Assembly (NCBI RefSeq): GCF_900116425.1
Contig: NZ_FPAS01000003.1
Location: 1 to 64,000 of the forward strand
Direction of reading: 5' to 3'
Length of the DNA: 64,000 nt
Source: Lishizhenia tianjinensis
Lineage (GTDB): Bacteria; Bacteroidota; Bacteroidia; Flavobacteriales_D; Crocinitomicaceae
Shown: positions 1-64,000 of the stretch, one piece after another
How the letters are laid out: every line of letters begins with the position of its first letter
Numbering within the stretch: the stretch's first letter is position 1
Notes under the pieces: model-generated
What the model saw: only the letters and a program-made list of their open reading frames with translations
The model's database searches: none
What the model was told of the DNA's origin: nothing
Made by a program: the position numbers and the translations under genes

Positions 1-185
1 ATAGACCACTAAGCTGATCACAACGGAGTAGAACGGATAGCGCGGCTAACAGCCAATTATAATTCATCATTCAAAATTCAAAAATCAAAATTGAATAGTT
101 CTACTTATAAGAATTCTTAATTCAGCTTTCTTAACTCTTAACTCAACATTCTTAACTTGATTTTATACCTTATATATAGTATAGT
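1..185. other. AT-rich window edge, no gene seen
   Basis: No coding region is visible. Positions 61-110 are low-complexity, built from repeats of the type ATTCAAAA/CAAAATT. Positions 110-165 repeat a CTTAACT-like word several times. This looks like ordinary AT-rich Bacteroidota spacer, and the edge prevents knowing what lies upstream. Confidence 0.5.
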
Positions 186-216
186 AAAAAAGTCCACCTA
201 ATAAAGATGGACTTTG
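186..216 (-). terminator. Rho-independent terminator of the SET-domain gene
   Basis: Arms at 189-199 and 205-215 pair over 11 bp with one wobble around a 5-nt loop. On the minus strand the hairpin is followed by a T-run (A-run at 186-191). It sits just past the stop codon of the SET gene. Confidence 0.75.
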
Positions 217-219
217 GGG

Positions 220-837
220 TTAAAGATGTGTGCCGTTGAGGAGATTTAACTTGTCATTAAACTTTAGGTGATAAACGGACTTGTATTTACTTGCATCCTT
301 TTGGAATACCTTTAATTCTTCTTGGGTATCGTTATCTATAAAATTCCAGAGCTCTTGATTTACTTTAAACATTTTAGGGAGGGACTTTTTAATTTTCGTA
401 TCCCAATCCATGTAGTATCTATCGAAGTCCGTTGGATGTAACACTTTTCTACAATTATCGAAACCACAATTGAGCATCATGGGTTCATCTAGGTTAAAGA
501 TTCCGTACTCATCGGTAATTTGCTCTCCGGCTTTGATATCTCGAATGGCAATTTCAAAACCATAGCCTGTACTAATTGTATTACAGTTACAACAGTGATT
601 TACATATTTGGCAAAATCCCAACTGATGATGCGGTATCCTCTTTGGTCTTTATAGGAATACTTTTCTATTACCTCTTGCATAGCAGAGGAATGATTTTGG
701 TATTCGGTTGGACTCACTTCCAGTTCTAAACTATCTTTTACATAAACGATGGTTCCTTCTGGTATATCAGTTTTGGCAAATACTCCGTAACCGATTTGCT
801 CACTGATGAATTTTAATTCCGTATGGGGGTGTATCAT
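220..837 (-). CDS. SET domain-containing protein
   Basis: 205-residue soluble protein with a compact SET fold, the lysine methyltransferase domain. Visible motifs are the N-terminal G-Y-G-V-F-A block (16-21), the SAM/active-site motif N80-H81-C-C-N-C-N-T and the D-E-Y-G motif (109-112). After it comes C124-x4-C129, resembling the zinc-binding post-SET cysteines, which normally pair with a Cys in the NHSC-type motif. Domain identity is seen in the sequence. Methyltransferase activity and substrate are unknown; bacterial SET proteins are often small stand-alone enzymes of unassigned role. The gene is monocistronic, with its own terminator, and starts at the ATG preceding I-H-P-H. Confidence 0.8.
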   Translation of the reverse strand: MIHPHTELKFISEQIGYGVFAKTDIPEGTIVYVKDSLELEVSPTEYQNHSSAMQEVIEKYSYKDQRGYRIISWDFAKYVNHCCNCNTISTGYGFEIAIRDIKAGEQITDEYGIFNLDEPMMLNCGFDNCRKVLHPTDFDRYYMDWDTKIKKSLPKMFKVNQELWNFIDNDTQEELKVFQKDASKYKSVYHLKFNDKLNLLNGTHL

Positions 838-957
838 ATACGATAATAAAACAACATAATTTTAGTTTTCATTTTGCACCTCATTGTGCAATTATAGACT
901 AAAGTTACGCCAGAAAATCATACGAAATTCACCCCGCGAAAAATTTAACAAAAGAAG

Positions 958-1941
958 CTAATGCTGGTTATACATGTGTTTTAAAAGTGTATTTGCTTCG
1001 GCAGATATTTCTCGTTTTTTATCGATGATATCGGCAATGCTGTGCACCACAATTTTGTTGTCTTGGTAACCAATAAAAATACGGTTGTTTCCTTTTAACA
1101 ACTGCAACACACTCTCTGCTCCCAGGGCCGTAGCTAAATAGCGATCGAAATAAGAAGGTTTTCCTCCCCTTTGCATGTGTCCCAACACCGTAGAGCGCAG
1201 TTCATGCTTAGGCAAAAGACTTTTCATTTTCGCTACCACATCTCCACTACCACCGGCGTCATCACCTTCTGCCACGATAATAATTGCGCTACGCTTCCCT
1301 TTATACTGTGTTTTAATAGTGTTGGCTACCTCCTCTAAATTGGTGTGGGTCTCCGGGATCAGCACATCATCGGCTCCAGCTGCCAGGGCTGAATGTAAAG
1401 CCAAAAACCCCGTATCTCTACCCATTACTTCTATAAAGAAAACGCGGTGATGAGAGTTAGCTGTATCCCTTATTTTATCTACAGCATCAATTATCGTATT
1501 TAAAGCCGTATCGTAACCTATGGTGTAATCTGTTCCAGCAATATCGTTATCTATTGTACCTGGTAGAACAATTACTTTGAGCGCTGGAAATTCTGTGGCC
1601 AATATTTCGGCCCCTTTGAAACTTCCATCCCCTCCTATTACAACCAAAGCATCGATGCCTCTCGACTCCAATTGTTGGTAAGCCTTGGCTCTTCCTGCTT
1701 GAGTTCGGAACTCTTCACTCCTAGAGGATCCTAGAATTGTACCCCCTTGCTGAATAATATTGGCTACCTCATCATAGCCCATGGGTTGAATATCTCCTTG
1801 AATGAGACCATCATATCCATTTCGAATTCCGAAGGCTTCTATATGATGATAAAGCGCAGTCTTTACAAAAGCCCTAACTCCCGCATTCATACCCGGGGAA
1901 TCTCCTCCACTGGTCAATATAGCTACTTTCTTCACGCTCAT
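958..1941 (-). CDS. pfkA: ATP-dependent 6-phosphofructokinase
   Basis: 327 residues, the usual length of bacterial PfkA. It phosphorylates fructose 6-phosphate to fructose 1,6-bisphosphate, the committed step of glycolysis, in the cytoplasm. Motifs in order: nucleotide-binding GGDSPGMN (12-19), GGDGS (103-107), catalytic P-G-T-I-D-N-D with D131 as the expected base, and M-G-R-D-T-G (173-178). The GGDGS form, rather than GGDDS, points to ATP rather than pyrophosphate as phosphoryl donor (family knowledge). Its ATG overlaps the TAA of the upstream SRPBCC gene by one base (TAATG), so the two are probably co-transcribed and translationally coupled. Confidence 0.95.
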   Translation of the reverse strand: MSVKKVAILTSGGDSPGMNAGVRAFVKTALYHHIEAFGIRNGYDGLIQGDIQPMGYDEVANIIQQGGTILGSSRSEEFRTQAGRAKAYQQLESRGIDALVVIGGDGSFKGAEILATEFPALKVIVLPGTIDNDIAGTDYTIGYDTALNTIIDAVDKIRDTANSHHRVFFIEVMGRDTGFLALHSALAAGADDVLIPETHTNLEEVANTIKTQYKGKRSAIIIVAEGDDAGGSGDVVAKMKSLLPKHELRSTVLGHMQRGGKPSYFDRYLATALGAESVLQLLKGNNRIFIGYQDNKIVVHSIADIIDKKREISAEANTLLKHMYNQH

Positions 1942-2345
1942 TATAATTGCTCTGTATAGTTTTTGAAATTATTGAGTATGGCTTGCCAACCTTGTGTTTG
2001 CATTTCCTCAGGATTTTCTTTTTCAGGATCAAAACATTGTGTTAATGTAACCGATCCGTTTTCTTCTTCGAAGCTACATGTCACCTTTCTTCCATCTTCC
2101 AAGGTATAATCTAGCTGAACACAAGGGTTTACTACATCAAACTTTGCTTTTAAATCGAAGCCCATACTTCCATCTACCGCCTCCATTCTATTGTTCATTT
2201 CACCACCAACTCTTAAATCTACACTGGACTTAGGGCAACACCACGAAGGATGTGCAAAATTCCACTTGGTTATATGATCAGCATTTGTGAAAGAATCCCA
2301 AACTTTATCTTTCGACTGATGAATGATTGCGGCAACTTTTAGCAT
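1941..2345 (-). CDS. SRPBCC / AHSA1-like domain protein
   Basis: 134-residue single-domain protein of the START/SRPBCC superfamily, closest in style to the Aha1 C-terminal-like (polyketide cyclase) group. It opens with a strand plus V-W-D-S-F-T-N-A-D-H-I-T-K-W and ends with a long C-terminal helix (G-W-x-A-I-L-N-N-F). Such proteins bind hydrophobic ligands in a helix-grip pocket; no ligand can be inferred here. It is the first gene of a two-gene unit with pfkA, joined by a TAATG overlap, an unusual partner for a glycolytic enzyme. Confidence 0.8.
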   Translation of the reverse strand: MLKVAAIIHQSKDKVWDSFTNADHITKWNFAHPSWCCPKSSVDLRVGGEMNNRMEAVDGSMGFDLKAKFDVVNPCVQLDYTLEDGRKVTCSFEEENGSVTLTQCFDPEKENPEEMQTQGWQAILNNFKNYTEQL

Positions 2346-2513
2346 TTTGAATACGTTTTATTTCTACAGCTTTAAAATAAGGATAATTCTTTAGAAGATA
2401 ACTTCTGGCTTGGTTCTTTACGTACACTTTTCAGGTTAACCCTATTACTTACTCTTGAAAGATACACGAAGTAACTTAAGCTAAACATTTCATTCTATTT
2501 AAGTTACATTTCT

Positions 2514-2521
2514 TATTTTTG
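2514..2521 (+). promoter_or_regulatory. Candidate -7 box for the giant surface-protein gene
   Basis: TATTTTTG matches the Bacteroidota -7 consensus TAnnTTTG and lies 16 nt before the ATG at 2538, implying a very short leader. No convincing -33 TTG is seen. Confidence 0.5.
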
Positions 2522-2537
2522 GTAAAACACGAAATCT

Positions 2538-5500
2538 ATGACACCCACTCTCTGTAAGAATAAATTCGTTCTTTATCTATTTCTCCTTTGTTTAATAGCA
2601 CCTTTTTCATGGGGACAAAATGGATATTTTGAAATCAGTTCTTACATAGACAATGGGAATCCAAAAACATTGACCAACTACGATTATCAAAGTCATTCAG
2701 ACCCTGAAATTAATCGTGTTTATTATTACGGTAGATTCAACAAAACGACATCCACAGTATCCTCATCCACTCCAGGTAATTTCTTAACAACGAATGGTAC
2801 ACATACAGACACCAGTATGATGGGGAATTATGCCTTTCTTATGGTTACTGACACCACAGGAACTTTAGAATATTCAACCCTCATCCCTTTTGGTCCAGGC
2901 AATACTTTCAACCTTCAACTTTACACAAAAAATGGAGATGTTTACTTATATGGAAATACACCCTCTGATAGTTTAGCAACCACAAACAACTCTAACCAAA
3001 CCAGCAATAGTGGATTTATTCCTCACGGATTTATTATTAAGTATTCTAACAACACCATTAGCTCCAACGGTGTTCAACCCGATTACGCAAGTTATATAGG
3101 TGATAGCTCCTTGGTGGATGTGCAGAGTATAGAACACGATGGGAATACACTTTGGCTTTTGTGTAGAACCGGTGACACAACTTTACCTGTTACACAAGTT
3201 GCCAATAGTGCTCTCGCCACCTACAATTGTTATTTGTTAGGAATCTCTGATGCCATGATGGCGGCCAACAGTCCCATAAGCGCTACACCCTATGCACGAT
3301 ACTTTACATCAGACTCCCCCAACCTCATCCCCCGAAGTATATTATCTAACAACGGGAACCTTTATCTATTGATAAGAAATTTGGGCGGTAATTTCTACCC
3401 TATAACACAATCAAGTTCTGGCTCTTATGAAACTGTGCTTGTAAAAATTAGTGCGGCAACGCTGGCGAACAATTTAGCCTTCACCGCCGCGAATGGAAAC
3501 TACAGTACTTATATCCCTATAAAAGCAAGTTTACCCACACAATCGGGTCAACTCTTACTCCACTCCAATAACAAAATTTTGCTTTGCGGTTTTCCAGATG
3601 GTGCCAACCTTCCCTTTACGGTTAGCAACTATCCCTTTGACTTGCAGGGATTGACGATAGCAGCCATTAGTGAGAGCACAATGAATAACAATTTGGCTTT
3701 CCCCCAAAACAATAGTGATTACCTCGCGCAAACCGGTATGCCCACCTTACAAGGATCTAGAATAAGGTATGAAAGCTACCAAGGAGATTTGTTTATTTAC
3801 ACACGTGCAGGAAACACAAACCCCAATAATTTAGTAGGTGTAACAAACAACAATGCGGTAATGACAGGTCCCTTATACCTTCAAAAAATTGGTGCATCCA
3901 CTTTAACCAACAACCTCTCACCGAATACAACTTCGAATGATTGGATACAGTTTTTCGGCACACAAGGCTTAGACAATATTCGTCATTTAAAAGTGAATCA
4001 AAATGGTATTCATATTACAGCAGAGACCAATGCTTCATCCTTCACTACTGGACTCTCTTTCCCAACAAATTACACGGCTATCACACCAAGTTTCCCTACT
4101 CCTAACAGCTCAAATAAATTCGGTTGGTATGTTAACTTATGCTTTGATGGTTATATCAATTATTCTACCTTACTTTCCAATGCTAATTTCACTGGATTAT
4201 CGTTAGGGGTTACAAATCACGCTACGTATATCACCTCAAGAATTATCCACTCTACCAATAGTACATTATCAGAACCTGCGCATCCATTAACCTTATCAAC
4301 TTCTAATTGGGGAGGTGAACAAAATGAGTTTGGATTTCAAAAAATTGTATTTAAATCAGAGGTTACGATTACCGATAGTATTTTTCCCGTTTCACAAACA
4401 GTATGTAAATTTGCCACACCTGAAATGCTAGGGTCTGTAGCTCCAAGCTTTCCGAGTGACAGTCTTCCTTCTTTATATTTAGAAAATCAAGTTCTTAATC
4501 AATATATAGGCAGTAGTTATTTTCACTATCAATGGCAAATTTCAGCTTCTCCTAGCGGACCATGGACTAATATTTCTGGTGCCAATTTACCAAGTTACCT
4601 GCCCAGTGTAACGACCTTTGACAAGTATTACAGAAGACTAACTTACATACAAAATTGTGGAAACAATACACTTTTTTCAACCAGTAATGTTTCTGCCATA
4701 TTGGTCAACAACCTAACGGCTCAAACTGTAGATGCTGGTGGACCTTATCATTCATGTCCTGGTGTAGCCTTAAACATTGGAGGTGCACCAACAGCTATTG
4801 GAGGATTAGCACCTTACACCTATGTATGGAATCAAAATATAGATTCGGTAGCAAATCCTCTCTTCTCTACCTCTCAAAATGCCATTCTAGAATTAACAGT
4901 TATTGATGCCAACGGGTGTATTAAAAAAGATCAAGCTGTATTTTACGTTCATCAAGCCAATGCTGGGCCCGATAGAGCAATATGCGATGGAAGTCCAACT
5001 TCGGTAGGAACTCCCCTTCAAGGTTTATCTGGGGTATCGTATAATTGGACACCCTCGGCAGGTTTAAGTTGCACCACTTGTCCAAGCCCTACAGCAACAC
5101 CTACAACGCCTACTCAATATATCTTTACACAAACCTTGCAGTTAATAAATGGAAGTAGTTGTACAACCACCGACACGATCAATTTAGATATTGTTGCGGG
5201 ACCAGGACCCAACTTTGCGGGTGCAGATACGGCCATGTGTTATTATGGAAGTATCAATATAGGTTCACCTTCTCTACCTGGTTTTGTCTACGAATGGAGT
5301 CCTATTGATGGTTTAACGACAACCAGTAATTCAATGACTGCATTTTATCCAACCTCCTTAACGAGCTCTGGTAATTTAAATCCCATTACCTATACATTAA
5401 CTGCTCAAAATCAAAACTGTTTTTATACAGATGAAGTAACTATATCTTACATGCAAGCCAATGCTGGTCCAGACGTATGTGACTCCGGAGCCATAGGGAC

Positions 5501-8500
5501 AGCAGACAATACACCCAGCTTAAATGAAACTTATAGTTGGTCAATTTTATCAGGGCCTGGTGATTTTACTGGTCCAACAAACACAGCAACTTCATCAGCT
5601 TATACTTATACAGGGCAAAGTACAATTTTAGAACTGGAAGTTACTTTGGACGGCGTTACTTGTGTTGATCAAGTGGTAATTTCTGATTGTGGAGGTTCTG
5701 CCAGTGCTGGAGGTGTTGGTTCAAACTCTCCGGTTTCTTGTCCGAGTAATATACTAGCGGGTGACACCATCACTTTAGCAGCTACTCCTATTCCCAATCC
5801 TAATGTGGTATACAACTGGTCTCCCCAAACAGGGTTATCGGCATATACAGGACAACAAGTTGAATTATGGACAAACCAGCACACGTATTACTATGTAACC
5901 TCTGTGGATACGGTAACCAATCAAGTACTAGCCTATGATTCTGTAGAGGTAAATAATCCACAATGGACCTTACCAGATGTGAGTTTGTTGGATACCTTAA
6001 TTTGTCCAAACACCACTGTGGCTATCTTAAATAATTACAACAGTAATTACACCTATTACTGGTCTGGGTTACCTTTCGGTGCAGGAGCAAACCCTTATGT
6101 TACTCCTTATGCCACAAGTACCTATTATGTTACGGCACTTGATCCTTCTAACGGATGTTCAGCCTCAGATACCTCAACAATTATCGTTGATAACAAACAA
6201 ATTTTTTCTGCTGCGGGACAAGATAAATTCACCTGTAGCAATGATATTATTCAAATTGGAAAAGTGGAGGATACCAACTTTACTTATTTGTGGAGTCCAG
6301 CCATTGCTCCTTGGCAAAATGGAACAGATGAGTATGATGCAGATCCTTATGTAAGTTTATCTACCACCACACAATTCTTCTTGACTTATACAACCAAATT
6401 GGCCGGATGTGTTTATCAAGATTCTGTGACCATAACCATTAGCGACCAACCTATCGCACCCGTTATTCCAGATGAAAGCTCTTGTAATGGTGGCTATACT
6501 TCTGTCAACTTAGGCAATCAAAGTGGAATTGAATACGCTTGGTCTCCAGCTTCGGCTGTAAACTGTTCTACCTGTAGCTTTAACGCGCTTTCCCCTGCCG
6601 CAACAACGCAATACACAGTTACCCTCTATTACGAAAACAGTTCGGTGTGTCCAGACTCATCTTCTACTTCATTTACCATCTTCGTTTCAGACCCATCTTT
6701 TAACTTAACAGACTTCACATATTGTTATGATGGTTCTGCAACCAGCTTACTGAATAGTAATCCCCCCGTAGGTTTTTCTCAATATAGTTGGACCCCCTCT
6801 AATTTATTTACCAACCCGAATACCATGGCACCCGATGCAAATTTGGTGAACGGAAACTATCAATTAAATTTAACCGTTACGGATAGTGCAGGTTGTACAG
6901 CCTCTGACGTTGTGAACATCACCTCCTCTCTCCCTTCGCCAAATGCTGGATACGATAAAGTTGTTTGTTTAGATGATTTACCGGTAAGTATAGGAAGTCC
7001 GAATAACACAGGTATTTTAAGTTGGTCGCCCGCTATAGGAATAGCAGATCCTAGCGCTGCACAAACTACTTTTACCACTACCACTCCAGGTACTTATAAT
7101 TTGATACTCACCTCTACGGTTGGAAATTGTAGTCAAACAGATTCAGTTCAAGTTACAGTTCACGGTCAACCCGCAACGCCAACATTAACAGACCAGATGG
7201 TTTGTTCAAACGGGTGCGTGGATATAGGTATCACAGCTGTTCCGGGGATGTCATATAACTGGTCACCAATCACAGGCTTAACAAGTACAAATTCAGCAAC
7301 AACAACGGCTTGTGTTTCCCAAACTAGTCAATATGATTTAGAGATCACTGACCAGAATGGATGTTCTACAACAGGCAGTGTCAATATCATAGTAAACAAT
7401 GTACCACCGCCCGCCATTAGTTTACCTCCACTTACGGTTTGTGATGATGTTCCTACAGTAAACATTGCTTATCAAATAAACCCCGCAACTGGGAATTATG
7501 CGTATACATGGGGACCATCCTCTTTGTTCAGCAATCAAACATCTTCCAACCAAACTCTGAACACTCCTGCCCTGGGTAATTATAACATTTCTTTAGAGGT
7601 ATTGGACCAATCAACAGGGTGTATAGGTAGTACAAATACGAACTTACAAGTAATTGATTGTAGTTTAATAGATACGTGTGAAGCTGACATAGACCTCAAC
7701 CTTTCTGCTTCTGCATTGTGTAGCACTGACACGCTAAACTTCCAAATTAGCAGTGATACTATGCCCATCAATTATAACTGGACCTATACGGGATATTCTT
7801 CTAATTCCTCAGGTTACACCTCTTCAGGAAACATCATTTACACCAACACCATTAACCAAATAGATACCGTTCATTTCCAAATCTCACCTTATTTATCAAC
7901 TTGTATTATAACCCCTATCGATAGTTTTTTCATTGTTTACCCTAACGTACAACCCAATTTATACGCTGACTTATTGTATTGTGCGGGAGATAGCAGTTTA
8001 TTTTACACGGATGATATTTATACGTCCTACAATTGGAATGGCACCATAAATACGGATACTTCTGCCTACTTCACAGCTCAAAACAACCCTATACTTATCT
8101 CACTCACGGATACCAATAACTGTGTGTACACGGAAGAATTTAATATAGCTGAACACAATTGGCAAAACTATTATGATACGACCTACATTTGTATGAATGA
8201 TTCTGCACTCATACATGGAAATTATCAAAGCCTGGCTGGAACCTATAGCGATACCTTCTCAACTGCCTTGTGTGACAGTATCAGCACTGTAACTTTACTC
8301 GTTAACTCAAGTGTAAACCTGACCAACAACTTCAGCTCTACAACTATTTGTCAGGGTGATGATATACAATTGAATTTAAGTGGAGCCGTTGATTATTATT
8401 ACGATGGAAATCCCATCAGCGCAACTGAATTGATATCTATAGATTCAACTTCAACAATAATCATTTACGGTGAGGATGTAAATGGATGTTCAGATACACT

Positions 8501-9299
8501 TCAACTACAAGTAACCGTTAACTATACGGATAGTGTAACACTTTTTCCCCCTCCCATATCTTGTGATTACTTTGAAGGATATTTGAATATGCAGTCTGCT
8601 GTGAGTTTAAGTGATTGTCAATGGACACTTTCGAATGGAAGTACATACAATGATTGTAACCCGCTGGTTAGTGTAAATTCAACAGGTTGTTATGATGTTA
8701 GTTTTAGCGCCACAGATCCAAACGGTTGTTTAATTACTGCCAATGGTACAAATTTCATCTGTATAGAAGAAGGGCCGCAAGCTCAATTTACCATGACTCC
8801 GAACGAGGTTAGCACCATCAACAATCAAGTCACCTTCATATCACAGGCCACAAATGCCACTGATATTACTTGGCTAATCCATCAAGATCAATTCTCCACG
8901 GAACAAGTTTATTACAATTTCCCCACCGAGAACCCGGATAGTTATCAAGTATGTTTAATTGCAACCTCAAGCTTAGGATGTATAGATACCAACTGTATCT
9001 TACTAGAGGTTAAAGAAGAACTTATTCTATATGTTCCAAATACTTTTACACCAGATGGGAACTCAATCAATAATGAGTTTTTTGCCGTCTCAACTACGGA
9101 AGTGGAAACGTTCCACCTACAAATCTTTAACAGATGGGGAGAAGTGATCTTTGAAAGTAAAGACATCAATGAAGGTTGGGATGGAACTTATAAGGGAAAA
9201 CTTTGTCAGGACGGAGTTTACACTTGGAAAATAAAATACAAAGAAATAGATAAACCCGAACCGAACTACATGCAAGGTCATGTAACCTTGGTAAAATAA
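2538..9299 (+). CDS. Giant T9SS-secreted gliding motility-associated surface protein
   Basis: 2253 residues. Residues 1-27 are a Sec signal peptide (K-N-K, a hydrophobic core, cleavage near W-G-Q). Residues ~30-600 are Asn/Thr/Ser-rich and possibly beta-propeller-like. From about 720 to 1700 there are repeated immunoglobulin/PKD-like modules, each opening with an A-G-x-D-x-x-x-C type motif and containing Y-x-W-S/T-P. The last ~90 residues are the gliding-motility-associated C-terminal domain (T9SS type B-like), with P-N-T-F-T-P-D-G-N, F-N-R-W-G, W-D-G-T-Y-x-G and D-G-V-Y-x-W-K. The protein is therefore predicted to cross the outer membrane by T9SS and be displayed or released. It stands alone with a strong terminator. 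A role in adhesion or gliding is inference; the repeats suggest binding rather than catalysis. Confidence 0.9.
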   Translation: MTPTLCKNKFVLYLFLLCLIAPFSWGQNGYFEISSYIDNGNPKTLTNYDYQSHSDPEINRVYYYGRFNKTTSTVSSSTPGNFLTTNGTHTDTSMMGNYAFLMVTDTTGTLEYSTLIPFGPGNTFNLQLYTKNGDVYLYGNTPSDSLATTNNSNQTSNSGFIPHGFIIKYSNNTISSNGVQPDYASYIGDSSLVDVQSIEHDGNTLWLLCRTGDTTLPVTQVANSALATYNCYLLGISDAMMAANSPISATPYARYFTSDSPNLIPRSILSNNGNLYLLIRNLGGNFYPITQSSSGSYETVLVKISAATLANNLAFTAANGNYSTYIPIKASLPTQSGQLLLHSNNKILLCGFPDGANLPFTVSNYPFDLQGLTIAAISESTMNNNLAFPQNNSDYLAQTGMPTLQGSRIRYESYQGDLFIYTRAGNTNPNNLVGVTNNNAVMTGPLYLQKIGASTLTNNLSPNTTSNDWIQFFGTQGLDNIRHLKVNQNGIHITAETNASSFTTGLSFPTNYTAITPSFPTPNSSNKFGWYVNLCFDGYINYSTLLSNANFTGLSLGVTNHATYITSRIIHSTNSTLSEPAHPLTLSTSNWGGEQNEFGFQKIVFKSEVTITDSIFPVSQTVCKFATPEMLGSVAPSFPSDSLPSLYLENQVLNQYIGSSYFHYQWQISASPSGPWTNISGANLPSYLPSVTTFDKYYRRLTYIQNCGNNTLFSTSNVSAILVNNLTAQTVDAGGPYHSCPGVALNIGGAPTAIGGLAPYTYVWNQNIDSVANPLFSTSQNAILELTVIDANGCIKKDQAVFYVHQANAGPDRAICDGSPTSVGTPLQGLSGVSYNWTPSAGLSCTTCPSPTATPTTPTQYIFTQTLQLINGSSCTTTDTINLDIVAGPGPNFAGADTAMCYYGSINIGSPSLPGFVYEWSPIDGLTTTSNSMTAFYPTSLTSSGNLNPITYTLTAQNQNCFYTDEVTISYMQANAGPDVCDSGAIGTADNTPSLNETYSWSILSGPGDFTGPTNTATSSAYTYTGQSTILELEVTLDGVTCVDQVVISDCGGSASAGGVGSNSPVSCPSNILAGDTITLAATPIPNPNVVYNWSPQTGLSAYTGQQVELWTNQHTYYYVTSVDTVTNQVLAYDSVEVNNPQWTLPDVSLLDTLICPNTTVAILNNYNSNYTYYWSGLPFGAGANPYVTPYATSTYYVTALDPSNGCSASDTSTIIVDNKQIFSAAGQDKFTCSNDIIQIGKVEDTNFTYLWSPAIAPWQNGTDEYDADPYVSLSTTTQFFLTYTTKLAGCVYQDSVTITISDQPIAPVIPDESSCNGGYTSVNLGNQSGIEYAWSPASAVNCSTCSFNALSPAATTQYTVTLYYENSSVCPDSSSTSFTIFVSDPSFNLTDFTYCYDGSATSLLNSNPPVGFSQYSWTPSNLFTNPNTMAPDANLVNGNYQLNLTVTDSAGCTASDVVNITSSLPSPNAGYDKVVCLDDLPVSIGSPNNTGILSWSPAIGIADPSAAQTTFTTTTPGTYNLILTSTVGNCSQTDSVQVTVHGQPATPTLTDQMVCSNGCVDIGITAVPGMSYNWSPITGLTSTNSATTTACVSQTSQYDLEITDQNGCSTTGSVNIIVNNVPPPAISLPPLTVCDDVPTVNIAYQINPATGNYAYTWGPSSLFSNQTSSNQTLNTPALGNYNISLEVLDQSTGCIGSTNTNLQVIDCSLIDTCEADIDLNLSASALCSTDTLNFQISSDTMPINYNWTYTGYSSNSSGYTSSGNIIYTNTINQIDTVHFQISPYLSTCIITPIDSFFIVYPNVQPNLYADLLYCAGDSSLFYTDDIYTSYNWNGTINTDTSAYFTAQNNPILISLTDTNNCVYTEEFNIAEHNWQNYYDTTYICMNDSALIHGNYQSLAGTYSDTFSTALCDSISTVTLLVNSSVNLTNNFSSTTICQGDDIQLNLSGAVDYYYDGNPISATELISIDSTSTIIIYGEDVNGCSDTLQLQVTVNYTDSVTLFPPPISCDYFEGYLNMQSAVSLSDCQWTLSNGSTYNDCNPLVSVNSTGCYDVSFSATDPNGCLITANGTNFICIEEGPQAQFTMTPNEVSTINNQVTFISQATNATDITWLIHQDQFSTEQVYYNFPTENPDSYQVCLIATSSLGCIDTNCILLEVKEELILYVPNTFTPDGNSINNEFFAVSTTEVETFHLQIFNRWGEVIFESKDINEGWDGTYKGKLCQDGVYTWKIKYKEIDKPEPNYMQGHVTLVK

Positions 9300-9304
9300 A
9301 AATG

Positions 9305-9335
9305 AAAAGGGAGGTATTGTACCTCCCTTTTTTTT
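9305..9335 (+). terminator. Rho-independent terminator after the giant surface-protein gene
   Basis: Perfect 12-bp stem (9305-9316 with 9320-9331), TTG loop, then a T-run of about nine. It separates the surface-protein gene from the sigma factor downstream. Confidence 0.9.
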
Positions 9336-9411
9336 ATGTTCTACAAAAAGAAAGGATAAAAAATCTAATTAGTTTTATGGAATATTAATTCAAACCTCAT
9401 CTCTATAGCGT

Positions 9412-9987
9412 ATGCTATTCAAGAAACGAAATTTAACACACTTAAGTGATGCCGAATTGGTGGATCTCTATAAGCAAAAACAGCAGAAGCTTGTGATTGC
9501 AGAGGTTTATCAACGCTACGGACATTTAATGATGGGACTTTGCTTAAAGTACTTGCAACAAAGTGATTTAGCGGAAGACATGGTGATGGATATCTTTGAA
9601 AAGTTACCCAAACTACTCCTCAAGCACGATATCACCTATTTAAAATCTTGGCTGTATACAACAACCAAAAACGAATGTTTGATGGCGCTGCGTAAAAAGA
9701 AGCATCATTTTAAAGACATCACCAACGAACAAGTGGCTTACGAAAATGAATTGGAAGACAAACAATTCTTAGACCTTCAATTGGAAATTGTTGAAGAGAA
9801 AATGGATGAATTAAAAACTCATCATAAAAAAGCGCTGAAACTCTTCTACATCGAAGGAAAATCTTACCAAGAAATTGCGGATTTACTCCATATTGATTTA
9901 AAGAAAGTAAAAAGTGATGTGCAAAACGCGAAAAGAAATTTAAAAATTAAACTACAGGAAGATGTTGTATTTAAATCTGCTCAATAG
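9412..9987 (+). CDS. RNA polymerase sigma factor, ECF subfamily
   Basis: 191 residues with the two-domain ECF layout. Region 2 spans about 20-90 (V-Y-Q-R-Y-G-H-L-M-M-G, then D-L-A-E-D-M-V-M-D-I-F-E-K-L and the -10 recognition W-L-Y-T-T-T-K-N). Region 4 spans about 130-185 with a helix-turn-helix (Y-I-E-G-K-S-Y-Q-E-I-A-D-L-L). It redirects RNA polymerase to a specific promoter set. The following gene overlaps its 3' end by 26 bases and encodes a membrane protein, the arrangement expected of a sigma/anti-sigma pair. The regulon is unknown; the surface gene upstream is a candidate target by position only. Confidence 0.9.
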   Translation: MLFKKRNLTHLSDAELVDLYKQKQQKLVIAEVYQRYGHLMMGLCLKYLQQSDLAEDMVMDIFEKLPKLLLKHDITYLKSWLYTTTKNECLMALRKKKHHFKDITNEQVAYENELEDKQFLDLQLEIVEEKMDELKTHHKKALKLFYIEGKSYQEIADLLHIDLKKVKSDVQNAKRNLKIKLQEDVVFKSAQ

Positions 9988-11083
9988 AATATTTGGTCCT
10001 TCTAAAGGCGTAAGTCGGGATGATCTAAAGGAGTACCAACAAAACACTCCTGGTATAGACAAGAACGAAATTGAACGCGCTTCACTTTCCGATGACTTCG
10101 AAGCAGAGGCTTTTGAAGGATGGGAAGGGCATGATGTCCAAAAACACATGCAATCCTTAGATAATAGATTTGCCAAAACTCATGGAGGTTCTTCTAAAAG
10201 ATGGACTTTAGCTCTTATTGGAGGAAGTGCATTGCTGACACTTTTATTTATTTACCTTAATCTGAACACGGAAGAAGCTAAAAATATAGCTCAGGAGGTT
10301 CAACAAATTCAACCTGCTGAAGAAGGTTTACAAGAAAACACAGTTTTTGAAATTAAGGAAAGTAATGAGGAAGTTGAAATAGAAGCAATCGAAAACCTTC
10401 ACCCCAAAGATCTTGAACATACTTTAGACAGAACAGAATTGGTAGAATTGAGAAAAGGAAACTCTCCTAAAGCTGAAGAATTCCAACAATCTCAATTATT
10501 AATGGAAAAACTAAGCATAGACGAGGTTGAATTAAAACAAAACCCCTTGCCTGAATTAAGTTATCTTCTCAAGAAAGAAATTTATCTCTACGAACTCAAA
10601 TTGGTAGACTATAGGCCTTATCGTAAAGAGAAAATGAAGGAAGAAAAGTTAGTGATGACGGGTACTCCAGCTAGTCAAGAAACCAAAAATTCTAATGAGA
10701 CTCAAAATTTTGAATTAAAAGAAGTGGACATTCCTTACATCGATTATTTGGACAAAAGCATGTATTACTTCTCAAAAGGTATGTACAAAAAGGCGCTTGT
10801 TCGCTTCCATAAAATATTGGAGTATTTCCCAGAAGATGTAAATGCTCGTTTTTATGGAGGTTTGTGTTACTACAATTTAAATGATGGAAAAGCAGCTTTA
10901 GATTATTTCAGTAAATCCTTCTCTCCTGCCTACGGGAATTTCAAGGAAGAAGCAGAATGGTTAAGTTATTTAACTTACGTTGATCTGAAACAAAAGAAAG
11001 AAGCCAACGCACTGCTTCAGCAAATTGCCCAACAAAAGGGCTTCTACAGTGAAAGAGCTCAAGCAATATTAAATAAGAAATAA
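9962..11083 (+). CDS. Single-pass membrane protein with TPR domain, possible anti-sigma partner
   Basis: 373 residues. An acidic, charged cytoplasmic N-terminus (1-78), one transmembrane helix at about 80-98 (W-T-L-A-L-I-G-G-S-A-L-L-T-L-L-F-I), a long Glu/Lys-rich linker, then tetratricopeptide-type helices at the C-terminus (Y-Y-F-S-K-G-M-Y-K-K-A-L-V-R-F and A-R-F-Y-G-G-L-C-Y-Y-N-L-x-x-x-K-A-A-L). The start overlaps the sigma-factor gene by 26 bases, implying coupled translation. No zinc anti-sigma motif (HxxxCxxC) is present. Role as a membrane-tethered regulator of the sigma factor is inferred from gene order and topology, with the TPR part outside the cytoplasm as possible sensor or assembly module. 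Confidence 0.7.
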   Translation: MLYLNLLNRIFGPSKGVSRDDLKEYQQNTPGIDKNEIERASLSDDFEAEAFEGWEGHDVQKHMQSLDNRFAKTHGGSSKRWTLALIGGSALLTLLFIYLNLNTEEAKNIAQEVQQIQPAEEGLQENTVFEIKESNEEVEIEAIENLHPKDLEHTLDRTELVELRKGNSPKAEEFQQSQLLMEKLSIDEVELKQNPLPELSYLLKKEIYLYELKLVDYRPYRKEKMKEEKLVMTGTPASQETKNSNETQNFELKEVDIPYIDYLDKSMYYFSKGMYKKALVRFHKILEYFPEDVNARFYGGLCYYNLNDGKAALDYFSKSFSPAYGNFKEEAEWLSYLTYVDLKQKKEANALLQQIAQQKGFYSERAQAILNKK

Positions 11084-11097
11084 AATTATTTCCCAAA

Positions 11098-11129
11098 AAA
11101 AGCCCCCCGATGATTTTCGGGGGGCTTTT
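11098..11129. terminator. Bidirectional terminator between the TPR gene and paaH
   Basis: GC-rich stem with arms 11098-11110 and 11117-11129, including six consecutive C:G pairs, flanked by A-runs on the left and T-runs on the right. It therefore serves the converging genes on both strands. Confidence 0.9.
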
Positions 11130-11132
11130 GCT

Positions 11133-12284
11133 TTATGCTTGTTTATCTCTCACCATTCTTTTTAACAATGGACTAGGTCTGTATCTGTCTTCACCATATT
11201 CCTCGAATAATTCTTGCAATTGGTTCAATACCGTTTCTTCACCTATTTCTTCCATCCAAGCCAACAATCCCTTTGGATAGTTCACTCCTTTGGTCATGGC
11301 TAAATCTATATCTTCTTTCGAAGCAATGTTTAAGAACAAAGCATCAACCGCCTCATTGATCAACATCGCCAAAATTCTATTTAAGATTTTTCTTCCCAAA
11401 ACCTCATCTTTCGTAGGCTCAGGTTTTACAGCTCCTTCCGCGTAATCGAAGTATCCTCTACCCGATTTTCTACCTAAGTAACCCGCTTCAGCATGACGCT
11501 TTTGTGTAAAGCTTGGCTTGTAACGTGGATCATAGTAGAAAGATTGGAATACAGTTTCAGTAACGGTATAGTTAATGTCATTACCGATGTAATCCATCAA
11601 AGTAAAAGGTCCCATTCTAAAACCTCCCAACTCAGTCATTGCCCAATCAATAGTAGCAAAATCTGCTACTCCTTCTTCATATATACGCAAAGCTTCACCG
11701 TAGAATGGTCGAGCAACACGGTTTACAATAAATCCAGGAGTATCTTTGGCCAATACGGTTACTTTCTTCCAAGAATCAATGATAGCTCTCGCTTCTTTCG
11801 TTACTTCCTCACTTGTTTGTACCGCTGGGATAATCTCTACCAAAGGCATCAAAGGTGCGGGGTTAAAGAAGTGTATCCCTATCATTCTGTTTGGCTTTTC
11901 CAATACAGAACCTATAGAGGCAACAGACAAAGAAGAAGTATTCGATGCCAAAATACAGTCATCACTAACGATAGACTCCATTTGCTTAAACATCTTGTGC
12001 TTTACCTCTAAGTTCTCAACGATGGCTTCTATGATCAATCCACAATTTTGAAAATCATTTCTATCTCCAGAATAGTTAATGCGCTCCAATATCGTTTCTG
12101 CTTCTTGGGCCGTATATTTTCCTTTTTCAACTAAACGACCAAATATTTTCTCCATGCTTGCTTGTGCTCTTTTCAAAGCATCAGCATTCACGTCTATCAA
12201 ATTTACTTGGTGTCCGGCTTGTGCAGCAACCTGAGCAATACCCGCTCCCATTGTTCCTGCTCCTAAAACTCCTACTTCTATCAT
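11133..12284 (-). CDS. paaH: 3-hydroxyacyl-CoA dehydrogenase, PaaH-like
   Basis: 383 residues. NAD-binding Rossmann motif G8-A-G-T-M-G13, then N-T-S-S-L-S, the catalytic region G-I-H-F-F-N-P-A-P-L-M-P-L-V-E-I-I and D-T-P-G-F-I-V-N-R, followed by the 3HCDH C-terminal domain. A second, shorter 3HCDH-type segment follows (Y-P-K-G-L-L-A-W), which accounts for a length above single-domain Hbd enzymes (~280). It oxidises 3-hydroxyadipyl-CoA to 3-oxoadipyl-CoA in phenylacetate degradation; a role in general beta-oxidation is the alternative. It lies 7 bases downstream of paaG on the same strand, so an operon is near certain. Confidence 0.85.
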   Translation of the reverse strand: MIEVGVLGAGTMGAGIAQVAAQAGHQVNLIDVNADALKRAQASMEKIFGRLVEKGKYTAQEAETILERINYSGDRNDFQNCGLIIEAIVENLEVKHKMFKQMESIVSDDCILASNTSSLSVASIGSVLEKPNRMIGIHFFNPAPLMPLVEIIPAVQTSEEVTKEARAIIDSWKKVTVLAKDTPGFIVNRVARPFYGEALRIYEEGVADFATIDWAMTELGGFRMGPFTLMDYIGNDINYTVTETVFQSFYYDPRYKPSFTQKRHAEAGYLGRKSGRGYFDYAEGAVKPEPTKDEVLGRKILNRILAMLINEAVDALFLNIASKEDIDLAMTKGVNYPKGLLAWMEEIGEETVLNQLQELFEEYGEDRYRPSPLLKRMVRDKQA

Positions 12285-12291
12285 TTCAATC

Positions 12292-13065
12292 TTATTTTCC
12301 TGTAAACTCTGGTTTTCTCTTTTCTAAGAAAGCACTTGTACCTTCTTTAAAGTCGTGTGTTTGTCCAGCCTCTGTTTGCAACACTTCTTCCACGGCTAAC
12401 TGCTGTGTTAAATCGTTGGTAAAACTTTGGTTGATCGCTTTTTTCGTAAGTCCTAAACCTCTGGTAGGCATTAGAGCTAATTTCCCAGCGAAGGCAGCCA
12501 CTTCCTCTTCGAAAGTTTCTTCTCCTAACACTTTATAAATCATGTTCAGTTTTTCAGCTTCGGCCGCACTAACTTTATCTCCCGTCATCATCAAGGCCAT
12601 TGCCTTTTGAGCACCAATTAAACGCGGTAAAAAGAAGGTTCCTCCAGAATCTGGAATTAAACCTATTTTAGAAAAGGCTTGAATAAAGCTTGCACTTTCC
12701 TTGGCAAAAACGATATCACACGCCAAAGCAATGTTTGCTCCGGCACCTGCTGCTACACCATTCACTGCTGCAACTACAGGTTTCTCTAAATTTCTAATTT
12801 TTTCAATAATCGGGTTGTAGTGCTTTGCCACGATAGATTTCAATTCTGGTCCGTTAGGATCCGTAGCTTCTGCCAAATCTTGTCCGGCACAAAAAGCTTT
12901 TCCAGCACCTGTTAATACCACACATCTTACGCTATCATCCGTAGCACATGCATCTATCTCGGCCTGCAAAGCCATCGCCATAGCTTGGTTAAAGCTGTTA
13001 AATACCTTTGGACGATTGAAAGTGATCGTGCGAACACCTCCGTTATTTTGTATATCTAAAACCAT
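12292..13065 (-). CDS. paaG: Enoyl-CoA hydratase/isomerase, PaaG-like
   Basis: About 257 residues of the crotonase fold. Diagnostic segments: C-A-G-Q-D-L, A-A-V-N-G-V-A-A-G-A-G-A-N-I-A-L-A-C-D (oxyanion hole) and the PaaG-style G-L-I-P-D-S-G-G-T-F-F-L-P-R-L-I-G with an acidic residue. PaaG isomerises ring-epoxidised phenylacetyl-CoA to the oxepin form. The start is the ATG before V-L-D-I-Q-N-N; an in-frame TTG at 13104 would add 13 residues not expected in the family. It is directly upstream of paaH, supporting a phenylacetate role over a generic enoyl hydratase. Confidence 0.85.
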   Translation of the reverse strand: MVLDIQNNGGVRTITFNRPKVFNSFNQAMAMALQAEIDACATDDSVRCVVLTGAGKAFCAGQDLAEATDPNGPELKSIVAKHYNPIIEKIRNLEKPVVAAVNGVAAGAGANIALACDIVFAKESASFIQAFSKIGLIPDSGGTFFLPRLIGAQKAMALMMTGDKVSAAEAEKLNMIYKVLGEETFEEEVAAFAGKLALMPTRGLGLTKKAINQSFTNDLTQQLAVEEVLQTEAGQTHDFKEGTSAFLEKRKPEFTGK

Positions 13066-13152
13066 GATTTTTCTTTTGGGCGAAAATAGCCAATTTGTGT
13101 GCAAAAGCCAATCTTTACTGCCTTTGTACTCTGTTAGCCCTTTTCAATATGA

Positions 13153-14166
13153 TTAATTATTATATAATTCTACAGATTGTTGGAAACGCATAGCCAATTC
13201 ATCTCTCAACCATAAAGGTTTTACGACTTCAATTTCAAAAGCATAGCTCACCAATTGACGAATTAACTCTTCTGAAATCAAAACCTCCATCTCAAAACTG
13301 GTACGTTTTTTCCCTTCTTTTACAATTTTTTGAGAAGCGTGAAAAGGTTGAGACGCAATGTACTTTGCCGCCACATTATTGGCTTTGAATTTTATTTGTT
13401 CCGGACTGTTTTCGTTGGCTGTTATCCCCACAGAATGTTTAAAGAACAGTTCTGCATTAAAATTAGCAGGCTGTTTTCCCATTTCTTCAGATAACTCCAA
13501 ATCCATCATTCTATCCAAACCATAGGTAATGATGCTATCCTTCACCAAATCAAAAGCGATAAGGTACCATCTGTTTCTATATTCCTTCAACAACAAAGGG
13601 GTAACTTTACGACGCTTCTTTTTACCAGAAACAAAACTTTCGTAATCAAAATACACTACTTTTTGTTCCTTGATGGCTTTCAATAAAGGACTTAAAAAAT
13701 CACTTCCTTTAAATTCAGTTACCGTTTCAAACTGCACGTAATTATCCAATTCTTTGTCGTTAGGGTTGTTGGATATGTTTACGCGATCAAAAATTTTATC
13801 CAAAGCCGAACCAAATTGTTTAAACATGTCAACATCCCTAAACTGAACCAAGGTATTGGCTGCAAATTTTATGGCTTGTACATCATCCTCTGACAAAGGA
13901 ATTTCATTGATGGTAAAATCATCTTCAGTGTAATAATAGCCTTTGTCTCTTTTCGAGTACTTAATTGGTGCATCATGTTCCATACGCATGGCGAACATGT
14001 CTTTCTCTATCGTTGAATCACAAATATTTTCACCGGTAGAATCTCCATAAAGCGCTTCTTCACAAGCCTGCCTTAAGTCTTGTTTACTCGGAAAGGGTTT
14101 GTATTTATTGCGTAAACATTTGTCTATAATTCTGTAACGAATAAGTGCATTTTTAATGTGAGGCAT
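13153..14166 (-). CDS. WYL-domain transcriptional regulator
   Basis: 337 residues. A winged helix-like N-terminal DNA-binding region (about 1-75, with S-K-Q-D-L-R-Q-A-C and D-S-T-I-E-K-D-M-F-A-M-R) is followed by a WYL-type ligand-sensing domain at about 150-240 (V-V-Y-F-D-Y, then P-L-L-L-K-E-Y-R-N-R-W-Y-L-I-A-F-D). WYL regulators bind small molecules or nucleic acid and act as repressors or activators. It is on the same strand and 87 bp upstream of paaG, so it might control or be co-transcribed with paaGH; that link is inferred from position alone. Confidence 0.85.
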   Translation of the reverse strand: MPHIKNALIRYRIIDKCLRNKYKPFPSKQDLRQACEEALYGDSTGENICDSTIEKDMFAMRMEHDAPIKYSKRDKGYYYTEDDFTINEIPLSEDDVQAIKFAANTLVQFRDVDMFKQFGSALDKIFDRVNISNNPNDKELDNYVQFETVTEFKGSDFLSPLLKAIKEQKVVYFDYESFVSGKKKRRKVTPLLLKEYRNRWYLIAFDLVKDSIITYGLDRMMDLELSEEMGKQPANFNAELFFKHSVGITANENSPEQIKFKANNVAAKYIASQPFHASQKIVKEGKKRTSFEMEVLISEELIRQLVSYAFEIEVVKPLWLRDELAMRFQQSVELYNN

Positions 14167-14221
14167 GATGAAATTTTCTTTCGTTCTTTTCCTGAAATGT
14201 GCGCGTAATAGCTGCGCTCAT

Positions 14222-14229
14222 CAAAAATA
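14222..14229 (-). promoter_or_regulatory. Candidate -7 box for the WYL regulator gene
   Basis: On the minus strand this reads TATTTTTG, matching TAnnTTTG, and it lies 55 nt upstream of the ATG at 14166. Confidence 0.45.
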
Positions 14230-14371
14230 AGAGAAAGCTTTTACAATTAACAGCAATGTTACTTTTTTCCGCGAATTTCACATCAATTTAACCTAGCATA
14301 GCCTTGCTTAGGATAGTGTTACTTTTCTGTAAAAAAGTATTTTAACATGAAACAATTCTTAATTTTAATGC

Positions 14372-14869
14372 ATGAAAATAATTGTTGCTTTCATAGGACT
14401 TCTTGCTCTATACCAGGCGCGTGCATTTGAGCCTACGGCAGATAGTTCTGCACAGACTTTAGATACAGTTTGTTGGAACGATAGCCTCGTGCGTTTTGCT
14501 CAAAATCATCTCGGCACACCGTATGTTTACGGAGGTAGCTCCCCGAAAGGTTTTGATTGTTCTGGATTTGTACGCTATGTTTTTCAACAATACAATTGTA
14601 CTGTTCCCCGAAGTTCTTCTTCTTACCATTCTTTTAACGACACCATACCTTTGAAAGAAATTCAAGTAGGAGATATTCTTGTATTCACGGGAACAAATGC
14701 AGCGATACGCAAACCAGGACATTTAGGAATCGTGACAAACATCACTGAAAATGAAATCATTTTTATACATTCGTCGTCATCTAAAAAACACAGTGGCGTT
14801 GTTGAAAGTAAATTATATACTACAGGCTACAGAAAACGTTATATTAAAACATTGAGATTACTACCATGA
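14372..14869 (+). CDS. NlpC/P60 family cell-wall hydrolase
   Basis: 165 residues with a short Sec signal peptide (M-K-I-I-V-A-F-I-G-L-L-A-L) and one NlpC/P60 domain from about 38 to 160. The papain-like catalytic residues are visible: Cys63 in F-D-C-S-G-F, His117 in K-P-G-H-L-G-I-V and polar His133 in F-I-H-S-S. Such enzymes cleave D-gamma-glutamyl-diaminopimelate bonds of peptidoglycan stem peptides in the periplasm. The gene overlaps the next by ATGA, so the lipoprotein downstream is translationally coupled. Confidence 0.9.
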   Translation: MKIIVAFIGLLALYQARAFEPTADSSAQTLDTVCWNDSLVRFAQNHLGTPYVYGGSSPKGFDCSGFVRYVFQQYNCTVPRSSSSYHSFNDTIPLKEIQVGDILVFTGTNAAIRKPGHLGIVTNITENEIIFIHSSSSKKHSGVVESKLYTTGYRKRYIKTLRLLP

Positions 14870-15468
14870 GAATTACTGTTTTTGCCCTTTTATTGATCAC
14901 CTTATTTGCTTGTAAAGATGATAGTCTTACCTACGGCGAGGCGAAGTCTAAATTAATGTTGGGAGAATTTGAGGTATACGAAAACTTAGCTTCTTGTAAC
15001 TGTGATAGTTTGGTAAAAAATGAAGAAGGTTTTTATCTCATGGCCGACACACTTTATACGGGTACGTGTTACTCTTACTATGCCAACGAACCCTCAAAAA
15101 AATTAGAAGCCAAACAAATCTTTAAAGGAAAATTGCACGGTGCTTACATCGTATACTCACCTGCTGGTGATACTTTGGAATTTAACCTATACAAAGAAGG
15201 TAGGTATTTGGGCAAAACTATAGCCAACGCTTTTGAGTGCAACTGTGACTCTTTAAAAGTTGTTGATCCAGAAGTTTTGATTAAAAAGAAAACCCTTTAC
15301 GGATTTGATTACAACGGAGCCTGTATACGTTACTACCCCAATTCAGACTCCATTATTTACATGAGAGAGAATTACAAGGATGGTTATTTAGACGGCTCTT
15401 ATTTCGTTTACGATAGAGAGGGAAACATCATCTCAGAACAAAAATATAAAGAGGGCGAATTGCAATAA
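14866..15468 (+). CDS. Lipoprotein with YwqK/MORN-like repeats
   Basis: 200 residues. The N-terminal signal ends in lipobox L-F-A-C, giving a lipidated cysteine at about residue 16. The body has two copies of a motif around a C-N-C-D-S-L segment, each followed by G-x-L/Y-x-G-x-Y-x-V-Y type strands typical of MORN/YwqK repeats. Proteins of this style are called YwqK-family antitoxins, but no toxin partner is next to it, so I would not call it an antitoxin. It overlaps the NlpC/P60 gene (ATGA) and its stop codon lies inside its own terminator. Confidence 0.75.
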   Translation: MRITVFALLLITLFACKDDSLTYGEAKSKLMLGEFEVYENLASCNCDSLVKNEEGFYLMADTLYTGTCYSYYANEPSKKLEAKQIFKGKLHGAYIVYSPAGDTLEFNLYKEGRYLGKTIANAFECNCDSLKVVDPEVLIKKKTLYGFDYNGACIRYYPNSDSIIYMRENYKDGYLDGSYFVYDREGNIISEQKYKEGELQ

Positions 15469-15987
15469 TTCGCTTTTTTTATGCTTTAAAAATTTACCAA
15501 CTCTTTGTTGCATTCCTCTTTCATACAGCGGATAATTAGCAATTAAAATGGCGACTAACTCTTGGCTCAAATCAGGGTGTTGAAGTATCACTTTTTGCAT
15601 TACCCTAAGTGCTCTAGATTGAATAGTCGTTGTATGTTTATTTTTCTCCAAGACCTCCATTAGATAATTAATTGCTATGGTTTCTTGACTAGACGGCACA
15701 CCACAGTACCTCCAATAATTAGTGAAGGAACTTTTAAAATCGAAGCCTTCGACTTTCTCGGCTATTTCCCATAATGTGGGTAAGTCGCGTACTAAATATT
15801 CTGGATTTAATTGTGCTAAATTTGAAATCATCCAGGAAAACCTCCTCCCTGTTTTTTCACACAGCAACAAGTCTTTAAATTGAGAAGGTAAGCATTGAGA
15901 ACGCATCATCTCTATGGCCATAGCTTTGCGTTGCTCCTCTGAACTTTGAGGTAGTATTTCTATGAGTTTATTTCGAAAGCTTTTCAT
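15433..15987 (-). CDS. Hypothetical protein with HEAT-like helices
   Basis: 184 residues, soluble and predicted all-helical. The pattern of paired helices (S-E-E-Q-R-K-A-M-A-I-E-M-M-R, then W-E-I-A-E-K-V, and A-L-R-V-M-Q-K-V-I-L-Q-H-P-D) resembles HEAT/ARM-like repeats, but I do not recognise a family. It is the last of three same-strand genes; its start overlaps the DUF1801 gene by 20 bases. Its last ~12 codons run antisense through the end and terminator of the converging lipoprotein gene, giving a hydrophobic tail (F-A-L-F-I-F-L-F) that is probably incidental. Confidence 0.6.
   Translation of the reverse strand: MKSFRNKLIEILPQSSEEQRKAMAIEMMRSQCLPSQFKDLLLCEKTGRRFSWMISNLAQLNPEYLVRDLPTLWEIAEKVEGFDFKSSFTNYWRYCGVPSSQETIAINYLMEVLEKNKHTTTIQSRALRVMQKVILQHPDLSQELVAILIANYPLYERGMQQRVGKFLKHKKSELLQFALFIFLF
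15455..15481 (+). terminator. Terminator overlapping the lipoprotein stop codon
   Basis: Stem 15455-15461 with 15467-15473 (GCGAATT/AATTCGC), 5-nt loop, then eight T. The TAA stop at 15466-15468 is inside the hairpin. Confidence 0.8.
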
Positions 15988-16327
15988 TTTTCACCTTTAT
16001 AGCTTCATCTAGAACCTCTTTCACTAAAGCAATAGGAATATCTTGTAATGGATCAATCTCCATACTTTTCATCTTTTTTCTCCCTTTAAAATCAAGGGCT
16101 GGATGATGTAAAGAATTCCCATCAGAAAAAAGGATATAGGGTTGGTTGGATTTTTTATCCTTCCAGAGGTAACACAAAATTTTATCCCTATACAAAAAAC
16201 AGGGCGAGCCATATTTCACACACTCCGTAATTAAACTATCCTGCTTTCGAATAATGGTTCTTAAGGCCAACCAGCAAGACTGTAAAGGTTCATCTTGCTT
16301 TAAGTAGATATGACTGATCTCTTCCAT
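15968..16327 (-). CDS. DUF1801 family protein
   Basis: 119 residues with the YdhG-like DUF1801 fold: an N-terminal helical region (S-C-W-L-A-L-R-T-I-I-R-K), the core V-K-Y-G-S-P-C-F-L-Y and a strand-rich middle with L-C-Y-L-W-K-D. The biochemical role of this family is unknown; a frataxin-like fold has been described for relatives. It is the middle gene of a three-gene set, 2 bases after the ABM gene and overlapping the next gene by 20 bases. Confidence 0.75.
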   Translation of the reverse strand: MEEISHIYLKQDEPLQSCWLALRTIIRKQDSLITECVKYGSPCFLYRDKILCYLWKDKKSNQPYILFSDGNSLHHPALDFKGRKKMKSMEIDPLQDIPIALVKEVLDEAIKVKNEKLSK

Positions 16328-16329
16328 CT

Positions 16330-16644
16330 TTAAAGAAAATCGTAATCCATTTCTACCTTAGCTATTCTGGTTTTATAAGTTGCAAACCAATCCTTCTTAC
16401 CTTTTTCTTTGGCAAGGGTATGCAAGGGGTTATTTTTCCATTTGCGTATAGATTCTAAATCTTTCCAATACGAAACACTAATTCCCAGTCCATCCCTACA
16501 ATCTTCTACCCCTAAAAATCCTTCAGCGTCCTTAACTGCTTCTTCAATTGCTGCATTCATTTCTTTATAATTCTCTACAACATCTGTTCTTGTAGAAGTG
16601 AAAATCACGGCGTAATAGGGAGGTTTGGGAGTTTGTGCTATCAT
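16330..16644 (-). CDS. Antibiotic biosynthesis monooxygenase (ABM)-like protein
   Basis: 104 residues, the size of single-domain ABM ferredoxin-like dimers. Visible signs are Y-Y-A-V-I-F-T-S, a helix E-M-N-A-A-I-E-E-A-V, then G-F-L-G-V-E and the S-V-S-Y-W-K-D-L-E-S-I-R-K-W segment, which is typical of the family. Despite the name most members are not antibiotic enzymes; some handle haem or quinones. It heads a three-gene unit with the DUF1801 and HEAT-like genes. Confidence 0.8.
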   Translation of the reverse strand: MIAQTPKPPYYAVIFTSTRTDVVENYKEMNAAIEEAVKDAEGFLGVEDCRDGLGISVSYWKDLESIRKWKNNPLHTLAKEKGKKDWFATYKTRIAKVEMDYDFL

Positions 16645-16674
16645 GTTTACCTTGTTTTCACCAAAGCTACAAAC

Positions 16675-16703
16675 AAAAAAGAGATCTCCTTTCGAAGATC
16701 TCT
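16675..16703 (-). terminator. Terminator of the beta-helix surface-protein gene
   Basis: Perfect 8-bp stem AGAGATCT/AGATCTCT (16680-16687, 16696-16703) with an 8-nt loop; on the minus strand it is followed by a T-run. Confidence 0.8.
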
Positions 16704-16727
16704 AATCAATTTAAGTGGTTACTAATT

Positions 16728-19700
16728 TTACTGAAGTACAAACTTAAAATTAGCTGATTCGTCGTCGTTATCTAGCTGTAATATGTAAAGTCCTTTTGCC
16801 AAATCATCTACCTGTAATTGAGTATTACTTTGGTTAATGGTAAATGATTGTACAATTTTTCCGGTAGCCACCTCAATTATATTCCCGTTTAGGTTATCAC
16901 CCTTGAGTTGTTCCAACTTAACATTTAATACTCCTGATGAAACTGGGTTTGGATAAACTGAAATACCATAGGCTTCCAAATTATCCTCAACATTTAATAA
17001 GATGCTCTGCGCTTCAACGGCACCTATATCTCTTGTTCCGTCGTAAACTGCATTACCATGTTGATCGTCAAACATATCTGAAGGTGCACCTGCGTTGTAT
17101 GCAGGACTTCCCACAACTAAACTGTGACTTAGCGTTACTCCTCCGTTAAATGCTAAAGGAGCAATCACTGGATCTACAGGGAGAGAGACCGTTCCTGTGA
17201 TATCACCAGATGCAGAAGCAAAGGTGCTTACTTCAAGAATTCCGATTAAGTTGTACCCATCACTTGCTATAGGTGATGTTGAAGTATATAAGTCTGCACT
17301 TGTACCTAGGTTGAGGGCAACAATAGTATTTTTTAAAGTTGGTAACATAGCGCTGTTATTGGCTATACCTCCCCCTTCGTTATTTGCTGTGTTGTAAACA
17401 ATAGTAGATGCATTTACATCTAACCCCGCATTGGAGTAAATTCCACCTCCTTGATTCATAGAACTATTTCCAGAGATCGTTGATGTCATAACCGTTGCCG
17501 TACCAGCTTTCACGTGAATAGCTCCACCATTACCTAGGGTTCCATTCGACATATTATTCATCAGGGTTGATGCGTTTACCACAAGATCTCCACCATTTAC
17601 AAAGATGGCACCACCACCAAAGGCTTCACCGTCTCCGTTCGCTTCATTCTCCTCGAGTGTTACACTCGTCAATGTCATTGTAGAACCCGTTTGATTCCAC
17701 AACGCACCACCTTCTCTTCCGGCCAAATTACCTTCAAAAGATGAGTTTTCTATATCTATGGTTGCAACTCCCGTAATGTGAATAGCTCCTCCATTTCCTG
17801 GTGCGGGTGTTCCTGCTGTTCCATCTACATCATTTTCTACAAAATCAGAATTTGCAATATCCAACACTCCGTTTACGACTTCAATAGCACCACCTGCTCT
17901 ATTGGCTGCGTTTGCTTCAAAATGTGTATTAGAGATAAGTACATCACCATCTAAACTCAACACACCTCCACCAGAAGCAGAAGCTCCAGTAGCCATGTTA
18001 TTGATGATATCAGCACTTACAATGTTTACTTCTCCCGAAACATTAAAAATTGCACCTCCTCCATCATCAGCTCCAGCACCAAGGGCAACATTGTTCATAA
18101 TTTCTGTATTGTTTACAGCCATCATTCCTGAACCATTCCAAAGTCCTCCTCCTTCTAAACCAGCAGAATTTCCATTTACAGTTCCACCAATAATCGTTGC
18201 ATTTCCAGCTCCTGTGATGTGTAATCCACCACCGTTACCAGGTGCAGATAAAGCAGAATTGTTATCTAGGTTTACATTAGAAAGCATGATGGTGCTTCCT
18301 CCAGAATTATCTTCAATTCCTCCTCCTGCTCTCAAGGCAGAATTCAGAGTAATACTAGAGTTGCTGATACTTAAATCAGCTCCTACATCATTTAAAATTC
18401 CACCACCAGAACCCGCAGCTCCATCGGCTGAATTGTTTGTAATCGTGGTATTTACGATGGTTAAATCACCTCCATTAAAGTTGTAGATTCCACCACCACC
18501 ATTATCGGCAGCAGCACCTGAAGCAACATTTCCTGAGATTGTTGTTCCGTCTATATCCATAGAACCTGATCCGTTCCAAAGTCCACCACCTTCTGAACCC
18601 GCTGTATTTCCATTTACGGTTCCACCGTTTATTTCTATGGTTCCAGGACCAGTCATGTGTAATCCACCTCCATTTCCGGGTGCAGACAAAGCCATGTTGT
18701 TGTTTAAGTTTACGTTGTTAAGTGTTATAAAGGAAGTACCTCCTGTTGCATTACCTTCGATTCCTCCACCTGCTCTTAGGGCAGAATTCGCAGTAATAAA
18801 TGAGTTGTTTATTGTTAGTATAGCGCCTACATCATTCAAAATTCCACCGCCAGAACCCGCTGTTCCATCTGCAGAATTATTCGTAATAACGGCATTCGAA
18901 ATGGTTAAAGTACCATTGTTTAAGTTGTAGATACCTCCACCTCCATTATCGGCCAAATCACCTGAGGCTGTATTGCCTGAAATTGTTGTTCCATCTATGG
19001 TCATGGTACCTACACCATTCCACAATCCTCCACCTTCAGATCCTGCAGTATTATCGTTTACAGTTCCTCCGGTAATGCTTATCGTTCCTGGTCCTGTCAT
19101 GTGCAACCCACCTCCATTTCCTGGAGCAGATAAGGCCATGTTATTGTTTAAATTCACATTCGTCAAAGTGATGTCATTGCTTCCTGCTGTAGCTACACCT
19201 TCAATTCCTCCACCTGCTCTTAGCGCTGAGTTTCCAGTTATAGATGTATTATCAACAGTTAGGGTAGCATTCACATCGTTGAGAATTCCTCCTCCAGAAC
19301 CTGCTGCTCCATCTGCCGTGTTATTTGCAATACTTGCATTCATAATCACAAGCGTTCCACCTGAAAGGTTGTAGATTCCTCCACCACCATTATCGGCAGC
19401 CGCTCCTGAAGCAGTGTTTCCCGAAATACTCGTTCCGTCTATGGTCATAGTACCTGTACCATTCCAAAGTCCACCACCTTCTAATCCAGCTGTGTTCCCA
19501 TTCACTGTTCCTCCAGTAATGTCTATAGTTCCCGGACCCGTCATGTGTAATCCACCACCATTTCCTGGTGCAGATAAGGCCATGTTATTGTTTAGCGTAA
19601 CTCCTGTAAGGGTAATAGAATTTGTTCCAGCTGTAGCTACACCTTCAATTCCTCCCCCTGCTCTTAAGGCTGAGTTACCTGTAATTACAGAGTTACTAAT

Positions 19701-20627
19701 TGACAAGGTAGCATCTACATCATTTAGAATTCCTCCTCCAGAACCTGCAGCTCCATCGGCGTCATTATTGGTTATGATAGCATTTGAAATTGTTAGAGTT
19801 CCACTGTTTAGGTTATAGATACCTCCACCACCGTTGTCCGGAGCCGCACCTGAAGCAGTATTTCCAGTAATGGTAGCTCCATCTATGGTCATTGTACCCG
19901 ATCCATTCCACAAGGCTCCACCTTCTGCGGCAGCTACATTGTTTGAAAAAGTACCACCTGTAATTACAGCAGTTCCAGCGCCTGTAATGTGCAGAGCACC
20001 ACCGTTACCTGGGGCTGGAGAAGCAGGACTCACCCCTGCATTGTTTCCAGAAAGTGTACACGTTGTTAAGGTAACCGTAGTACCTGCAACGGCCTCTATG
20101 GCTCCACCTGCTCGGTTTGCCTGGTTATTTGTAAAAGAAGAGTTTACCGCTGTTAAGGTAGCCCCTGCTCCAACGAGTATAGCTCCACCACTCCCACTTA
20201 TTCCTGAAGCGGTGTTACTTTCAAAGTCTACGTTATTGGCAATTACGTTTGCCCCAACAACTTGAATGGCCCCACCATTTCCGGCAGAACCATTCGTTAA
20301 GGTTAAATTATTCAAGGTAAGGGTACCTGTTGTAACGTCAAAAATTCTTCCTAGGTCATCTCCATCTATAGTTGTTGTTCCGAAGATATTTCCATTAATG
20401 GTTAAACTTTTGTCTATGGTAATTTCACCACTTGCTAATACTATGTTTGAAACTGTAAAGTCGACAGATAAAGTTGCTCCTGGCGCGGCTGCTGCGATTT
20501 GACTCCTTAATGTACCGGGAGAGCCATCATCAGCACCACTGGTTATTATTTGTCCAAATGCCACCACCGAGCCCATGGCCAGTGATACAGAAAGGACCAA
20601 AAAACGAAGCGTAAAAGATGTTTTCAT
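16728..20627 (-). CDS. T9SS-type secreted right-handed beta-helix repeat protein
   Basis: 1299 residues. Signal peptide 1-25 (cleavage near A-F-G-Q). The N-terminus (D-D-G-S-P-G-T-L-R-S-Q-I) is typical of polymorphic-outer-membrane/choice-of-anchor proteins. The body is a run of short parallel beta-helix rungs with G-N-G-G-A-I/G-G-G-I-x-N and I-x-x-N-x-A motifs, arranged in larger units of about 148 residues. The C-terminus holds a P-A-Y-N-A-G linker and a T9SS type A-like sorting domain with Y-P-N-P and K-G-L-Y-I-L-Q-L. No catalytic residues for a polysaccharide lyase could be identified, so adhesion or surface coating is as likely as enzyme activity. It is Gly/Ala/Asn-rich, with long spurious open frames on the other strand. 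Confidence 0.85.
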   Translation of the reverse strand: MKTSFTLRFLVLSVSLAMGSVVAFGQIITSGADDGSPGTLRSQIAAAAPGATLSVDFTVSNIVLASGEITIDKSLTINGNIFGTTTIDGDDLGRIFDVTTGTLTLNNLTLTNGSAGNGGAIQVVGANVIANNVDFESNTASGISGSGGAILVGAGATLTAVNSSFTNNQANRAGGAIEAVAGTTVTLTTCTLSGNNAGVSPASPAPGNGGALHITGAGTAVITGGTFSNNVAAAEGGALWNGSGTMTIDGATITGNTASGAAPDNGGGGIYNLNSGTLTISNAIITNNDADGAAGSGGGILNDVDATLSISNSVITGNSALRAGGGIEGVATAGTNSITLTGVTLNNNMALSAPGNGGGLHMTGPGTIDITGGTVNGNTAGLEGGGLWNGTGTMTIDGTSISGNTASGAAADNGGGGIYNLSGGTLVIMNASIANNTADGAAGSGGGILNDVNATLTVDNTSITGNSALRAGGGIEGVATAGSNDITLTNVNLNNNMALSAPGNGGGLHMTGPGTISITGGTVNDNTAGSEGGGLWNGVGTMTIDGTTISGNTASGDLADNGGGGIYNLNNGTLTISNAVITNNSADGTAGSGGGILNDVGAILTINNSFITANSALRAGGGIEGNATGGTSFITLNNVNLNNNMALSAPGNGGGLHMTGPGTIEINGGTVNGNTAGSEGGGLWNGSGSMDIDGTTISGNVASGAAADNGGGGIYNFNGGDLTIVNTTITNNSADGAAGSGGGILNDVGADLSISNSSITLNSALRAGGGIEDNSGGSTIMLSNVNLDNNSALSAPGNGGGLHITGAGNATIIGGTVNGNSAGLEGGGLWNGSGMMAVNNTEIMNNVALGAGADDGGGAIFNVSGEVNIVSADIINNMATGASASGGGVLSLDGDVLISNTHFEANAANRAGGAIEVVNGVLDIANSDFVENDVDGTAGTPAPGNGGAIHITGVATIDIENSSFEGNLAGREGGALWNQTGSTMTLTSVTLEENEANGDGEAFGGGAIFVNGGDLVVNASTLMNNMSNGTLGNGGAIHVKAGTATVMTSTISGNSSMNQGGGIYSNAGLDVNASTIVYNTANNEGGGIANNSAMLPTLKNTIVALNLGTSADLYTSTSPIASDGYNLIGILEVSTFASASGDITGTVSLPVDPVIAPLAFNGGVTLSHSLVVGSPAYNAGAPSDMFDDQHGNAVYDGTRDIGAVEAQSILLNVEDNLEAYGISVYPNPVSSGVLNVKLEQLKGDNLNGNIIEVATGKIVQSFTINQSNTQLQVDDLAKGLYILQLDNDDESANFKFVLQ
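17773..19984 (-). repeat. In-frame tandem repeat array, ~444-bp units
   Basis: The segment encoding the H-M-T-G-P-G/H-I-T-G-A-G motif recurs at 17773, 18214, 18652, 19096, 19540 and 19984. Spacings are 441, 438, 444, 444 and 444 bp, all multiples of three. The central copies are closely similar at DNA level, including their synonymous positions, which points to recent duplication or conversion. Partial, more divergent rungs continue on both sides. Confidence 0.9.
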
Positions 20628-20818
20628 AGGTTCTAAAGTTTTAGATTAAATATTTTTTTGAAACCTACGCGTCAACTTCTTTTTTGGATTTCAGAACCCT
20701 CTAAAAAGCAAACGTTTACACCATAAAAACTCGTCCTAACTCACTATTTACAGGAGTTCAACGAAATTTATTTTTTATTAAATCCTCTTTAAAAAACACT
20801 TTTTTGTAAAAGTTTAGA

Positions 20819-20846
20819 CCAAAAAAAAGAGCTCTACTGAGCTCTT
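20819..20846 (-). terminator. Terminator of the paaABCD operon
   Basis: Perfect stem AAGAGCTC/GAGCTCTT (20827-20834, 20839-20846) with TACT loop, followed on the minus strand by a long T-run. Confidence 0.85.
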
Positions 20847-20864
20847 ACATATTCTAATAAACCT

Positions 20865-21353
20865 TTATCTCAAACATTTGAAATAATCGAAAGGTTCTTG
20901 ACAATCTAAACACTGATAATGTGCTTTACATGCTGTTGATCCAAACTGACTGACCATTTTGGTATTTTTGGAATCACACTTTGGACAGGGAACTACAACA
21001 GGGTCTGAAAACAACACCGATTTATCTACCTCATCTTGTGGAGGTGCTATACCGTACTCTTTTAGTTTTCTTCTACCGTTTTCTGTTAACCAGTCTGTGG
21101 TCCATGCAGGTGACAATACCGTTTGAACGGTAACCTTCTCTAAGCCTTCATTCTTTAAAGTTTCTCGAATATCTTCTTCGATTACTTGCATGGCCGGACA
21201 GCCAGAGTAGGTAGGTGTGATGGTCACAGAAACTTCCTCTCCCTTCACTTCAACACCTCTTACCACGCCTAAATCGACAATGGTTAAAACAGGAACTTCC
21301 GGATCACTTACGTGTTCCAGAAGTTCCCAAATATATTCTTTCGTAATTGTCAT
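20865..21353 (-). CDS. paaD: Phenylacetyl-CoA epoxidase-associated Fe-S protein PaaD (PaaJ)
   Basis: 162 residues. The N-terminal DUF59/MIP18 domain (1-100) has D-P-E-V-P-V-L-T-I-V-D-L-G-V-V-R-G and T-P-T-Y-S-G-C-P-A-M. The C-terminal zinc-ribbon-like part has C-P-K-C and C-L-D-C-Q-E-P-F-D-Y-F-K-C. PaaD helps mature or assemble the PaaABCE epoxidase and is not a catalytic subunit. It ends the operon, 10 bases after paaC. Confidence 0.93.
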   Translation of the reverse strand: MTITKEYIWELLEHVSDPEVPVLTIVDLGVVRGVEVKGEEVSVTITPTYSGCPAMQVIEEDIRETLKNEGLEKVTVQTVLSPAWTTDWLTENGRRKLKEYGIAPPQDEVDKSVLFSDPVVVPCPKCDSKNTKMVSQFGSTACKAHYQCLDCQEPFDYFKCLR

Positions 21354-21363
21354 AGTGCAAATA

Positions 21364-22122
21364 TTACCACTCCATTCCTGGATAAGCTCTTTGCATGTAT
21401 TGCATTTCTGCTAAGAGATATCCAAGGTGCTCTGAGTGCAATCCTTTTCTTCCTCCATCTAATTGCCATTTTGTTTCTGGCAAAGTTAAAGTTGCTTCTT
21501 CAACGACACGTTTTACCAATCCTTCCCAATCTGCTCTAAGATCTTCTAGGCTTGTTATAATACCCGCTTCAATTAAAGTTTGATTTACTTCATCTTCAAA
21601 GAAAATTTCTTGTGAGAACCTCCATAAATCATTCAAGGATGCTTGAACTCTTTGGTGCGATTCTTCTGTTCCATCTCCCAAACGAATTACCCATTCCGCA
21701 CTGTGCTTCACGTGGTATTTTACTTCTTTCAAAGACTTCTCGGCGATAGCTGCCAATTGCTCATCTGAGCTTTTCGTTAAAGCTGCATACATGAACTGTT
21801 GGTAAGCAGAGAACAAAAATTGACGAACAATGGTTGCTCCGAAATCACCATTAGGTTGTTCACACAACAATAAGTTGGTGTAATCTCTTTCGTATCTCAA
21901 GTAAGCTAAATCATCTGCTGATCTATCTTTACCTTCAACCTTAGCGGCGTATTCTAAAAGTACCGTTGCCTGTCCTACTAAATCCAAAGCGATGTTTGTT
22001 AACGCGATGTCTTCTTCTAATATAGGACCATGACCACACCACTCTGATAATCGTTGAGAAACAATTAATGCATCATCTCCCAAACGAAGTGTATATTTAA
22101 ATAATGCTTCTTCTTTTGTCAT
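21364..22122 (-). CDS. paaC: Phenylacetyl-CoA epoxidase structural subunit PaaC
   Basis: 252 residues of the ferritin-like fold. Segments matching PaaC: L-R-L-G-D-D-A-L-I-V-S-Q-R-L-S-E-W-C-G-H-G-P and L-A-Y-L-R-Y-E-R-D-Y-T-N, then K-Y-H-V-K-H-S-A-E-W-V. PaaC pairs with PaaA as the non-catalytic scaffold of the epoxidase. It sits between paaB and paaD with gaps of about 10-12 bases. Confidence 0.95.
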   Translation of the reverse strand: MTKEEALFKYTLRLGDDALIVSQRLSEWCGHGPILEEDIALTNIALDLVGQATVLLEYAAKVEGKDRSADDLAYLRYERDYTNLLLCEQPNGDFGATIVRQFLFSAYQQFMYAALTKSSDEQLAAIAEKSLKEVKYHVKHSAEWVIRLGDGTEESHQRVQASLNDLWRFSQEIFFEDEVNQTLIEAGIITSLEDLRADWEGLVKRVVEEATLTLPETKWQLDGGRKGLHSEHLGYLLAEMQYMQRAYPGMEW

Positions 22123-22134
22123 GCTAAAAATCGT

Positions 22135-22422
22135 TTACATGTGCGAAATACCATCTGGTACATCGTAAAAAGTTGGGTGACGGTAAACTTTGCTATCCGC
22201 TGGTTCAAATAAGCTATCCGCTTCTGAAGGATCTGAAGCAAAGATGTTTTTAGATTCTACAACCCAAATACTCACACCTTCTGATCTTCTTGTGTAAACG
22301 TCTCTTGCATTTTCTACAGCCATAGTTTCGTCAGCTGCACGTAAACTTCCCACGTGTTTGTGGCTTAACCCTTGTTTACTTCTTATAAAAACCTCGTATA
22401 AAGGCCATTCTTTTTTTGTCAT
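22135..22422 (-). CDS. paaB: Phenylacetyl-CoA epoxidase subunit PaaB
   Basis: 95 residues, the normal size. The family pattern W-P-L-Y-E-V-F-I-R-S-K-Q-G-L-S-H-K-H-V-G-S-L is at the N-terminus and N-A-R-D-V-Y-T-R-R-S-E-G-V-S-I-W-V-V in the middle. PaaB bridges subunits of the epoxidase complex. Gaps of 11-12 bases on both sides place it firmly in the operon. Confidence 0.95.
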   Translation of the reverse strand: MTKKEWPLYEVFIRSKQGLSHKHVGSLRAADETMAVENARDVYTRRSEGVSIWVVESKNIFASDPSEADSLFEPADSKVYRHPTFYDVPDGISHM

Positions 22423-22433
22423 GTAAATTCTTT

Positions 22434-23381
22434 TTAAGATGCTTTACGTTGAGCTTTTTTGGCAGCATACGCATTGGCAGCTTCTCTTACCCAACTTCCG
22501 TTTTCTTTTGCTTTTCTTCTTGCTTCAACACGTTCTTTGTTACAAATTCCGTTACCAGAAACTACTTGCCAGAACTCGTCCCAGTTAATTTCTCCGAAAT
22601 CATAACTACCTTTCTCCTCATTCCACTTTAAATCTGGATCTGGAATCGTAAGTCCAACCAACTCCGCTTGAGGAACCGTTACATCCACAAACATTTGTCT
22701 TAACTCGTCATTAGAATTACGCTTAATTTTCCATTTCATAGATTGCTCAGAGTGCTGCGAATCTGCATCACTTGGTCCGAACATCATTAGAGCTGGCCAC
22801 CAGAATCTATTTAAAGAATCTTGCGCCATTGCTTTTTGCTCTGGAGTTCCTTGTGCCAATTTGGTAACGATTTCGAAACCTTGTCTTTGGTGGAAAGATT
22901 CTTCCTTACATACTCTCACCATTGCTCTGGCGTATGGTCCGTAAGAACATCTACATAAAGGAACTTGGTTCATAATGGCAGCACCATCAACCAACCATCC
23001 AATAGTTCCCATATCTGCCCATGTTAAAGTTGGGTAGTTAAAGATGCTTGAATATTTCGCTTTTCCTGAGTGTAAATCATCTATGGTCTCTTCTCTATCT
23101 GCTCCTAAAGTTTCAGCTGCAGAATAAAGGTAAAGTCCGTGACCTGCTTCATCTTGCACTTTGGCCAACAAAACAGCTTTTCTTCTCAAATTCGGTGCTC
23201 TGGTAATCCAGTTCCCTTCTGGCAACATTCCAACGATTTCCGAGTGTGCGTGTTGAGATATTTGACGAATCAAGGTTTTTCTGTAGGCATCTGGCATCCA
23301 ATCTTTTGGTTCGATTCTGATGTCAGCGTCTATCTTCTCCTGAAATCGTTTCTCTAATTCTTCTATGTTAATTTCTTTCAT
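22434..23381 (-). CDS. paaA: Phenylacetyl-CoA epoxidase catalytic subunit PaaA
   Basis: About 315 residues. The di-iron site motifs are visible: [12 protein letters not shown] and [13 protein letters not shown] (two E-x-x-H pairs). It epoxidises the aromatic ring of phenylacetyl-CoA using O2 and electrons from PaaE. I place the start at the ATG before K-E-I-N-I-E-E; an upstream in-frame TTG at 23405 would add 8 residues (M-R-E-S-K-K-I-S), for which I see no support. First gene of paaABCD, divergent from the two paaE genes. Confidence 0.95.
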
Positions 23382-23413
23382 GCTTATTTTCTTTGATTCT
23401 CTCAAAAAACGTG

Positions 23414-23438
23414 TTTTGATCGAACGGTTTTATCAAAA
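23414..23438 (-). promoter_or_regulatory. Candidate paaA operator (imperfect 25-bp palindrome)
   Basis: TTTTGATnnAAC, a central G, then the mirrored GTTnnATCAAAA; 10 of 12 arm positions are symmetric. It lies between the candidate -7 box and the paaA ATG, where a bound repressor would block elongation. The length and the A-A-C-G core recall TetR-family sites, but the protein is unknown. Confidence 0.5.
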
Positions 23439-23448
23439 TAGCGGTCCA

Positions 23449-23456
23449 CAAAGATA
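23449..23456 (-). promoter_or_regulatory. Candidate -7 box for paaABCD
   Basis: On the minus strand TATCTTTG, matching TAnnTTTG, 67 nt before the paaA ATG and just upstream of the 25-bp palindrome. Confidence 0.5.
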
Positions 23457-23727
23457 CAAAAATTATGGTGCTTTTTGTGGCACTTTGGGGCCTAAAGCTC
23501 GCATCCTTCACGAGCATAACAAAACTACTTCACTTTTGTTTGGTATTTCTTTAAAAAAATCAATGCTTAGAATTTAGAGACTTTGCAGTTCCATTTCCTC
23601 AAAAACACACTAAATATCAGTCACAAATAGAATAATTGGCTACTAAGAATCTTAGCAACTTCTTCTTTTTTTCACAGTACATGAAAGGATGGTTTGTTGA
23701 CAAAAATCATGACCTTTTTTAGCAAGT

Positions 23728-23743
23728 ATTGATCATTATCAAT
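23728..23743. promoter_or_regulatory. Perfect inverted repeat ATTGAT-N4-ATCAAT
   Basis: Six-base perfect arms around CATT in the middle of the divergent region. Its composition is similar to Fur-like sites but the arm spacing does not match one. Confidence 0.3.
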
Positions 23744-23879
23744 CTAATTTTTTCAACTAAAATCCTCGCTCTTAAAGCGCAATATTTCACCCTGCTTTAA
23801 AGGAATGATAATTCTCAAAAAAGGAAGAATAAACTATGATAAATATCAATTAAACAGTGGGTTATCTTCTTTGCCTAGA

Positions 23880-23895
23880 GGTCGATTAAACGACC
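23880..23895. promoter_or_regulatory. Near-palindrome GGTCGATT-AAACGACC
   Basis: 16-bp element with 7 of 8 symmetric positions, about 150 bp upstream of paaE. GC-richer than its surroundings, so a protein-binding site is plausible. Confidence 0.35.
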
Positions 23896-24012
23896 GCTTG
23901 AACTGATAATCAAGCCTTCTAATACTTTTTAGTAAGCAAAATAGAATTTACGTCTATGACAAGAAGGAAGGGATTGAACTCTTTATTACTAGGCTAAAGT
24001 CGTTAATCTGTT

Positions 24013-24020
24013 TATTTTTG
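24013..24020 (+). promoter_or_regulatory. Candidate -7 box for the paaE operon
   Basis: TATTTTTG matches TAnnTTTG exactly, 21 nt before the ATG at 24042. No good -33 element was found at the expected distance. Confidence 0.5.
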
Positions 24021-24041
24021 TGCAGTTATTAAGCAAAACAT

Positions 24042-25118
24042 ATGACTCCAAAATTTCATACTTTAAAAATAAGCGAAGTTAGACGTGAGACGGAAGATGC
24101 TGTATCTGTGGCATTTGAAGTACCTAGCGAATTAAAAGAAGACTACAATTACAAGGCTGGTCAGTACCTTACTTTAAGAACAACTATTGATGGAGAAGAT
24201 TTAAGAAGGTCTTACTCTATTTGTACGAGTCCATTAGATGGAGAATTAAGAGTTGCTATTAAGGAAGTTCCTGAAGGGAAATTCTCTGGATTTGCCAACA
24301 AAGTTTTAAAAGCGGGAGACGAGTTACAAGTAATGACGCCTACGGGTCACTTTAAACTAGAGCCGGATGCTGATCACCAAAAATCATATGCGTTGTTTGC
24401 TGCAGGAAGTGGAATTACACCCATTTTAGCTATAGCTAAAACCATTTTAAAAGCAGAACCTAACAGTGATGTTACTTTATTTTACGGTAACAAAGGTTTC
24501 CACAGCATCATTTTTAGAGAAGAATTAGAAGCTTTGAAAAACGTATACATGAACAACTTTAGAATTGTACATGTTTTAAGTAGAGAAAGCTTAGGTAATA
24601 AATTACAAAAAGGAAGAATAGATCAAGACAAGTGTATTAACTTGTACAACGCTTTCTTAAAAGATACAGATTTAGACGAGGTGTTTATCTGTGGACCAGA
24701 GCAAATGATTTTAGGCGTGAAAGATGCCATGAAAGCATTGAATGTTCCTTCTGACAAAGTTCACTACGAATTATTTACAACGCCAGGAATGGCTATGAAT
24801 CAAGCACCGGTGAAGGCTACGGCAAACGAGCCAAATGTATCTTCTATGGTTCACATCATTTTAGATGGAGACCAAATAGACATTGCTTTAGATTCTACAG
24901 GAGATAACATTTTGGATGCTGCACAAAAAGCTGGAGCGGATTTACCTTTCGCATGTAAAGGTGGGGTTTGTTGTACTTGTAAGGCTAAAATCATTGAAGG
25001 TGAAGCAGTAATGGATGTGAATTACGCTTTGGAAAAAGACGAAGTTGAAGCGGGTTACATCTTAACTTGTCAGTCTCACCCAACCAGTGAGAAGTTAGTA
25101 GTATCATTCGACGATTAA
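24042..25118 (+). CDS. paaE: Phenylacetyl-CoA epoxidase reductase PaaE (copy 1)
   Basis: 358 residues in the three-domain PaaE layout: FAD-binding beta barrel (R-R-S-Y-S-I-C-T-S), NAD(P)-binding domain (A-A-G-S-G-I-T-P-I-L) and a C-terminal plant-type [2Fe-2S] ferredoxin domain with C-K-G-G-V-C-C-T-C and the last cysteine in L-T-C-Q-S-H-P. It passes electrons from NADPH to the di-iron centre of PaaA. It is divergent from paaABCD and followed after 16 bases by a second, homologous gene. Confidence 0.93.
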   Translation: MTPKFHTLKISEVRRETEDAVSVAFEVPSELKEDYNYKAGQYLTLRTTIDGEDLRRSYSICTSPLDGELRVAIKEVPEGKFSGFANKVLKAGDELQVMTPTGHFKLEPDADHQKSYALFAAGSGITPILAIAKTILKAEPNSDVTLFYGNKGFHSIIFREELEALKNVYMNNFRIVHVLSRESLGNKLQKGRIDQDKCINLYNAFLKDTDLDEVFICGPEQMILGVKDAMKALNVPSDKVHYELFTTPGMAMNQAPVKATANEPNVSSMVHIILDGDQIDIALDSTGDNILDAAQKAGADLPFACKGGVCCTCKAKIIEGEAVMDVNYALEKDEVEAGYILTCQSHPTSEKLVVSFDD

Positions 25119-25134
25119 TAGACGACAAAAAATT

Positions 25135-26208
25135 ATGGGATTATTCAAAAGTCTTTTCAAAAAAGACATTAAACCAAAGAAAAGAGGTTTTCTGTACGCA
25201 GAAATTATAGACCTTGTTAGAGAAACGAAGGATACTGTTAAGGTGGTTCTAAGTTTAGATGCCAAAGATAAATTTGTAGTTTATCCCGGACAACACATTA
25301 ACATTGCTGTTGAAATTGACGGGAAGGAATACAGAAGATCTTACTCTATTTGTAGTGGAAGAGGCGAAGAATTAGCCATTGGTATTAAGGAAGTGACCTC
25401 GGGTACAGTTTCTAAATACATGAACAATGAGGTTAAGGTGGGAGATCACCTTTGGATCTCTAAGGCAGAAGGAAGTTTTAGGATAGCTCAAGAAAACAAG
25501 AATATTGTTGCCTTTGCTGCCGGAAGTGGTATTACACCAATTTTATCTTTTGCAAAACACATCGCAGGGATAGAAGGAAAAATGGAATTGTTATATGCGA
25601 ATAAAACAGAGGCGGATATTATTTTCAAAAAAGATATAGACGCTTTAAGCAAGCATGTAAAGACACATTACTTCCTTACTCAAGAAGTGAAAGAAGGATA
25701 CTTAAAAGGTAGAATTAATAAAGCGTCGGTAACTGCTTTTATTAAAGAAAACCTAGACGTTTTAAAAGCAGATGGTTTCTACTTCTGTGGTCCGGAAGAA
25801 ATGATAGCTGATGCACTTGAAGCTTTGAAAGTTTTTGGCGTGAGCGAAGACAAATTACATTACGAGTTATTTACGACTCCTACCCTTTTGAAAACACATG
25901 AAACAGAAGTGCATGCTGATTTTAAAGGGGAAAGTAAGGTTACTGTAATCTTAGATGATGAGGAAACTCATTTCACGATGAAATCTGACGGAGACACTTT
26001 GTTGTCTGAATTAGAAAGTGAAGGTGTGGATGCTCCTTATTCTTGTAGAGGTGGTGTATGTAGTACCTGTAAAGCAAAAGTATTGAAAGGTTCTGCCCAC
26101 ATGGATATGAACTACACGTTAACGGACGAAGAAATTGCTGAAGGTTACATTTTAACGTGTCAATCTCACCCGAATTCTGAAGAATTAATAGTTACATACG
26201 ATGACTAA
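25135..26208 (+). CDS. PaaE-like reductase (copy 2)
   Basis: 357 residues, homologous over the full length to the preceding PaaE. It has the same FAD motif (R-R-S-Y-S-I-C-S-G-R), NAD(P) motif (A-A-G-S-G-I-T-P-I-L) and C-terminal cluster C-R-G-G-V-C-S-T-C with L-T-C-Q-S-H-P. All expected cofactor residues are intact, so it is not a decayed copy. It differs by a basic N-terminal extension (F-K-S-L-F-K-K-D-I-K-P-K-K) and an altered linker before the ferredoxin domain. It could be an alternative reductase for PaaA or could serve another oxygenase. Its stop overlaps the next gene by 8 bases. Confidence 0.88.
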   Translation: MGLFKSLFKKDIKPKKRGFLYAEIIDLVRETKDTVKVVLSLDAKDKFVVYPGQHINIAVEIDGKEYRRSYSICSGRGEELAIGIKEVTSGTVSKYMNNEVKVGDHLWISKAEGSFRIAQENKNIVAFAAGSGITPILSFAKHIAGIEGKMELLYANKTEADIIFKKDIDALSKHVKTHYFLTQEVKEGYLKGRINKASVTAFIKENLDVLKADGFYFCGPEEMIADALEALKVFGVSEDKLHYELFTTPTLLKTHETEVHADFKGESKVTVILDDEETHFTMKSDGDTLLSELESEGVDAPYSCRGGVCSTCKAKVLKGSAHMDMNYTLTDEEIAEGYILTCQSHPNSEELIVTYDD

Positions 26209-26881
26209 AAACATAGTAGTATTAGGTTGTAGTAGAGGAATCGGCTATGAAGCGGTTAAGTTCATTTCTGAACATACAGACCATAATGTAATTGCTCTTT
26301 CTAGAAACGTAAGTTCTTTAGAAGGAATGAAGAATGTAGATGCTTTTAGTTTTGACTTAAACAGTCAAAACGTACGCGAAGAATTGTCTGCCATCCTGAA
26401 GAATTACAAAAGTCTGGATGTACTCATCAACAATGCAGGTACTTTAGTAAATAAGCCCTTTTTAGAATTATCTCAAGCAGATATTTCTACGAGCTACCAA
26501 ACCAACATCGTTGGAATCATGGCAGCTACTCAAGCCTTTGTAGAACACGTAGGTGATGGTACTGCGCATATATTAAACATTTCATCTGTTGGTGGAATTC
26601 AAGGAAGTGTGAAGTTTGCTGGACTTTCTGCTTATTCTACTTCAAAAGCTGCATTAGTAAGTTTTACAGAATTATTTGCAGAAGAATATAAAGACACAAA
26701 CATAGACATGAACTGTTTATGTTTAGGCGCTGTGCAAACAGAAATGTTAGCGCAAGCTTTCCCTGGTTATGAAGCTCCGATTAGTGCTGCTAAAATGGCG
26801 AAATACATCGTTGAGTTTTCGTTAACAGGAAACGAATATTACAAGGGGAAAATTCTTCCGGTTTCTATGTCAACACCCTGA
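26201..26881 (+). CDS. Short-chain dehydrogenase/reductase (SDR)
   Basis: 226 residues, classical SDR. Cofactor motif G-C-S-R-G-I-G (variant of T-G-x-x-x-G-x-G) near the N-terminus, N-N-A-G-T in the middle, and catalytic S-S-V...Y-S-T-S-K (Ser, Tyr, Lys present). Reduces or oxidises a carbonyl/alcohol with NAD(P)H. It overlaps the second paaE gene by 8 bases, so it is in the same operon. A step in aromatic or CoA-thioester metabolism is inferred from the context only; the substrate is not known. Confidence 0.85.
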   Translation: MTKNIVVLGCSRGIGYEAVKFISEHTDHNVIALSRNVSSLEGMKNVDAFSFDLNSQNVREELSAILKNYKSLDVLINNAGTLVNKPFLELSQADISTSYQTNIVGIMAATQAFVEHVGDGTAHILNISSVGGIQGSVKFAGLSAYSTSKAALVSFTELFAEEYKDTNIDMNCLCLGAVQTEMLAQAFPGYEAPISAAKMAKYIVEFSLTGNEYYKGKILPVSMSTP

Positions 26882-26902
26882 TAAGGCGCAATTAAAAATA
26901 TT

Positions 26903-26936
26903 AAAAAGCGATACTCCAACAAGTATCGCTTTTTTT
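26903..26936 (+). terminator. Terminator of the paaE-paaE-SDR operon
   Basis: 13-bp stem (26903-26915 with 26922-26934), 6-nt loop, T-run. The only clear hairpin after the SDR gene. Confidence 0.9.
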
Positions 26937-27015
26937 ATACTTCACATTAACTTTTTATAAAGCCCTCACCTCTTTCTACATTTTGTATACCTTTAAACCA
27001 ACAAACTCTACATGT

Positions 27016-28062
27016 ATGGTTAAGAAGAATTCTAAGTTAGATAGATCCGCAAAATCATTATTCATTGGATTGATTATTTGTCTTTTGTTAATCTACGGAG
27101 GTGATATAGTAATGCCCATATTACTTTCAGGATTCATAGCTACTCTACTTACGCCTTTGGCTAACACTTTTGAGAAGTGGCATATGCCTAGAGCCTTATC
27201 TTCTTTAATATCTGTCTTGCTGGCCTTTACATTTTTGTTGGGCGTAGTCACTTTAATCAGCGTTAAAAGCACAGACATTATTACCGATTTAGACTTGGTC
27301 AAAAAAGTAAACCAACTTGAATTTTTAAATTCTAAAGACAGCTTTGATGCTGAAATGGACAGTAGACTAGGTGAATACAAAAACATGGTATACAGTAGTT
27401 TGGAGGGCGTGAAAAACATGATTTTCCAAATGGGAGAACAAGCCGCAACAAGTTTAAAAGACGCCTTTATCTTTTTAGTAACCTTTCCAGTGTACTTGTT
27501 TTTCATGCTCATGTACAGAGGAAACATAGGCGATTTCACCTTAGAATATTTAAAGGGAACAAACATCAATAATCCACAAGATTTAATCAAGGATATGCAA
27601 AAGGTATTGCAGCAATACCTCAAAGGTTTGGCTCTACTCATACTTATCATCAGTAGCTTAACGGGAATAGGATTATTTTTCTTAGGAATAAAGCACGCAT
27701 TTATTATCGGTTTAATCAGCGGTATTTTAACCTTAATTCCTTTTGTGGGAGTTATCCTAAGCGCTTTGATTCCCATCATTATTGCTTTGGCCACCAAAGA
27801 CAGCATATGGTACACAGTTGGCGTTGTAGCCGTTTATGCCGTTGTTCAATTTTTGGAAGGAAATATAATTACCCCAAAAGTAGTTGGGAACAGCATTAAC
27901 ATCAACCCTTTGGTTGTCATTATTGGTCTTGTAATCATGGGAGCTTTAACTGGAATAATAGGTATGATTTTAACCCTACCTATCCTTGCAATATTAAAGG
28001 TAATTACCAATCATTACAGCGAATTAAGACCTTGGAAAATATTAATGCAAGACAAAGAATAA
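27016..28062 (+). CDS. AI-2E family transporter (PerM/YhhT-like)
   Basis: About 348 residues with eight predicted membrane segments. Family landmarks: G-F-I-A-T-L-L-T-P-L-A near the N-terminus, then F-P-V-Y-L-F-F-M-L, a helix pair G-I-L-T-L-I-P-F-V-G and the C-terminal G-N-S-I-N-I-N-P-L-V-V-I-I-G. Members are predicted permeases for small molecules or ions; autoinducer export is shown only for few. I take the ATG before V-K-K-N-S as the start; the preceding in-frame TTG at 26983 adds 11 residues without support. Confidence 0.88.
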   Translation: MVKKNSKLDRSAKSLFIGLIICLLLIYGGDIVMPILLSGFIATLLTPLANTFEKWHMPRALSSLISVLLAFTFLLGVVTLISVKSTDIITDLDLVKKVNQLEFLNSKDSFDAEMDSRLGEYKNMVYSSLEGVKNMIFQMGEQAATSLKDAFIFLVTFPVYLFFMLMYRGNIGDFTLEYLKGTNINNPQDLIKDMQKVLQQYLKGLALLILIISSLTGIGLFFLGIKHAFIIGLISGILTLIPFVGVILSALIPIIIALATKDSIWYTVGVVAVYAVVQFLEGNIITPKVVGNSININPLVVIIGLVIMGALTGIIGMILTLPILAILKVITNHYSELRPWKILMQDKE

Positions 28063-28195
28063 AAGGCAAACTACTTTTCTAGGGGAAATCCCCTTAACCA
28101 GTCGTAGTCAATTCTTCTCATTCTCCCCTTTATTTAATGATTTCATCAATTTTTATTGCGTGGATTAATTAAACTAATTTTCTTTGCGCTCGCAT

Positions 28196-28214
28196 AACTA
28201 AGAAGTACTTAGTT
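28196..28214 (+). promoter_or_regulatory. 19-bp inverted repeat upstream of the beta-barrel gene
   Basis: AACTAAG and CTTAGTT, perfect 7-bp arms with a 5-nt centre, 23 bp before the ATG at 28238. A leader hairpin or operator; nothing else in the 175-bp spacer stands out. Confidence 0.4.
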
Positions 28215-28237
28215 TACTTGTTTACACAATATTATTT

Positions 28238-28912
28238 ATGAAGAAAAGATTACTGCTATTAACTGGACTTCTATGCTTAAGCTTTACGCATTTGGCGCAA
28301 GAAGAAACAGCTACTAGTTTTTCGCCAAGACCCTCTGTAGGTCTGCAAGTGGGAAGTTTGGGTGCCGGTTTACAATTTACTTATCCTTTATCTAAGAGGA
28401 TAGAATTAAGAGCCTCTGGAACCTACTTACCTGAATTAGGAATGACATTTACAGGAAAATCAGGTGGTGCAGATGTAACTTCTGACTACAAATTTTCAAC
28501 TGGAGGTGGCGCATTGGTTGCTACCTATTCACCTTTTGCTAAACGTACAGGTATAAAGATAGCTACAGGAGCCATTTACACCTTAACAAAAGTTAGCGCT
28601 GTAAATACCTATTACCTCCCTAAGTATGATGAAAATCTAGGGGTTTTGGGTATAGAAATTAATCCAGGATTACCCGTAAACCCTTACTTAGGAATTATTT
28701 TAGGAAATGCAGGAAAAGCAAAATGGGTGAGTTATGCCTTTGAGTTTGGTGCTATGTACCACGGTAAACCTCAGGTTACTATGACAGGTGAAGGTAGAAT
28801 TGCTCCAACAGCGAATGAAAGTAATACGGCGATTATTGAAAACAACATATCAAGTTTACAATTCTATCCGTACGCAAATTTCCAGTTGAATTTCTTCTTG
28901 AAAAAACAATAA
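28238..28912 (+). CDS. Secreted beta-barrel-like protein of unknown function
   Basis: 224 residues with a signal peptide (M-K-K-R-L-L-L-L-T-G-L-L-C-L-S-F, cleavage after L-A-Q). The mature part is rich in alternating strands with Gly/aromatic residues (V-G-L-Q-V-G-S-L-G-A-G-L-Q-F-T-Y, then the C-terminal F-Y-P-Y-A-N-F-Q-L-N-F-F-L), suggesting a small outer-membrane barrel. No family recognised. It precedes the lipoprotein gene by 22 bases, so the two are likely co-transcribed. Confidence 0.65.
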   Translation: MKKRLLLLTGLLCLSFTHLAQEETATSFSPRPSVGLQVGSLGAGLQFTYPLSKRIELRASGTYLPELGMTFTGKSGGADVTSDYKFSTGGGALVATYSPFAKRTGIKIATGAIYTLTKVSAVNTYYLPKYDENLGVLGIEINPGLPVNPYLGIILGNAGKAKWVSYAFEFGAMYHGKPQVTMTGEGRIAPTANESNTAIIENNISSLQFYPYANFQLNFFLKKQ

Positions 28913-28934
28913 GTCAATCTAAGCTAAATAAAAA

Positions 28935-30602
28935 ATGAAAAAGAATATAATTAAGGGAATTACCCTACTTGCAATACCAGCTTTGATCTTGGGAGCTTGT
29001 AAGAAAATTGATGTTACCGATGGTGTTGTAGAAATATTTAATATAACAGATTCTAGAACCAATGTAACTTTCCAATTTGTTGATGCCGTAACAGGTGAAA
29101 AATTGGACATGAATGGAAACGAAGATATTCAAATACGTTTAGGTGGACAAAATGCAGAAGATGTAACTGACAATTTTGGAAACAAAAACTTCGGCTCTGA
29201 ATACGGGCTATTATCTTTGGCGATTCCTGGATATCTTACACCAAGTGAGAGTAACATTGTTGAATTTACACTACATGCCACGGCGAATGGGTACTTACCA
29301 TCTAGCACGGATATAGTACTTTTTGATGAGGGGCTTAAAAGTATTACAATTCCAATGATAAGCACGAGCAATGCACCGCAAGATGTACGTCTGACAACAG
29401 ATGTTCTTTCAGGTGTTAGTTCAGCAGGAGAATTGAATGCAAATTACACCCTTTCACCAGGATTATCTAACTCAGGTACAACAGCCGAAGTAAATATTTT
29501 GGCAGGTACAAAACTTATGGATAAGAATGGAATTGGCGTAACGGGTAATGTAGATGTTGAACTTGCTTACTTTGACCCAAACGGAAAAAGCACATTTACT
29601 TCTTTACCAGGTGATTTAACCCGCGCTCCTATTTCTAGTGGAGGATACGTAAGATTTAATACCATAGGAGCTATATCTTTGGATATGTTTGCGGGAACTA
29701 AAGAGGTGAAAAACTTCGATACCCCAATTCAAATGACGATGAGCATCCCTTCTGGAAGTCAAAAAATGGACGGAACGGATATAGTAGCTGGAGATAACTT
29801 AGGCATTTATAGCTACGACGAAGAGAATTCTGAATGGACATTAGAAAGTACGGAAACGGTTAGCTATAACACCTCAACTGGATTACTTGAAGTTACTTTT
29901 CCTATGTCGCACTTATCTACATGGCAAGTTGCAGAGGGTGAAAAAGAACCTGGAAACTTATCTTTTAACAATGTAACTTTTACTGCTAACTGTCAAGATT
30001 ACTTTTTAAATACAACAAATATTGAAATTAGTTTTTGGTACGGTATGTCTGGACATTACTTTCCCTGGGGTTATAAAGAAGTGGCTAGATTTTCATTCGA
30101 TTCACCGATGAAAATTAAAACAGGAAAAACTTCTGGACCTTGGCATTGGAATTTATTTTATAAGTGGAATAGAAAAAGTGACACTACAGACGTCATATGG
30201 GGAGAAGCCGATTATGGAAAAAATATAACTGTAGACCTACCAGAATCATGGTGTGTTTACGATATTGAGAAATTTAAAATTAAACTATCTACTTATTGTC
30301 CGGATACCCCGAATAGGTTAAGTAGACCTTCAATCCCTGTTTATGCTGTAGAGGAAGGTAAATTTTTCGTTCCAGGAAGTGAGAAATTATTAGGTTATAT
30401 GAAACAAGGTGAACTTGAAACTTCAACGGCAGTTTTAGAAAAAGGTAAAAAATATACCTTATATACTATTTACCAATTTAAACTAGTCTTCTTAACAGGT
30501 TCTTTAGACAACTTCGATTTTGGATCGCGTTTGGTAGACGGAAAAGACATTGATTTAAGTAGACCATTGACTCAAAAAGAATGTGCGTATCTGAAAGGAT
30601 AA
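28935..30602 (+). CDS. Large predicted lipoprotein of unknown function
   Basis: 555 residues. A lipoprotein signal ends in L-I-L-G-A-C (lipidation at about Cys21), so it sits on a membrane facing away from the cytoplasm. The mature part looks like several beta-sandwich domains. The N-terminal part is similar to carboxypeptidase-regulatory-like domains. The region around 280-330 has Y-S-Y-D-E-E-N-S-E-W-T-L-E, common to Bacteroidota surface lipoproteins. No enzymatic motif is visible. Organised with the beta-barrel-like gene upstream, it could be a surface partner of that barrel (inference). Confidence 0.65.
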   Translation: MKKNIIKGITLLAIPALILGACKKIDVTDGVVEIFNITDSRTNVTFQFVDAVTGEKLDMNGNEDIQIRLGGQNAEDVTDNFGNKNFGSEYGLLSLAIPGYLTPSESNIVEFTLHATANGYLPSSTDIVLFDEGLKSITIPMISTSNAPQDVRLTTDVLSGVSSAGELNANYTLSPGLSNSGTTAEVNILAGTKLMDKNGIGVTGNVDVELAYFDPNGKSTFTSLPGDLTRAPISSGGYVRFNTIGAISLDMFAGTKEVKNFDTPIQMTMSIPSGSQKMDGTDIVAGDNLGIYSYDEENSEWTLESTETVSYNTSTGLLEVTFPMSHLSTWQVAEGEKEPGNLSFNNVTFTANCQDYFLNTTNIEISFWYGMSGHYFPWGYKEVARFSFDSPMKIKTGKTSGPWHWNLFYKWNRKSDTTDVIWGEADYGKNITVDLPESWCVYDIEKFKIKLSTYCPDTPNRLSRPSIPVYAVEEGKFFVPGSEKLLGYMKQGELETSTAVLEKGKKYTLYTIYQFKLVFLTGSLDNFDFGSRLVDGKDIDLSRPLTQKECAYLKG

Positions 30603-30914
30603 TATAGCATACTTAATATTTAGAAAGGAGTGATTCATCGTCACTCCTTTTTTTGTATTACAAAATCACAGATTAACATGATATTTAAGAAGCTTCATCA
30701 ACATTTAAAGCACATTGATGTTGGATTTTTTCTGCCCCAGATAGCAGTGGCAACTTTACTTGAGGGAAGCTTAGCAAAACTTAATTGGTGGATACGACCA
30801 CCGGAAGTATACACGAATTTTAGTTGCGCTTAGGAGTCCCCAAGTAAACTATAACGAATAGCTGGATAGCCCATTCAGTTTTAAAGCTTTTATAAATCTA
30901 TTGGCGAGGGCAGC
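30603..30914. other. Intergenic region with terminator, no supported gene
   Basis: 312 bp. The first part holds the terminator of the lipoprotein gene. A 51-codon frame from 30678 (M-I-F-K-K-L-H-Q-H) is the only coding trace; it has no neighbours, no recognisable family and no clear promoter. It could be a relic or chance. Confidence 0.4.
30624..30654 (+). terminator. Terminator of the lipoprotein gene
   Basis: 10-bp stem AAAGGAGTGA/TCACTCCTTT (30624-30633, 30641-30650), 7-nt loop, T-run. Confidence 0.85.
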
Positions 30915-31706
30915 CTACTTCCTATCCTCTTCTTGCTCGTAACCTGGTGTTACATATTTAAAGCGTTTGGGATCGAAAATAAAACGCAAGTACAATTTTT
31001 CGCTTTGTTTTCTTTCTGGGAGAAAGTTTGGATTGGCCTTTAAGCTGTCTATATCGTAGTTCATTTCAGCCTTGTACAACCATATATCTTGGGCAATCGA
31101 TGCACTTCCCTTCTGATAAACGGGTACATAAGCCGCCTCGTTTTCATCGCCCAAATCTGCAATTAATGGGAAACTTAACACCTTTAACAATTGCTGGTCT
31201 GCATAGGCGTAAATAGAGCGATAAAGACCATTTACCACGCGATAATCTACAATGATATCTTGTTTGGCCGGCGAGAGTATTTTATGGAAAGAAACTTCTA
31301 GCGGTTGTGTGATATTTGCCCCTATACCCGGTGTAGCCACAAATTCATCTCTTGCAGCATCATAAAGGAAAAGGTAGTTTTCTGGACTGTTGTATTCCAT
31401 ATCCTGAAAATTCTTCATACTACCCACTTTTTCCACTTTCTCAAAAGCGTACTTTTCGCGTTGGAGTACAAACACTTTATCCATCAAAGTATCTGTATTT
31501 ACATGGGCATCATAGGAAAAAAACTTATACTCCTCTGCGGCATTAATTCCCAATTGATTTTCCATAAAGCGTTGTGCACGTTCTTCTATGCTTAATTCAA
31601 AAACTGGTGTTTCCGGTGTTATTGATGGGGTATCTGTAGTACTTTCTGTCGTACATCCCATTAAAATGGCTGAAAAAATTAATCCGAGTATTGTATTCTT
31701 TTTCAT
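30915..31706 (-). CDS. Lipoprotein of unknown function
   Basis: 263 residues. Signal ends with lipobox L-M-G-C (Cys18), followed by a Thr/Pro/Ser-rich spacer (18-38). The mature part is a mix of strands and helices; the sequence E-E-R-A-Q-R-F-M-E-N-Q-L-G-I starts the domain. I recognise no family or catalytic motif. It is 12 bases downstream of the permease gene, so probably in one transcript. Confidence 0.65.
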   Translation of the reverse strand: MKKNTILGLIFSAILMGCTTESTTDTPSITPETPVFELSIEERAQRFMENQLGINAAEEYKFFSYDAHVNTDTLMDKVFVLQREKYAFEKVEKVGSMKNFQDMEYNSPENYLFLYDAARDEFVATPGIGANITQPLEVSFHKILSPAKQDIIVDYRVVNGLYRSIYAYADQQLLKVLSFPLIADLGDENEAAYVPVYQKGSASIAQDIWLYKAEMNYDIDSLKANPNFLPERKQSEKLYLRFIFDPKRFKYVTPGYEQEEDRK

Positions 31707-31718
31707 GCTACAAGTATA

Positions 31719-33068
31719 CTATTTATTCGAAATTTCAGAGCGGTTCTTGCGTTTGAAAATTTCATAAACCAACAAGCCTACCGCCAATAAAATACACCCG
31801 TAGAGTGCAGGTTTGTTTCCGTCTGACAACACAGCGACCAAAAAACCAATAACCACAAGGGCAAAAACGGCAGGGATAATTGGTCCTAAGGGTATTCTAA
31901 AACTATAGTCCTTTTTATCTTTTACTCTTCTAAAATAGAAAACGCCCAAGCCTGCCAAAAGCAAGAATATCCATTCTATAAAGGTTACGTAATTGATGAG
32001 GTTTTCAAAGCTTCCCCAGAATACGAGTAGGACGGCACTCCAGAAAGATTGAACCATAATTGCATTTGCCGGCGTATCGTACTTTTTGTGTCGTTTTGCT
32101 GTCCATTTAAAGAATACTTGGTCCTTAGACATAGCATAATAAATACGAGGAGCGGACATGGTAAAAATAAACGCTGATCCAAAGGTTGAAATCACGATGA
32201 GTAAACTCACCAAAGTACCACCCTGATCAAGAATGAGATTCATGGTATCTACAGCTGGCTTTGTGCTAGACATCAGGCCCTCCACACCCAAAACTTGGAT
32301 GTAGGTATAATTACACAGCCAATAGCACAGGGTAACAAAAGCAACTCCTATGAGCATGGACAAAGGGACAGATTTCTTTGGATTCTTTGCGTCGGCAGCA
32401 AGGAAAGACGCGTGCTGAAAGCCACCGAAAGACCACATTACTGGTATCATAGAAAGGGCTACTCCTATCCATAAATCAGAGCTGCTTTTAGCGACTTCTG
32501 GTGTTGGGGCAATTTCTCCAGCCTCTCTGTTTATGAAATAGAGTCCTGCCGCAATTAGTAGAAAAATTCCCACAATTTTAAGAACAGACAGAATATTGAT
32601 AAAAATCTCGCCCAGTTTAATTCCTCTTACGTGAATAAGGGTATTGAAGGCGATCATAAGTAAAGCAATGATTATTACCTCTTGTTGCGAAAAGGGAGAT
32701 CCTAATAAAGTATTGAGGTAAGAAGAACTAGCGATTACCAAAGCGGCAATAGATCCTGAAGTTATAACGCTCAGGACGATCCATCCATAAAGAAAAGCCA
32801 TGCGTTTTCCGTAGGTTTCTTTTAAGAATACATAAATCCCACCGGCCTTTGGAAATAAACCAACCAATTCACTATACGTCAAGGCTCCACAAAAGGCCAC
32901 ACCTCCACCTATCAACCAAGCCCAAAGAATGTGGTTTTCCTCCCCTATATAATTCGCAACACTTTGCGGAGAAAGAAAAATTCCAGAACCTATACATGCT
33001 CCAACAACCACCATGGTGAGTCCGAAAACACTAATCTTCTTTGCTGAATTTTGTTTCAATTTTGCCAT
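31719..33068 (-). CDS. APC-family amino acid permease
   Basis: About 449 residues, twelve or so membrane helices. The first helix carries the substrate-site signature G-A-C-I-G-S-G-I-F-L, and helix 6 contains M-I-P-V-M-W-S-F-G-G-F-Q-H-A, typical of the LAT-like amino acid/polyamine/organocation family. Transport direction and substrate are not determinable. The ATG before A-K-L-K-Q-N is preferred; a further upstream in-frame TTG at 33086 gives no better fit. It is divergent from the ACMSD-like gene. Confidence 0.88.
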   Translation of the reverse strand: MAKLKQNSAKKISVFGLTMVVVGACIGSGIFLSPQSVANYIGEENHILWAWLIGGGVAFCGALTYSELVGLFPKAGGIYVFLKETYGKRMAFLYGWIVLSVITSGSIAALVIASSSYLNTLLGSPFSQQEVIIIALLMIAFNTLIHVRGIKLGEIFINILSVLKIVGIFLLIAAGLYFINREAGEIAPTPEVAKSSSDLWIGVALSMIPVMWSFGGFQHASFLAADAKNPKKSVPLSMLIGVAFVTLCYWLCNYTYIQVLGVEGLMSSTKPAVDTMNLILDQGGTLVSLLIVISTFGSAFIFTMSAPRIYYAMSKDQVFFKWTAKRHKKYDTPANAIMVQSFWSAVLLVFWGSFENLINYVTFIEWIFLLLAGLGVFYFRRVKDKKDYSFRIPLGPIIPAVFALVVIGFLVAVLSDGNKPALYGCILLAVGLLVYEIFKRKNRSEISNK

Positions 33069-33210
33069 CCCTTTAAAAGTACTCAATTCGGAAAATGCTC
33101 AGCACAAAACTGAAAAATATCTCTGTTAAGTTTTACACACAATAAAGGAAAACGGTAGGCACTGGATTACAAGGAAGTAACAAAGCTTAACCTTGGCTTT
33201 ATGAAAAGTA

Positions 33211-33242
33211 TTTGTTCGCCGAGTGTGAATTTCTTATTTTCG
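33211..33242 (+). promoter_or_regulatory. Candidate promoter of the ACMSD-like gene
   Basis: TTTG at 33211-33214 and TATTTTCG at 33235-33242 (one mismatch to TAnnTTTG) with 20 nt between, fitting the -33/-7 spacing of Bacteroidota promoters. 41 nt before the ATG. Confidence 0.45.
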
Positions 33243-33283
33243 CTGGGTCAAAAAAAACACATTCTTAAACTAAATAGAGACTT

Positions 33284-34291
33284 ATGCTAAAAATAGATAT
33301 GCACACGCACATCATTCCTAAACATTTGCCAGATTGGACAAAGAAATTTGGATACGGTGATTTCATTTACCTTGATCACAAGGAAGAAGGAGTTGCGGAT
33401 ATGATGCAAGGTGGGCAATATTTTAGAACCATTAAAGAAAACTGCTGGAACGAAGAAGTTAGAATTCAGGAATACAAAACTTTCGATACACAGGTACAGG
33501 TAGTATGTACGATTCCGGTAATGTTCTCTTACTGGGCCAAGCCAAAGGATTGTTTAGAGTTGTCAGAATTCTTAAACGATCACATAGCGAACTTGGTAGC
33601 GAAGTACCCTAAAAACTACATTGGTTTAGGAACGGTTCCTATGCAGGATACAGAATTGGCTGTTCAAGAATTAGAGCGTATTAAGAAAATTGGATTGGTG
33701 GGGATACAAATTGGATCTAACATCAATGACATGAACTTAAACGAGGAGCAGTTCTTCCCTATTTTCGAAGCGTGTGAACGTTTGGGCTTAGCAGTTATGG
33801 TTCACCCTTGGCAAATGATGGGCTTTGATAGCATGCGCAAGTATTGGTTACCTTGGTTGGTAGGAATGCCAGCTGAAACTTCTAGAGCTGCTTGTTCTTT
33901 GATTTTTGGAGGTGTATTGGAAAGGCTACCTAATTTAAGAGTGTGTTTATCTCACGCAGGTGGTGAGTTCTTATTCACGATGGGTAGAATTGAGCACGGT
34001 TTTAATTGTAGACCAGACTTGGTTGCCATTGACAACAAAAAGAACCCAAGAGAATACATCGGTAAAATGTGGGTAGATTGTATTACACACGATATAGATG
34101 CTTTGAAATACATCTTGAACATGCAAGGCAGCAAACGAGTGAGTTTAGGTTCTGACTACCCTTTCCCATTGGGTGATTTAGAAATTGGAAAATTTATAAC
34201 GGATAGTGATTTACCACAAAATGTTATTGAAGATATTTTCTGCAACTCTACTTTAGAGTGGTTAGATTTGAAAAAGGAGATGTTCTTGTAA
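33284..34291 (+). CDS. 2-amino-3-carboxymuconate-6-semialdehyde decarboxylase (ACMSD)-like amidohydrolase
   Basis: 335 residues, the length of ACMSD. Zinc-site residues line up with the family: His7 and His9 in M-H-T-H, His174 in M-V-H-P-W, His224 in L-S-H-A-G-G and Asp291 in G-S-D-Y-P-F. ACMSD removes CO2 from 2-amino-3-carboxymuconate semialdehyde in the kynurenine (tryptophan/3-hydroxyanthranilate) pathway, diverting flux from quinolinate. The other pathway genes are not in this window, so a related decarboxylase of another substrate is possible. Confidence 0.88.
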   Translation: MLKIDMHTHIIPKHLPDWTKKFGYGDFIYLDHKEEGVADMMQGGQYFRTIKENCWNEEVRIQEYKTFDTQVQVVCTIPVMFSYWAKPKDCLELSEFLNDHIANLVAKYPKNYIGLGTVPMQDTELAVQELERIKKIGLVGIQIGSNINDMNLNEEQFFPIFEACERLGLAVMVHPWQMMGFDSMRKYWLPWLVGMPAETSRAACSLIFGGVLERLPNLRVCLSHAGGEFLFTMGRIEHGFNCRPDLVAIDNKKNPREYIGKMWVDCITHDIDALKYILNMQGSKRVSLGSDYPFPLGDLEIGKFITDSDLPQNVIEDIFCNSTLEWLDLKKEMFL

Positions 34292-34421
34292 CAAGAAGAT
34301 AGAATGAGCAATTTGTTCACCCTTTTTTATGCACATTTCTTAAACTAAAGCTCACATTAGATTGATTTAGTTTTAACCATAGCATAACCATTTGGCTACC
34401 TATTCATCCTTAATGGCGATA

Positions 34422-34429
34422 TAGCTTTG
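34422..34429 (+). promoter_or_regulatory. Candidate -7 box for the MarC gene
   Basis: TAGCTTTG matches TAnnTTTG and ends only 10 nt before the ATG, so the transcript would have almost no leader. Confidence 0.45.
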
Positions 34430-34439
34430 CGGCAAAAAA

Positions 34440-35075
34440 ATGGAACTATTCTTAATCTCACTTGGAGCGATGTTCTCCATCATGAACCCGCTAAGTACTG
34501 TACCCGTATTTGTGAGTTTAACTGCCGACCATGACCTGAAAGAAAAGAACAGAGTTGCGGTATGGACTTCTATTAATGTTTTGATTGTACTCTTACTTTC
34601 TTACTTTGTAGGACAGTACATACTTCAGTTTTTTGGAATCAGCATCAACGCCTTAAAAATTGCTGGTGGTTTGATCATTACAAGTTCTGGCTTTGCTTTG
34701 TTGACAGGAAAATTTAAAGAGCATAAAGGAATGACCTCTACGAAAGTGGACAAGGATATACGTTCAAGATCGGATATTGCCTTAACACCCCTGGCCATAC
34801 CTATGTTAGCTGGTCCGGGAACCATTTCCTTATTGATTACCCTAAATCAGGAACATGAAAAAATGATGGATATATTCATACTCATAGCCGCCATGTTGAG
34901 TGCCTGTCTTCTCATCTTCGTGATCTTGAAAAGCTCTCAATATATTGTGAAAATTCTCGGAGCATCAGGAATCAACGCGCTGTCGAGAATTATTGGATTT
35001 ATCGTGATAGCTATAGGTATAGAATACATCATTTCTGCAGTGAGTAATCTATTTCCTGCATGGACACAAAGCTAG
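34440..35075 (+). CDS. MarC family membrane protein
   Basis: 211 residues, six membrane helices. Family markers: M-N-P-L-S-T-V-P-V-F in the first helix and L-A-I-P-M-L-A-G-P-G-T-I-S in the middle, plus a C-terminal G-I-N-A-L-S-R-I-I-G-F. The MarC family is of unknown function; the name does not imply antibiotic resistance. Monocistronic, ending at a bidirectional terminator. Confidence 0.9.
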   Translation: MELFLISLGAMFSIMNPLSTVPVFVSLTADHDLKEKNRVAVWTSINVLIVLLLSYFVGQYILQFFGISINALKIAGGLIITSSGFALLTGKFKEHKGMTSTKVDKDIRSRSDIALTPLAIPMLAGPGTISLLITLNQEHEKMMDIFILIAAMLSACLLIFVILKSSQYIVKILGASGINALSRIIGFIVIAIGIEYIISAVSNLFPAWTQS

Positions 35076-35112
35076 GATGTTTAATGCCACTTCACGGAAA
35101 AATATATCAAAG

Positions 35113-35149
35113 AAAAAAGGCTGACTCTATTCGAATCAGCCTTTTTTTT
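35113..35149. terminator. Bidirectional terminator between MarC and LamG genes
   Basis: AAAAGGCTGA/TCAGCCTTTT stem (35115-35124, 35136-35145) with A- and T-runs on both sides, 11-nt loop. Serves two converging genes. Confidence 0.85.
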
Positions 35150-37220
35150 ATTTCAAAATGTTTATATGTCCGAGTATATACTCGCTGTATACCTTTTCTG
35201 TAGTGTACTTTATTTTATACACGTATACTCCATCCGATACTAACTTTCCATTGTAGGTTCCATCCCACGTATCGTTGATATCATTAGAAGTAAAAATAAG
35301 TGTTCCTGTTCGGTTAAAGATGTTTAACTCATAAGTCATAAACTTACAATCTCCCTCTACCTTAAACAAGTCGTTTGCGGCATTACCATCAGGAGTAAAA
35401 GTATTTGGAATATAGATATTACAATCACAGTTCTCAAATAAAACCAACACGCTATCAACGGCTGTTCCACATTCGTTTTCCACGAATACACCATACATAC
35501 CAGATTCATCCAGTGTAATACTTGAGGCGTTACTACCAGTAGACCAAATATATGTATCTATGCTCGAAACACTCAAATTGGATAAAGTAACTTGTTCACC
35601 GTCGCATGCAATTTGCGTAGTTCCCAAATTAATCTCTGGTTGATCTATAATTTCAACTAATATTGTGTCTTGATTAGTACAATTGCCATCGGTTACCGTT
35701 ACATTATATTCACCTGTTGAGCTTACAATAAAACTATTGTTGGTACTTCCATCTTGCCAAAGGTGATTGTAGTTGTTTGATAAACCTGTAGTCAAACCGA
35801 AGGTTCCATTTCCACCACATAAGGTAGTATCCATTCCTAAATCAAAATCCAAATCTACCACCTGAACATTGATGGTATCCGAACCTGTACAACCTTGAAC
35901 ATCTACATCCACCCAATAGGTACCAGAAAGTGTTACATCATAAAAAGGCGTTGTTGCTCCATCTTGCCACATATACGTTGCGCCTGCAAAACTTTGTCCG
36001 ATAGTTAAAGGAGAGGTACAAACGGAAGTATCATTTCCTAAATCAAAAACAAAAGGAGCTTGATCTAAAATATATTCGGCTCTGTAGGTATCACCCACAG
36101 AACTCTCATTGGCAAATTGAAAACTACAACTCATAGGGGCACCAACCAAAGTTGTCCATGGGCCACTTGCATTATCGTTGCGCTCGTTTAATGCAAAACA
36201 AGAAGTACAACCATAATCTTGAATGTTGTAATTAATATCAAAGGTACCATCTACACCCGTTAAGAAAACTCCGTAATAATTTCCAACAGGATTATTAATG
36301 TTCGTAAGGTTATTTGGCAATTGATTTACGCGGTAAATATGTACACCAAAAGAAGTGGTAGAATTGATATTAGATACTTCAAACACATCACCTGCAGTTA
36401 CCACATAATTTAGGGTTGTTCCTGCCAAACTCGGCGCATACGCATAAGTAGATCCATCTCCCAACGGAGCACCAGATAAAATTGAAGGCGTTGGTCCAAA
36501 ACCACTCAAAGTTCCATCATAGGTATTTGTACTTTCGTCTGGTGCGTTGGTTCCAGTAACGTTGTCTAAGTTATAGTAAGCCCTTAACCCAGGCTCATTT
36601 CCTAATAACTTTTTACACATGTTACTTCTAATTTCGTTTTCCGTACGGGCATCGTCCCAGAATCGAACTTCATCTATGTCACCGTCGAAATATCTCACGT
36701 TCATAATTCCCCACTGTCCTATAGTAGCATTGTCTCCTGTAGCTCCAGCGCTTATTGCATCAGTAGAGGCATCCGTATCTGCTTGTTGGATTCCGTTGAT
36801 GTACATTTTCATACCATCTGTAGCATCTAAAACCGCAGCAACATGTATCCAAGTATTTGCAGGCCATGTATCCAAATCTGAATAAATCACAAAATTATTT
36901 AAACCAACTCTTCTCGAAAAACTGATCTTTCCTCCATTTCCTGGTGAAATAGCATTGGTTTCAAACCCTAAATGAAATTGATCTGTACCTGTTAAAGGAT
37001 TACTAGCACTACGTCCTGCTATACACAAGCCCGTACCTAAAGTATTATCCACTGCATTATCTAACTTAAACCAAGCTTCTATGGTTCTTACTCCGGTAGC
37101 CACTTGGTCACCTAAAGAAATACCCGTGGTTGCTCCGTCAAAGTTTAATGCGTTTCCACTCCCCTGCGCGATGGTTATGGAAGAAATAAGTAAGCTAAAA
37201 ATGAAAAATGTATATTTCAA
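35148..37220 (-). CDS. T9SS-secreted LamG-domain surface protein
   Basis: 690 residues. Signal peptide to about 19 (I-T-I-A-Q). A LamG/concanavalin-like domain at 20-215 (A-L-N-F-D-G, W-I-H-V-A-A-V-L-D, Y-I-N-G-I-Q-Q-A, D-G-D-I-D-E-V-R-F-W). Then a linker, several Ig/PKD-like repeats (390-590, V-C-x-x-P-L-T-I-G and Y-x-W-x-x-G motifs) and the gliding-motility-associated C-terminus (P-N-T-F-T-P-D-G-N, F-N-R-T-G, W-D-G-T-Y-N-G). Likely adhesin or glycan binder at the cell surface. The start is TTG: no ATG precedes M-K-Y-T-F-F-I-F-S and an in-frame TAG lies close upstream. Confidence 0.88.
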   Translation of the reverse strand: MKYTFFIFSLLISSITIAQGSGNALNFDGATTGISLGDQVATGVRTIEAWFKLDNAVDNTLGTGLCIAGRSASNPLTGTDQFHLGFETNAISPGNGGKISFSRRVGLNNFVIYSDLDTWPANTWIHVAAVLDATDGMKMYINGIQQADTDASTDAISAGATGDNATIGQWGIMNVRYFDGDIDEVRFWDDARTENEIRSNMCKKLLGNEPGLRAYYNLDNVTGTNAPDESTNTYDGTLSGFGPTPSILSGAPLGDGSTYAYAPSLAGTTLNYVVTAGDVFEVSNINSTTSFGVHIYRVNQLPNNLTNINNPVGNYYGVFLTGVDGTFDINYNIQDYGCTSCFALNERNDNASGPWTTLVGAPMSCSFQFANESSVGDTYRAEYILDQAPFVFDLGNDTSVCTSPLTIGQSFAGATYMWQDGATTPFYDVTLSGTYWVDVDVQGCTGSDTINVQVVDLDFDLGMDTTLCGGNGTFGLTTGLSNNYNHLWQDGSTNNSFIVSSTGEYNVTVTDGNCTNQDTILVEIIDQPEINLGTTQIACDGEQVTLSNLSVSSIDTYIWSTGSNASSITLDESGMYGVFVENECGTAVDSVLVLFENCDCNIYIPNTFTPDGNAANDLFKVEGDCKFMTYELNIFNRTGTLIFTSNDINDTWDGTYNGKLVSDGVYVYKIKYTTEKVYSEYILGHINILK

Positions 37221-37242
37221 AGTAAAGTCTTTTAATAGGGGA

Positions 37243-37250
37243 CAAAACTA
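37243..37250 (-). promoter_or_regulatory. Candidate -7 box for the LamG gene
   Basis: Minus strand TAGTTTTG matches TAnnTTTG and ends 22 nt before the TTG start, supporting that unusual start. Confidence 0.45.
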
Positions 37251-37309
37251 CGAAATTTAATGGAAATGAGGAGGCTAATACCCGTGGAGTGCGTCAAATT
37301 TTACGACAT

Positions 37310-37345
37310 AAAAAAAGGATGCGTTGAAAAGTCAACACATCCTTT
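37310..37345 (-). terminator. Terminator of the POT transporter pair
   Basis: 14-bp stem with one wobble (37314-37327, 37332-37345), AAAG loop, T-run on the minus strand. Confidence 0.85.
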
Positions 37346-37367
37346 AATATTCTTAAGAACAGTATAA

Positions 37368-39512
37368 TTACTTTACACCGTGCATTAATTTTTTCAATAA
37401 TCTTCCTGATAAGATAACCAAGATACCTGCTACGATAGGAATAATTGTAAAGATTAAGAAGAACGTAGATAAAGAATACTCCTCCTTAATGTTTTCAATC
37501 TGTCCACCCGCTACCGCTGCTAATTTGTTTCCGATAGCGATGGCTAAATACCACATACCGAACATGAAGGCTATCATTCTAGCAGGAACTAGTTTACTCA
37601 CGTAAGATAAACCTACTGGAGATAAACAAAGCTCTCCAAGTGTGTGGAAAAGGTAAGCAAAGATCAACCAAACCATAGAGATTTTTACTCCATCTGTGAT
37701 TCCGTAAGATCCCCAAGCTAGTAATCCAAAACCTATGGCCATAATGATTAATCCTAAACCGTACTTCATAGAAGCTGATGGGTTGTATTTAGAATCCCAC
37801 CATTTAGAAATAATAGATGCGAATGCAATAATGAAGAAAGAGTTTAAGATAGAGAACCAAGAAGCAGGAATACGTACCCAGTCTTCTTTTACTTCAGCAA
37901 CTGTAGTTGTAATCACTCCATTGTTCACACCTAACTCTTCACCTCTCTTAATTGCTTCAGCTAATCTTTCATCACCTATGTAAGCGAAAGTAGATCCATC
38001 ATTACTTTCCGTAATCATGTGTAATTCTTGTCCTGCAGGAATTGTTTTATTCGCAATACCAATTACTGTCGTTTTCTCAACAATAGGGTTAGTAATTGCT
38101 GTTACATCCGTTTGATCCGTAATGGTTTTGTATTCGAAAACTAACTCACCCTTATCATCTTTCTTTTGGGTATTCGTTTCCTCATCCATTACTGCAATTT
38201 GCTCTGCTTTATACGTAACTTCGTGTGCAACAGTATTGAAATCTCTGATTAACATCCAACCTACTACAGCCCAAACTCCAGCAAAACATACGATTAACAC
38301 CAAGTTAGATCCTAAAATTTTCTTTCCTGTTTTCTTCGCTAATAAGAACAAAACATAGGTAATGATACCTAATGGAACTAAAGTTAAAATAGCATTTACA
38401 ACGTTAAAGGTTAATGCTGCACCACCGATTAACTCACGTTGGATGTAATCTCTGGCTACAATAATCAAAGAAGATGCACCTTGTTCAAACGACATCCAGA
38501 AGAATACCGTAAAGAAGGCAAAAATGATAAAAGCTATCATTCTATCCCTTACAATTCTAGAATAACGTGCAATACGCGATCCTACTAAAATCAAGAAGGC
38601 AGCTAAACCAAACAACACAGCTACGTATTGTCCGTCTAAATCTCCCACTCTACACCAAGAGAATAAATCTATACCTGCAATTTTTGACATCGGGTCGTTC
38701 AACGCATAACCAATACCAATTATAACACTAATAACCGTTAATACTTTATCTAAAAGTGTAAATGGATTTGGCTTATCTTCTACATCATCCTCACCACCAG
38801 CAACTGCAGCTGTATCATCTATAACTTCTGTTTCTACAGGAGCATGTGCTAAATCTGCATCTGTAGATTTTTTTGGTTTACCACCAATTTCTCCAAACAA
38901 GGGCTTAGATAACCAGAATTGCAAAGTACCCAATAACATAAATACACCTGCTAAACCGAAACCGTAAGACCAACCCACTTTTTCTGCGATGTAACCACAT
39001 AACAACATACCAAAGAATGCCCCTGCGTTTACTCCCATGTAGAAAATGGTATATGCACCGTCTTTTTTCTCAGGTACATCTTTGTACATTTCAGAAATGA
39101 TAGATGTCATGGTTGGTTTAAAGAATCCTGTACCAATTACCAATAAGGCCAATCCTAAATAAAGTGAGAACTCAGTTTCAAAGGCCATGGCAGCATGACC
39201 TAAAGTCATGATAATAGCACCAATTACAACCGCTACTCTATACCCTGTTACTTTATCCGCTATAATCCCCCCAATAATAGGTGTTACATATAACAACATG
39301 GCATAAGTACCGAACAAGGCACCAGCATTCTCAGCCGTCCATTCCCAACCTGGGTTATACCCTATGGCAGCCATGGTTAAGAAGTTGATTAAAAGCACTC
39401 GCATTCCGTAGAATGAAAAACGCTCCCACATTTCTGTAAAGAAAAGTACAAACAGTCCCGACGGGTGCCCTAGTACTTTAGAATCAAAAATTGTTGATTT
39501 TTCTGTTGACAT
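37368..39512 (-). CDS. POT/PTR2 peptide transporter with large insertion
   Basis: 714 residues, about 200 more than a normal bacterial POT. It retains the POT signatures: E-M-W-E-R-F-S-F-Y-G, D-G-A-Y-T-I-F-Y-M-G-V-N-A-G-A-F and F-W-M-S-F-E-Q. POT proteins import di/tripeptides with protons across the inner membrane. An acidic linker (~205-245) precedes helix HA. Between TM7 (F-W-x-x-x-E-Q, ~341) and TM8 (P-A-S-W-F-S, ~548) lie about 205 residues where the neighbour POT has about 37. The extra part comprises two hydrophobic helices and a ~120-residue soluble segment. The gene is second in an operon, 12 bases after the other POT gene. Confidence 0.9.
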   Translation of the reverse strand: MSTEKSTIFDSKVLGHPSGLFVLFFTEMWERFSFYGMRVLLINFLTMAAIGYNPGWEWTAENAGALFGTYAMLLYVTPIIGGIIADKVTGYRVAVVIGAIIMTLGHAAMAFETEFSLYLGLALLVIGTGFFKPTMTSIISEMYKDVPEKKDGAYTIFYMGVNAGAFFGMLLCGYIAEKVGWSYGFGLAGVFMLLGTLQFWLSKPLFGEIGGKPKKSTDADLAHAPVETEVIDDTAAVAGGEDDVEDKPNPFTLLDKVLTVISVIIGIGYALNDPMSKIAGIDLFSWCRVGDLDGQYVAVLFGLAAFLILVGSRIARYSRIVRDRMIAFIIFAFFTVFFWMSFEQGASSLIIVARDYIQRELIGGAALTFNVVNAILTLVPLGIITYVLFLLAKKTGKKILGSNLVLIVCFAGVWAVVGWMLIRDFNTVAHEVTYKAEQIAVMDEETNTQKKDDKGELVFEYKTITDQTDVTAITNPIVEKTTVIGIANKTIPAGQELHMITESNDGSTFAYIGDERLAEAIKRGEELGVNNGVITTTVAEVKEDWVRIPASWFSILNSFFIIAFASIISKWWDSKYNPSASMKYGLGLIIMAIGFGLLAWGSYGITDGVKISMVWLIFAYLFHTLGELCLSPVGLSYVSKLVPARMIAFMFGMWYLAIAIGNKLAAVAGGQIENIKEEYSLSTFFLIFTIIPIVAGILVILSGRLLKKLMHGVK

Positions 39513-39523
39513 TGTATTTATAA

Positions 39524-41068
39524 TTAAATGTTGTTATCTAAAACCTCTTCATCGAAAGAATGCATTTCTACTTCATCATCTTCAGCACCATGAGTAAGTT
39601 GCTTTAATCTCTTTTTAAGTGCAATGATTAAGAAACCGAAAATAGCACAGAAAACTGCTATTCCTGTAAAGATGGTATACTCACCCAAGTCAGATGCTGA
39701 CTCACCTAAGAACCCAGCCAATTTGTTTCCGAAACCTGTCATCGCGAAATAAGTACCCATCATGATAGATGCATATTTCACAGGTGCTAATTTTGTAATA
39801 AATGACAAAGCCACTGGTGAGGCACATAATTCACCAATTGTATGGAACAAATACGCGAATATTAACCAATACATAGCAGAAGAACCTGTAGCTTCATACT
39901 GAGCTGTAGCACCCGTCATGAATAAAAATCCTGCACCCATAATAATAGTACCAACAGCCATCTTAAATAAAGAAGAGCTCTCTTTTGACTTCAATTTTCT
40001 TTTCGCCCAAAATGATGCTACCAGCGTACCAAAAATGATAATAAACAAAGCATTTACAGATTGGAAAACAGAAGCAGGAATTTCAAATCCAAACAAGACT
40101 CTATTTGTTTTTTCCATGGTATAAATATTCATCAATCCTCCTGCTTGCTCAAATGCACCCCAGAATACTACCACGATTAGGAAAGAGATGAAAATAACCA
40201 TAACTCTGTCCTTCTGTATCTTTGTTAAGTCCTTGAACATTGCTCCGAAAAAAGCAAATAAGAAAAGTAAAACCGCTAAGAAGAAACCTAAAGTAGAGTT
40301 CACCTGCATTCCAACGAATATTCCAGCAGGTACTGAAATAGCTGCAAGTATTAGCATCCAAGGATGTTTTACCATCGTTTTTAATAAATTAGAAGCGTCC
40401 TCTGTTTCTTCACTTGAAGATGTTTTATCCTCTTTAACTAGGTTACCAACTTGTGCTAAGTGTTTTTGTCCTGCCATATAAATAACTTGACCTAATAACA
40501 TTCCGATTCCAGCTAAACCAAAACCGTAGTGCCATCCAATTGTTTCACCCACGTAACCAACAATTAAACTCGACAACAAGGCACCTAGGTTAATCCCTAT
40601 ATAGAAAATAGTAAATCCTTTGTCTCTTCTCACATCACCCTGTTGGTACAATCCTCCTACCATAGTAGAAATGTTTGGTTTTAACATACCAACACCAAAG
40701 ATGATTAATAACAAACCTGTATAGAAAGCCCACATTTGTTCAATAGCTAAAATCCCGTGACCAGCACAAAGGATTAAACCACCCACTAAAACGGAACGTT
40801 TTTGACCAATTACCTTATCTGCAATGATACCTCCAGGAATAGACATTACATACACTAACATGGTGTACCAACCATACAACGCCAAGGCGTCTGAATTACT
40901 CCATCCTAAACCAGGATTATCTCCTCCAGTTGTTGATACTAAATACAATACAAGAATTGCACGCATTCCGTAGTAAGAAAATCTCTCCCACATTTCAGTA
41001 AAGAACAAGATGAACAACCCTATAGGATGTCCCATCCATTCTTTGGTAACTTTTCCTTCCATACTCAT
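39524..41068 (-). CDS. POT/PTR2 family peptide transporter
   Basis: 514 residues with 14 membrane helices expected for bacterial POTs. Signatures E-M-W-E-R-F-S-Y-Y-G-M-R, K-G-F-T-I-F-Y-I-G-I-N-L-G-A and F-W-G-A-F-E-Q are intact. Takes up small peptides by proton symport. It is the upstream gene of a tandem pair; the other copy carries a large insertion, so the two probably differ in substrate or regulation. Confidence 0.93.
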   Translation of the reverse strand: MSMEGKVTKEWMGHPIGLFILFFTEMWERFSYYGMRAILVLYLVSTTGGDNPGLGWSNSDALALYGWYTMLVYVMSIPGGIIADKVIGQKRSVLVGGLILCAGHGILAIEQMWAFYTGLLLIIFGVGMLKPNISTMVGGLYQQGDVRRDKGFTIFYIGINLGALLSSLIVGYVGETIGWHYGFGLAGIGMLLGQVIYMAGQKHLAQVGNLVKEDKTSSSEETEDASNLLKTMVKHPWMLILAAISVPAGIFVGMQVNSTLGFFLAVLLFLFAFFGAMFKDLTKIQKDRVMVIFISFLIVVVFWGAFEQAGGLMNIYTMEKTNRVLFGFEIPASVFQSVNALFIIIFGTLVASFWAKRKLKSKESSSLFKMAVGTIIMGAGFLFMTGATAQYEATGSSAMYWLIFAYLFHTIGELCASPVALSFITKLAPVKYASIMMGTYFAMTGFGNKLAGFLGESASDLGEYTIFTGIAVFCAIFGFLIIALKKRLKQLTHGAEDDEVEMHSFDEEVLDNNI

Positions 41069-41205
41069 GAATTTCTAGTTTTATTAGGGTCGTGAAAATA
41101 ATCAAAAATTGTGATTTAGGGCATTTTTACTGGGGGATTCGGCGAAACTACCGATTAAATCGGAAATATACCATTCATTTTCACCCCTCAACTAAGTGCA
41201 AGGTT

Positions 41206-41239
41206 TTGTTTCATGGCTAAAATTAAGTTCTTATTTTTG
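41206..41239 (+). promoter_or_regulatory. Candidate promoter of the LTA4H-like aminopeptidase gene
   Basis: TTG at 41206-41208 and perfect TATTTTTG at 41232-41239 with 23 nt between. The box ends 18 nt before the ATG at 41258, and it lies downstream of the alternative ATG at 41213, which supports the later start. Confidence 0.5.
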
Positions 41240-41257
41240 CACAAATTTTCCGAGAAT

Positions 41258-43174
41258 ATGACGTTGATTAAGAATCTTTTCACCCTACTCACATTAAGCC
41301 TTTTAACCTTTGCCTGCACAGGTATTTTACCTGAACAAAAGGAGGAAGTACAACCCCAGCAAAAGTTGGAAGTACAGGCCAAAGAAAATGGGGATGCTCA
41401 CTCTTACGCCAACATCAAGGAAATTAAAACTCAACACCTGCATTTAGATTTAGAGGTTGACTTTAACGACAAGATAATTTTTGGGGTAGCGCGTCATACC
41501 ATGCTAAATATGGGTACAGATACAGCTATTTTCGATGTTTCTGGTTTAGATATTCAACGCGTAACTATTGGTAAAACCAATGAAGTTGAAACTGATTATA
41601 TTATAGGAGAAGAAAAAGGAGAGCAAGGAGCTCCTTTGGCGGTTCAAATTACAGATACTACTACACACATTAATATTTACTACAAAACAACAGAAGCTTC
41701 CAATGCTTTGGATTGGTTAGCTCCTTCTATGACAGAAGGTAAAGTTCATCCTTTCTTGTATACACAAGGTCAGGCCATATTAACTAGAACCTGGATCCCC
41801 TTGCAAGATACACCCGCAAATAGAATTACTTACAGTGCTGACTTAACTGTTCCTAAAGATTTAATAGCCTTAATGAGTGCGACGAATCCCACAGAAAAGA
41901 ATGCAGAAGGAAAGTATCATTTTGAAATGGATCAAGCTATTCCATGCTACTTGATAGCTTTAGCCGTTGGTGATATAGCGTATGCATCTTTAGGTGAAAA
42001 TTGTGGTGTTTACTCAGAGCCGAGTTTAATAGAAGTTGTTAAATATGAATTTGCGGATTTACCAAAGATGATAGAGGCTGCAGAGAATTTGTATGGTAAG
42101 TATCAATGGGAAGTATATGACGTATTGGTTTTACCTTACTCCTTCCCTTTTGGAGGAATGGAAAATCCACGTTTGACTTTTGCTAATCCTACATTGATAG
42201 CTGGAGACAGAAGTTCTACCTCTGTAATTGCCCACGAATTAGCACACAGCTGGTCTGGTAACCTTGTAACCAACGCCACTTGGGATGATTTCTGGTTAAA
42301 CGAAGGATTTACCGTTTATTTCGAGAATAGAATTATGGAATCTATTTACGGAAAAGAAATTGCTGATATGCTTGCATTGGTTGAATTCCAAGAATTGAAA
42401 CATACTTTGGCCAAAATGGCAGCAAGTGAACATCCAGAAGATTCTCGTTTGAAATTAGACTTAGACAAACGCAGACCTGATGATGGAATGACAGACATTG
42501 CTTACGTAAAGGGTGCCTTTTTCTTAAAAACGCTAGAAGACACGGTAGGAAGAGAAGCCTTTGACATTTTCTTAAACAAGTACTTTGAAACACACAAGTT
42601 TCAAACTTTAACAACAGAAGAGTTTATTTCTTATTTGAACAAAGAACTACTTACTCCGGCTGGAATAAAGTTCAATACTGAGGAGTGGATCTATGAAAAT
42701 GGATTACCTGCGAACTGCAAAGAAATTAGTTCTAACCGATTTGAATTAGCAGAAGAGAATGCTAAAGCCATCGCTGAAGGGAACACAAAACAATTGAAAA
42801 GCTTACAACGCGACACTTATGTGATGCAAGAGTGGTTAGCCTTTTTAAGAACCCTTGATGGGCAAGACATTGATACCAATTTGATGGCAAAATTAGATGC
42901 CCATTGTGAATTTACCCATTGGGGGAATGCCGAGATTGCAGAGGAATGGTATGGATTGGCTATAAAAACAGGATACATGCCTGTAAAAGATGAATTGGAA
43001 GCTTTCTTAATGAAAGTAGGAAGAAGAAAGTTTTTAGAACCTTTGTACGAGGCTTTAATAGCTGGTAAACACGAAGGGTTAAATAAAGAGTTTGCTTTAG
43101 AAATTTTTGAAAAAGCGAAAGATAATTACCACGCCGTATCCGCTACAACCCTAAGAGAAATGTTGGATATATAA
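41258..43174 (+). CDS. M1 family aminopeptidase (LTA4 hydrolase-like), lipoprotein
   Basis: About 638 residues. The signal peptide ends in lipobox L-T-F-A-C, so the enzyme is membrane-anchored outside the cytoplasm. Substrate and metal motifs: G-G-M-E-N-P-R-L-T-F, H-E-L-A-H-S-W-S-G-N and N-E-G-F (HExxH plus distal Glu). The C-terminal helical domain matches the LTA4H-type group. It removes N-terminal residues from peptides. I choose the ATG at 41258 because it begins the lipoprotein signal and lies after the promoter-like box; the upstream ATG at 41213 would add 15 residues in front of the signal. Confidence 0.9.
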   Translation: MTLIKNLFTLLTLSLLTFACTGILPEQKEEVQPQQKLEVQAKENGDAHSYANIKEIKTQHLHLDLEVDFNDKIIFGVARHTMLNMGTDTAIFDVSGLDIQRVTIGKTNEVETDYIIGEEKGEQGAPLAVQITDTTTHINIYYKTTEASNALDWLAPSMTEGKVHPFLYTQGQAILTRTWIPLQDTPANRITYSADLTVPKDLIALMSATNPTEKNAEGKYHFEMDQAIPCYLIALAVGDIAYASLGENCGVYSEPSLIEVVKYEFADLPKMIEAAENLYGKYQWEVYDVLVLPYSFPFGGMENPRLTFANPTLIAGDRSSTSVIAHELAHSWSGNLVTNATWDDFWLNEGFTVYFENRIMESIYGKEIADMLALVEFQELKHTLAKMAASEHPEDSRLKLDLDKRRPDDGMTDIAYVKGAFFLKTLEDTVGREAFDIFLNKYFETHKFQTLTTEEFISYLNKELLTPAGIKFNTEEWIYENGLPANCKEISSNRFELAEENAKAIAEGNTKQLKSLQRDTYVMQEWLAFLRTLDGQDIDTNLMAKLDAHCEFTHWGNAEIAEEWYGLAIKTGYMPVKDELEAFLMKVGRRKFLEPLYEALIAGKHEGLNKEFALEIFEKAKDNYHAVSATTLREMLDI

Positions 43175-43211
43175 TCTACATTGATCTTGGTATTGTTTTC
43201 AAAATTAACTA

Positions 43212-43243
43212 CAAAAAAAGCGCCTTGGTTGGGCGCTTTTTTA
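43212..43243. terminator. Bidirectional terminator between aminopeptidase and VOC genes
   Basis: AAAAAAGCGCC/GGCGCTTTTTT stem (43214-43224, 43232-43242), 7-nt loop, A-run and T-run on the two sides. Confidence 0.85.
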
Positions 43244-43247
43244 TGTT

Positions 43248-44102
43248 TTAAACTTCCACACCTGCTAGTGTTAAAGTTTCTATGTCAATTTTTTTCATGG
43301 CCATAAATGCTTTGCTGACGGCCTCTATTCTGCTTTGGTCTTGCATTAAACTTCCCAGTACCGAAGGTATAATTTGCCAAGAAATTCCAAACTTATCTTT
43401 GAGCCAACCGCATCTTCCTTCTTCTCCTCCTTCACTTAATTTTGACCAAAAGGAATCAATCTCTTCTTGACTATCGCACAATAGCATAAAGGAATTCCCC
43501 TCTGTAAACTGCCAAGTATGCTGTTGCGGATTTTCGGATAACATAAGGACTGTACCGTTAATGGAAAATTGGGTATGTTGTATTTTTCCACTGTAATCAG
43601 CCCCCATTGCTTCGGGGTATTTTAAGACACCTCCAGATTGGTAATCGCTAAATAATTCGGCGTATAAACTTAAGGCTTCTTCACCTCTACCAAAATTAGC
43701 TCCTGTAAAGGTGAGAAAAGGACTTACCCGTTGGTTGACCAAACTAATTTCTCCCAAGGCCAATTGCCAAGAAACACCAAACTTGTCTTCTACCCACGCG
43801 TATTTCTCTGCCCAAGGATACTGATCTAAAGGGAGGTAAACTTTACCTTCTTGCATCAATGCAGTGTAAACTTGGTTAAAGTCTTTTTCCTCCTCAATTA
43901 AATAGTAAAAAGACACAGCCGGTGATGGTCTGTAGCTTGGTCCGCCATTCATTAACGTCACGCGTGTTCCATCTATATCTATGCCTGTTAGAAAAGGACT
44001 CTCACTTAAAATTTGCACATTATGTAAAACCTGTGCGTAGAAACTCGCTGCCTCAGAGGCTGAATTATCTAGCCAAATACAAGTACTAATGTGCTTTTTC
44101 AT
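43248..44102 (-). CDS. VOC-superfamily protein, PhnB/3-demethylubiquinone-like, two domains
   Basis: 284 residues made of two homologous halves of a vicinal-oxygen-chelate fold: 1-125 (C-I-W-L-D-N-S-A-S-E-A-A-S-F-Y) and 130-284 (P-F-L-T-F-T-G-A-N-F-G-R-G-E-E-A-L-S-L-Y), each with a D-K-F-G-V/I-S-W-Q strand. This is the PhnB-like family, often annotated as 3-demethylubiquinone methyltransferase without evidence. Function unknown. Located between two aminopeptidase genes but on a strand of its own. Confidence 0.8.
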   Translation of the reverse strand: MKKHISTCIWLDNSASEAASFYAQVLHNVQILSESPFLTGIDIDGTRVTLMNGGPSYRPSPAVSFYYLIEEEKDFNQVYTALMQEGKVYLPLDQYPWAEKYAWVEDKFGVSWQLALGEISLVNQRVSPFLTFTGANFGRGEEALSLYAELFSDYQSGGVLKYPEAMGADYSGKIQHTQFSINGTVLMLSENPQQHTWQFTEGNSFMLLCDSQEEIDSFWSKLSEGGEEGRCGWLKDKFGISWQIIPSVLGSLMQDQSRIEAVSKAFMAMKKIDIETLTLAGVEV

Positions 44103-44210
44103 TGCTTTATGCTTTAAGGGTCACCTTTCCTTCAACAGGAAAGAAGGTCTTACAAGATAAGTTTTCCGCACAATATTTAAAAGAAAAATCTAGTTCTTAT
44201 TATCCGCTGC

Positions 44211-45866
44211 CTAATTAACCGAGTACAAAGATTGCTTTAAGAAACGGTAGCTTCCAGTTGGGGTATACTCCTTAATTTGCATGCGTTGCTCTGTGGTAGA
44301 GGGAGTTAAAATAATTTCTTCACCTTGAGCATTAAATTTTACCTTCAATTTATCAAAGGATGCAGGAACATTGGTCCAACGATAAGTCAATTCACCTGTT
44401 TTAGAAATTTCATATTCTAAATGTGGACTTTGGTGTTGTGTTAAATACACCTTAAAAAACCAAGTAAAGTCTTTCCCTGTTTTAGCATTGACCACATCAA
44501 TAAAATCTTGAGAATCTACAAGCGAATATTTGTATTGATCGTAAAAACTAGAAATGATATCGAAAAACAGGGTGTCATCATTTAGCTGTTCCCTAAGCGT
44601 ATGTAAAATCCAAGCTCCCTTCACATATACATCAGAATGTTTACGAAAATGGAACCATCTCCTCCCCTCAACGCCTACCACAGGATATTTATTTTCGATT
44701 GAGGGTCGAATTCTGCGCAGACTTATATCGTAATATTGCTCACCCAACATCTGTTCATAATACACCGATTCTGAATAAGTGGCAAAACCTTCTTGTATCC
44801 ATACATCAGCCAAGTCTTTTACCGTAATGCTGTTTCCCCACCATTCATGCGCCGTTTCATGCAGGATAATATAATCCGTGGTAAATAAACCACCCTTACT
44901 GTACCCATTTCCATAAGCGATGGCAGATTGATGCTCCATACCTGCATAGGGAGATTCTATCATTTTAAAACCGTCCTTATACCAGGGATATAACCCAAAA
45001 ATTCTTTCATACACTTTTAAAATATGATGGGTTTGTTTAAAGTGTTTTTCAGCTTTTTTAGCATGCTGTTTTAACACATAGTAATTTAAGGTTAATTCAT
45101 CTCCACCCAAACCTTTGTAGCTATCCTGAACCAAGGTAAAGTCTCCCACATACACGGTTATATTATAGGTATTGATGGGGTAAGAAACAAACCAAGTATA
45201 GCTTGTAGTTTCCTTATTTTCTAAGGTATTTTCTAAAACACCATTCCCTACGCCAATAAGTCCTTTCGGAACAGTATAGGTCATTCGCACACTATCAGGT
45301 TCATCAGCGGTATGATCTTTCAACGGCCACCATAAACTCGCTCCATCCGATTCACAAGCGACACCTATCCAAGGTTTACCTTCAGTATCTTCCTTCCACA
45401 CAAATCCACCTTTCCAGGGAGCTTTCTTCGCCTCTTCAGGAGCACCATTATATTTTACTTTTAATATGAATTCATCCCCCTTTTTATGCGAAGTTTGAAC
45501 AAATACCGCACGGTGCTTTCTATCAAAGCTTAGAGCTTTATTGGAATGTACATCTTCTAGCGATGTGATTTCAAAATTTGGATGTAGATCTATTTGAAGT
45601 GTATCAAAATTGGCTGTTGCAATGGCGTGAATAAAGACTGTCCCTTTTAAGGTTTGATCCTCTGGATGAACCTCTATTTGTAAATCATAGTAATTTACAT
45701 CGAAACAGGTTCTTAGAGGGGTGAGTTCTCCCAACAAGATTTGTTCTTCACTGAACTTGGGAATCTTTCCTTCTCTTTTAGGTGTTGCCATTTCTGAACG
45801 AAATAAAGAACAGGACCCAAAGAGGAGAGCTAAAATAAGGGCAAATAGGTAATTGATAAATTTCAT
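44211..45866 (-). CDS. M1 family metallopeptidase, lipoprotein
   Basis: About 551 residues. The signal peptide (M-K-F-I-N-Y-L-F-A-L-I-L-A-L-L-F-G-S-C) has a lipobox with lipidation at about Cys19. An M1 N-terminal beta domain (~50-240) precedes the catalytic domain with H-E-T-A-H-E-W-W-G-N and W-I-Q-E-G-F-A-T-Y-S-E (HExxH and Glu). The long C-terminal helical domain of aminopeptidase N is missing, so this is a short M1 form. The start is chosen at the ATG of the lipoprotein signal; an upstream extension to 45962 via TTG would cross the 20-bp palindrome and a terminator for the neighbour. Confidence 0.88.
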   Translation of the reverse strand: MKFINYLFALILALLFGSCSLFRSEMATPKREGKIPKFSEEQILLGELTPLRTCFDVNYYDLQIEVHPEDQTLKGTVFIHAIATANFDTLQIDLHPNFEITSLEDVHSNKALSFDRKHRAVFVQTSHKKGDEFILKVKYNGAPEEAKKAPWKGGFVWKEDTEGKPWIGVACESDGASLWWPLKDHTADEPDSVRMTYTVPKGLIGVGNGVLENTLENKETTSYTWFVSYPINTYNITVYVGDFTLVQDSYKGLGGDELTLNYYVLKQHAKKAEKHFKQTHHILKVYERIFGLYPWYKDGFKMIESPYAGMEHQSAIAYGNGYSKGGLFTTDYIILHETAHEWWGNSITVKDLADVWIQEGFATYSESVYYEQMLGEQYYDISLRRIRPSIENKYPVVGVEGRRWFHFRKHSDVYVKGAWILHTLREQLNDDTLFFDIISSFYDQYKYSLVDSQDFIDVVNAKTGKDFTWFFKVYLTQHQSPHLEYEISKTGELTYRWTNVPASFDKLKVKFNAQGEEIILTPSTTEQRMQIKEYTPTGSYRFLKQSLYSVN

Positions 45867-45873
45867 ATTGTGT

Positions 45874-45893
45874 AGTCTAACAGCTGTTAGACT
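45874..45893 (-). promoter_or_regulatory. Perfect 20-bp palindrome before the M1 aminopeptidase start
   Basis: Sequence AGTCTAACAGCTGTTAGACT, fully symmetric with no spacer, 7 nt upstream of the ATG at 45866. It could be a repressor operator or, in RNA, a hairpin covering the ribosome-binding region. Confidence 0.6.
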
Positions 45894-45944
45894 TTCGAAA
45901 GGTGGAAAAGTTACATGCATGGTTGAATTTTTATGGGAATATAA

Positions 45945-45976
45945 CAAAAAAGCCCCTCTCAATTGAGAAGGGCTTT
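45945..45976 (-). terminator. Terminator of the FG-GAP repeat protein gene
   Basis: 14-base arms (45949-45962, 45963-45976) with a single mismatch and an A-run on the left that is a T-run on the minus strand. It is almost identical in the stem to the gyrB terminator near 49940. Confidence 0.8.
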
Positions 45977-45994
45977 AAACAGTTTATCATAAGG

Positions 45995-48900
45995 CTATTG
46001 AACCTGAACATTTCGAGAAAATAATATCTCCCCATTTTTAACTACGCGCAACACATATGCCCCTGTAGGAAGGTTCTCCCTCTTCAATTGAACAACATCT
46101 GATTTTTCAACTTCTTTTGTCACAGCAACTGCCCCTGTTGCATTCACTAATTCTATTGTCACATCTGACAACTCAGCATCAAATACAATATTCAATACTT
46201 CATTGAAAGGGTTTGGATAAATACTGATACTCGTTATCCCGTATTGTTCTAGTCCAAGACATTCATCTACAACTATGTCAAAACTATAGTTTAGAGGACA
46301 ACCATTTTCAGAATCAACACTATAATTTAAAGTATGTACTCCCAATCCTACAGTAGAAGGATCAAACATAGTATCGTTCACTATTCCTGTCCCTGAGAAA
46401 ACTCCTCCTTCTGGTAATAGATTTGGCAACTCCATCCAACCATAATAATCGCAAGTAACACTATCATATGCATTCACCAAAGAAACATTTTCATTTAAGG
46501 CCGCACAGTCTATTATCGTTAGAAATGCAGTATTCGTTATAACAGCTGGATTTTGATCAAAATAGATATACGCCGTATTATTTATAACTGTCCCTTTGGG
46601 TAAAGAAGGTACCAATTCCATGTTAAATTTAACATATCCTTGACTACCTAGATAATTTACATTACTATCTGGTAAAAAGATATTTTCAAAAGTGAATACA
46701 ATTTCTCTTGTGGCTTTAATTTCATAGGTCATATTATGTGATGCACTTATAAATTCGAAACTGGAAATATCAAGTTCATCACCTATAATATCACTAATTA
46801 CTACATTAGTTGCCGTATCATTACCCGTATTTTGAAAACGAATCAAATACTCAATAAGGGTATCTTCTTCGTTGATGTAATTTTCAACACCTAAACCTGC
46901 GGGAATTGATGTTTTATCGTTCGGATCGTAAGCACACGTGTTCATTCTTTCAGTACTATCCGTAAAATTTGAAACGATATTACCATTTTCCAATACATCC
47001 ACCTTCAACTTATTCAGTTGGTAGGTTCCCATACTTAAGAATGATGGGTTATAATATGAAACATCCATTTTATGCTCATTACCAAAACCAATGTCACTAA
47101 AATTAAAGTAAAAGCTTTGACCATTTATTGAATCTGGAAGAACGCTGGCATCAAAATAATCGAGACTATCATCTAAGTTAACCAAGAATACTCCTGATGG
47201 TTTAATGGTACCTTCATTTCTAATGTTTACCCAAACTTTAGACAGACTATTACAAGAACCCTGACCGGTAGTGATTTTTGCTGAAAGTTGATAAAACAGA
47301 GAATCGGGTTCTAAACCGAAATCAAGGTTAACGTAACTCGTACCTACCGTATCTATTGAAATATGGTAAACTAAAGAGTCCGTACTTACACTCCACCCCC
47401 CTTTTTCTATCATCAATTCATATTGGCCAAGACCAGCATTGATATTGAAATCAAAATTACCATTGAAATCAGTTATAGTTATATCAGAGGTTGGATTCGT
47501 TTTTACTTTAACATAAGGGAGTCCTTCCTCACCAGCATCTTTAACTCCATTCCCGTTTAAGTCGGCAAATACATGACCTTTTACATTCGCCTGTGCTACA
47601 GATTCATTGTACATCACAGAAAAAACATCATTCACAAACATGTATAGCAAATCTTGGTCACCATCATTGTCTATATCCTTCAATTCAAACTTACTTGCAT
47701 GTAAAGGGGTAATTAAGGTTTCCACGGCCTCAAAACTTCCATTTCCTAAACTTTTACAATAGTACATTCCCTTTTCAGGTTCATAGGTTAGACCTTTAGA
47801 ATAAACTAAATCATTCCATCCGTCGTTATTTACATCTGCAAATTGAAAATCATTAATCACTATTTGGGTTGACAAAACAGAATTAGGTAATAATTGCACT
47901 GGAGTTACCGGGAAAACACCACCATTTCCCTGCTGAAACAACGCAAATTGATTGTTAAAATTATAACCTTTAACCACCAAATCTAGTTTTCCATCTAGAG
48001 TCACATCTTCAAATACATAGTTCCCTGCGGTATAATTACTACCAAATGGTGTCAGTTTATCTACATTCATAAACTGATGATTACTATCAGAATAACAAAT
48101 GACCACAGTATCTGGAACTAAATTACTCGTTGATCTATAAGTCAAATCCTTAAATCCATCATTGTTAATATCATAAAACCCAATGTCGTATGGATAATAA
48201 CTAGGTGCAGCTATGGCATATTTTGTAAAATTTCCTTGTCCATCATTGTGACATAAATAAAAGGAATCAGCTGGACTGTCTAAATAGAAATAGTCGGTAA
48301 TTCCATCCTCATCATAATCTAAACTCATAGGCACAAAACTGCTATAACTGTTTTGTACTTCCGGGTTACTAAGGTGGAGCCCTGCATTACCTTCAAAAAG
48401 AGCAACTGACATCAAATTACTACCATCAAAAGGACCTATTAATAAAAAATCTGTAAGGTTATCACCGTTTAAATTTCCTGTTGTTGTAAAACTGAACGGT
48501 ACTTCAGTACCTAATGCATTCTCAGCTGTTAAATAGCGTTGATCATAAACACCATTTCCCTTACCTAACCAAACATTTAGATAAGAATTAGAAAAACTCT
48601 GATTGAAAATATCCGTTATTCCATCTCCATTAAGATCTCCTACCATTATTTTCTTAAACCCACTATGTTGTAATAGGATAGGATGTTTTTCAGTTTGAAT
48701 AATTCCATTCCCTATTCCCTTCAACACGAAAGGTTTCTGAGGATTCACGTTAGCTATGTCCTTAATTCCGTCACCATCTATGTCTTCAAAATAAACTCTG
48801 TGTATGTAAGGTATTTCATCGCTAATAACTACACCTTGCTCAAGTGGAAATGAATTCAGTGGATTTTTTTTATACAAAACCAGGTCATTCCCCCCTGAGC

Positions 48901-49852
48901 TTTTCATTAATAAATCTAGATCACCATCGTTGTCTATATCCACACTTAAATGTCCGGGCTGTCCGTTAATTTGCAAATTGGTAGGAAGAGTATCTGATAC
49001 TACAAAGTTGGTTTGGTTGAAACTAAAAATATAATAGGCCCCCATCCAGTTACCATATACCATTTCCATCTTACCGTCATCATCGAAATCAAAATTAAAT
49101 TGATGATTAATAGTTAATGAATTGATTAAAACAGTATCGGCCTGAGCCAAAACATGATTTCCTAAATTTTCAACAAAAACAGAATAGGTCCCTGTAGATG
49201 TATTTAATCCTTCAACGAAGTCTAAATCTCCATCATTGTCTACATCAAACCTTTCATAATTTGCCAAGTTATAGCTGTAAAGATTACCTTCATCGACAAA
49301 TGCGCCACCATTGTTCCTGTACCATCTGCTATAAAACGAGTAATTTTCGATGAAAATATCCTTTTGATTATCTTGGTTTAGATCTTCAACATGAAACTGA
49401 ATAAATCCAAAAGTTCCGATATTTAAATTGAAAAGAAAATTCAAATTTGAAAATCCACCATTACCATCATTGTAAAGCACGTAGATTTCAGTAAGGTTTC
49501 CTGTAAAAATTAAATCTTCAAAACCATCCCCATTCATATCAGCTATATTACAGCATTGAATATTGGTAATGTAATCCGGAAAAATAAAAAGAGATTGAGG
49601 AGCTACGAAACTAAGATCCGCATTCGCCTCCATATAATGAAAAATGTAATTTCCAGTATGATCGCTTTTACGCACGGCTAATACATCTAGGCGACCGTCA
49701 TTGTTAACATCTAATAAATCATTTTTCTCACCACCGATAGTTTGTGCTACAAACAAATTATCCGCACTGAGAACTTTAGGACTACTGAATTGAGCAATTC
49801 CAAAAAGACTTGAAAAAATAGATAGTAATAGAAGGGTGATTTTGGTGTTCAT
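45995..49852 (-). CDS. T9SS-secreted FG-GAP/VCBS repeat protein
   Basis: 1285 residues. Signal peptide to about 20 (F-G-I-A-Q). Residues ~20-780 are tandem FG-GAP/VCBS repeats with calcium-binding D-x-D/N-x-D-G-x-x-D loops (D-V-N-N-D-G-R-L-D, D-M-N-G-D-G-F-E-D, D-I-D-N-D-G-D-L-D and others), likely a seven- or more-bladed propeller. Then an SdrD-B/Cna-like domain (V-F-A-D-L-N-G-N-G-V-K-D-A-G-E-E-G), an unknown beta domain starting D-P-N-D-K, another Ig-like part and a C-terminal T9SS type A-like sorting domain (Y-P-N-P-F-N-E). Such proteins act as adhesins or cell-surface scaffolds. Monocistronic between its own terminator and that of gyrB. Confidence 0.88.
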   Translation of the reverse strand: MNTKITLLLLSIFSSLFGIAQFSSPKVLSADNLFVAQTIGGEKNDLLDVNNDGRLDVLAVRKSDHTGNYIFHYMEANADLSFVAPQSLFIFPDYITNIQCCNIADMNGDGFEDLIFTGNLTEIYVLYNDGNGGFSNLNFLFNLNIGTFGFIQFHVEDLNQDNQKDIFIENYSFYSRWYRNNGGAFVDEGNLYSYNLANYERFDVDNDGDLDFVEGLNTSTGTYSVFVENLGNHVLAQADTVLINSLTINHQFNFDFDDDGKMEMVYGNWMGAYYIFSFNQTNFVVSDTLPTNLQINGQPGHLSVDIDNDGDLDLLMKSSGGNDLVLYKKNPLNSFPLEQGVVISDEIPYIHRVYFEDIDGDGIKDIANVNPQKPFVLKGIGNGIIQTEKHPILLQHSGFKKIMVGDLNGDGITDIFNQSFSNSYLNVWLGKGNGVYDQRYLTAENALGTEVPFSFTTTGNLNGDNLTDFLLIGPFDGSNLMSVALFEGNAGLHLSNPEVQNSYSSFVPMSLDYDEDGITDYFYLDSPADSFYLCHNDGQGNFTKYAIAAPSYYPYDIGFYDINNDGFKDLTYRSTSNLVPDTVVICYSDSNHQFMNVDKLTPFGSNYTAGNYVFEDVTLDGKLDLVVKGYNFNNQFALFQQGNGGVFPVTPVQLLPNSVLSTQIVINDFQFADVNNDGWNDLVYSKGLTYEPEKGMYYCKSLGNGSFEAVETLITPLHASKFELKDIDNDGDQDLLYMFVNDVFSVMYNESVAQANVKGHVFADLNGNGVKDAGEEGLPYVKVKTNPTSDITITDFNGNFDFNINAGLGQYELMIEKGGWSVSTDSLVYHISIDTVGTSYVNLDFGLEPDSLFYQLSAKITTGQGSCNSLSKVWVNIRNEGTIKPSGVFLVNLDDSLDYFDASVLPDSINGQSFYFNFSDIGFGNEHKMDVSYYNPSFLSMGTYQLNKLKVDVLENGNIVSNFTDSTERMNTCAYDPNDKTSIPAGLGVENYINEEDTLIEYLIRFQNTGNDTATNVVISDIIGDELDISSFEFISASHNMTYEIKATREIVFTFENIFLPDSNVNYLGSQGYVKFNMELVPSLPKGTVINNTAYIYFDQNPAVITNTAFLTIIDCAALNENVSLVNAYDSVTCDYYGWMELPNLLPEGGVFSGTGIVNDTMFDPSTVGLGVHTLNYSVDSENGCPLNYSFDIVVDECLGLEQYGITSISIYPNPFNEVLNIVFDAELSDVTIELVNATGAVAVTKEVEKSDVVQLKRENLPTGAYVLRVVKNGEILFSRNVQVQ

Positions 49853-49868
49853 AAAATTAAGTTTGATT

Positions 49869-49876
49869 CAAATTTA
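49869..49876 (-). promoter_or_regulatory. Candidate -7 box for the FG-GAP gene
   Basis: Minus strand TAAATTTG fits TAnnTTTG, 16 nt before the ATG. Confidence 0.4.
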
Positions 49877-49926
49877 AATATTTCAATTTAAAAATAGCCG
49901 CTTAGGGCTTGATTTATACTATAATG

Positions 49927-49960
49927 CAAAAAAAAGCCCCTCTCAAAATGAGAAGGGCTT
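49927..49960 (-). terminator. Terminator of gyrB
   Basis: Stem AAGCCC..TCTCA with TGAGA..GGGCTT and one internal mismatch; T-run on the minus strand. Stem sequence is nearly the same as the terminator at 45945-45976. Confidence 0.8.
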
Positions 49961-49980
49961 ACATTAAATACAATTAAGTA

Positions 49981-51987
<2,007 letters not shown>

Positions 51988-52002
51988 TTAAGACAGGGCT
52001 AA

Positions 52003-52010
52003 CAAATATA
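52003..52010 (-). promoter_or_regulatory. Candidate -7 box for gyrB
   Basis: Minus strand TATATTTG matches TAnnTTTG, 63 nt before the gyrB ATG. Confidence 0.45.
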
Positions 52011-52116
52011 GCGAATAGATACCGCAAAAGCTAGTTAAATAGACCTAGATATACATGCTATTTATTAACATGTAATCAACAAAAATATGATGGCTTAAAA
52101 CTTAAAATTGAGGCAT

Positions 52117-52146
52117 AAAAAAAGCCCTCTTAAAAAGAGGGCTTTT
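52117..52146 (-). terminator. Terminator of the nqrABCDEF operon
   Basis: 12-bp stem AAAAGCCCTCTT/AAGAGGGCTTTT (52120-52131, 52135-52146) with AAA loop and T-run on the minus strand. Confidence 0.85.
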
Positions 52147-52153
52147 AAATATC

Positions 52154-53449
52154 TTAACCACCGAAGTCGTCGAAAGATACGTTTTCTGGTGGAACTCCCC
52201 AGTCATCACACATCTTAACAACCGCGTTGTTCATCATTGGCGGTCCACAGAAATAGAATTCTATATCCTCTGGCGCTTCGTGATGCGTTAAATAGTTATC
52301 AATTACCGCTTGGTGAACGAAACCAACGAATCCGTCTCCTTCGTCATCCATGTTTTTCTTTTCTTTCCAGTTATCTTCTGGTAATGGCTCAGAAAGAACC
52401 AAGTGGAACTTAAAGTTCGGGAAGTCACGCTCTAAAGAACGGAAGTGCTCTAAGTAGAACAACTCTCTTCTAGAACGACCACCGTACCAGTAAGAAACTT
52501 TACGATCCGTTTTCAAAGTCTTGAACAAGTGGTACAAGTGAGAACGCATTGGCGCCATACCTGCTCCACCACCGATGTATAACATTTCAGCATCAGATTC
52601 CTCGTTGATGAAGAATTCACCGTAAGGTCCTGAAATAACCGCTTTATCACCTGGTTTCAAGTTAAAGATGTAAGAAGAAGCAACTCCTGGGTTAACCTTC
52701 ATCCATCCATTTGCATTTCTATCCCATGGTGGAGTAGCAATACGAACGTTCAACATAATTCTTCTTCCTTCAGCAGGGTAAGAAGCCATAGAGTACGCAC
52801 GAACAACATCTTCGTCATTCTTCATTTGAAGATCCCATAAACCGAACTTATCCCATTCTGTTTGGAATTTCATTGGTTCTCCTGGGTGATCTTCTGGGTG
52901 CGCAGTGATATCCATGTCTTTGAAATTCACTACTGTGTTAGGAATACGAATTTGGATGTAACCACCCGCTTTGTAATCCATATCCTCAGGAATCTCAACT
53001 ATAAACTCTTTAATGAAAGAGGCAACGTTGTAGTTAGAAACAACTTCTGCTTCCCACTCCTTAATTCCTAAGATTTCGTCATGGATTTTAATTTCCATGT
53101 CTTCTTTAACTTTTACCTGACAACCTAAACGGTAGTTGTCAGCAATCTCCTTACGAGAGAAGTGCGGTTCTTCTGTTGGTAAAATGTTTCCACCTCCAGA
53201 AAGTACTTGACATGTACACTGTACACACGTACCCCCACCACCACAAGCTGATGGTAAGAAAATACCTTGACTTCCTAATGTAGAAAGTAGTGACCCACCA
53301 CCATCTACTTCTAATTGCTTATCACCGTTGATAGTAATTTTAATCTTACCAGACGGAGATAACTTTGCCTTAGCAAATAGCAACATACTTGTTAGCAACA
53401 AAACTACTATTAAGAATACTGCTACTGTTATAATAATACCTAAGCCCAT
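52154..53449 (-). CDS. nqrF: Na+-translocating NADH:quinone reductase subunit F
   Basis: 431 residues. N-terminal membrane helix, a [2Fe-2S] ferredoxin domain with C-G-G-G-G-T-C-V-Q-C and the fourth cysteine in R-L-G-C-Q-V-K-V, FAD domain with R-A-Y-S-M-A-S-Y-P and NADH domain with G-G-G-A-G-M-A-P-M-R. It oxidises NADH and is the electron entry of Na+-NQR. Last gene of nqrABCDEF, 3 bases after nqrE. Confidence 0.96.
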   Translation of the reverse strand: MGLGIIITVAVFLIVVLLLTSMLLFAKAKLSPSGKIKITINGDKQLEVDGGGSLLSTLGSQGIFLPSACGGGGTCVQCTCQVLSGGGNILPTEEPHFSRKEIADNYRLGCQVKVKEDMEIKIHDEILGIKEWEAEVVSNYNVASFIKEFIVEIPEDMDYKAGGYIQIRIPNTVVNFKDMDITAHPEDHPGEPMKFQTEWDKFGLWDLQMKNDEDVVRAYSMASYPAEGRRIMLNVRIATPPWDRNANGWMKVNPGVASSYIFNLKPGDKAVISGPYGEFFINEESDAEMLYIGGGAGMAPMRSHLYHLFKTLKTDRKVSYWYGGRSRRELFYLEHFRSLERDFPNFKFHLVLSEPLPEDNWKEKKNMDDEGDGFVGFVHQAVIDNYLTHHEAPEDIEFYFCGPPMMNNAVVKMCDDWGVPPENVSFDDFGG

Positions 53450-53452
53450 ATC

Positions 53453-54160
53453 TTATTTGTTTAATTCGATGTTTTGTGAAGTTTTAGGAGCTTCAACTTG
53501 TTCAGTTTCTGCTTTCTTATCTCCGTTTTTGTATTCAATTCCCATGAAACTCATGAAAGCGATACCCATCAATCCTGTAAGGATGAAAGTAATACCCAAT
53601 CCTCTTAAAGGAGCTGGTACTTGAGAGTATCTAATTTTCTCACGAATTGCAGCAATCGCTACGATAGCTAAGAACCAACCAATACCAGAACCAATACCGA
53701 ATGCTGTAGCATCAGCGATAGTAGAGTACTGACGGTCTGCCATGAACAATGCTCCTCCTAAGATAGAACAGTTTACCGCGATCAATGGTAAGAAGATACC
53801 CAACGCACCGTAAAGTGCAGGAGCAAATTTCTCTACCAACATCTCAACCAACTGTACCATAGAGGCAATTACTGCGATGAACATGATGAAAGAAAGGAAG
53901 CTTAAATCGATAGTGTGTGCACCATCTAAACCGTACTCAGGATTTAACCATCCTAAAGCACCTTCTTTCAATACGTAGTTTTGTAACAAGTAGTTCATTG
54001 GGATAGTGATTCCCAATACGAATATTACCGCTGCTCCTAATCCTACTGCTGTTTTTACAGTTTTAGATACAGCTAAGTAAGAACACATTCCTAAGAAATA
54101 TGCGAAAATCATATTCTCAGAAAAGATCGCTTTTACAAATATGTCTAATGTAGTATCCAT
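53453..54160 (-). CDS. nqrE: Na+-NQR subunit E
   Basis: 235 residues with six membrane helices. The two half-channel cysteines that bind the intramembrane iron centre together with NqrD are present: Cys26 in L-G-M-C-S-Y and Cys131 in A-V-N-C-S-I. A longer charged C-terminus (after ~200) is more than in short relatives. Part of the sodium pump; 35 bases after nqrD. Confidence 0.95.
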   Translation of the reverse strand: MDTTLDIFVKAIFSENMIFAYFLGMCSYLAVSKTVKTAVGLGAAVIFVLGITIPMNYLLQNYVLKEGALGWLNPEYGLDGAHTIDLSFLSFIMFIAVIASMVQLVEMLVEKFAPALYGALGIFLPLIAVNCSILGGALFMADRQYSTIADATAFGIGSGIGWFLAIVAIAAIREKIRYSQVPAPLRGLGITFILTGLMGIAFMSFMGIEYKNGDKKAETEQVEAPKTSQNIELNK

Positions 54161-54195
54161 TATTTAATGTCTTTTATAATTAGTAAATCTCTTTT

Positions 54196-54885
54196 CTAGT
54201 GATCCTCGATTAACGCTTTATTTCTAGAACGCTGAACCCAGATAATGATACCAACAACGATCAAGGCCATTGGAGGTAAGATCATCATGTTGTTGTTCAC
54301 GTATCCCATTGCGTACAAACCAGACTCTTCGCCTGGAAGGTTGTTTCCGAAAATTTCAAATCCTAAGATTTTTCCTGATCCAAACAACTCACGTACTAAG
54401 GCTACCAACAACAAGATCCAAGCATAACCAAATGAGTTACCTAAGGCATCCATGATAGATGGCCAAGGCTTGTTACCCATAGCAAATGCTTCGAAACGTC
54501 CCATGATAATACAGTTGGTAATGATCAAACCTACGAATACAGATAACTTCTCTGAAATATCTGGTACGAAGGCTTGTAACAATTCATCAACAATAATTAC
54601 CAAAGAGGCAACAACTACTAATTGTACAATAATTCTAATTCTTGACGGAATTAAGTTTCTTAACAATGAAATTGATAAGTTACCCATTACCAATACGAAC
54701 AATACAGAAACAGACATCCAAAAGGCCTGCTCAACTTGTACTGTAATCGCCAAAGCTGAACAAATACCTAATACCTGAATTGTAATTGGGTTATTGTCTG
54801 ATAAAGGATCCGTAACTAATTTTCTATTCTTTTTAGAGAATAATGGCTCGCTAGGAGCTTTTGTTTTTTCTACAGTTTCACTCAT
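54196..54885 (-). CDS. nqrD: Na+-NQR subunit D
   Basis: 229 residues, six membrane helices after a hydrophilic N-terminal region of about 30 residues (E-K-T-K-A-P-S-E-P). Cys42 in L-G-I-C-S-A and Cys125 in I-T-N-C-I-I are the expected ligands of the intramembrane iron site shared with NqrE. Eight bases after nqrC. Confidence 0.95.
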   Translation of the reverse strand: MSETVEKTKAPSEPLFSKKNRKLVTDPLSDNNPITIQVLGICSALAITVQVEQAFWMSVSVLFVLVMGNLSISLLRNLIPSRIRIIVQLVVVASLVIIVDELLQAFVPDISEKLSVFVGLIITNCIIMGRFEAFAMGNKPWPSIMDALGNSFGYAWILLLVALVRELFGSGKILGFEIFGNNLPGEESGLYAMGYVNNNMMILPPMALIVVGIIIWVQRSRNKALIEDH

Positions 54886-54893
54886 CGCTTTCC

Positions 54894-55604
54894 TTATTTC
54901 TTGTTATTGAAATATTTTACGTAAACAGCCATAGTACGGTTCATCATTTCCCCTACTCCTACTGAAGTAATTGTACCTCCAGTAATACCATCTACTTTCA
55001 TTTCGTTTACTCCTGATCCATCCTTCACAACTTGAATTGGTTGGAACTCATTGTTTACAGAAATTTTCTCACCAACCCATCTGTCTTCAAAGAAAGATTG
55101 TTTGATTTCCGCTCCCAAACCTGGAGTTTCTCCTTTGTGGTCGAATGCAGCACCTGCAATTGTTTCGTTATCCTCTCCAATCGCGATGTATCCCCAAATT
55201 GGTCCCCAAAGTCCTGCTCCTACAACTGGTAAAATTGTAATCATTTTACCTTCTGCGTTCTTCGCTTCGAAAACTGGGTATTTTCTATCTGCTTTTTCTA
55301 TCGTCTTGTTTCTGTACTGGTTTCTTACATCTACGCTGAATGCTTTTTCACCTTCAATTACATTTCCAGTTGCATCCACTACGAAAGAGTTCAATACTGT
55401 TTCGTCGTAAATTCCATCTACCGTACTTCTTGTAGACTCAATTCCAATGGCACTTAAGATGTCCATTTTCTTTTTCTTCTCCGCGTTTGCTTTTTTGATA
55501 TCCGCCAAACCAAGCGACAGAGATGCCAATATGGTACCTACAACAACAACTAATGCTATTGCAAATCCAAATGTATATCCGTTACTATCTCTATTAATTG
55601 CCAT
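54894..55604 (-). CDS. nqrC: Na+-NQR subunit C
   Basis: 236 residues. One N-terminal membrane helix (F-G-F-A-I-A-L-V-V-V-V-G-T-I-L-A) and a periplasmic FMN-binding domain. The covalent flavin motif is D-G-I-T-G-G-T-I-T-S, with Thr211 as the predicted phosphoester-linked threonine; the usual SGAT is TGGT here. It carries electrons across the membrane. Directly after nqrB (2-base gap). Confidence 0.94.
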   Translation of the reverse strand: MAINRDSNGYTFGFAIALVVVVGTILASLSLGLADIKKANAEKKKKMDILSAIGIESTRSTVDGIYDETVLNSFVVDATGNVIEGEKAFSVDVRNQYRNKTIEKADRKYPVFEAKNAEGKMITILPVVGAGLWGPIWGYIAIGEDNETIAGAAFDHKGETPGLGAEIKQSFFEDRWVGEKISVNNEFQPIQVVKDGSGVNEMKVDGITGGTITSVGVGEMMNRTMAVYVKYFNNKK

Positions 55605-55606
55605 TA

Positions 55607-56854
55607 CTATGCAGTTTTAAGTCTTTTTAAACGACGTTTAACATTTGCTTGAATTACGTAGTGGTCAATAATAGGAGCCATTACGTTCATAAACAAGATT
55701 GCTAACATTACACCTTCTGGGTAAGCTGGGTTCAATGTTCTAATTAACACTGCAATACCACCTGCCAAGAATCCGTACCATAATTTACCAACACTTGTTT
55801 GCGCTGCCGTTACAGGATCAGTTGCCATAAATACGGCACCGAATGCGAATCCACCGATGATTAAGTGGTAGTATGCTGGCATGTCAAAGTAAGCGTTACC
55901 ACCTATCGCGTTCATCAATAAACCGAATAAGAATCCTCCTGCAAAGAAAGAAACGATGATTCTCCAAGAAGCAACACCTGTAGCCAATAAGATCAATGCA
56001 CCGATTAATACAGCTAATGTAGAAGTCTCACCAACTGAACCTGGGATCATCCCCATAAATGCGTCAATTGGATCGTATTGTGCTTGGAATTTTTCTAACA
56101 ATAATGAAGCACTTTCAGTAAGGTTCGTTTTCATTGCCTGTAAGTCAGCCAATGCAGTAGCTCCTGTTGCACCATCTGGCAACATTCCGTTGTTTGCAGC
56201 GATTACGTCAGCTGTTCCACCTTTCCATACTTTGTCTCCTGACATAGCAGTTGGGTAAGCGAAGAACAAGAATGCTCTAGCTGTTAAAGCAACGTTTAAG
56301 ATGTTCATACCTGTACCACCGAAAACTTCTTTTCCGATAATAACAGCAAATGCTGTAGCAACACCAACCATCCATAATGGAACGTCAACTGGCATAATTA
56401 AAGGAATTAACATTCCTGATACTAGGTACCCTTCGTGTAAAGAGTGACCTTTTAAGAATCCGAAAACGAATTCGATGGCCAAACCAACACCATAAGAAAC
56501 AACTAATAATGGAAGTACACGAGACAACCCGTACAATACTTTATCTCCAAAACCAGTCATGTAATCTCTGTATGCTTCAAACTCAGATCCTGGTAAGTAC
56601 GATTGAATTTCGTAGTGCCAGTGACCTGTGTTGTAAATACCAAATAATAAACAAGGAATCAAGGCGATAACCACCATGAACATTGTTCTTTTCAAATCTA
56701 CACCATCACGGATGTGCGCACCTTTTTTAGTAACGTGCTTTGGTGTAAATGCGAAAGTGGTCATCGTTTCATATAAAGGATGAAACTTTTCCCACTTGGC
56801 ACCCTTTTCGAACATTGGGTCCCACTTGTGTAATAATTTTTCTAATGCTTTCAC
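55607..56854 (-). CDS. nqrB: Na+-NQR subunit B
   Basis: 415 residues with many membrane helices. The covalent FMN motif D-G-A-T-G-A-T-A has Thr233 as predicted flavin attachment. NqrB forms the main Na+ path with riboflavin and quinone. The start codon is GTG (M-K-A-L-E-K-L-L): an in-frame TAA lies 18 bases upstream and the next ATG is at residue 14, inside the conserved N-terminus. 26 bases after nqrA. Confidence 0.95.
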   Translation of the reverse strand: MKALEKLLHKWDPMFEKGAKWEKFHPLYETMTTFAFTPKHVTKKGAHIRDGVDLKRTMFMVVIALIPCLLFGIYNTGHWHYEIQSYLPGSEFEAYRDYMTGFGDKVLYGLSRVLPLLVVSYGVGLAIEFVFGFLKGHSLHEGYLVSGMLIPLIMPVDVPLWMVGVATAFAVIIGKEVFGGTGMNILNVALTARAFLFFAYPTAMSGDKVWKGGTADVIAANNGMLPDGATGATALADLQAMKTNLTESASLLLEKFQAQYDPIDAFMGMIPGSVGETSTLAVLIGALILLATGVASWRIIVSFFAGGFLFGLLMNAIGGNAYFDMPAYYHLIIGGFAFGAVFMATDPVTAAQTSVGKLWYGFLAGGIAVLIRTLNPAYPEGVMLAILFMNVMAPIIDHYVIQANVKRRLKRLKTA

Positions 56855-56880
56855 TTTATTATTCTCTTATGAAGTTAGTA

Positions 56881-58242
56881 TTACATACATTCTTTTTGGA
56901 TCAAGTCAAGTCCTTGACGAACTTTCTCTTGAATCTCAACCTTAGATGTACAAACGTATTCACACAATGCAAAATCTTCTGGAACAACTTCGTAAATTCC
57001 TAAATTCTCCATTCCATCGATATCATCTGTAATACAAGCTTTGATCAACTGCATTGGTAAAATATCGAATGGGAATACTCTTTCCATTTCTCCTGTAACT
57101 ACAAACCCTCTTTCTTCACCGTTAAGGTTAGTATCCAAAGTATACTTTTTAGAAGAGTTTAACCAAGTTGGGAATAATTTAGAAGCTGAGAACTTATCGA
57201 ACCCAGGACCTAACCAACCTTTCGTAAGGAAAAACTTATACTGATCACCTTCAGGAAGAATAGTGATTTGATTATCGTAGTAGCTTAAACAACCTTCAGC
57301 ACCTATGCTAGTACCTGTTAAGGCGTTTCCAGAAACAACACGTACGTTGTCACCAGCAACATTGTTCTTCACTAAATCAGCAACATTAGCACCGATAACT
57401 GTTTTGTAGTACTTACGGTTTGTAGCTTCTGAACCTGTGTAAGCCACTAACTTCGTAGCGTCAAACTTACCTGTTAAGAAGTATTTACCAATAATTACAA
57501 CATCCTGTACATTAACAGTAAATACGAATTCTCCTTTATTGATAGGATCAATGTGGTGAATTTGCGTACCTACGTTTCCTGCAGGGTGCTTTCCTTCAAA
57601 ACGATTTACAACAACGTTCTTGGCATTTTCCAATGCTGCGTCTGCCTTTACCTTAGCGTTTAACCCCAAGTAAACTTTACCTGTAGTTAATTTTGCCAAC
57701 GCATCAACCCCCGCTTGGAAAGCTTCGTCTTGTCCGTGTAAAATAAAGTCGTAATCTGGAGCTAAAGGAGCAGAATCAAACCCAGAAATAAAGATAGCCT
57801 TTGGAGCCGCCTCTGGATTTGCAACTACACCTAATGGTCTTTGCGTAATGAAAGGCCACAAACCAGCGCTTAACATAGTTTGCTTAACACTTTCTGCATC
57901 CGCACTCGCTGGAGCAACTGGAGAACCTTGAACGTATTCAGTATTAGCATCAGCATTGATCCTAACCTCCAGAATACGTCTCTTCTCTCCCCTTACGATT
58001 TCAGCGATTTCACCACTAACTGGAGACACATATTTTACAGCATCGTTGTATTTATCAAAAAAGATAACAGATCCTGCCTGTACCTTATCACCTGGTTTTA
58101 CTGCCATCTTTGGCACTAAACCGTGAAAATCTGTGGGTTTAATAGATACGGTTTTTGGCATTGCTAAATCTGCCGTCACCTTATCAGCCTCTCCTACAAG
58201 CCTGATATCTAACCCCTTTCTTAGCTTAACTGTCTTTGACAT
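56881..58242 (-). CDS. nqrA: Na+-NQR subunit A
   Basis: 453 residues, soluble. The N-terminus (K-T-V-K-L-R-K-G-L-D-I-R-L-V-G) with barrel-sandwich/RnfC-like fold, then P-V-S-G-E-I-A-E-I-V-R-G-E-K-R, matches NqrA. It sits on the cytoplasmic face of the sodium pump and shapes the quinone site. It is the promoter-proximal gene of the operon. Confidence 0.96.
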   Translation of the reverse strand: MSKTVKLRKGLDIRLVGEADKVTADLAMPKTVSIKPTDFHGLVPKMAVKPGDKVQAGSVIFFDKYNDAVKYVSPVSGEIAEIVRGEKRRILEVRINADANTEYVQGSPVAPASADAESVKQTMLSAGLWPFITQRPLGVVANPEAAPKAIFISGFDSAPLAPDYDFILHGQDEAFQAGVDALAKLTTGKVYLGLNAKVKADAALENAKNVVVNRFEGKHPAGNVGTQIHHIDPINKGEFVFTVNVQDVVIIGKYFLTGKFDATKLVAYTGSEATNRKYYKTVIGANVADLVKNNVAGDNVRVVSGNALTGTSIGAEGCLSYYDNQITILPEGDQYKFFLTKGWLGPGFDKFSASKLFPTWLNSSKKYTLDTNLNGEERGFVVTGEMERVFPFDILPMQLIKACITDDIDGMENLGIYEVVPEDFALCEYVCTSKVEIQEKVRQGLDLIQKECM

Positions 58243-58271
58243 GCTTAATATAGAGCTTTGTTTAAGTTGGG

Positions 58272-58279
58272 CAAAAATA
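58272..58279 (-). promoter_or_regulatory. Candidate -7 box for the nqr operon
   Basis: Minus strand TATTTTTG, exact TAnnTTTG match, 29 nt before the nqrA ATG. Confidence 0.5.
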
Positions 58280-58430
58280 AAAAATACTTGGAACTAGTTA
58301 AAAAGTTTACTGCACTACCTTTGGACTTATGCTAATTTGGAATAATTCTAAATAGACTCTAACTGCTTGATTTTATTTCAAGGATATCCAAAGTTTTGTA
58401 TCTTAAGCTTTGAATTATACTCTTAATTTT

Positions 58431-58817
58431 ATGAACACAGCAATCAACTCTGGTGTGAAAATTTCTGTAAGCACACAATTTAGACCTGACTTATCAAGAG
58501 TATATCAATCTGTATACTTTTTTACCTACAAGGTTGAAATAGAAAACAGAAATCCTTTTGCCGTACAGTTACTCTCTCGATTTTGGCGTATTTTCGACTC
58601 ACTAGACGAGTTAAGAACCGTGCAAGGAGAAGGGGTAATAGGTGAACAACCCATTCTAGAACCAGGTGAGGTGTATACCTATTCATCGGGATGTGATTTT
58701 GTATCTGAACTAGGGAGTATGAGCGGCTACTACATCTTTCAACGCTTAGATACCCACAAGCTGCTTCAAGTGGATGTTCCCAAATTTGATATGATCTATT
58801 TAGGAAGGGTGAATTGA
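58431..58817 (+). CDS. apaG: ApaG domain protein
   Basis: About 128 residues, all-beta. Family segments V-K-I-S-V-S-T-Q-F, Y-x-V-E-I-E-N-R-N-P-F-A-V-Q-L-L-S-R-F-W and the C-terminal G-S-M-S-G-Y-Y-I-F-Q-R-L are clear. ApaG is associated with divalent metal tolerance, but its chemistry is unknown. The start is the ATG before N-T-A-I-N-S; an upstream TTG at 58410 has no support. Confidence 0.92.
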   Translation: MNTAINSGVKISVSTQFRPDLSRVYQSVYFFTYKVEIENRNPFAVQLLSRFWRIFDSLDELRTVQGEGVIGEQPILEPGEVYTYSSGCDFVSELGSMSGYYIFQRLDTHKLLQVDVPKFDMIYLGRVN

Positions 58818-58831
58818 TTCACTCTTTTTTT
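58805..58831 (+). terminator. Terminator overlapping the apaG stop codon
   Basis: AAGGGTGA with TCACTCTT (58805-58812, 58819-58826) and a T-run; one G:T pair. The TGA stop at 58815-58817 is in the loop. Confidence 0.7.
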
Positions 58832-58913
58832 GTTTCCATACATCACTCTACTCCATTTTTCATCACATATAATTCCTTTTAACTCCCCAATCTGTGACTT
58901 CAGTTACACGAGG

Positions 58914-58944
58914 TTTGATAAAGTAATAAGTATGCTTATTTTTA
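58914..58944 (+). promoter_or_regulatory. Candidate promoter of pruA
   Basis: TTTG at 58914-58917 and TATTTTTA at 58937-58944 (one mismatch to TAnnTTTG), 19 nt apart, 18 nt before the ATG. Confidence 0.5.
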
Positions 58945-58962
58945 CGGCAAATTATTACAATC

Positions 58963-60591
58963 ATGGCAAACGCATATTTTAAAGTACCAGAAGCGATTAA
59001 CGAGCCTGTTAACGCATACGCTCCAGGATGTGAGAAGAGAGCATCGCTATTGAACAAATACAAAGAGATGTACAACCAAGCACCTATTGATGTACCTATG
59101 TACATTGGTGGTGAAGAGGTTAGAACTGATGATAAAAGACCTATGAACCCACCACACGATCACAAAAAAGTGTTGGGTCACTTCAACTACGGAGATAAAT
59201 CTCACGTTGAAGCAGCCATAGACGCAGCATTGAATGCTCGTTTAGAATGGTCTGAATTACCATGGGAACAACGTGCTAGCGTTTTCTTGAAAGCAGCCGA
59301 TTTAATTGCTGGACCTTTCAGAAATGAAATCAACGCAGCTACAATGTTAGGACAGTCTAAAAACTTAATGCAGACTGAAATTGATGCAGCTTGTGAGTTG
59401 ATTGACTTCTTGCGTTTCAACGTAAAATTCATGACTGACATGTACAAAGAGCAACCTATTAGCTCTCCAGGTATGTGGAACAGGACAGAATACAGAGCAT
59501 TGGAAGGATTTATCTTCGCCATTACTCCATTTAACTTTACAGCTATCGCAGGTAACTTATGTGCAGCGCCAGCAATGATGGGTAACGTTGTTGTTTGGAA
59601 ACCAGCTGAAACTCAAGTATACTCTGCAGAGGTAATCATGAAAGTATTTAAAGCAGCAGGTTTACCTGATGGTGTAATCAACATGATTACAGTGGATGGA
59701 CCAACTGCTGGAGATGTGGTATTTAACCACAAAGACTTCTCTGGATTACACTTTACAGGATCTACAGGCGTGTTCCGTCACTTATGGAAAGAGATAGGAA
59801 TGAACTTAGACAAATACAGAACTTACCCACGTATCGTTGGAGAAACAGGTGGTAAAGACTTTATTGTAGCACACAAATCTGCAGTTCCTAAGCAAGTTTC
59901 TACAGCAATCGCTAGAGGTGCTTTCGAATTCCAAGGTCAGAAATGTTCTGCAGCCTCTAGAGTATACGTACCGAACAACATCTGGGCAGAAGTAAAAGAA
60001 GATTTAGTGGCACAAATGAGCACCTTTAAAATGGGTTCACCAGAAGATCCTTCTAACTTCATTACAGCTGTTATTGATGAAAGAGCATTTGATAAAATTG
60101 CAGGTTACATTGATTTCATTAAAGAACAAAACGATGCTGAAATCATCGCAGGTGGAAACTACGACAAATCTGTAGGATACTTCATTGAGCCAACAGTTGT
60201 TGTTACTTCTAACCCTAACTTCCGTACTATGGAAGAGGAGATTTTCGGACCTGTTGTTACAATTTACGTTTACGATGCTGAAGATTTTGATGCTACTCTA
60301 AAATTAGTGGACGAAACTTCTGAGTACGCTTTAACAGGATCTATCTTAGCACAAGACAGATACGCAATTAACAAAGCAGTTGTAGCTTTACGTAATGCAG
60401 CTGGTAACTTCTACATCAACGACAAGCCAACAGGTGCTGTTGTAGGACAACAACCATTTGGTGGAGCTAGAGGTTCGGGGACTAACGATAAAGCAGGTGC
60501 AGCAATGAACTTGATGCGTTGGATTTCTGCAAGAACGATTAAGGAAACTTTCGTTACTCCAGAAGATTACAAATACCCTTTCTTAGGATAA
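58963..60591 (+). CDS. pruA: 1-pyrroline-5-carboxylate dehydrogenase (L-glutamate gamma-semialdehyde dehydrogenase)
   Basis: 542 residues. Class motifs of the PruA-type aldehyde dehydrogenase: N-F-T-A-I-A-G-N, G-E-T-G-G-K-D (Glu294) and G-Q-K-C-S-A-A-S-R with catalytic Cys328. It oxidises glutamate semialdehyde/P5C to glutamate with NAD, the last step of proline breakdown. No proline dehydrogenase domain is fused. Single gene with terminator. Confidence 0.95.
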   Translation: MANAYFKVPEAINEPVNAYAPGCEKRASLLNKYKEMYNQAPIDVPMYIGGEEVRTDDKRPMNPPHDHKKVLGHFNYGDKSHVEAAIDAALNARLEWSELPWEQRASVFLKAADLIAGPFRNEINAATMLGQSKNLMQTEIDAACELIDFLRFNVKFMTDMYKEQPISSPGMWNRTEYRALEGFIFAITPFNFTAIAGNLCAAPAMMGNVVVWKPAETQVYSAEVIMKVFKAAGLPDGVINMITVDGPTAGDVVFNHKDFSGLHFTGSTGVFRHLWKEIGMNLDKYRTYPRIVGETGGKDFIVAHKSAVPKQVSTAIARGAFEFQGQKCSAASRVYVPNNIWAEVKEDLVAQMSTFKMGSPEDPSNFITAVIDERAFDKIAGYIDFIKEQNDAEIIAGGNYDKSVGYFIEPTVVVTSNPNFRTMEEEIFGPVVTIYVYDAEDFDATLKLVDETSEYALTGSILAQDRYAINKAVVALRNAAGNFYINDKPTGAVVGQQPFGGARGSGTNDKAGAAMNLMRWISARTIKETFVTPEDYKYPFLG

Positions 60592-60608
60592 GAAAATTCT
60601 TCATAAAA

Positions 60609-60640
60609 AGAAAAGCTACTTCGTTTGAAGTAGCTTTTTT
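60609..60640. terminator. Bidirectional terminator between pruA and the GNAT gene
   Basis: Perfect 12-bp stem AAAAGCTACTTC/GAAGTAGCTTTT (60611-60622, 60627-60638), GTTT loop, A- and T-runs. Confidence 0.9.
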
Positions 60641-61182
60641 TATTTCCTATCTGTTGTTAACATACCAAATTCAAGGGTGTCTGACCAGTGATCTCCTAAA
60701 GGCAAACACTTTCGTTTTCTACCTTCTTGTACCATACCTGCCTTTTCCAAAACTTTTTTAGATCTAATATTTTCTACGGCACATCCCGCTTCAATTCTAT
60801 GTAGTTTTAATTGATCAAACCCAAAGTCTATCACGGCCTTCAATGCTTCTGTAGCATAGCCCTTGTTCCAGAACTTTTTATGGTATTTAAACCAAACCTC
60901 TGCAGACTGATAAACAGCTCTTCCCGTATTGATTGCTATGAGTCCAATAAAGGCTTTGTCTTCATTCAGTACAGCCAAGGTCAACTTCCTACCCTCTTCC
61001 TTCTCACTACTCAACACCCATTCGCACAACAGGTCTCTGGTTTGCTTTATATTTTCGGGGATACCCAAGGTGTTGTATTCATCAACTGCCGGACTAGAGT
61101 GCAAAGCATGCACTTCATCTAGGTCAGACAACAATACGGATCTAAGGGTTAATCGCTCGGTATTTAGCTCTACTTTTCTCAT
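60640..61182 (-). CDS. GNAT family N-acetyltransferase (RimJ/RimL-like)
   Basis: About 180 residues. N-terminal T-E-R-L-T-L-R-S-V-L-L-S-D-L-D-E-V, then the acetyl-CoA fold with Y-H-K-K-F-W-N-K-G-Y-A-T-E-A-L-K-A-V and the terminal A-G-C-A-V-E-N-I-R-S-K-K-V-L-E-K-A-G-M. Acetylates an amine, in this subfamily often a ribosomal protein or amino-acid-like target. The ATG before R-K-V-E-L-N is chosen over an upstream GTG at 61218. Confidence 0.85.
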   Translation of the reverse strand: MRKVELNTERLTLRSVLLSDLDEVHALHSSPAVDEYNTLGIPENIKQTRDLLCEWVLSSEKEEGRKLTLAVLNEDKAFIGLIAINTGRAVYQSAEVWFKYHKKFWNKGYATEALKAVIDFGFDQLKLHRIEAGCAVENIRSKKVLEKAGMVQEGRKRKCLPLGDHWSDTLEFGMLTTDRK

Positions 61183-61252
61183 CAGAGTTAAGGTACAAAA
61201 ACTCTGATTACAATGCACTTAAAACGTCTTAAAATTCTCCAAGAACTCTATT

Positions 61253-62803
61253 TTAGTCTTTTTTATCTAATTGATAAACCTTCAAATCATCATCTTGAAA
61301 AACGATCAATTCTTGAAATGCACCTAAGTTAGGCTCAGGAAGGGTATCCACTTGTAAATAGAAAAAATGACTTGCACCTTTCAACTTATAGTCATCCAAA
61401 AGCGCAGGGGAAATTTCTCGCTCTGCAGGAATAAGCCACCCCTTTCTATTCAATACATTCAAACTACCATTTTGGCTATTATCTGGATACACCAATACTT
61501 TTGCCTCCTCTGGAATTTCTAGCTTTTCTAAGGTCGATATTTTCTGGGTTAAACTCAAAGTTGCAAAATCATATATGGTAGTATCTCTTTCTATACGTCC
61601 GTTCATTTTATGAGCGGCGTGATTTATCCCACTAAATACGATTACCGATAATAAGACAAAAACAAGTCCTCTCCCCCATTTTACCTTTATAAAATCTATA
61701 AGTATGCGTATACCTTGCCAATACACCATCATCACGATAGGAAGAAAAATTAGAAAATAGTAATCATGATCTCTAAACTGCTTAAAAAACAATATGAAGA
61801 AACAAAGTCCTCCCAGAGCAGCAAAAAGTAAGAACCACCTGTAACAAGCAGTAATGCGCTTGTAAAAAATAACAACTACGGCACTAAATAAGTAAAACAG
61901 GTGAAAGATAATTTGAGCAAAGTAACTACTGTTCCAGTACTCACTCATATACCTCCAAATTACAATTCTTTCTTCCGAAGGAACATCCCAAATTGGCTGA
62001 GCACTGGTATTGAAGGATGTTGATTCATTCAGCGTATTATAGTGTATAGCATAGAGGTTCCAACCTATGAGTATGGCCAAAGAAAGAATCACAGATATCA
62101 CCTGAACCATGGTTTGGTTTTCTGAACTTAAGGCTTGACCTTTTCTATTCTTCCATTCAGCTATCCCCCAACTAAGCAAAGCTGCAAGTGGATAAATAGC
62201 ATAGGTAACTTTTAATAAAGTCGCCAGTAAGAAAAAGAAAAGCATGGCGTACCACACTTTCATAGATTTTGACTGACGGTATATTAATAGTGCTCCCAAA
62301 GCGAAAAAGGTAAACCCTAAAGCTGGCCCATCTGGTAGATAATTAACCAAGTAAAAATTAAAAACAGCTGAACTTAAAGGAAGCAAAACAACAAGTAAAG
62401 CCAGCGTAAATTTAGTCCCCACCCTTCTTAAGGCATGAACTAAATAGATCATACCCGACCAAGTAATTAGAAAATCCATCACTCGAATTACGCTGAAATC
62501 TTCACCAAAAAGTTGAAAATAAACACCGGCGATGTAATAGATAATTGGAAACTCACAAGCACCTTTCCCATCAATGTTTTTAAGATTGAACAACTCGGGT
62601 TCAAAGAAACTATTTCCCTGGTTGGCATAATTTAGCGCAAAAGCTAAACCGTCTGATTGGCGCATAAAATGGAGTCCGTATGGCGCTTTAAACAAGAGTT
62701 CGAATACGCCGAGGAAGTAAAATAAAACCAAGGAAATGACCACAAAAACTATTGTTTCTATTCCTTTGATCTTCGTGGTAGGCAACGTCCATTTCACTTT
62801 CAT
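61253..62803 (-). CDS. GT-C fold membrane glycosyltransferase (GT39-like)
   Basis: 516 residues with about 11-12 membrane segments. The N-terminal luminal loop has F-M-R-Q-S-D-G-L-A-F-A and Y-A-N-Q-G-N-S-F-F-E-P-E-L, recalling the acidic/aromatic signature of ArnT/PMT-type transferases using lipid-linked sugars. It probably moves a sugar at the periplasmic face; the acceptor is unknown. A short soluble C-terminal part (from ~430) follows. Monocistronic. Confidence 0.75.
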   Translation of the reverse strand: MKVKWTLPTTKIKGIETIVFVVISLVLFYFLGVFELLFKAPYGLHFMRQSDGLAFALNYANQGNSFFEPELFNLKNIDGKGACEFPIIYYIAGVYFQLFGEDFSVIRVMDFLITWSGMIYLVHALRRVGTKFTLALLVVLLPLSSAVFNFYLVNYLPDGPALGFTFFALGALLIYRQSKSMKVWYAMLFFFLLATLLKVTYAIYPLAALLSWGIAEWKNRKGQALSSENQTMVQVISVILSLAILIGWNLYAIHYNTLNESTSFNTSAQPIWDVPSEERIVIWRYMSEYWNSSYFAQIIFHLFYLFSAVVVIFYKRITACYRWFLLFAALGGLCFFILFFKQFRDHDYYFLIFLPIVMMVYWQGIRILIDFIKVKWGRGLVFVLLSVIVFSGINHAAHKMNGRIERDTTIYDFATLSLTQKISTLEKLEIPEEAKVLVYPDNSQNGSLNVLNRKGWLIPAEREISPALLDDYKLKGASHFFYLQVDTLPEPNLGAFQELIVFQDDDLKVYQLDKKD

Positions 62804-62906
62804 GAAAACAAATAAAGTAAAAGATAAATGACTTTTTACACAAACGCCTCACTTAATTTAAACGGTGATAAAAGTCAATCTATTTTTTTTCTCCACCTCT
62901 ATGCAT

Positions 62907-62914
62907 TACTTTTG
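62907..62914 (+). promoter_or_regulatory. Candidate -7 box for trhO
   Basis: TACTTTTG matches TAnnTTTG, 28 nt before the ATG. Confidence 0.4.
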
Positions 62915-62942
62915 CATCCTTATTTAACGAAAAATACATAGC

Positions 62943-63998
62943 ATGCAACTGTGGAATAAATTAAGTAGGGAGGAACTTGTAGAAAAATTAAACGAGAGCG
63001 GATTCAAATTCGTTACCGTATCTTTTTACAAATACGCTCCTATAGAAAACGTACAAGTTTTTAGAGATCACCTTTTCCAAATGTGGTCAGAACTAGATGT
63101 AGTAGGTAGAACTTACGTAGCTCACGAAGGTATCAACGCGCAAATTTCAATTCCAATTCCAAATTTCGAAAGGTTTAGAAATGAATTGTATTCAATTTCT
63201 TTCTTAGACGGAGTTCGTTTGAACATTGCCGTGGATGAGTCTGCAACAGAACACCCCTTCTTGAAGTTAAAAATCAAAGTTCGTCCAAAAATTCTAGCGG
63301 ACGGTTTAAACGATGAAACTTTTAACCCTTCGGACACTGGAAAACACTTAAAAGTAGAAGAGTTCAATGCCTTAACAGATGATCCAGAGACCATCTTGAT
63401 AGACATGCGTAATCACTACGAAACGGAAGTGGGACACTTTAAAGGTGCTATTACACCAGACGTAGATACGTTTAGAGACTCTTTACCAATTATCGAAGAA
63501 GAGATTTTAAAAGGAAACGAAGACAAAAACATCGTAATGTACTGTACAGGTGGTATACGTTGTGAGAAGGCTTCGGCTTGGTTTAAGCACCAAGGTTATA
63601 AAAATGTGCACCAATTGGAAGGTGGTATTATTAAGTACGCCAATGATGCCAAAGCAAGCGGTTTAGAAAATAAATTCATCGGTAAAAACTTCGTATTTGA
63701 CGAAAGAAGAGGTGAACGTATTTCTGATGATATCATTGCGGTATGTCACCAATGTGGTGAAGCGTGCGACACGCACACAAACTGTGTAAACGACGCTTGT
63801 CACTTGTTATTTATTCAGTGTGACAGCTGTAAAGAAAAATACGAAAACTGTTGTTCAGAAGATTGTCAAGATGTGATTCACTTACCTGAAGAAGAGCAAA
63901 AAGCTTTGCGTAAAGGAAAAGAGAACTCTAATAAAATCTTCAAAAAAGGAAGATCAGAAAAATTGAAATTTAAAGGATCGGCTTGTATGGATGCTTAG
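62943..63998 (+). CDS. trhO: tRNA uridine(34) hydroxylase, rhodanese family (TrhO/YceA)
   Basis: 351 residues. An N-terminal acylphosphatase-like domain (1-100), a rhodanese domain (~125-225) with Cys201 in Y-C-T-G-G-I-R-C, then a C-terminal cysteine-rich domain with C-H-Q-C-G-E-A-C and C-D-S-C repeats, probably metal-binding. TrhO hydroxylates U34 of certain tRNAs in an O2-dependent way. Complete: the TAG stop is at 63996-63998, 2 bases before the window edge. Confidence 0.92.
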   Translation: MQLWNKLSREELVEKLNESGFKFVTVSFYKYAPIENVQVFRDHLFQMWSELDVVGRTYVAHEGINAQISIPIPNFERFRNELYSISFLDGVRLNIAVDESATEHPFLKLKIKVRPKILADGLNDETFNPSDTGKHLKVEEFNALTDDPETILIDMRNHYETEVGHFKGAITPDVDTFRDSLPIIEEEILKGNEDKNIVMYCTGGIRCEKASAWFKHQGYKNVHQLEGGIIKYANDAKASGLENKFIGKNFVFDERRGERISDDIIAVCHQCGEACDTHTNCVNDACHLLFIQCDSCKEKYENCCSEDCQDVIHLPEEEQKALRKGKENSNKIFKKGRSEKLKFKGSACMDA

Positions 63999-64000
63999 CG

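Follow-up and report, generated by a model that had tools for sequence, protein, structure and literature searches.

The reductase PaaE (TIGR02160) has an FAD domain, then an NAD(P) domain and then a [2Fe-2S] domain, and of the two reductases described here the first (E1) is a member of this family. The second (E2) matches PaaE in domain order and length, but it lies under the TIGR02160 cut-off and outside the PaaE clade and has an N-terminal motif of its own. Comparable to E2 are the stand-alone PaaE-like reductases of the Flavobacteriaceae, which share its architecture, are likewise outside the PaaE clade and likewise fall short of the cut-off, with 357.2 and 371.9 bits in the two tested; they differ in having no SDR downstream and in lacking the E2 motif (0 of 15), and their grouping with E2 is weakly supported. 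The fold of the E2 model is also that of phthalate dioxygenase reductase (2PIA; Foldseek rank 3, 22 % identity), which shares its domain order but has FMN as the flavin, while benzoate dioxygenase reductase (1KRH_A; rank 29, 21 % identity), whose ferredoxin domain is at the N-terminus, is in addition the top sequence match of E2. A would-be working analogue, likened by role and not by sequence, is the NADPH reductase of a membrane desaturase: the title of a paper cited in PMC5037126 names Rv3230c as NADPH oxidoreductase for the acyl-CoA desaturase DesA3. The E2 gene, for its part, has no desaturase gene next to it.

Layout of the locus

Within the window, which is the whole 64-kb stretch of Lishizhenia tianjinensis DNA that was analysed, E1 (24042–25118, 358 aa), E2 (25135–26208, 357 aa) and an SDR oxidoreductase gene (26201–26881, 226 aa) lie in tandem on the forward strand, with 16 bp between E1 and E2 and an 8-base overlap of the SDR start with the E2 stop. 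These ORFs are exactly as the earlier note had described them, and its claim that both reductases retain intact FAD, NAD(P) and [2Fe-2S] motifs is borne out by FAD_binding_6, NAD_binding_1 and Fer2 domains, all over the Pfam cut-offs and in the PaaE order. Divergent from this row, on the reverse strand, are paaA (22434–23381, with its ATG start at 23381; TIGR02156, 545.7 bits), encoding the oxygenase alpha subunit, paaB (22135–22422; TIGR02157, 146.8 bits), paaC (21364–22122; TIGR02158, 318.4 bits) and paaD (20865–21353; TIGR02159, 203.6 bits), all four of which pass their NCBIfam cut-offs.

The three forward genes may share one transcript, the likely end of which is a terminator-like hairpin 3′ of the SDR gene (26903–26934, forward strand; a 13-pair stem plus a T run). 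Three such hairpins were found in the window against 2.2 expected in shuffles, so this one is not significant by itself. No site matching a Bacteroidota-type promoter pattern was seen close to the operon, the window as a whole having 3 where 4.45 were expected, and a sigma-70 scan gave 8 sites where 10.8 were expected. E1 and E2 are the only TIGR02160 matches in this genome (E 1e-10), and since they are only 40 % identical over 356 columns they are a true paralogue pair and not a duplicated assembly. The possibility of an assembly error, which the earlier note had raised, was discarded because the same order recurs in other assemblies.

Two lineages of reductase

On sequence grounds E1 is an ordinary PaaE, the reductase of the PaaABC epoxidase. 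It passes TIGR02160 (457.6 bits; cut-off 420.8) and falls within a 35-row clade that includes the paa-linked PaaE of six Flavobacteriaceae (support 99/99 in one tree and 98/97 in a second). E2 fails the same cut-off with 282.6 bits, and two other E2 proteins score 317.7 and 325.2 bits; the cut-off alone is not decisive, since L058, a paa-linked reductase, also falls short (407.2 bits). In both trees used for its placement (92 and 91 rows) E2 lies outside the clade that holds E1, and the E2 proteins form a single clade of 25 rows (100/99) with long branches. The earlier note had named, as an outcome that would count against its reading, a grouping of the second copy with the reductases of non-Paa oxygenases. 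The result is mixed: E2 does not join the clade linked to Rieske oxygenases, but it falls in the part of the tree occupied by the stand-alone reductases and some paa-linked ones. Support for joining E2 to the stand-alone reductases of the Flavobacteriaceae is low, at 80/79 in one tree and 55/40 in the other. Seven reductases outside the PaaE clade adjoin paaA (L058, L089, L083, L084, L119, L153 and L164) and probably act as PaaE. A further tree, rooted on E. coli Hcr, was dropped as evidence because the branch leading to that outgroup has a length of 6 units and E2 sits beside it.

At the N-terminus of E2 is a motif, MGLFKSLFKKDI (25135–25170, forward strand), that is absent from E1. It is present in 25 of 25 E2 proteins and 0 of 23 E1 proteins, and among further sequences in 9 of 10 and 0 of 10 respectively, so that the basic N-terminal extension pointed out in the earlier note is a real E2-specific feature. 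A membrane helix was rejected here: residues 1–12 have pLDDT <50 and no helix in the AlphaFold model, and the hydrophobic moment is no higher than in shuffles, 7–30 % of which reach the values of six E2 peptides. A docking role for this short hydrophobic–basic N-terminus is a speculative idea, taken up below. R68, S69, Y70 and S71, which we take to be the RxYS flavin motif, and the cluster cysteines C304, C309, C312 and C342 are invariant across the 25 E2 proteins. The sequence gives no guide to a preference for NADH or NADPH; the candidate position, presumably the site binding the 2′-phosphate, is mostly Q in E2 (14 of 25) and mostly R in E1 (16 of 23), but it does not discriminate, since E. 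coli PaaE itself has Q there. E1 is more conserved than E2 (mean identity 59.0 % versus 48.2 %) in 210 of 210 pairs among 21 genomes, these pairs not being independent.

Taken together, the failed cut-off, the separate clade outside PaaE and the distinct N-terminal motif make it unlikely that E2 is a recent duplicate of E1. The test in which E1 and E2 are forced together is only borderline, with a log-likelihood lower by 56 and a p-AU of 0.059 (0.062 when the single-SDR group is added), and the union is not clearly rejected. The suggestion in the earlier note that the second copy may have a role of its own, with a different oxygenase or a variant electron donor, stands as far as its unlikeness to PaaE is concerned, whereas the different oxygenase is still a candidate client.

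Gene order and the SDR

The paaE–paaE–SDR order to which the earlier note drew attention is conserved, a reductase, E2 and the SDR following one another in 20 of the 36 Crocinitomicaceae (family) genomes, L. tianjinensis included. The full row is beside paaABCD in 12 of these 20 and was not found beside it in the other 8, one of which (G003) has a contig that begins inside the first reductase. In G012, G033, G035 and G029 the E2–SDR pair is retained where the upstream reductase is missing, distant or disrupted. At all 24 E2 loci of relatives that were measured, the SDR begins before the stop of E2, with an overlap of exactly 8 bases at 11 and with start codons set mechanically. Seven further genomes of the family have a single reductase–SDR pair, followed in four by a MOSC gene. 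All 36 family genomes contain PaaA. In G012, whose completeness is rated at 100 %, paaABCD and PaaZ occur and E2 is the sole reductase match (E 1e-30). That one paaE per phenylacetate cluster is the norm, as the earlier note assumed, agrees with the six Flavobacteriaceae clusters opened, each with one reductase beside paaA; judged by title or abstract opening, none of the publications among the matches listed describes a tandem paaE in Bacteroidota.

The third gene has the adh_short domain (PF00106, 133 bits) of a classical SDR, and its translation contains GCSRGIG, NISS and YSTSK, which we take to be the Gly-rich nucleotide motif and the Ser, Tyr and Lys residues of that class. A homologue (46–54 % identical) occurs once per genome in 20 of 20 Flavobacteriaceae examined, 14 of which lack PaaA, and the SDR is therefore not a phenylacetate gene; it would be a core reductase and not a ring-cleavage enzyme, and the proposal of the earlier note that it acts on a ring-derived intermediate is not upheld. 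G041 and G046 (the latter 78 % complete) also have the SDR and no PaaA. Outside the family the SDR gene mostly does not adjoin a reductase (G051 and G057 are exceptions), and no shared metabolic partner or oxygenase was recognised among its recurrent neighbours, read by eye.

The client of E2

PaaE-type reductases have other clients in Bacteroidota: a further copy adjoins a Rieske oxygenase, and 14 of 20 Flavobacteriaceae genomes, chosen for having a stand-alone copy, carry one without PaaA. A fatty-acid desaturase (PF00487) is present in 35 of 36 family genomes. In L. tianjinensis its gene is on a different contig from E2; the shortest distance to any E2 row is about 7 kb, in G011, none adjoins E2, and a desaturase gene at 3 kb in G043 adjoins a paa-linked PaaE, not E2. 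As PaaA is universal in the family, presence and absence cannot separate a Paa client from a desaturase. Rieske oxygenases (PF00848; 9 of 59 genomes) and MOSC proteins (PF03473, 6-hydroxyaminopurine reductase-like; 21 of 59) were set aside as clients in L. tianjinensis, which has no match to either (E 1e-8). Membrane hydroxylases of PF04116 match in 32 of 39 genomes, with two in L. tianjinensis, and were rejected as they are absent from the E2 genomes G008, G012, G014, G015, G016, G021 and G023. No oxygenase was recognised by eye among the genes that recur around the stand-alone reductases of the Flavobacteriaceae (40 loci).

We tentatively favour a reading, itself somewhat doubtful, in which E1 would be the dedicated PaaE, passing electrons from NADPH through FAD and [2Fe-2S] on to the PaaA diiron centre, and E2 would represent another lineage of this architecture, an old one that is fixed in the family and translationally coupled to the core SDR. 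E2 might then be a broad-use electron donor able to back up PaaABC, as the presence of paaABCD with E2 only in G012 suggests, yet kept mainly for an oxygen-activating enzyme outside phenylacetate metabolism, most likely the membrane fatty-acid desaturase found in nearly all family genomes. It is rather unlikely that E2 is instead a second PaaE isoenzyme, serving PaaABC under another temperature, cofactor or level of expression as pathway-specific redundancy. The position of E2 close to E1 on the same strand, the rows beside paaABCD, the G012 genome, the universality of PaaA and the borderline forced clade all suit such an isoenzyme, but the rows not found beside paaABCD, the retention of E2–SDR without E1, the placement of E2 outside the PaaE clade, its lower conservation and the single PaaE of the Flavobacteriaceae clusters argue against it.

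The constant overlap of E2 and SDR, the survival of the pair after loss of E1 and the single reductase–SDR pairs, some with a MOSC gene, could point to a two-step redox unit unrelated to phenylacetate, in which E2 would reduce a small oxygenase or metalloprotein and the SDR its carbonyl product. We consider this improbable, since co-translation is no proof of a single pathway, the SDR is mostly apart from reductases elsewhere and its neighbours reveal no common oxygenase. Less probable still is a tandem duplication inside the family, with E2 looking old through fast evolution; it would fit the tandem position, the long branches of E2 and the borderline p-AU values, but it carries the likelihood penalty noted above and leaves E1 in a well-supported clade with the PaaE of other families. 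An extension of the favoured reading, by which E2 is docked through its N-terminus to the membrane or a partner and, with the SDR, as a family-specific redox unit on a transcript common with PaaE, drives membrane lipid desaturation, is speculative and has little likelihood.

A second PaaE-type sub-family is kept beside PaaE across much of the Crocinitomicaceae. A PaaE-like sequence is easily taken for a phenylacetate enzyme, and this second sub-family, together with the stand-alone copies in genomes without PaaA, means that such a reading can mislead. G012, as a natural E2-only genome, makes the back-up question directly testable, and the client of E2, if found, would tell which core oxygenase of these Bacteroidota relies on an E2-type donor.

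The reductase row and the two reductases

The two reductase genes, E1 (24042-25118, + strand, 358 residues) and E2 (25135-26208, +, 357 residues), and the third gene of the row (26201-26881, +, 226 residues), a short-chain dehydrogenase/reductase (SDR) by domain, have the coordinates, lengths, gap and overlap given in the earlier note, and E1 and E2 each have an FAD, an NAD(P) and a [2Fe-2S] domain, in line with the motifs it described. The paaABCD genes (23381-20865, − strand), whose four products all score above curated cut-offs, are oriented divergently from this row, and PaaZ is encoded elsewhere in the genome. When the genome was searched with the PaaE model (TIGR02160) at an E-value of 1e-10, nothing was found beyond E1 and E2. 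E1 is an ordinary PaaE, passing the model cut-off of 420.8 bits with a score of 457.6, whereas E2 fails it at 282.6 bits; the two are 40 % identical.

In a tree of 78 reductases from this genome and its relatives, all 25 E2 rows form a single clade (support 100/99), each with SDR directly downstream. The suggested comparison of both copies with those of other Bacteroidota was extended with two trees of 92 rows (including 15 of the 25 E2 rows) and 91 rows, picked to take in paa-linked and stand-alone reductases of Flavobacteriaceae, the latter being PaaE-like copies away from paaA. E1 falls within a 35-row clade alongside the paa-linked PaaE of other families (99/99 and 98/97 respectively), and in both trees E2 lies on the opposite side, among stand-alone and some paa-linked reductases. 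Since E2 is outside the PaaE clade of E1, it is probably not an in-place copy of E1, although this reading falls short of certainty because forcing the two together lowers the log-likelihood by 56 with a p-AU of 0.059. E2 represents a separate sub-family within a reductase type already known.

The basic N-terminal extension described for the second copy proved characteristic of E2. After start correction, 25 of 25 E2 proteins begin with M-[GAS]-[LFVI]-[FL] and then a basic stretch, a pattern seen in none of 23 E1 proteins, nine reductases of a third type (neither E1 nor E2) or 15 stand-alone Flavobacteriaceae reductases, and in one of six paa-linked Flavobacteriaceae copies. As the pattern was derived from these same 25 rows, new sequences were checked, leaving aside L096, which is truncated, and two loci that exactly repeat rows already used; the pattern was found in nine of ten E2 proteins complete at the N-terminus (three of the ten near-identical) and in none of ten E1 proteins. 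The single miss, the E2 of L121, begins MLKKLFRK. The E2 N-terminus is disordered in a structure model and its amphipathicity is no better than that of shuffles; the rest of the model (mean pLDDT 85.8) resembles solved oxygenase reductases and related flavoproteins.

Conservation within the family

The E1-E2-SDR arrangement is real and conserved. The E2 query has matches in 54 of 59 genomes, our own counted, and gene maps were made from the surrounding stretches in all of these except G027, G047, G052 and G058. The conservation of gene order, also proposed for checking, is borne out by an uninterrupted reductase-E2-SDR row in 20 of 36 genomes of our own family (ours included), the first reductase being E1-type in 18 and of the third type in G003, where the contig start cuts it, and G024. 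In five more family genomes E2-SDR is complete but no full-length reductase lies upstream: E1 was not found anywhere in G012, lies at another place in G033 and G035, and in G002 the contig starts at E2-SDR and the upstream side is missing; in G029 an E1-like fragment of the first ~145 residues (L049:1739-2176) directly precedes an intact E2-SDR, and a complete PaaE of another type adjoins paaA (L072). A contig break falls inside E2 of G028, with both pieces fitting E1-E2-SDR; the matches of G027 are fragments only, G013 has E1 only, and G031 (84 % complete) has no match to the E2 query. Seven family genomes carry a single third-type reductase followed by SDR, without E2. The row adjoins paaABCD in 12 of the 20 genomes and was not found beside these genes in eight, including G003, whose contig starts inside the row, so that adjacency there may be hidden.

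A scan of named records yielded 13 further E2-type loci (two of them on contigs counted above), with E1-E2-SDR in 11; L096 starts and L121 stops inside E2. Their labels include Crocinitomicaceae, Lishizhenia tianjinensis and plain Flavobacteriales, apart from L096, L142 and L145, whose MAG labels (Chitinophaga pinensis, Chryseobacterium gleum) we take to be wrong, and we infer that the family carrying the E2 row is the Crocinitomicaceae. With ORF starts set mechanically, 1-87 bases separate E1 from E2 (20 loci, including the G029 fragment), and the E2 stop and SDR start overlap in 24 of 24 loci, by exactly 8 bases in 11. Outside the family, PaaE in G045 is followed directly by a small ORF (L082:9069-9341) that aligns solely to the last 90 residues of E2, its ferredoxin domain, with SDR 1.6 kb beyond; this ORF is either an E2 remnant or a separate ferredoxin. 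No report of tandem paaE in Bacteroidota was found in the literature searched. One passage of PMC2653477 places paaE in a cluster in 19 of 23 cases, and one of PMC13186573, the main text of which lacks the word Bacteroidota, states that the FAD- and NAD-binding domains of PaaE occur in multiple oxidoreductases.

The SDR and other genes

The SDR is a core gene, with homologues in 49 of the 59 genomes (E-value 1e-40), in other families mostly with no adjoining reductase. Homologues are also present in all of 20 Flavobacteriaceae genomes, which were picked from 40 loci with a stand-alone reductase and so all have such a copy by choice; PaaA is present in six and absent from 14 of these (genome completeness not given). 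The suggestion that the SDR acts on a ring-derived intermediate of phenylacetate is therefore unsupported. Of five Flavobacteriaceae SDR loci (L197-L201), all have a SprT-like ORF nearby and four also a nucleotidyl-transferase-like one, as recognized by eye, with HMM support at L201 alone. Of the seven family genomes in which a single reductase precedes SDR, four (L056, L057, L064 and L069) have a MOSC-domain gene downstream of SDR, and its product is a possible further client of these reductases. The L069 protein is nearest to 6-hydroxyaminopurine reductase, with a score below the cut-off.

Elsewhere in the window, Na+-translocating NQR genes (52154-58242, −) include nqrA (56881-58242, −), an NQR2/RnfD-type subunit gene (55607-56854, −) and nqrF (52154-53449, −), whose product is likewise a FAD/NAD/[2Fe-2S] reductase. 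Adjoining paaD is a gene (16728-20627, −) for a 1299-residue protein of the right-handed beta-helix kind, in which repeats of whole blocks can be seen and which carries a type IX secretion tail. The amidohydrolase (PF04909) encoded at 33284-34291 (+) resembles aminocarboxymuconate semialdehyde decarboxylase, an enzyme of tryptophan degradation. Outside the window, a strongly diverged PaaE-like reductase (L194:5995-7023) is encoded in a gene cluster with cytochrome-like, globin-like and Crp-like ORFs, as judged by eye.

Candidate clients of E2

PaaE-type reductases outside the family have other clients. Of the 20 Flavobacteriaceae genomes with a stand-alone copy, 14 lack PaaA and the six that have it carry an additional reductase adjoining paaA, and a separate PaaE-like clade of Flavobacteriaceae adjoins a Rieske oxygenase (L192 by HMM; L193, L195 and L196 from the neighbouring ORF by eye). 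The L192 Rieske protein resembles the glycine betaine monooxygenase family, scoring far under the cut-off. Co-occurrence within the family cannot settle the client of E2, since all 36 genomes have PaaA and all but one, 35 of 36, have a PF00487 desaturase. The desaturase is favoured by exclusion from a short list, as the sole near-constant candidate among four non-Paa families tested: Rieske (PF00848) and MOSC proteins had no match in our own genome, and PF04116 was rejected because its presence is not constant among E2 genomes. The Rv3230c-DesA3 pair, named in a title cited in PMC5037126, is a precedent for such a client. Of the proposal that the second copy may serve a different oxygenase, the distinctness of E2 from PaaE holds, and the desaturase stands as its candidate client. 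G008, G023 and G045 have two PaaA matches each, and a second epoxidase could be another client.

E2 may also back up PaaABC. In G012, a genome rated 100 % complete, paaABCD and E2-SDR diverge from each other and E1 is missing from between them, PaaZ is present and a single reductase match is found genome-wide at an E-value of 1e-30; if the pathway works there, E2 is enough to supply PaaABC. In other genomes, paaA is likewise adjoined by seven reductases that fall outside the PaaE clade (L058, L089, L083, L084, L119, L153 and L164). For these two reasons we regard E2 as a donor of broad use and not as one unable to serve PaaABC.
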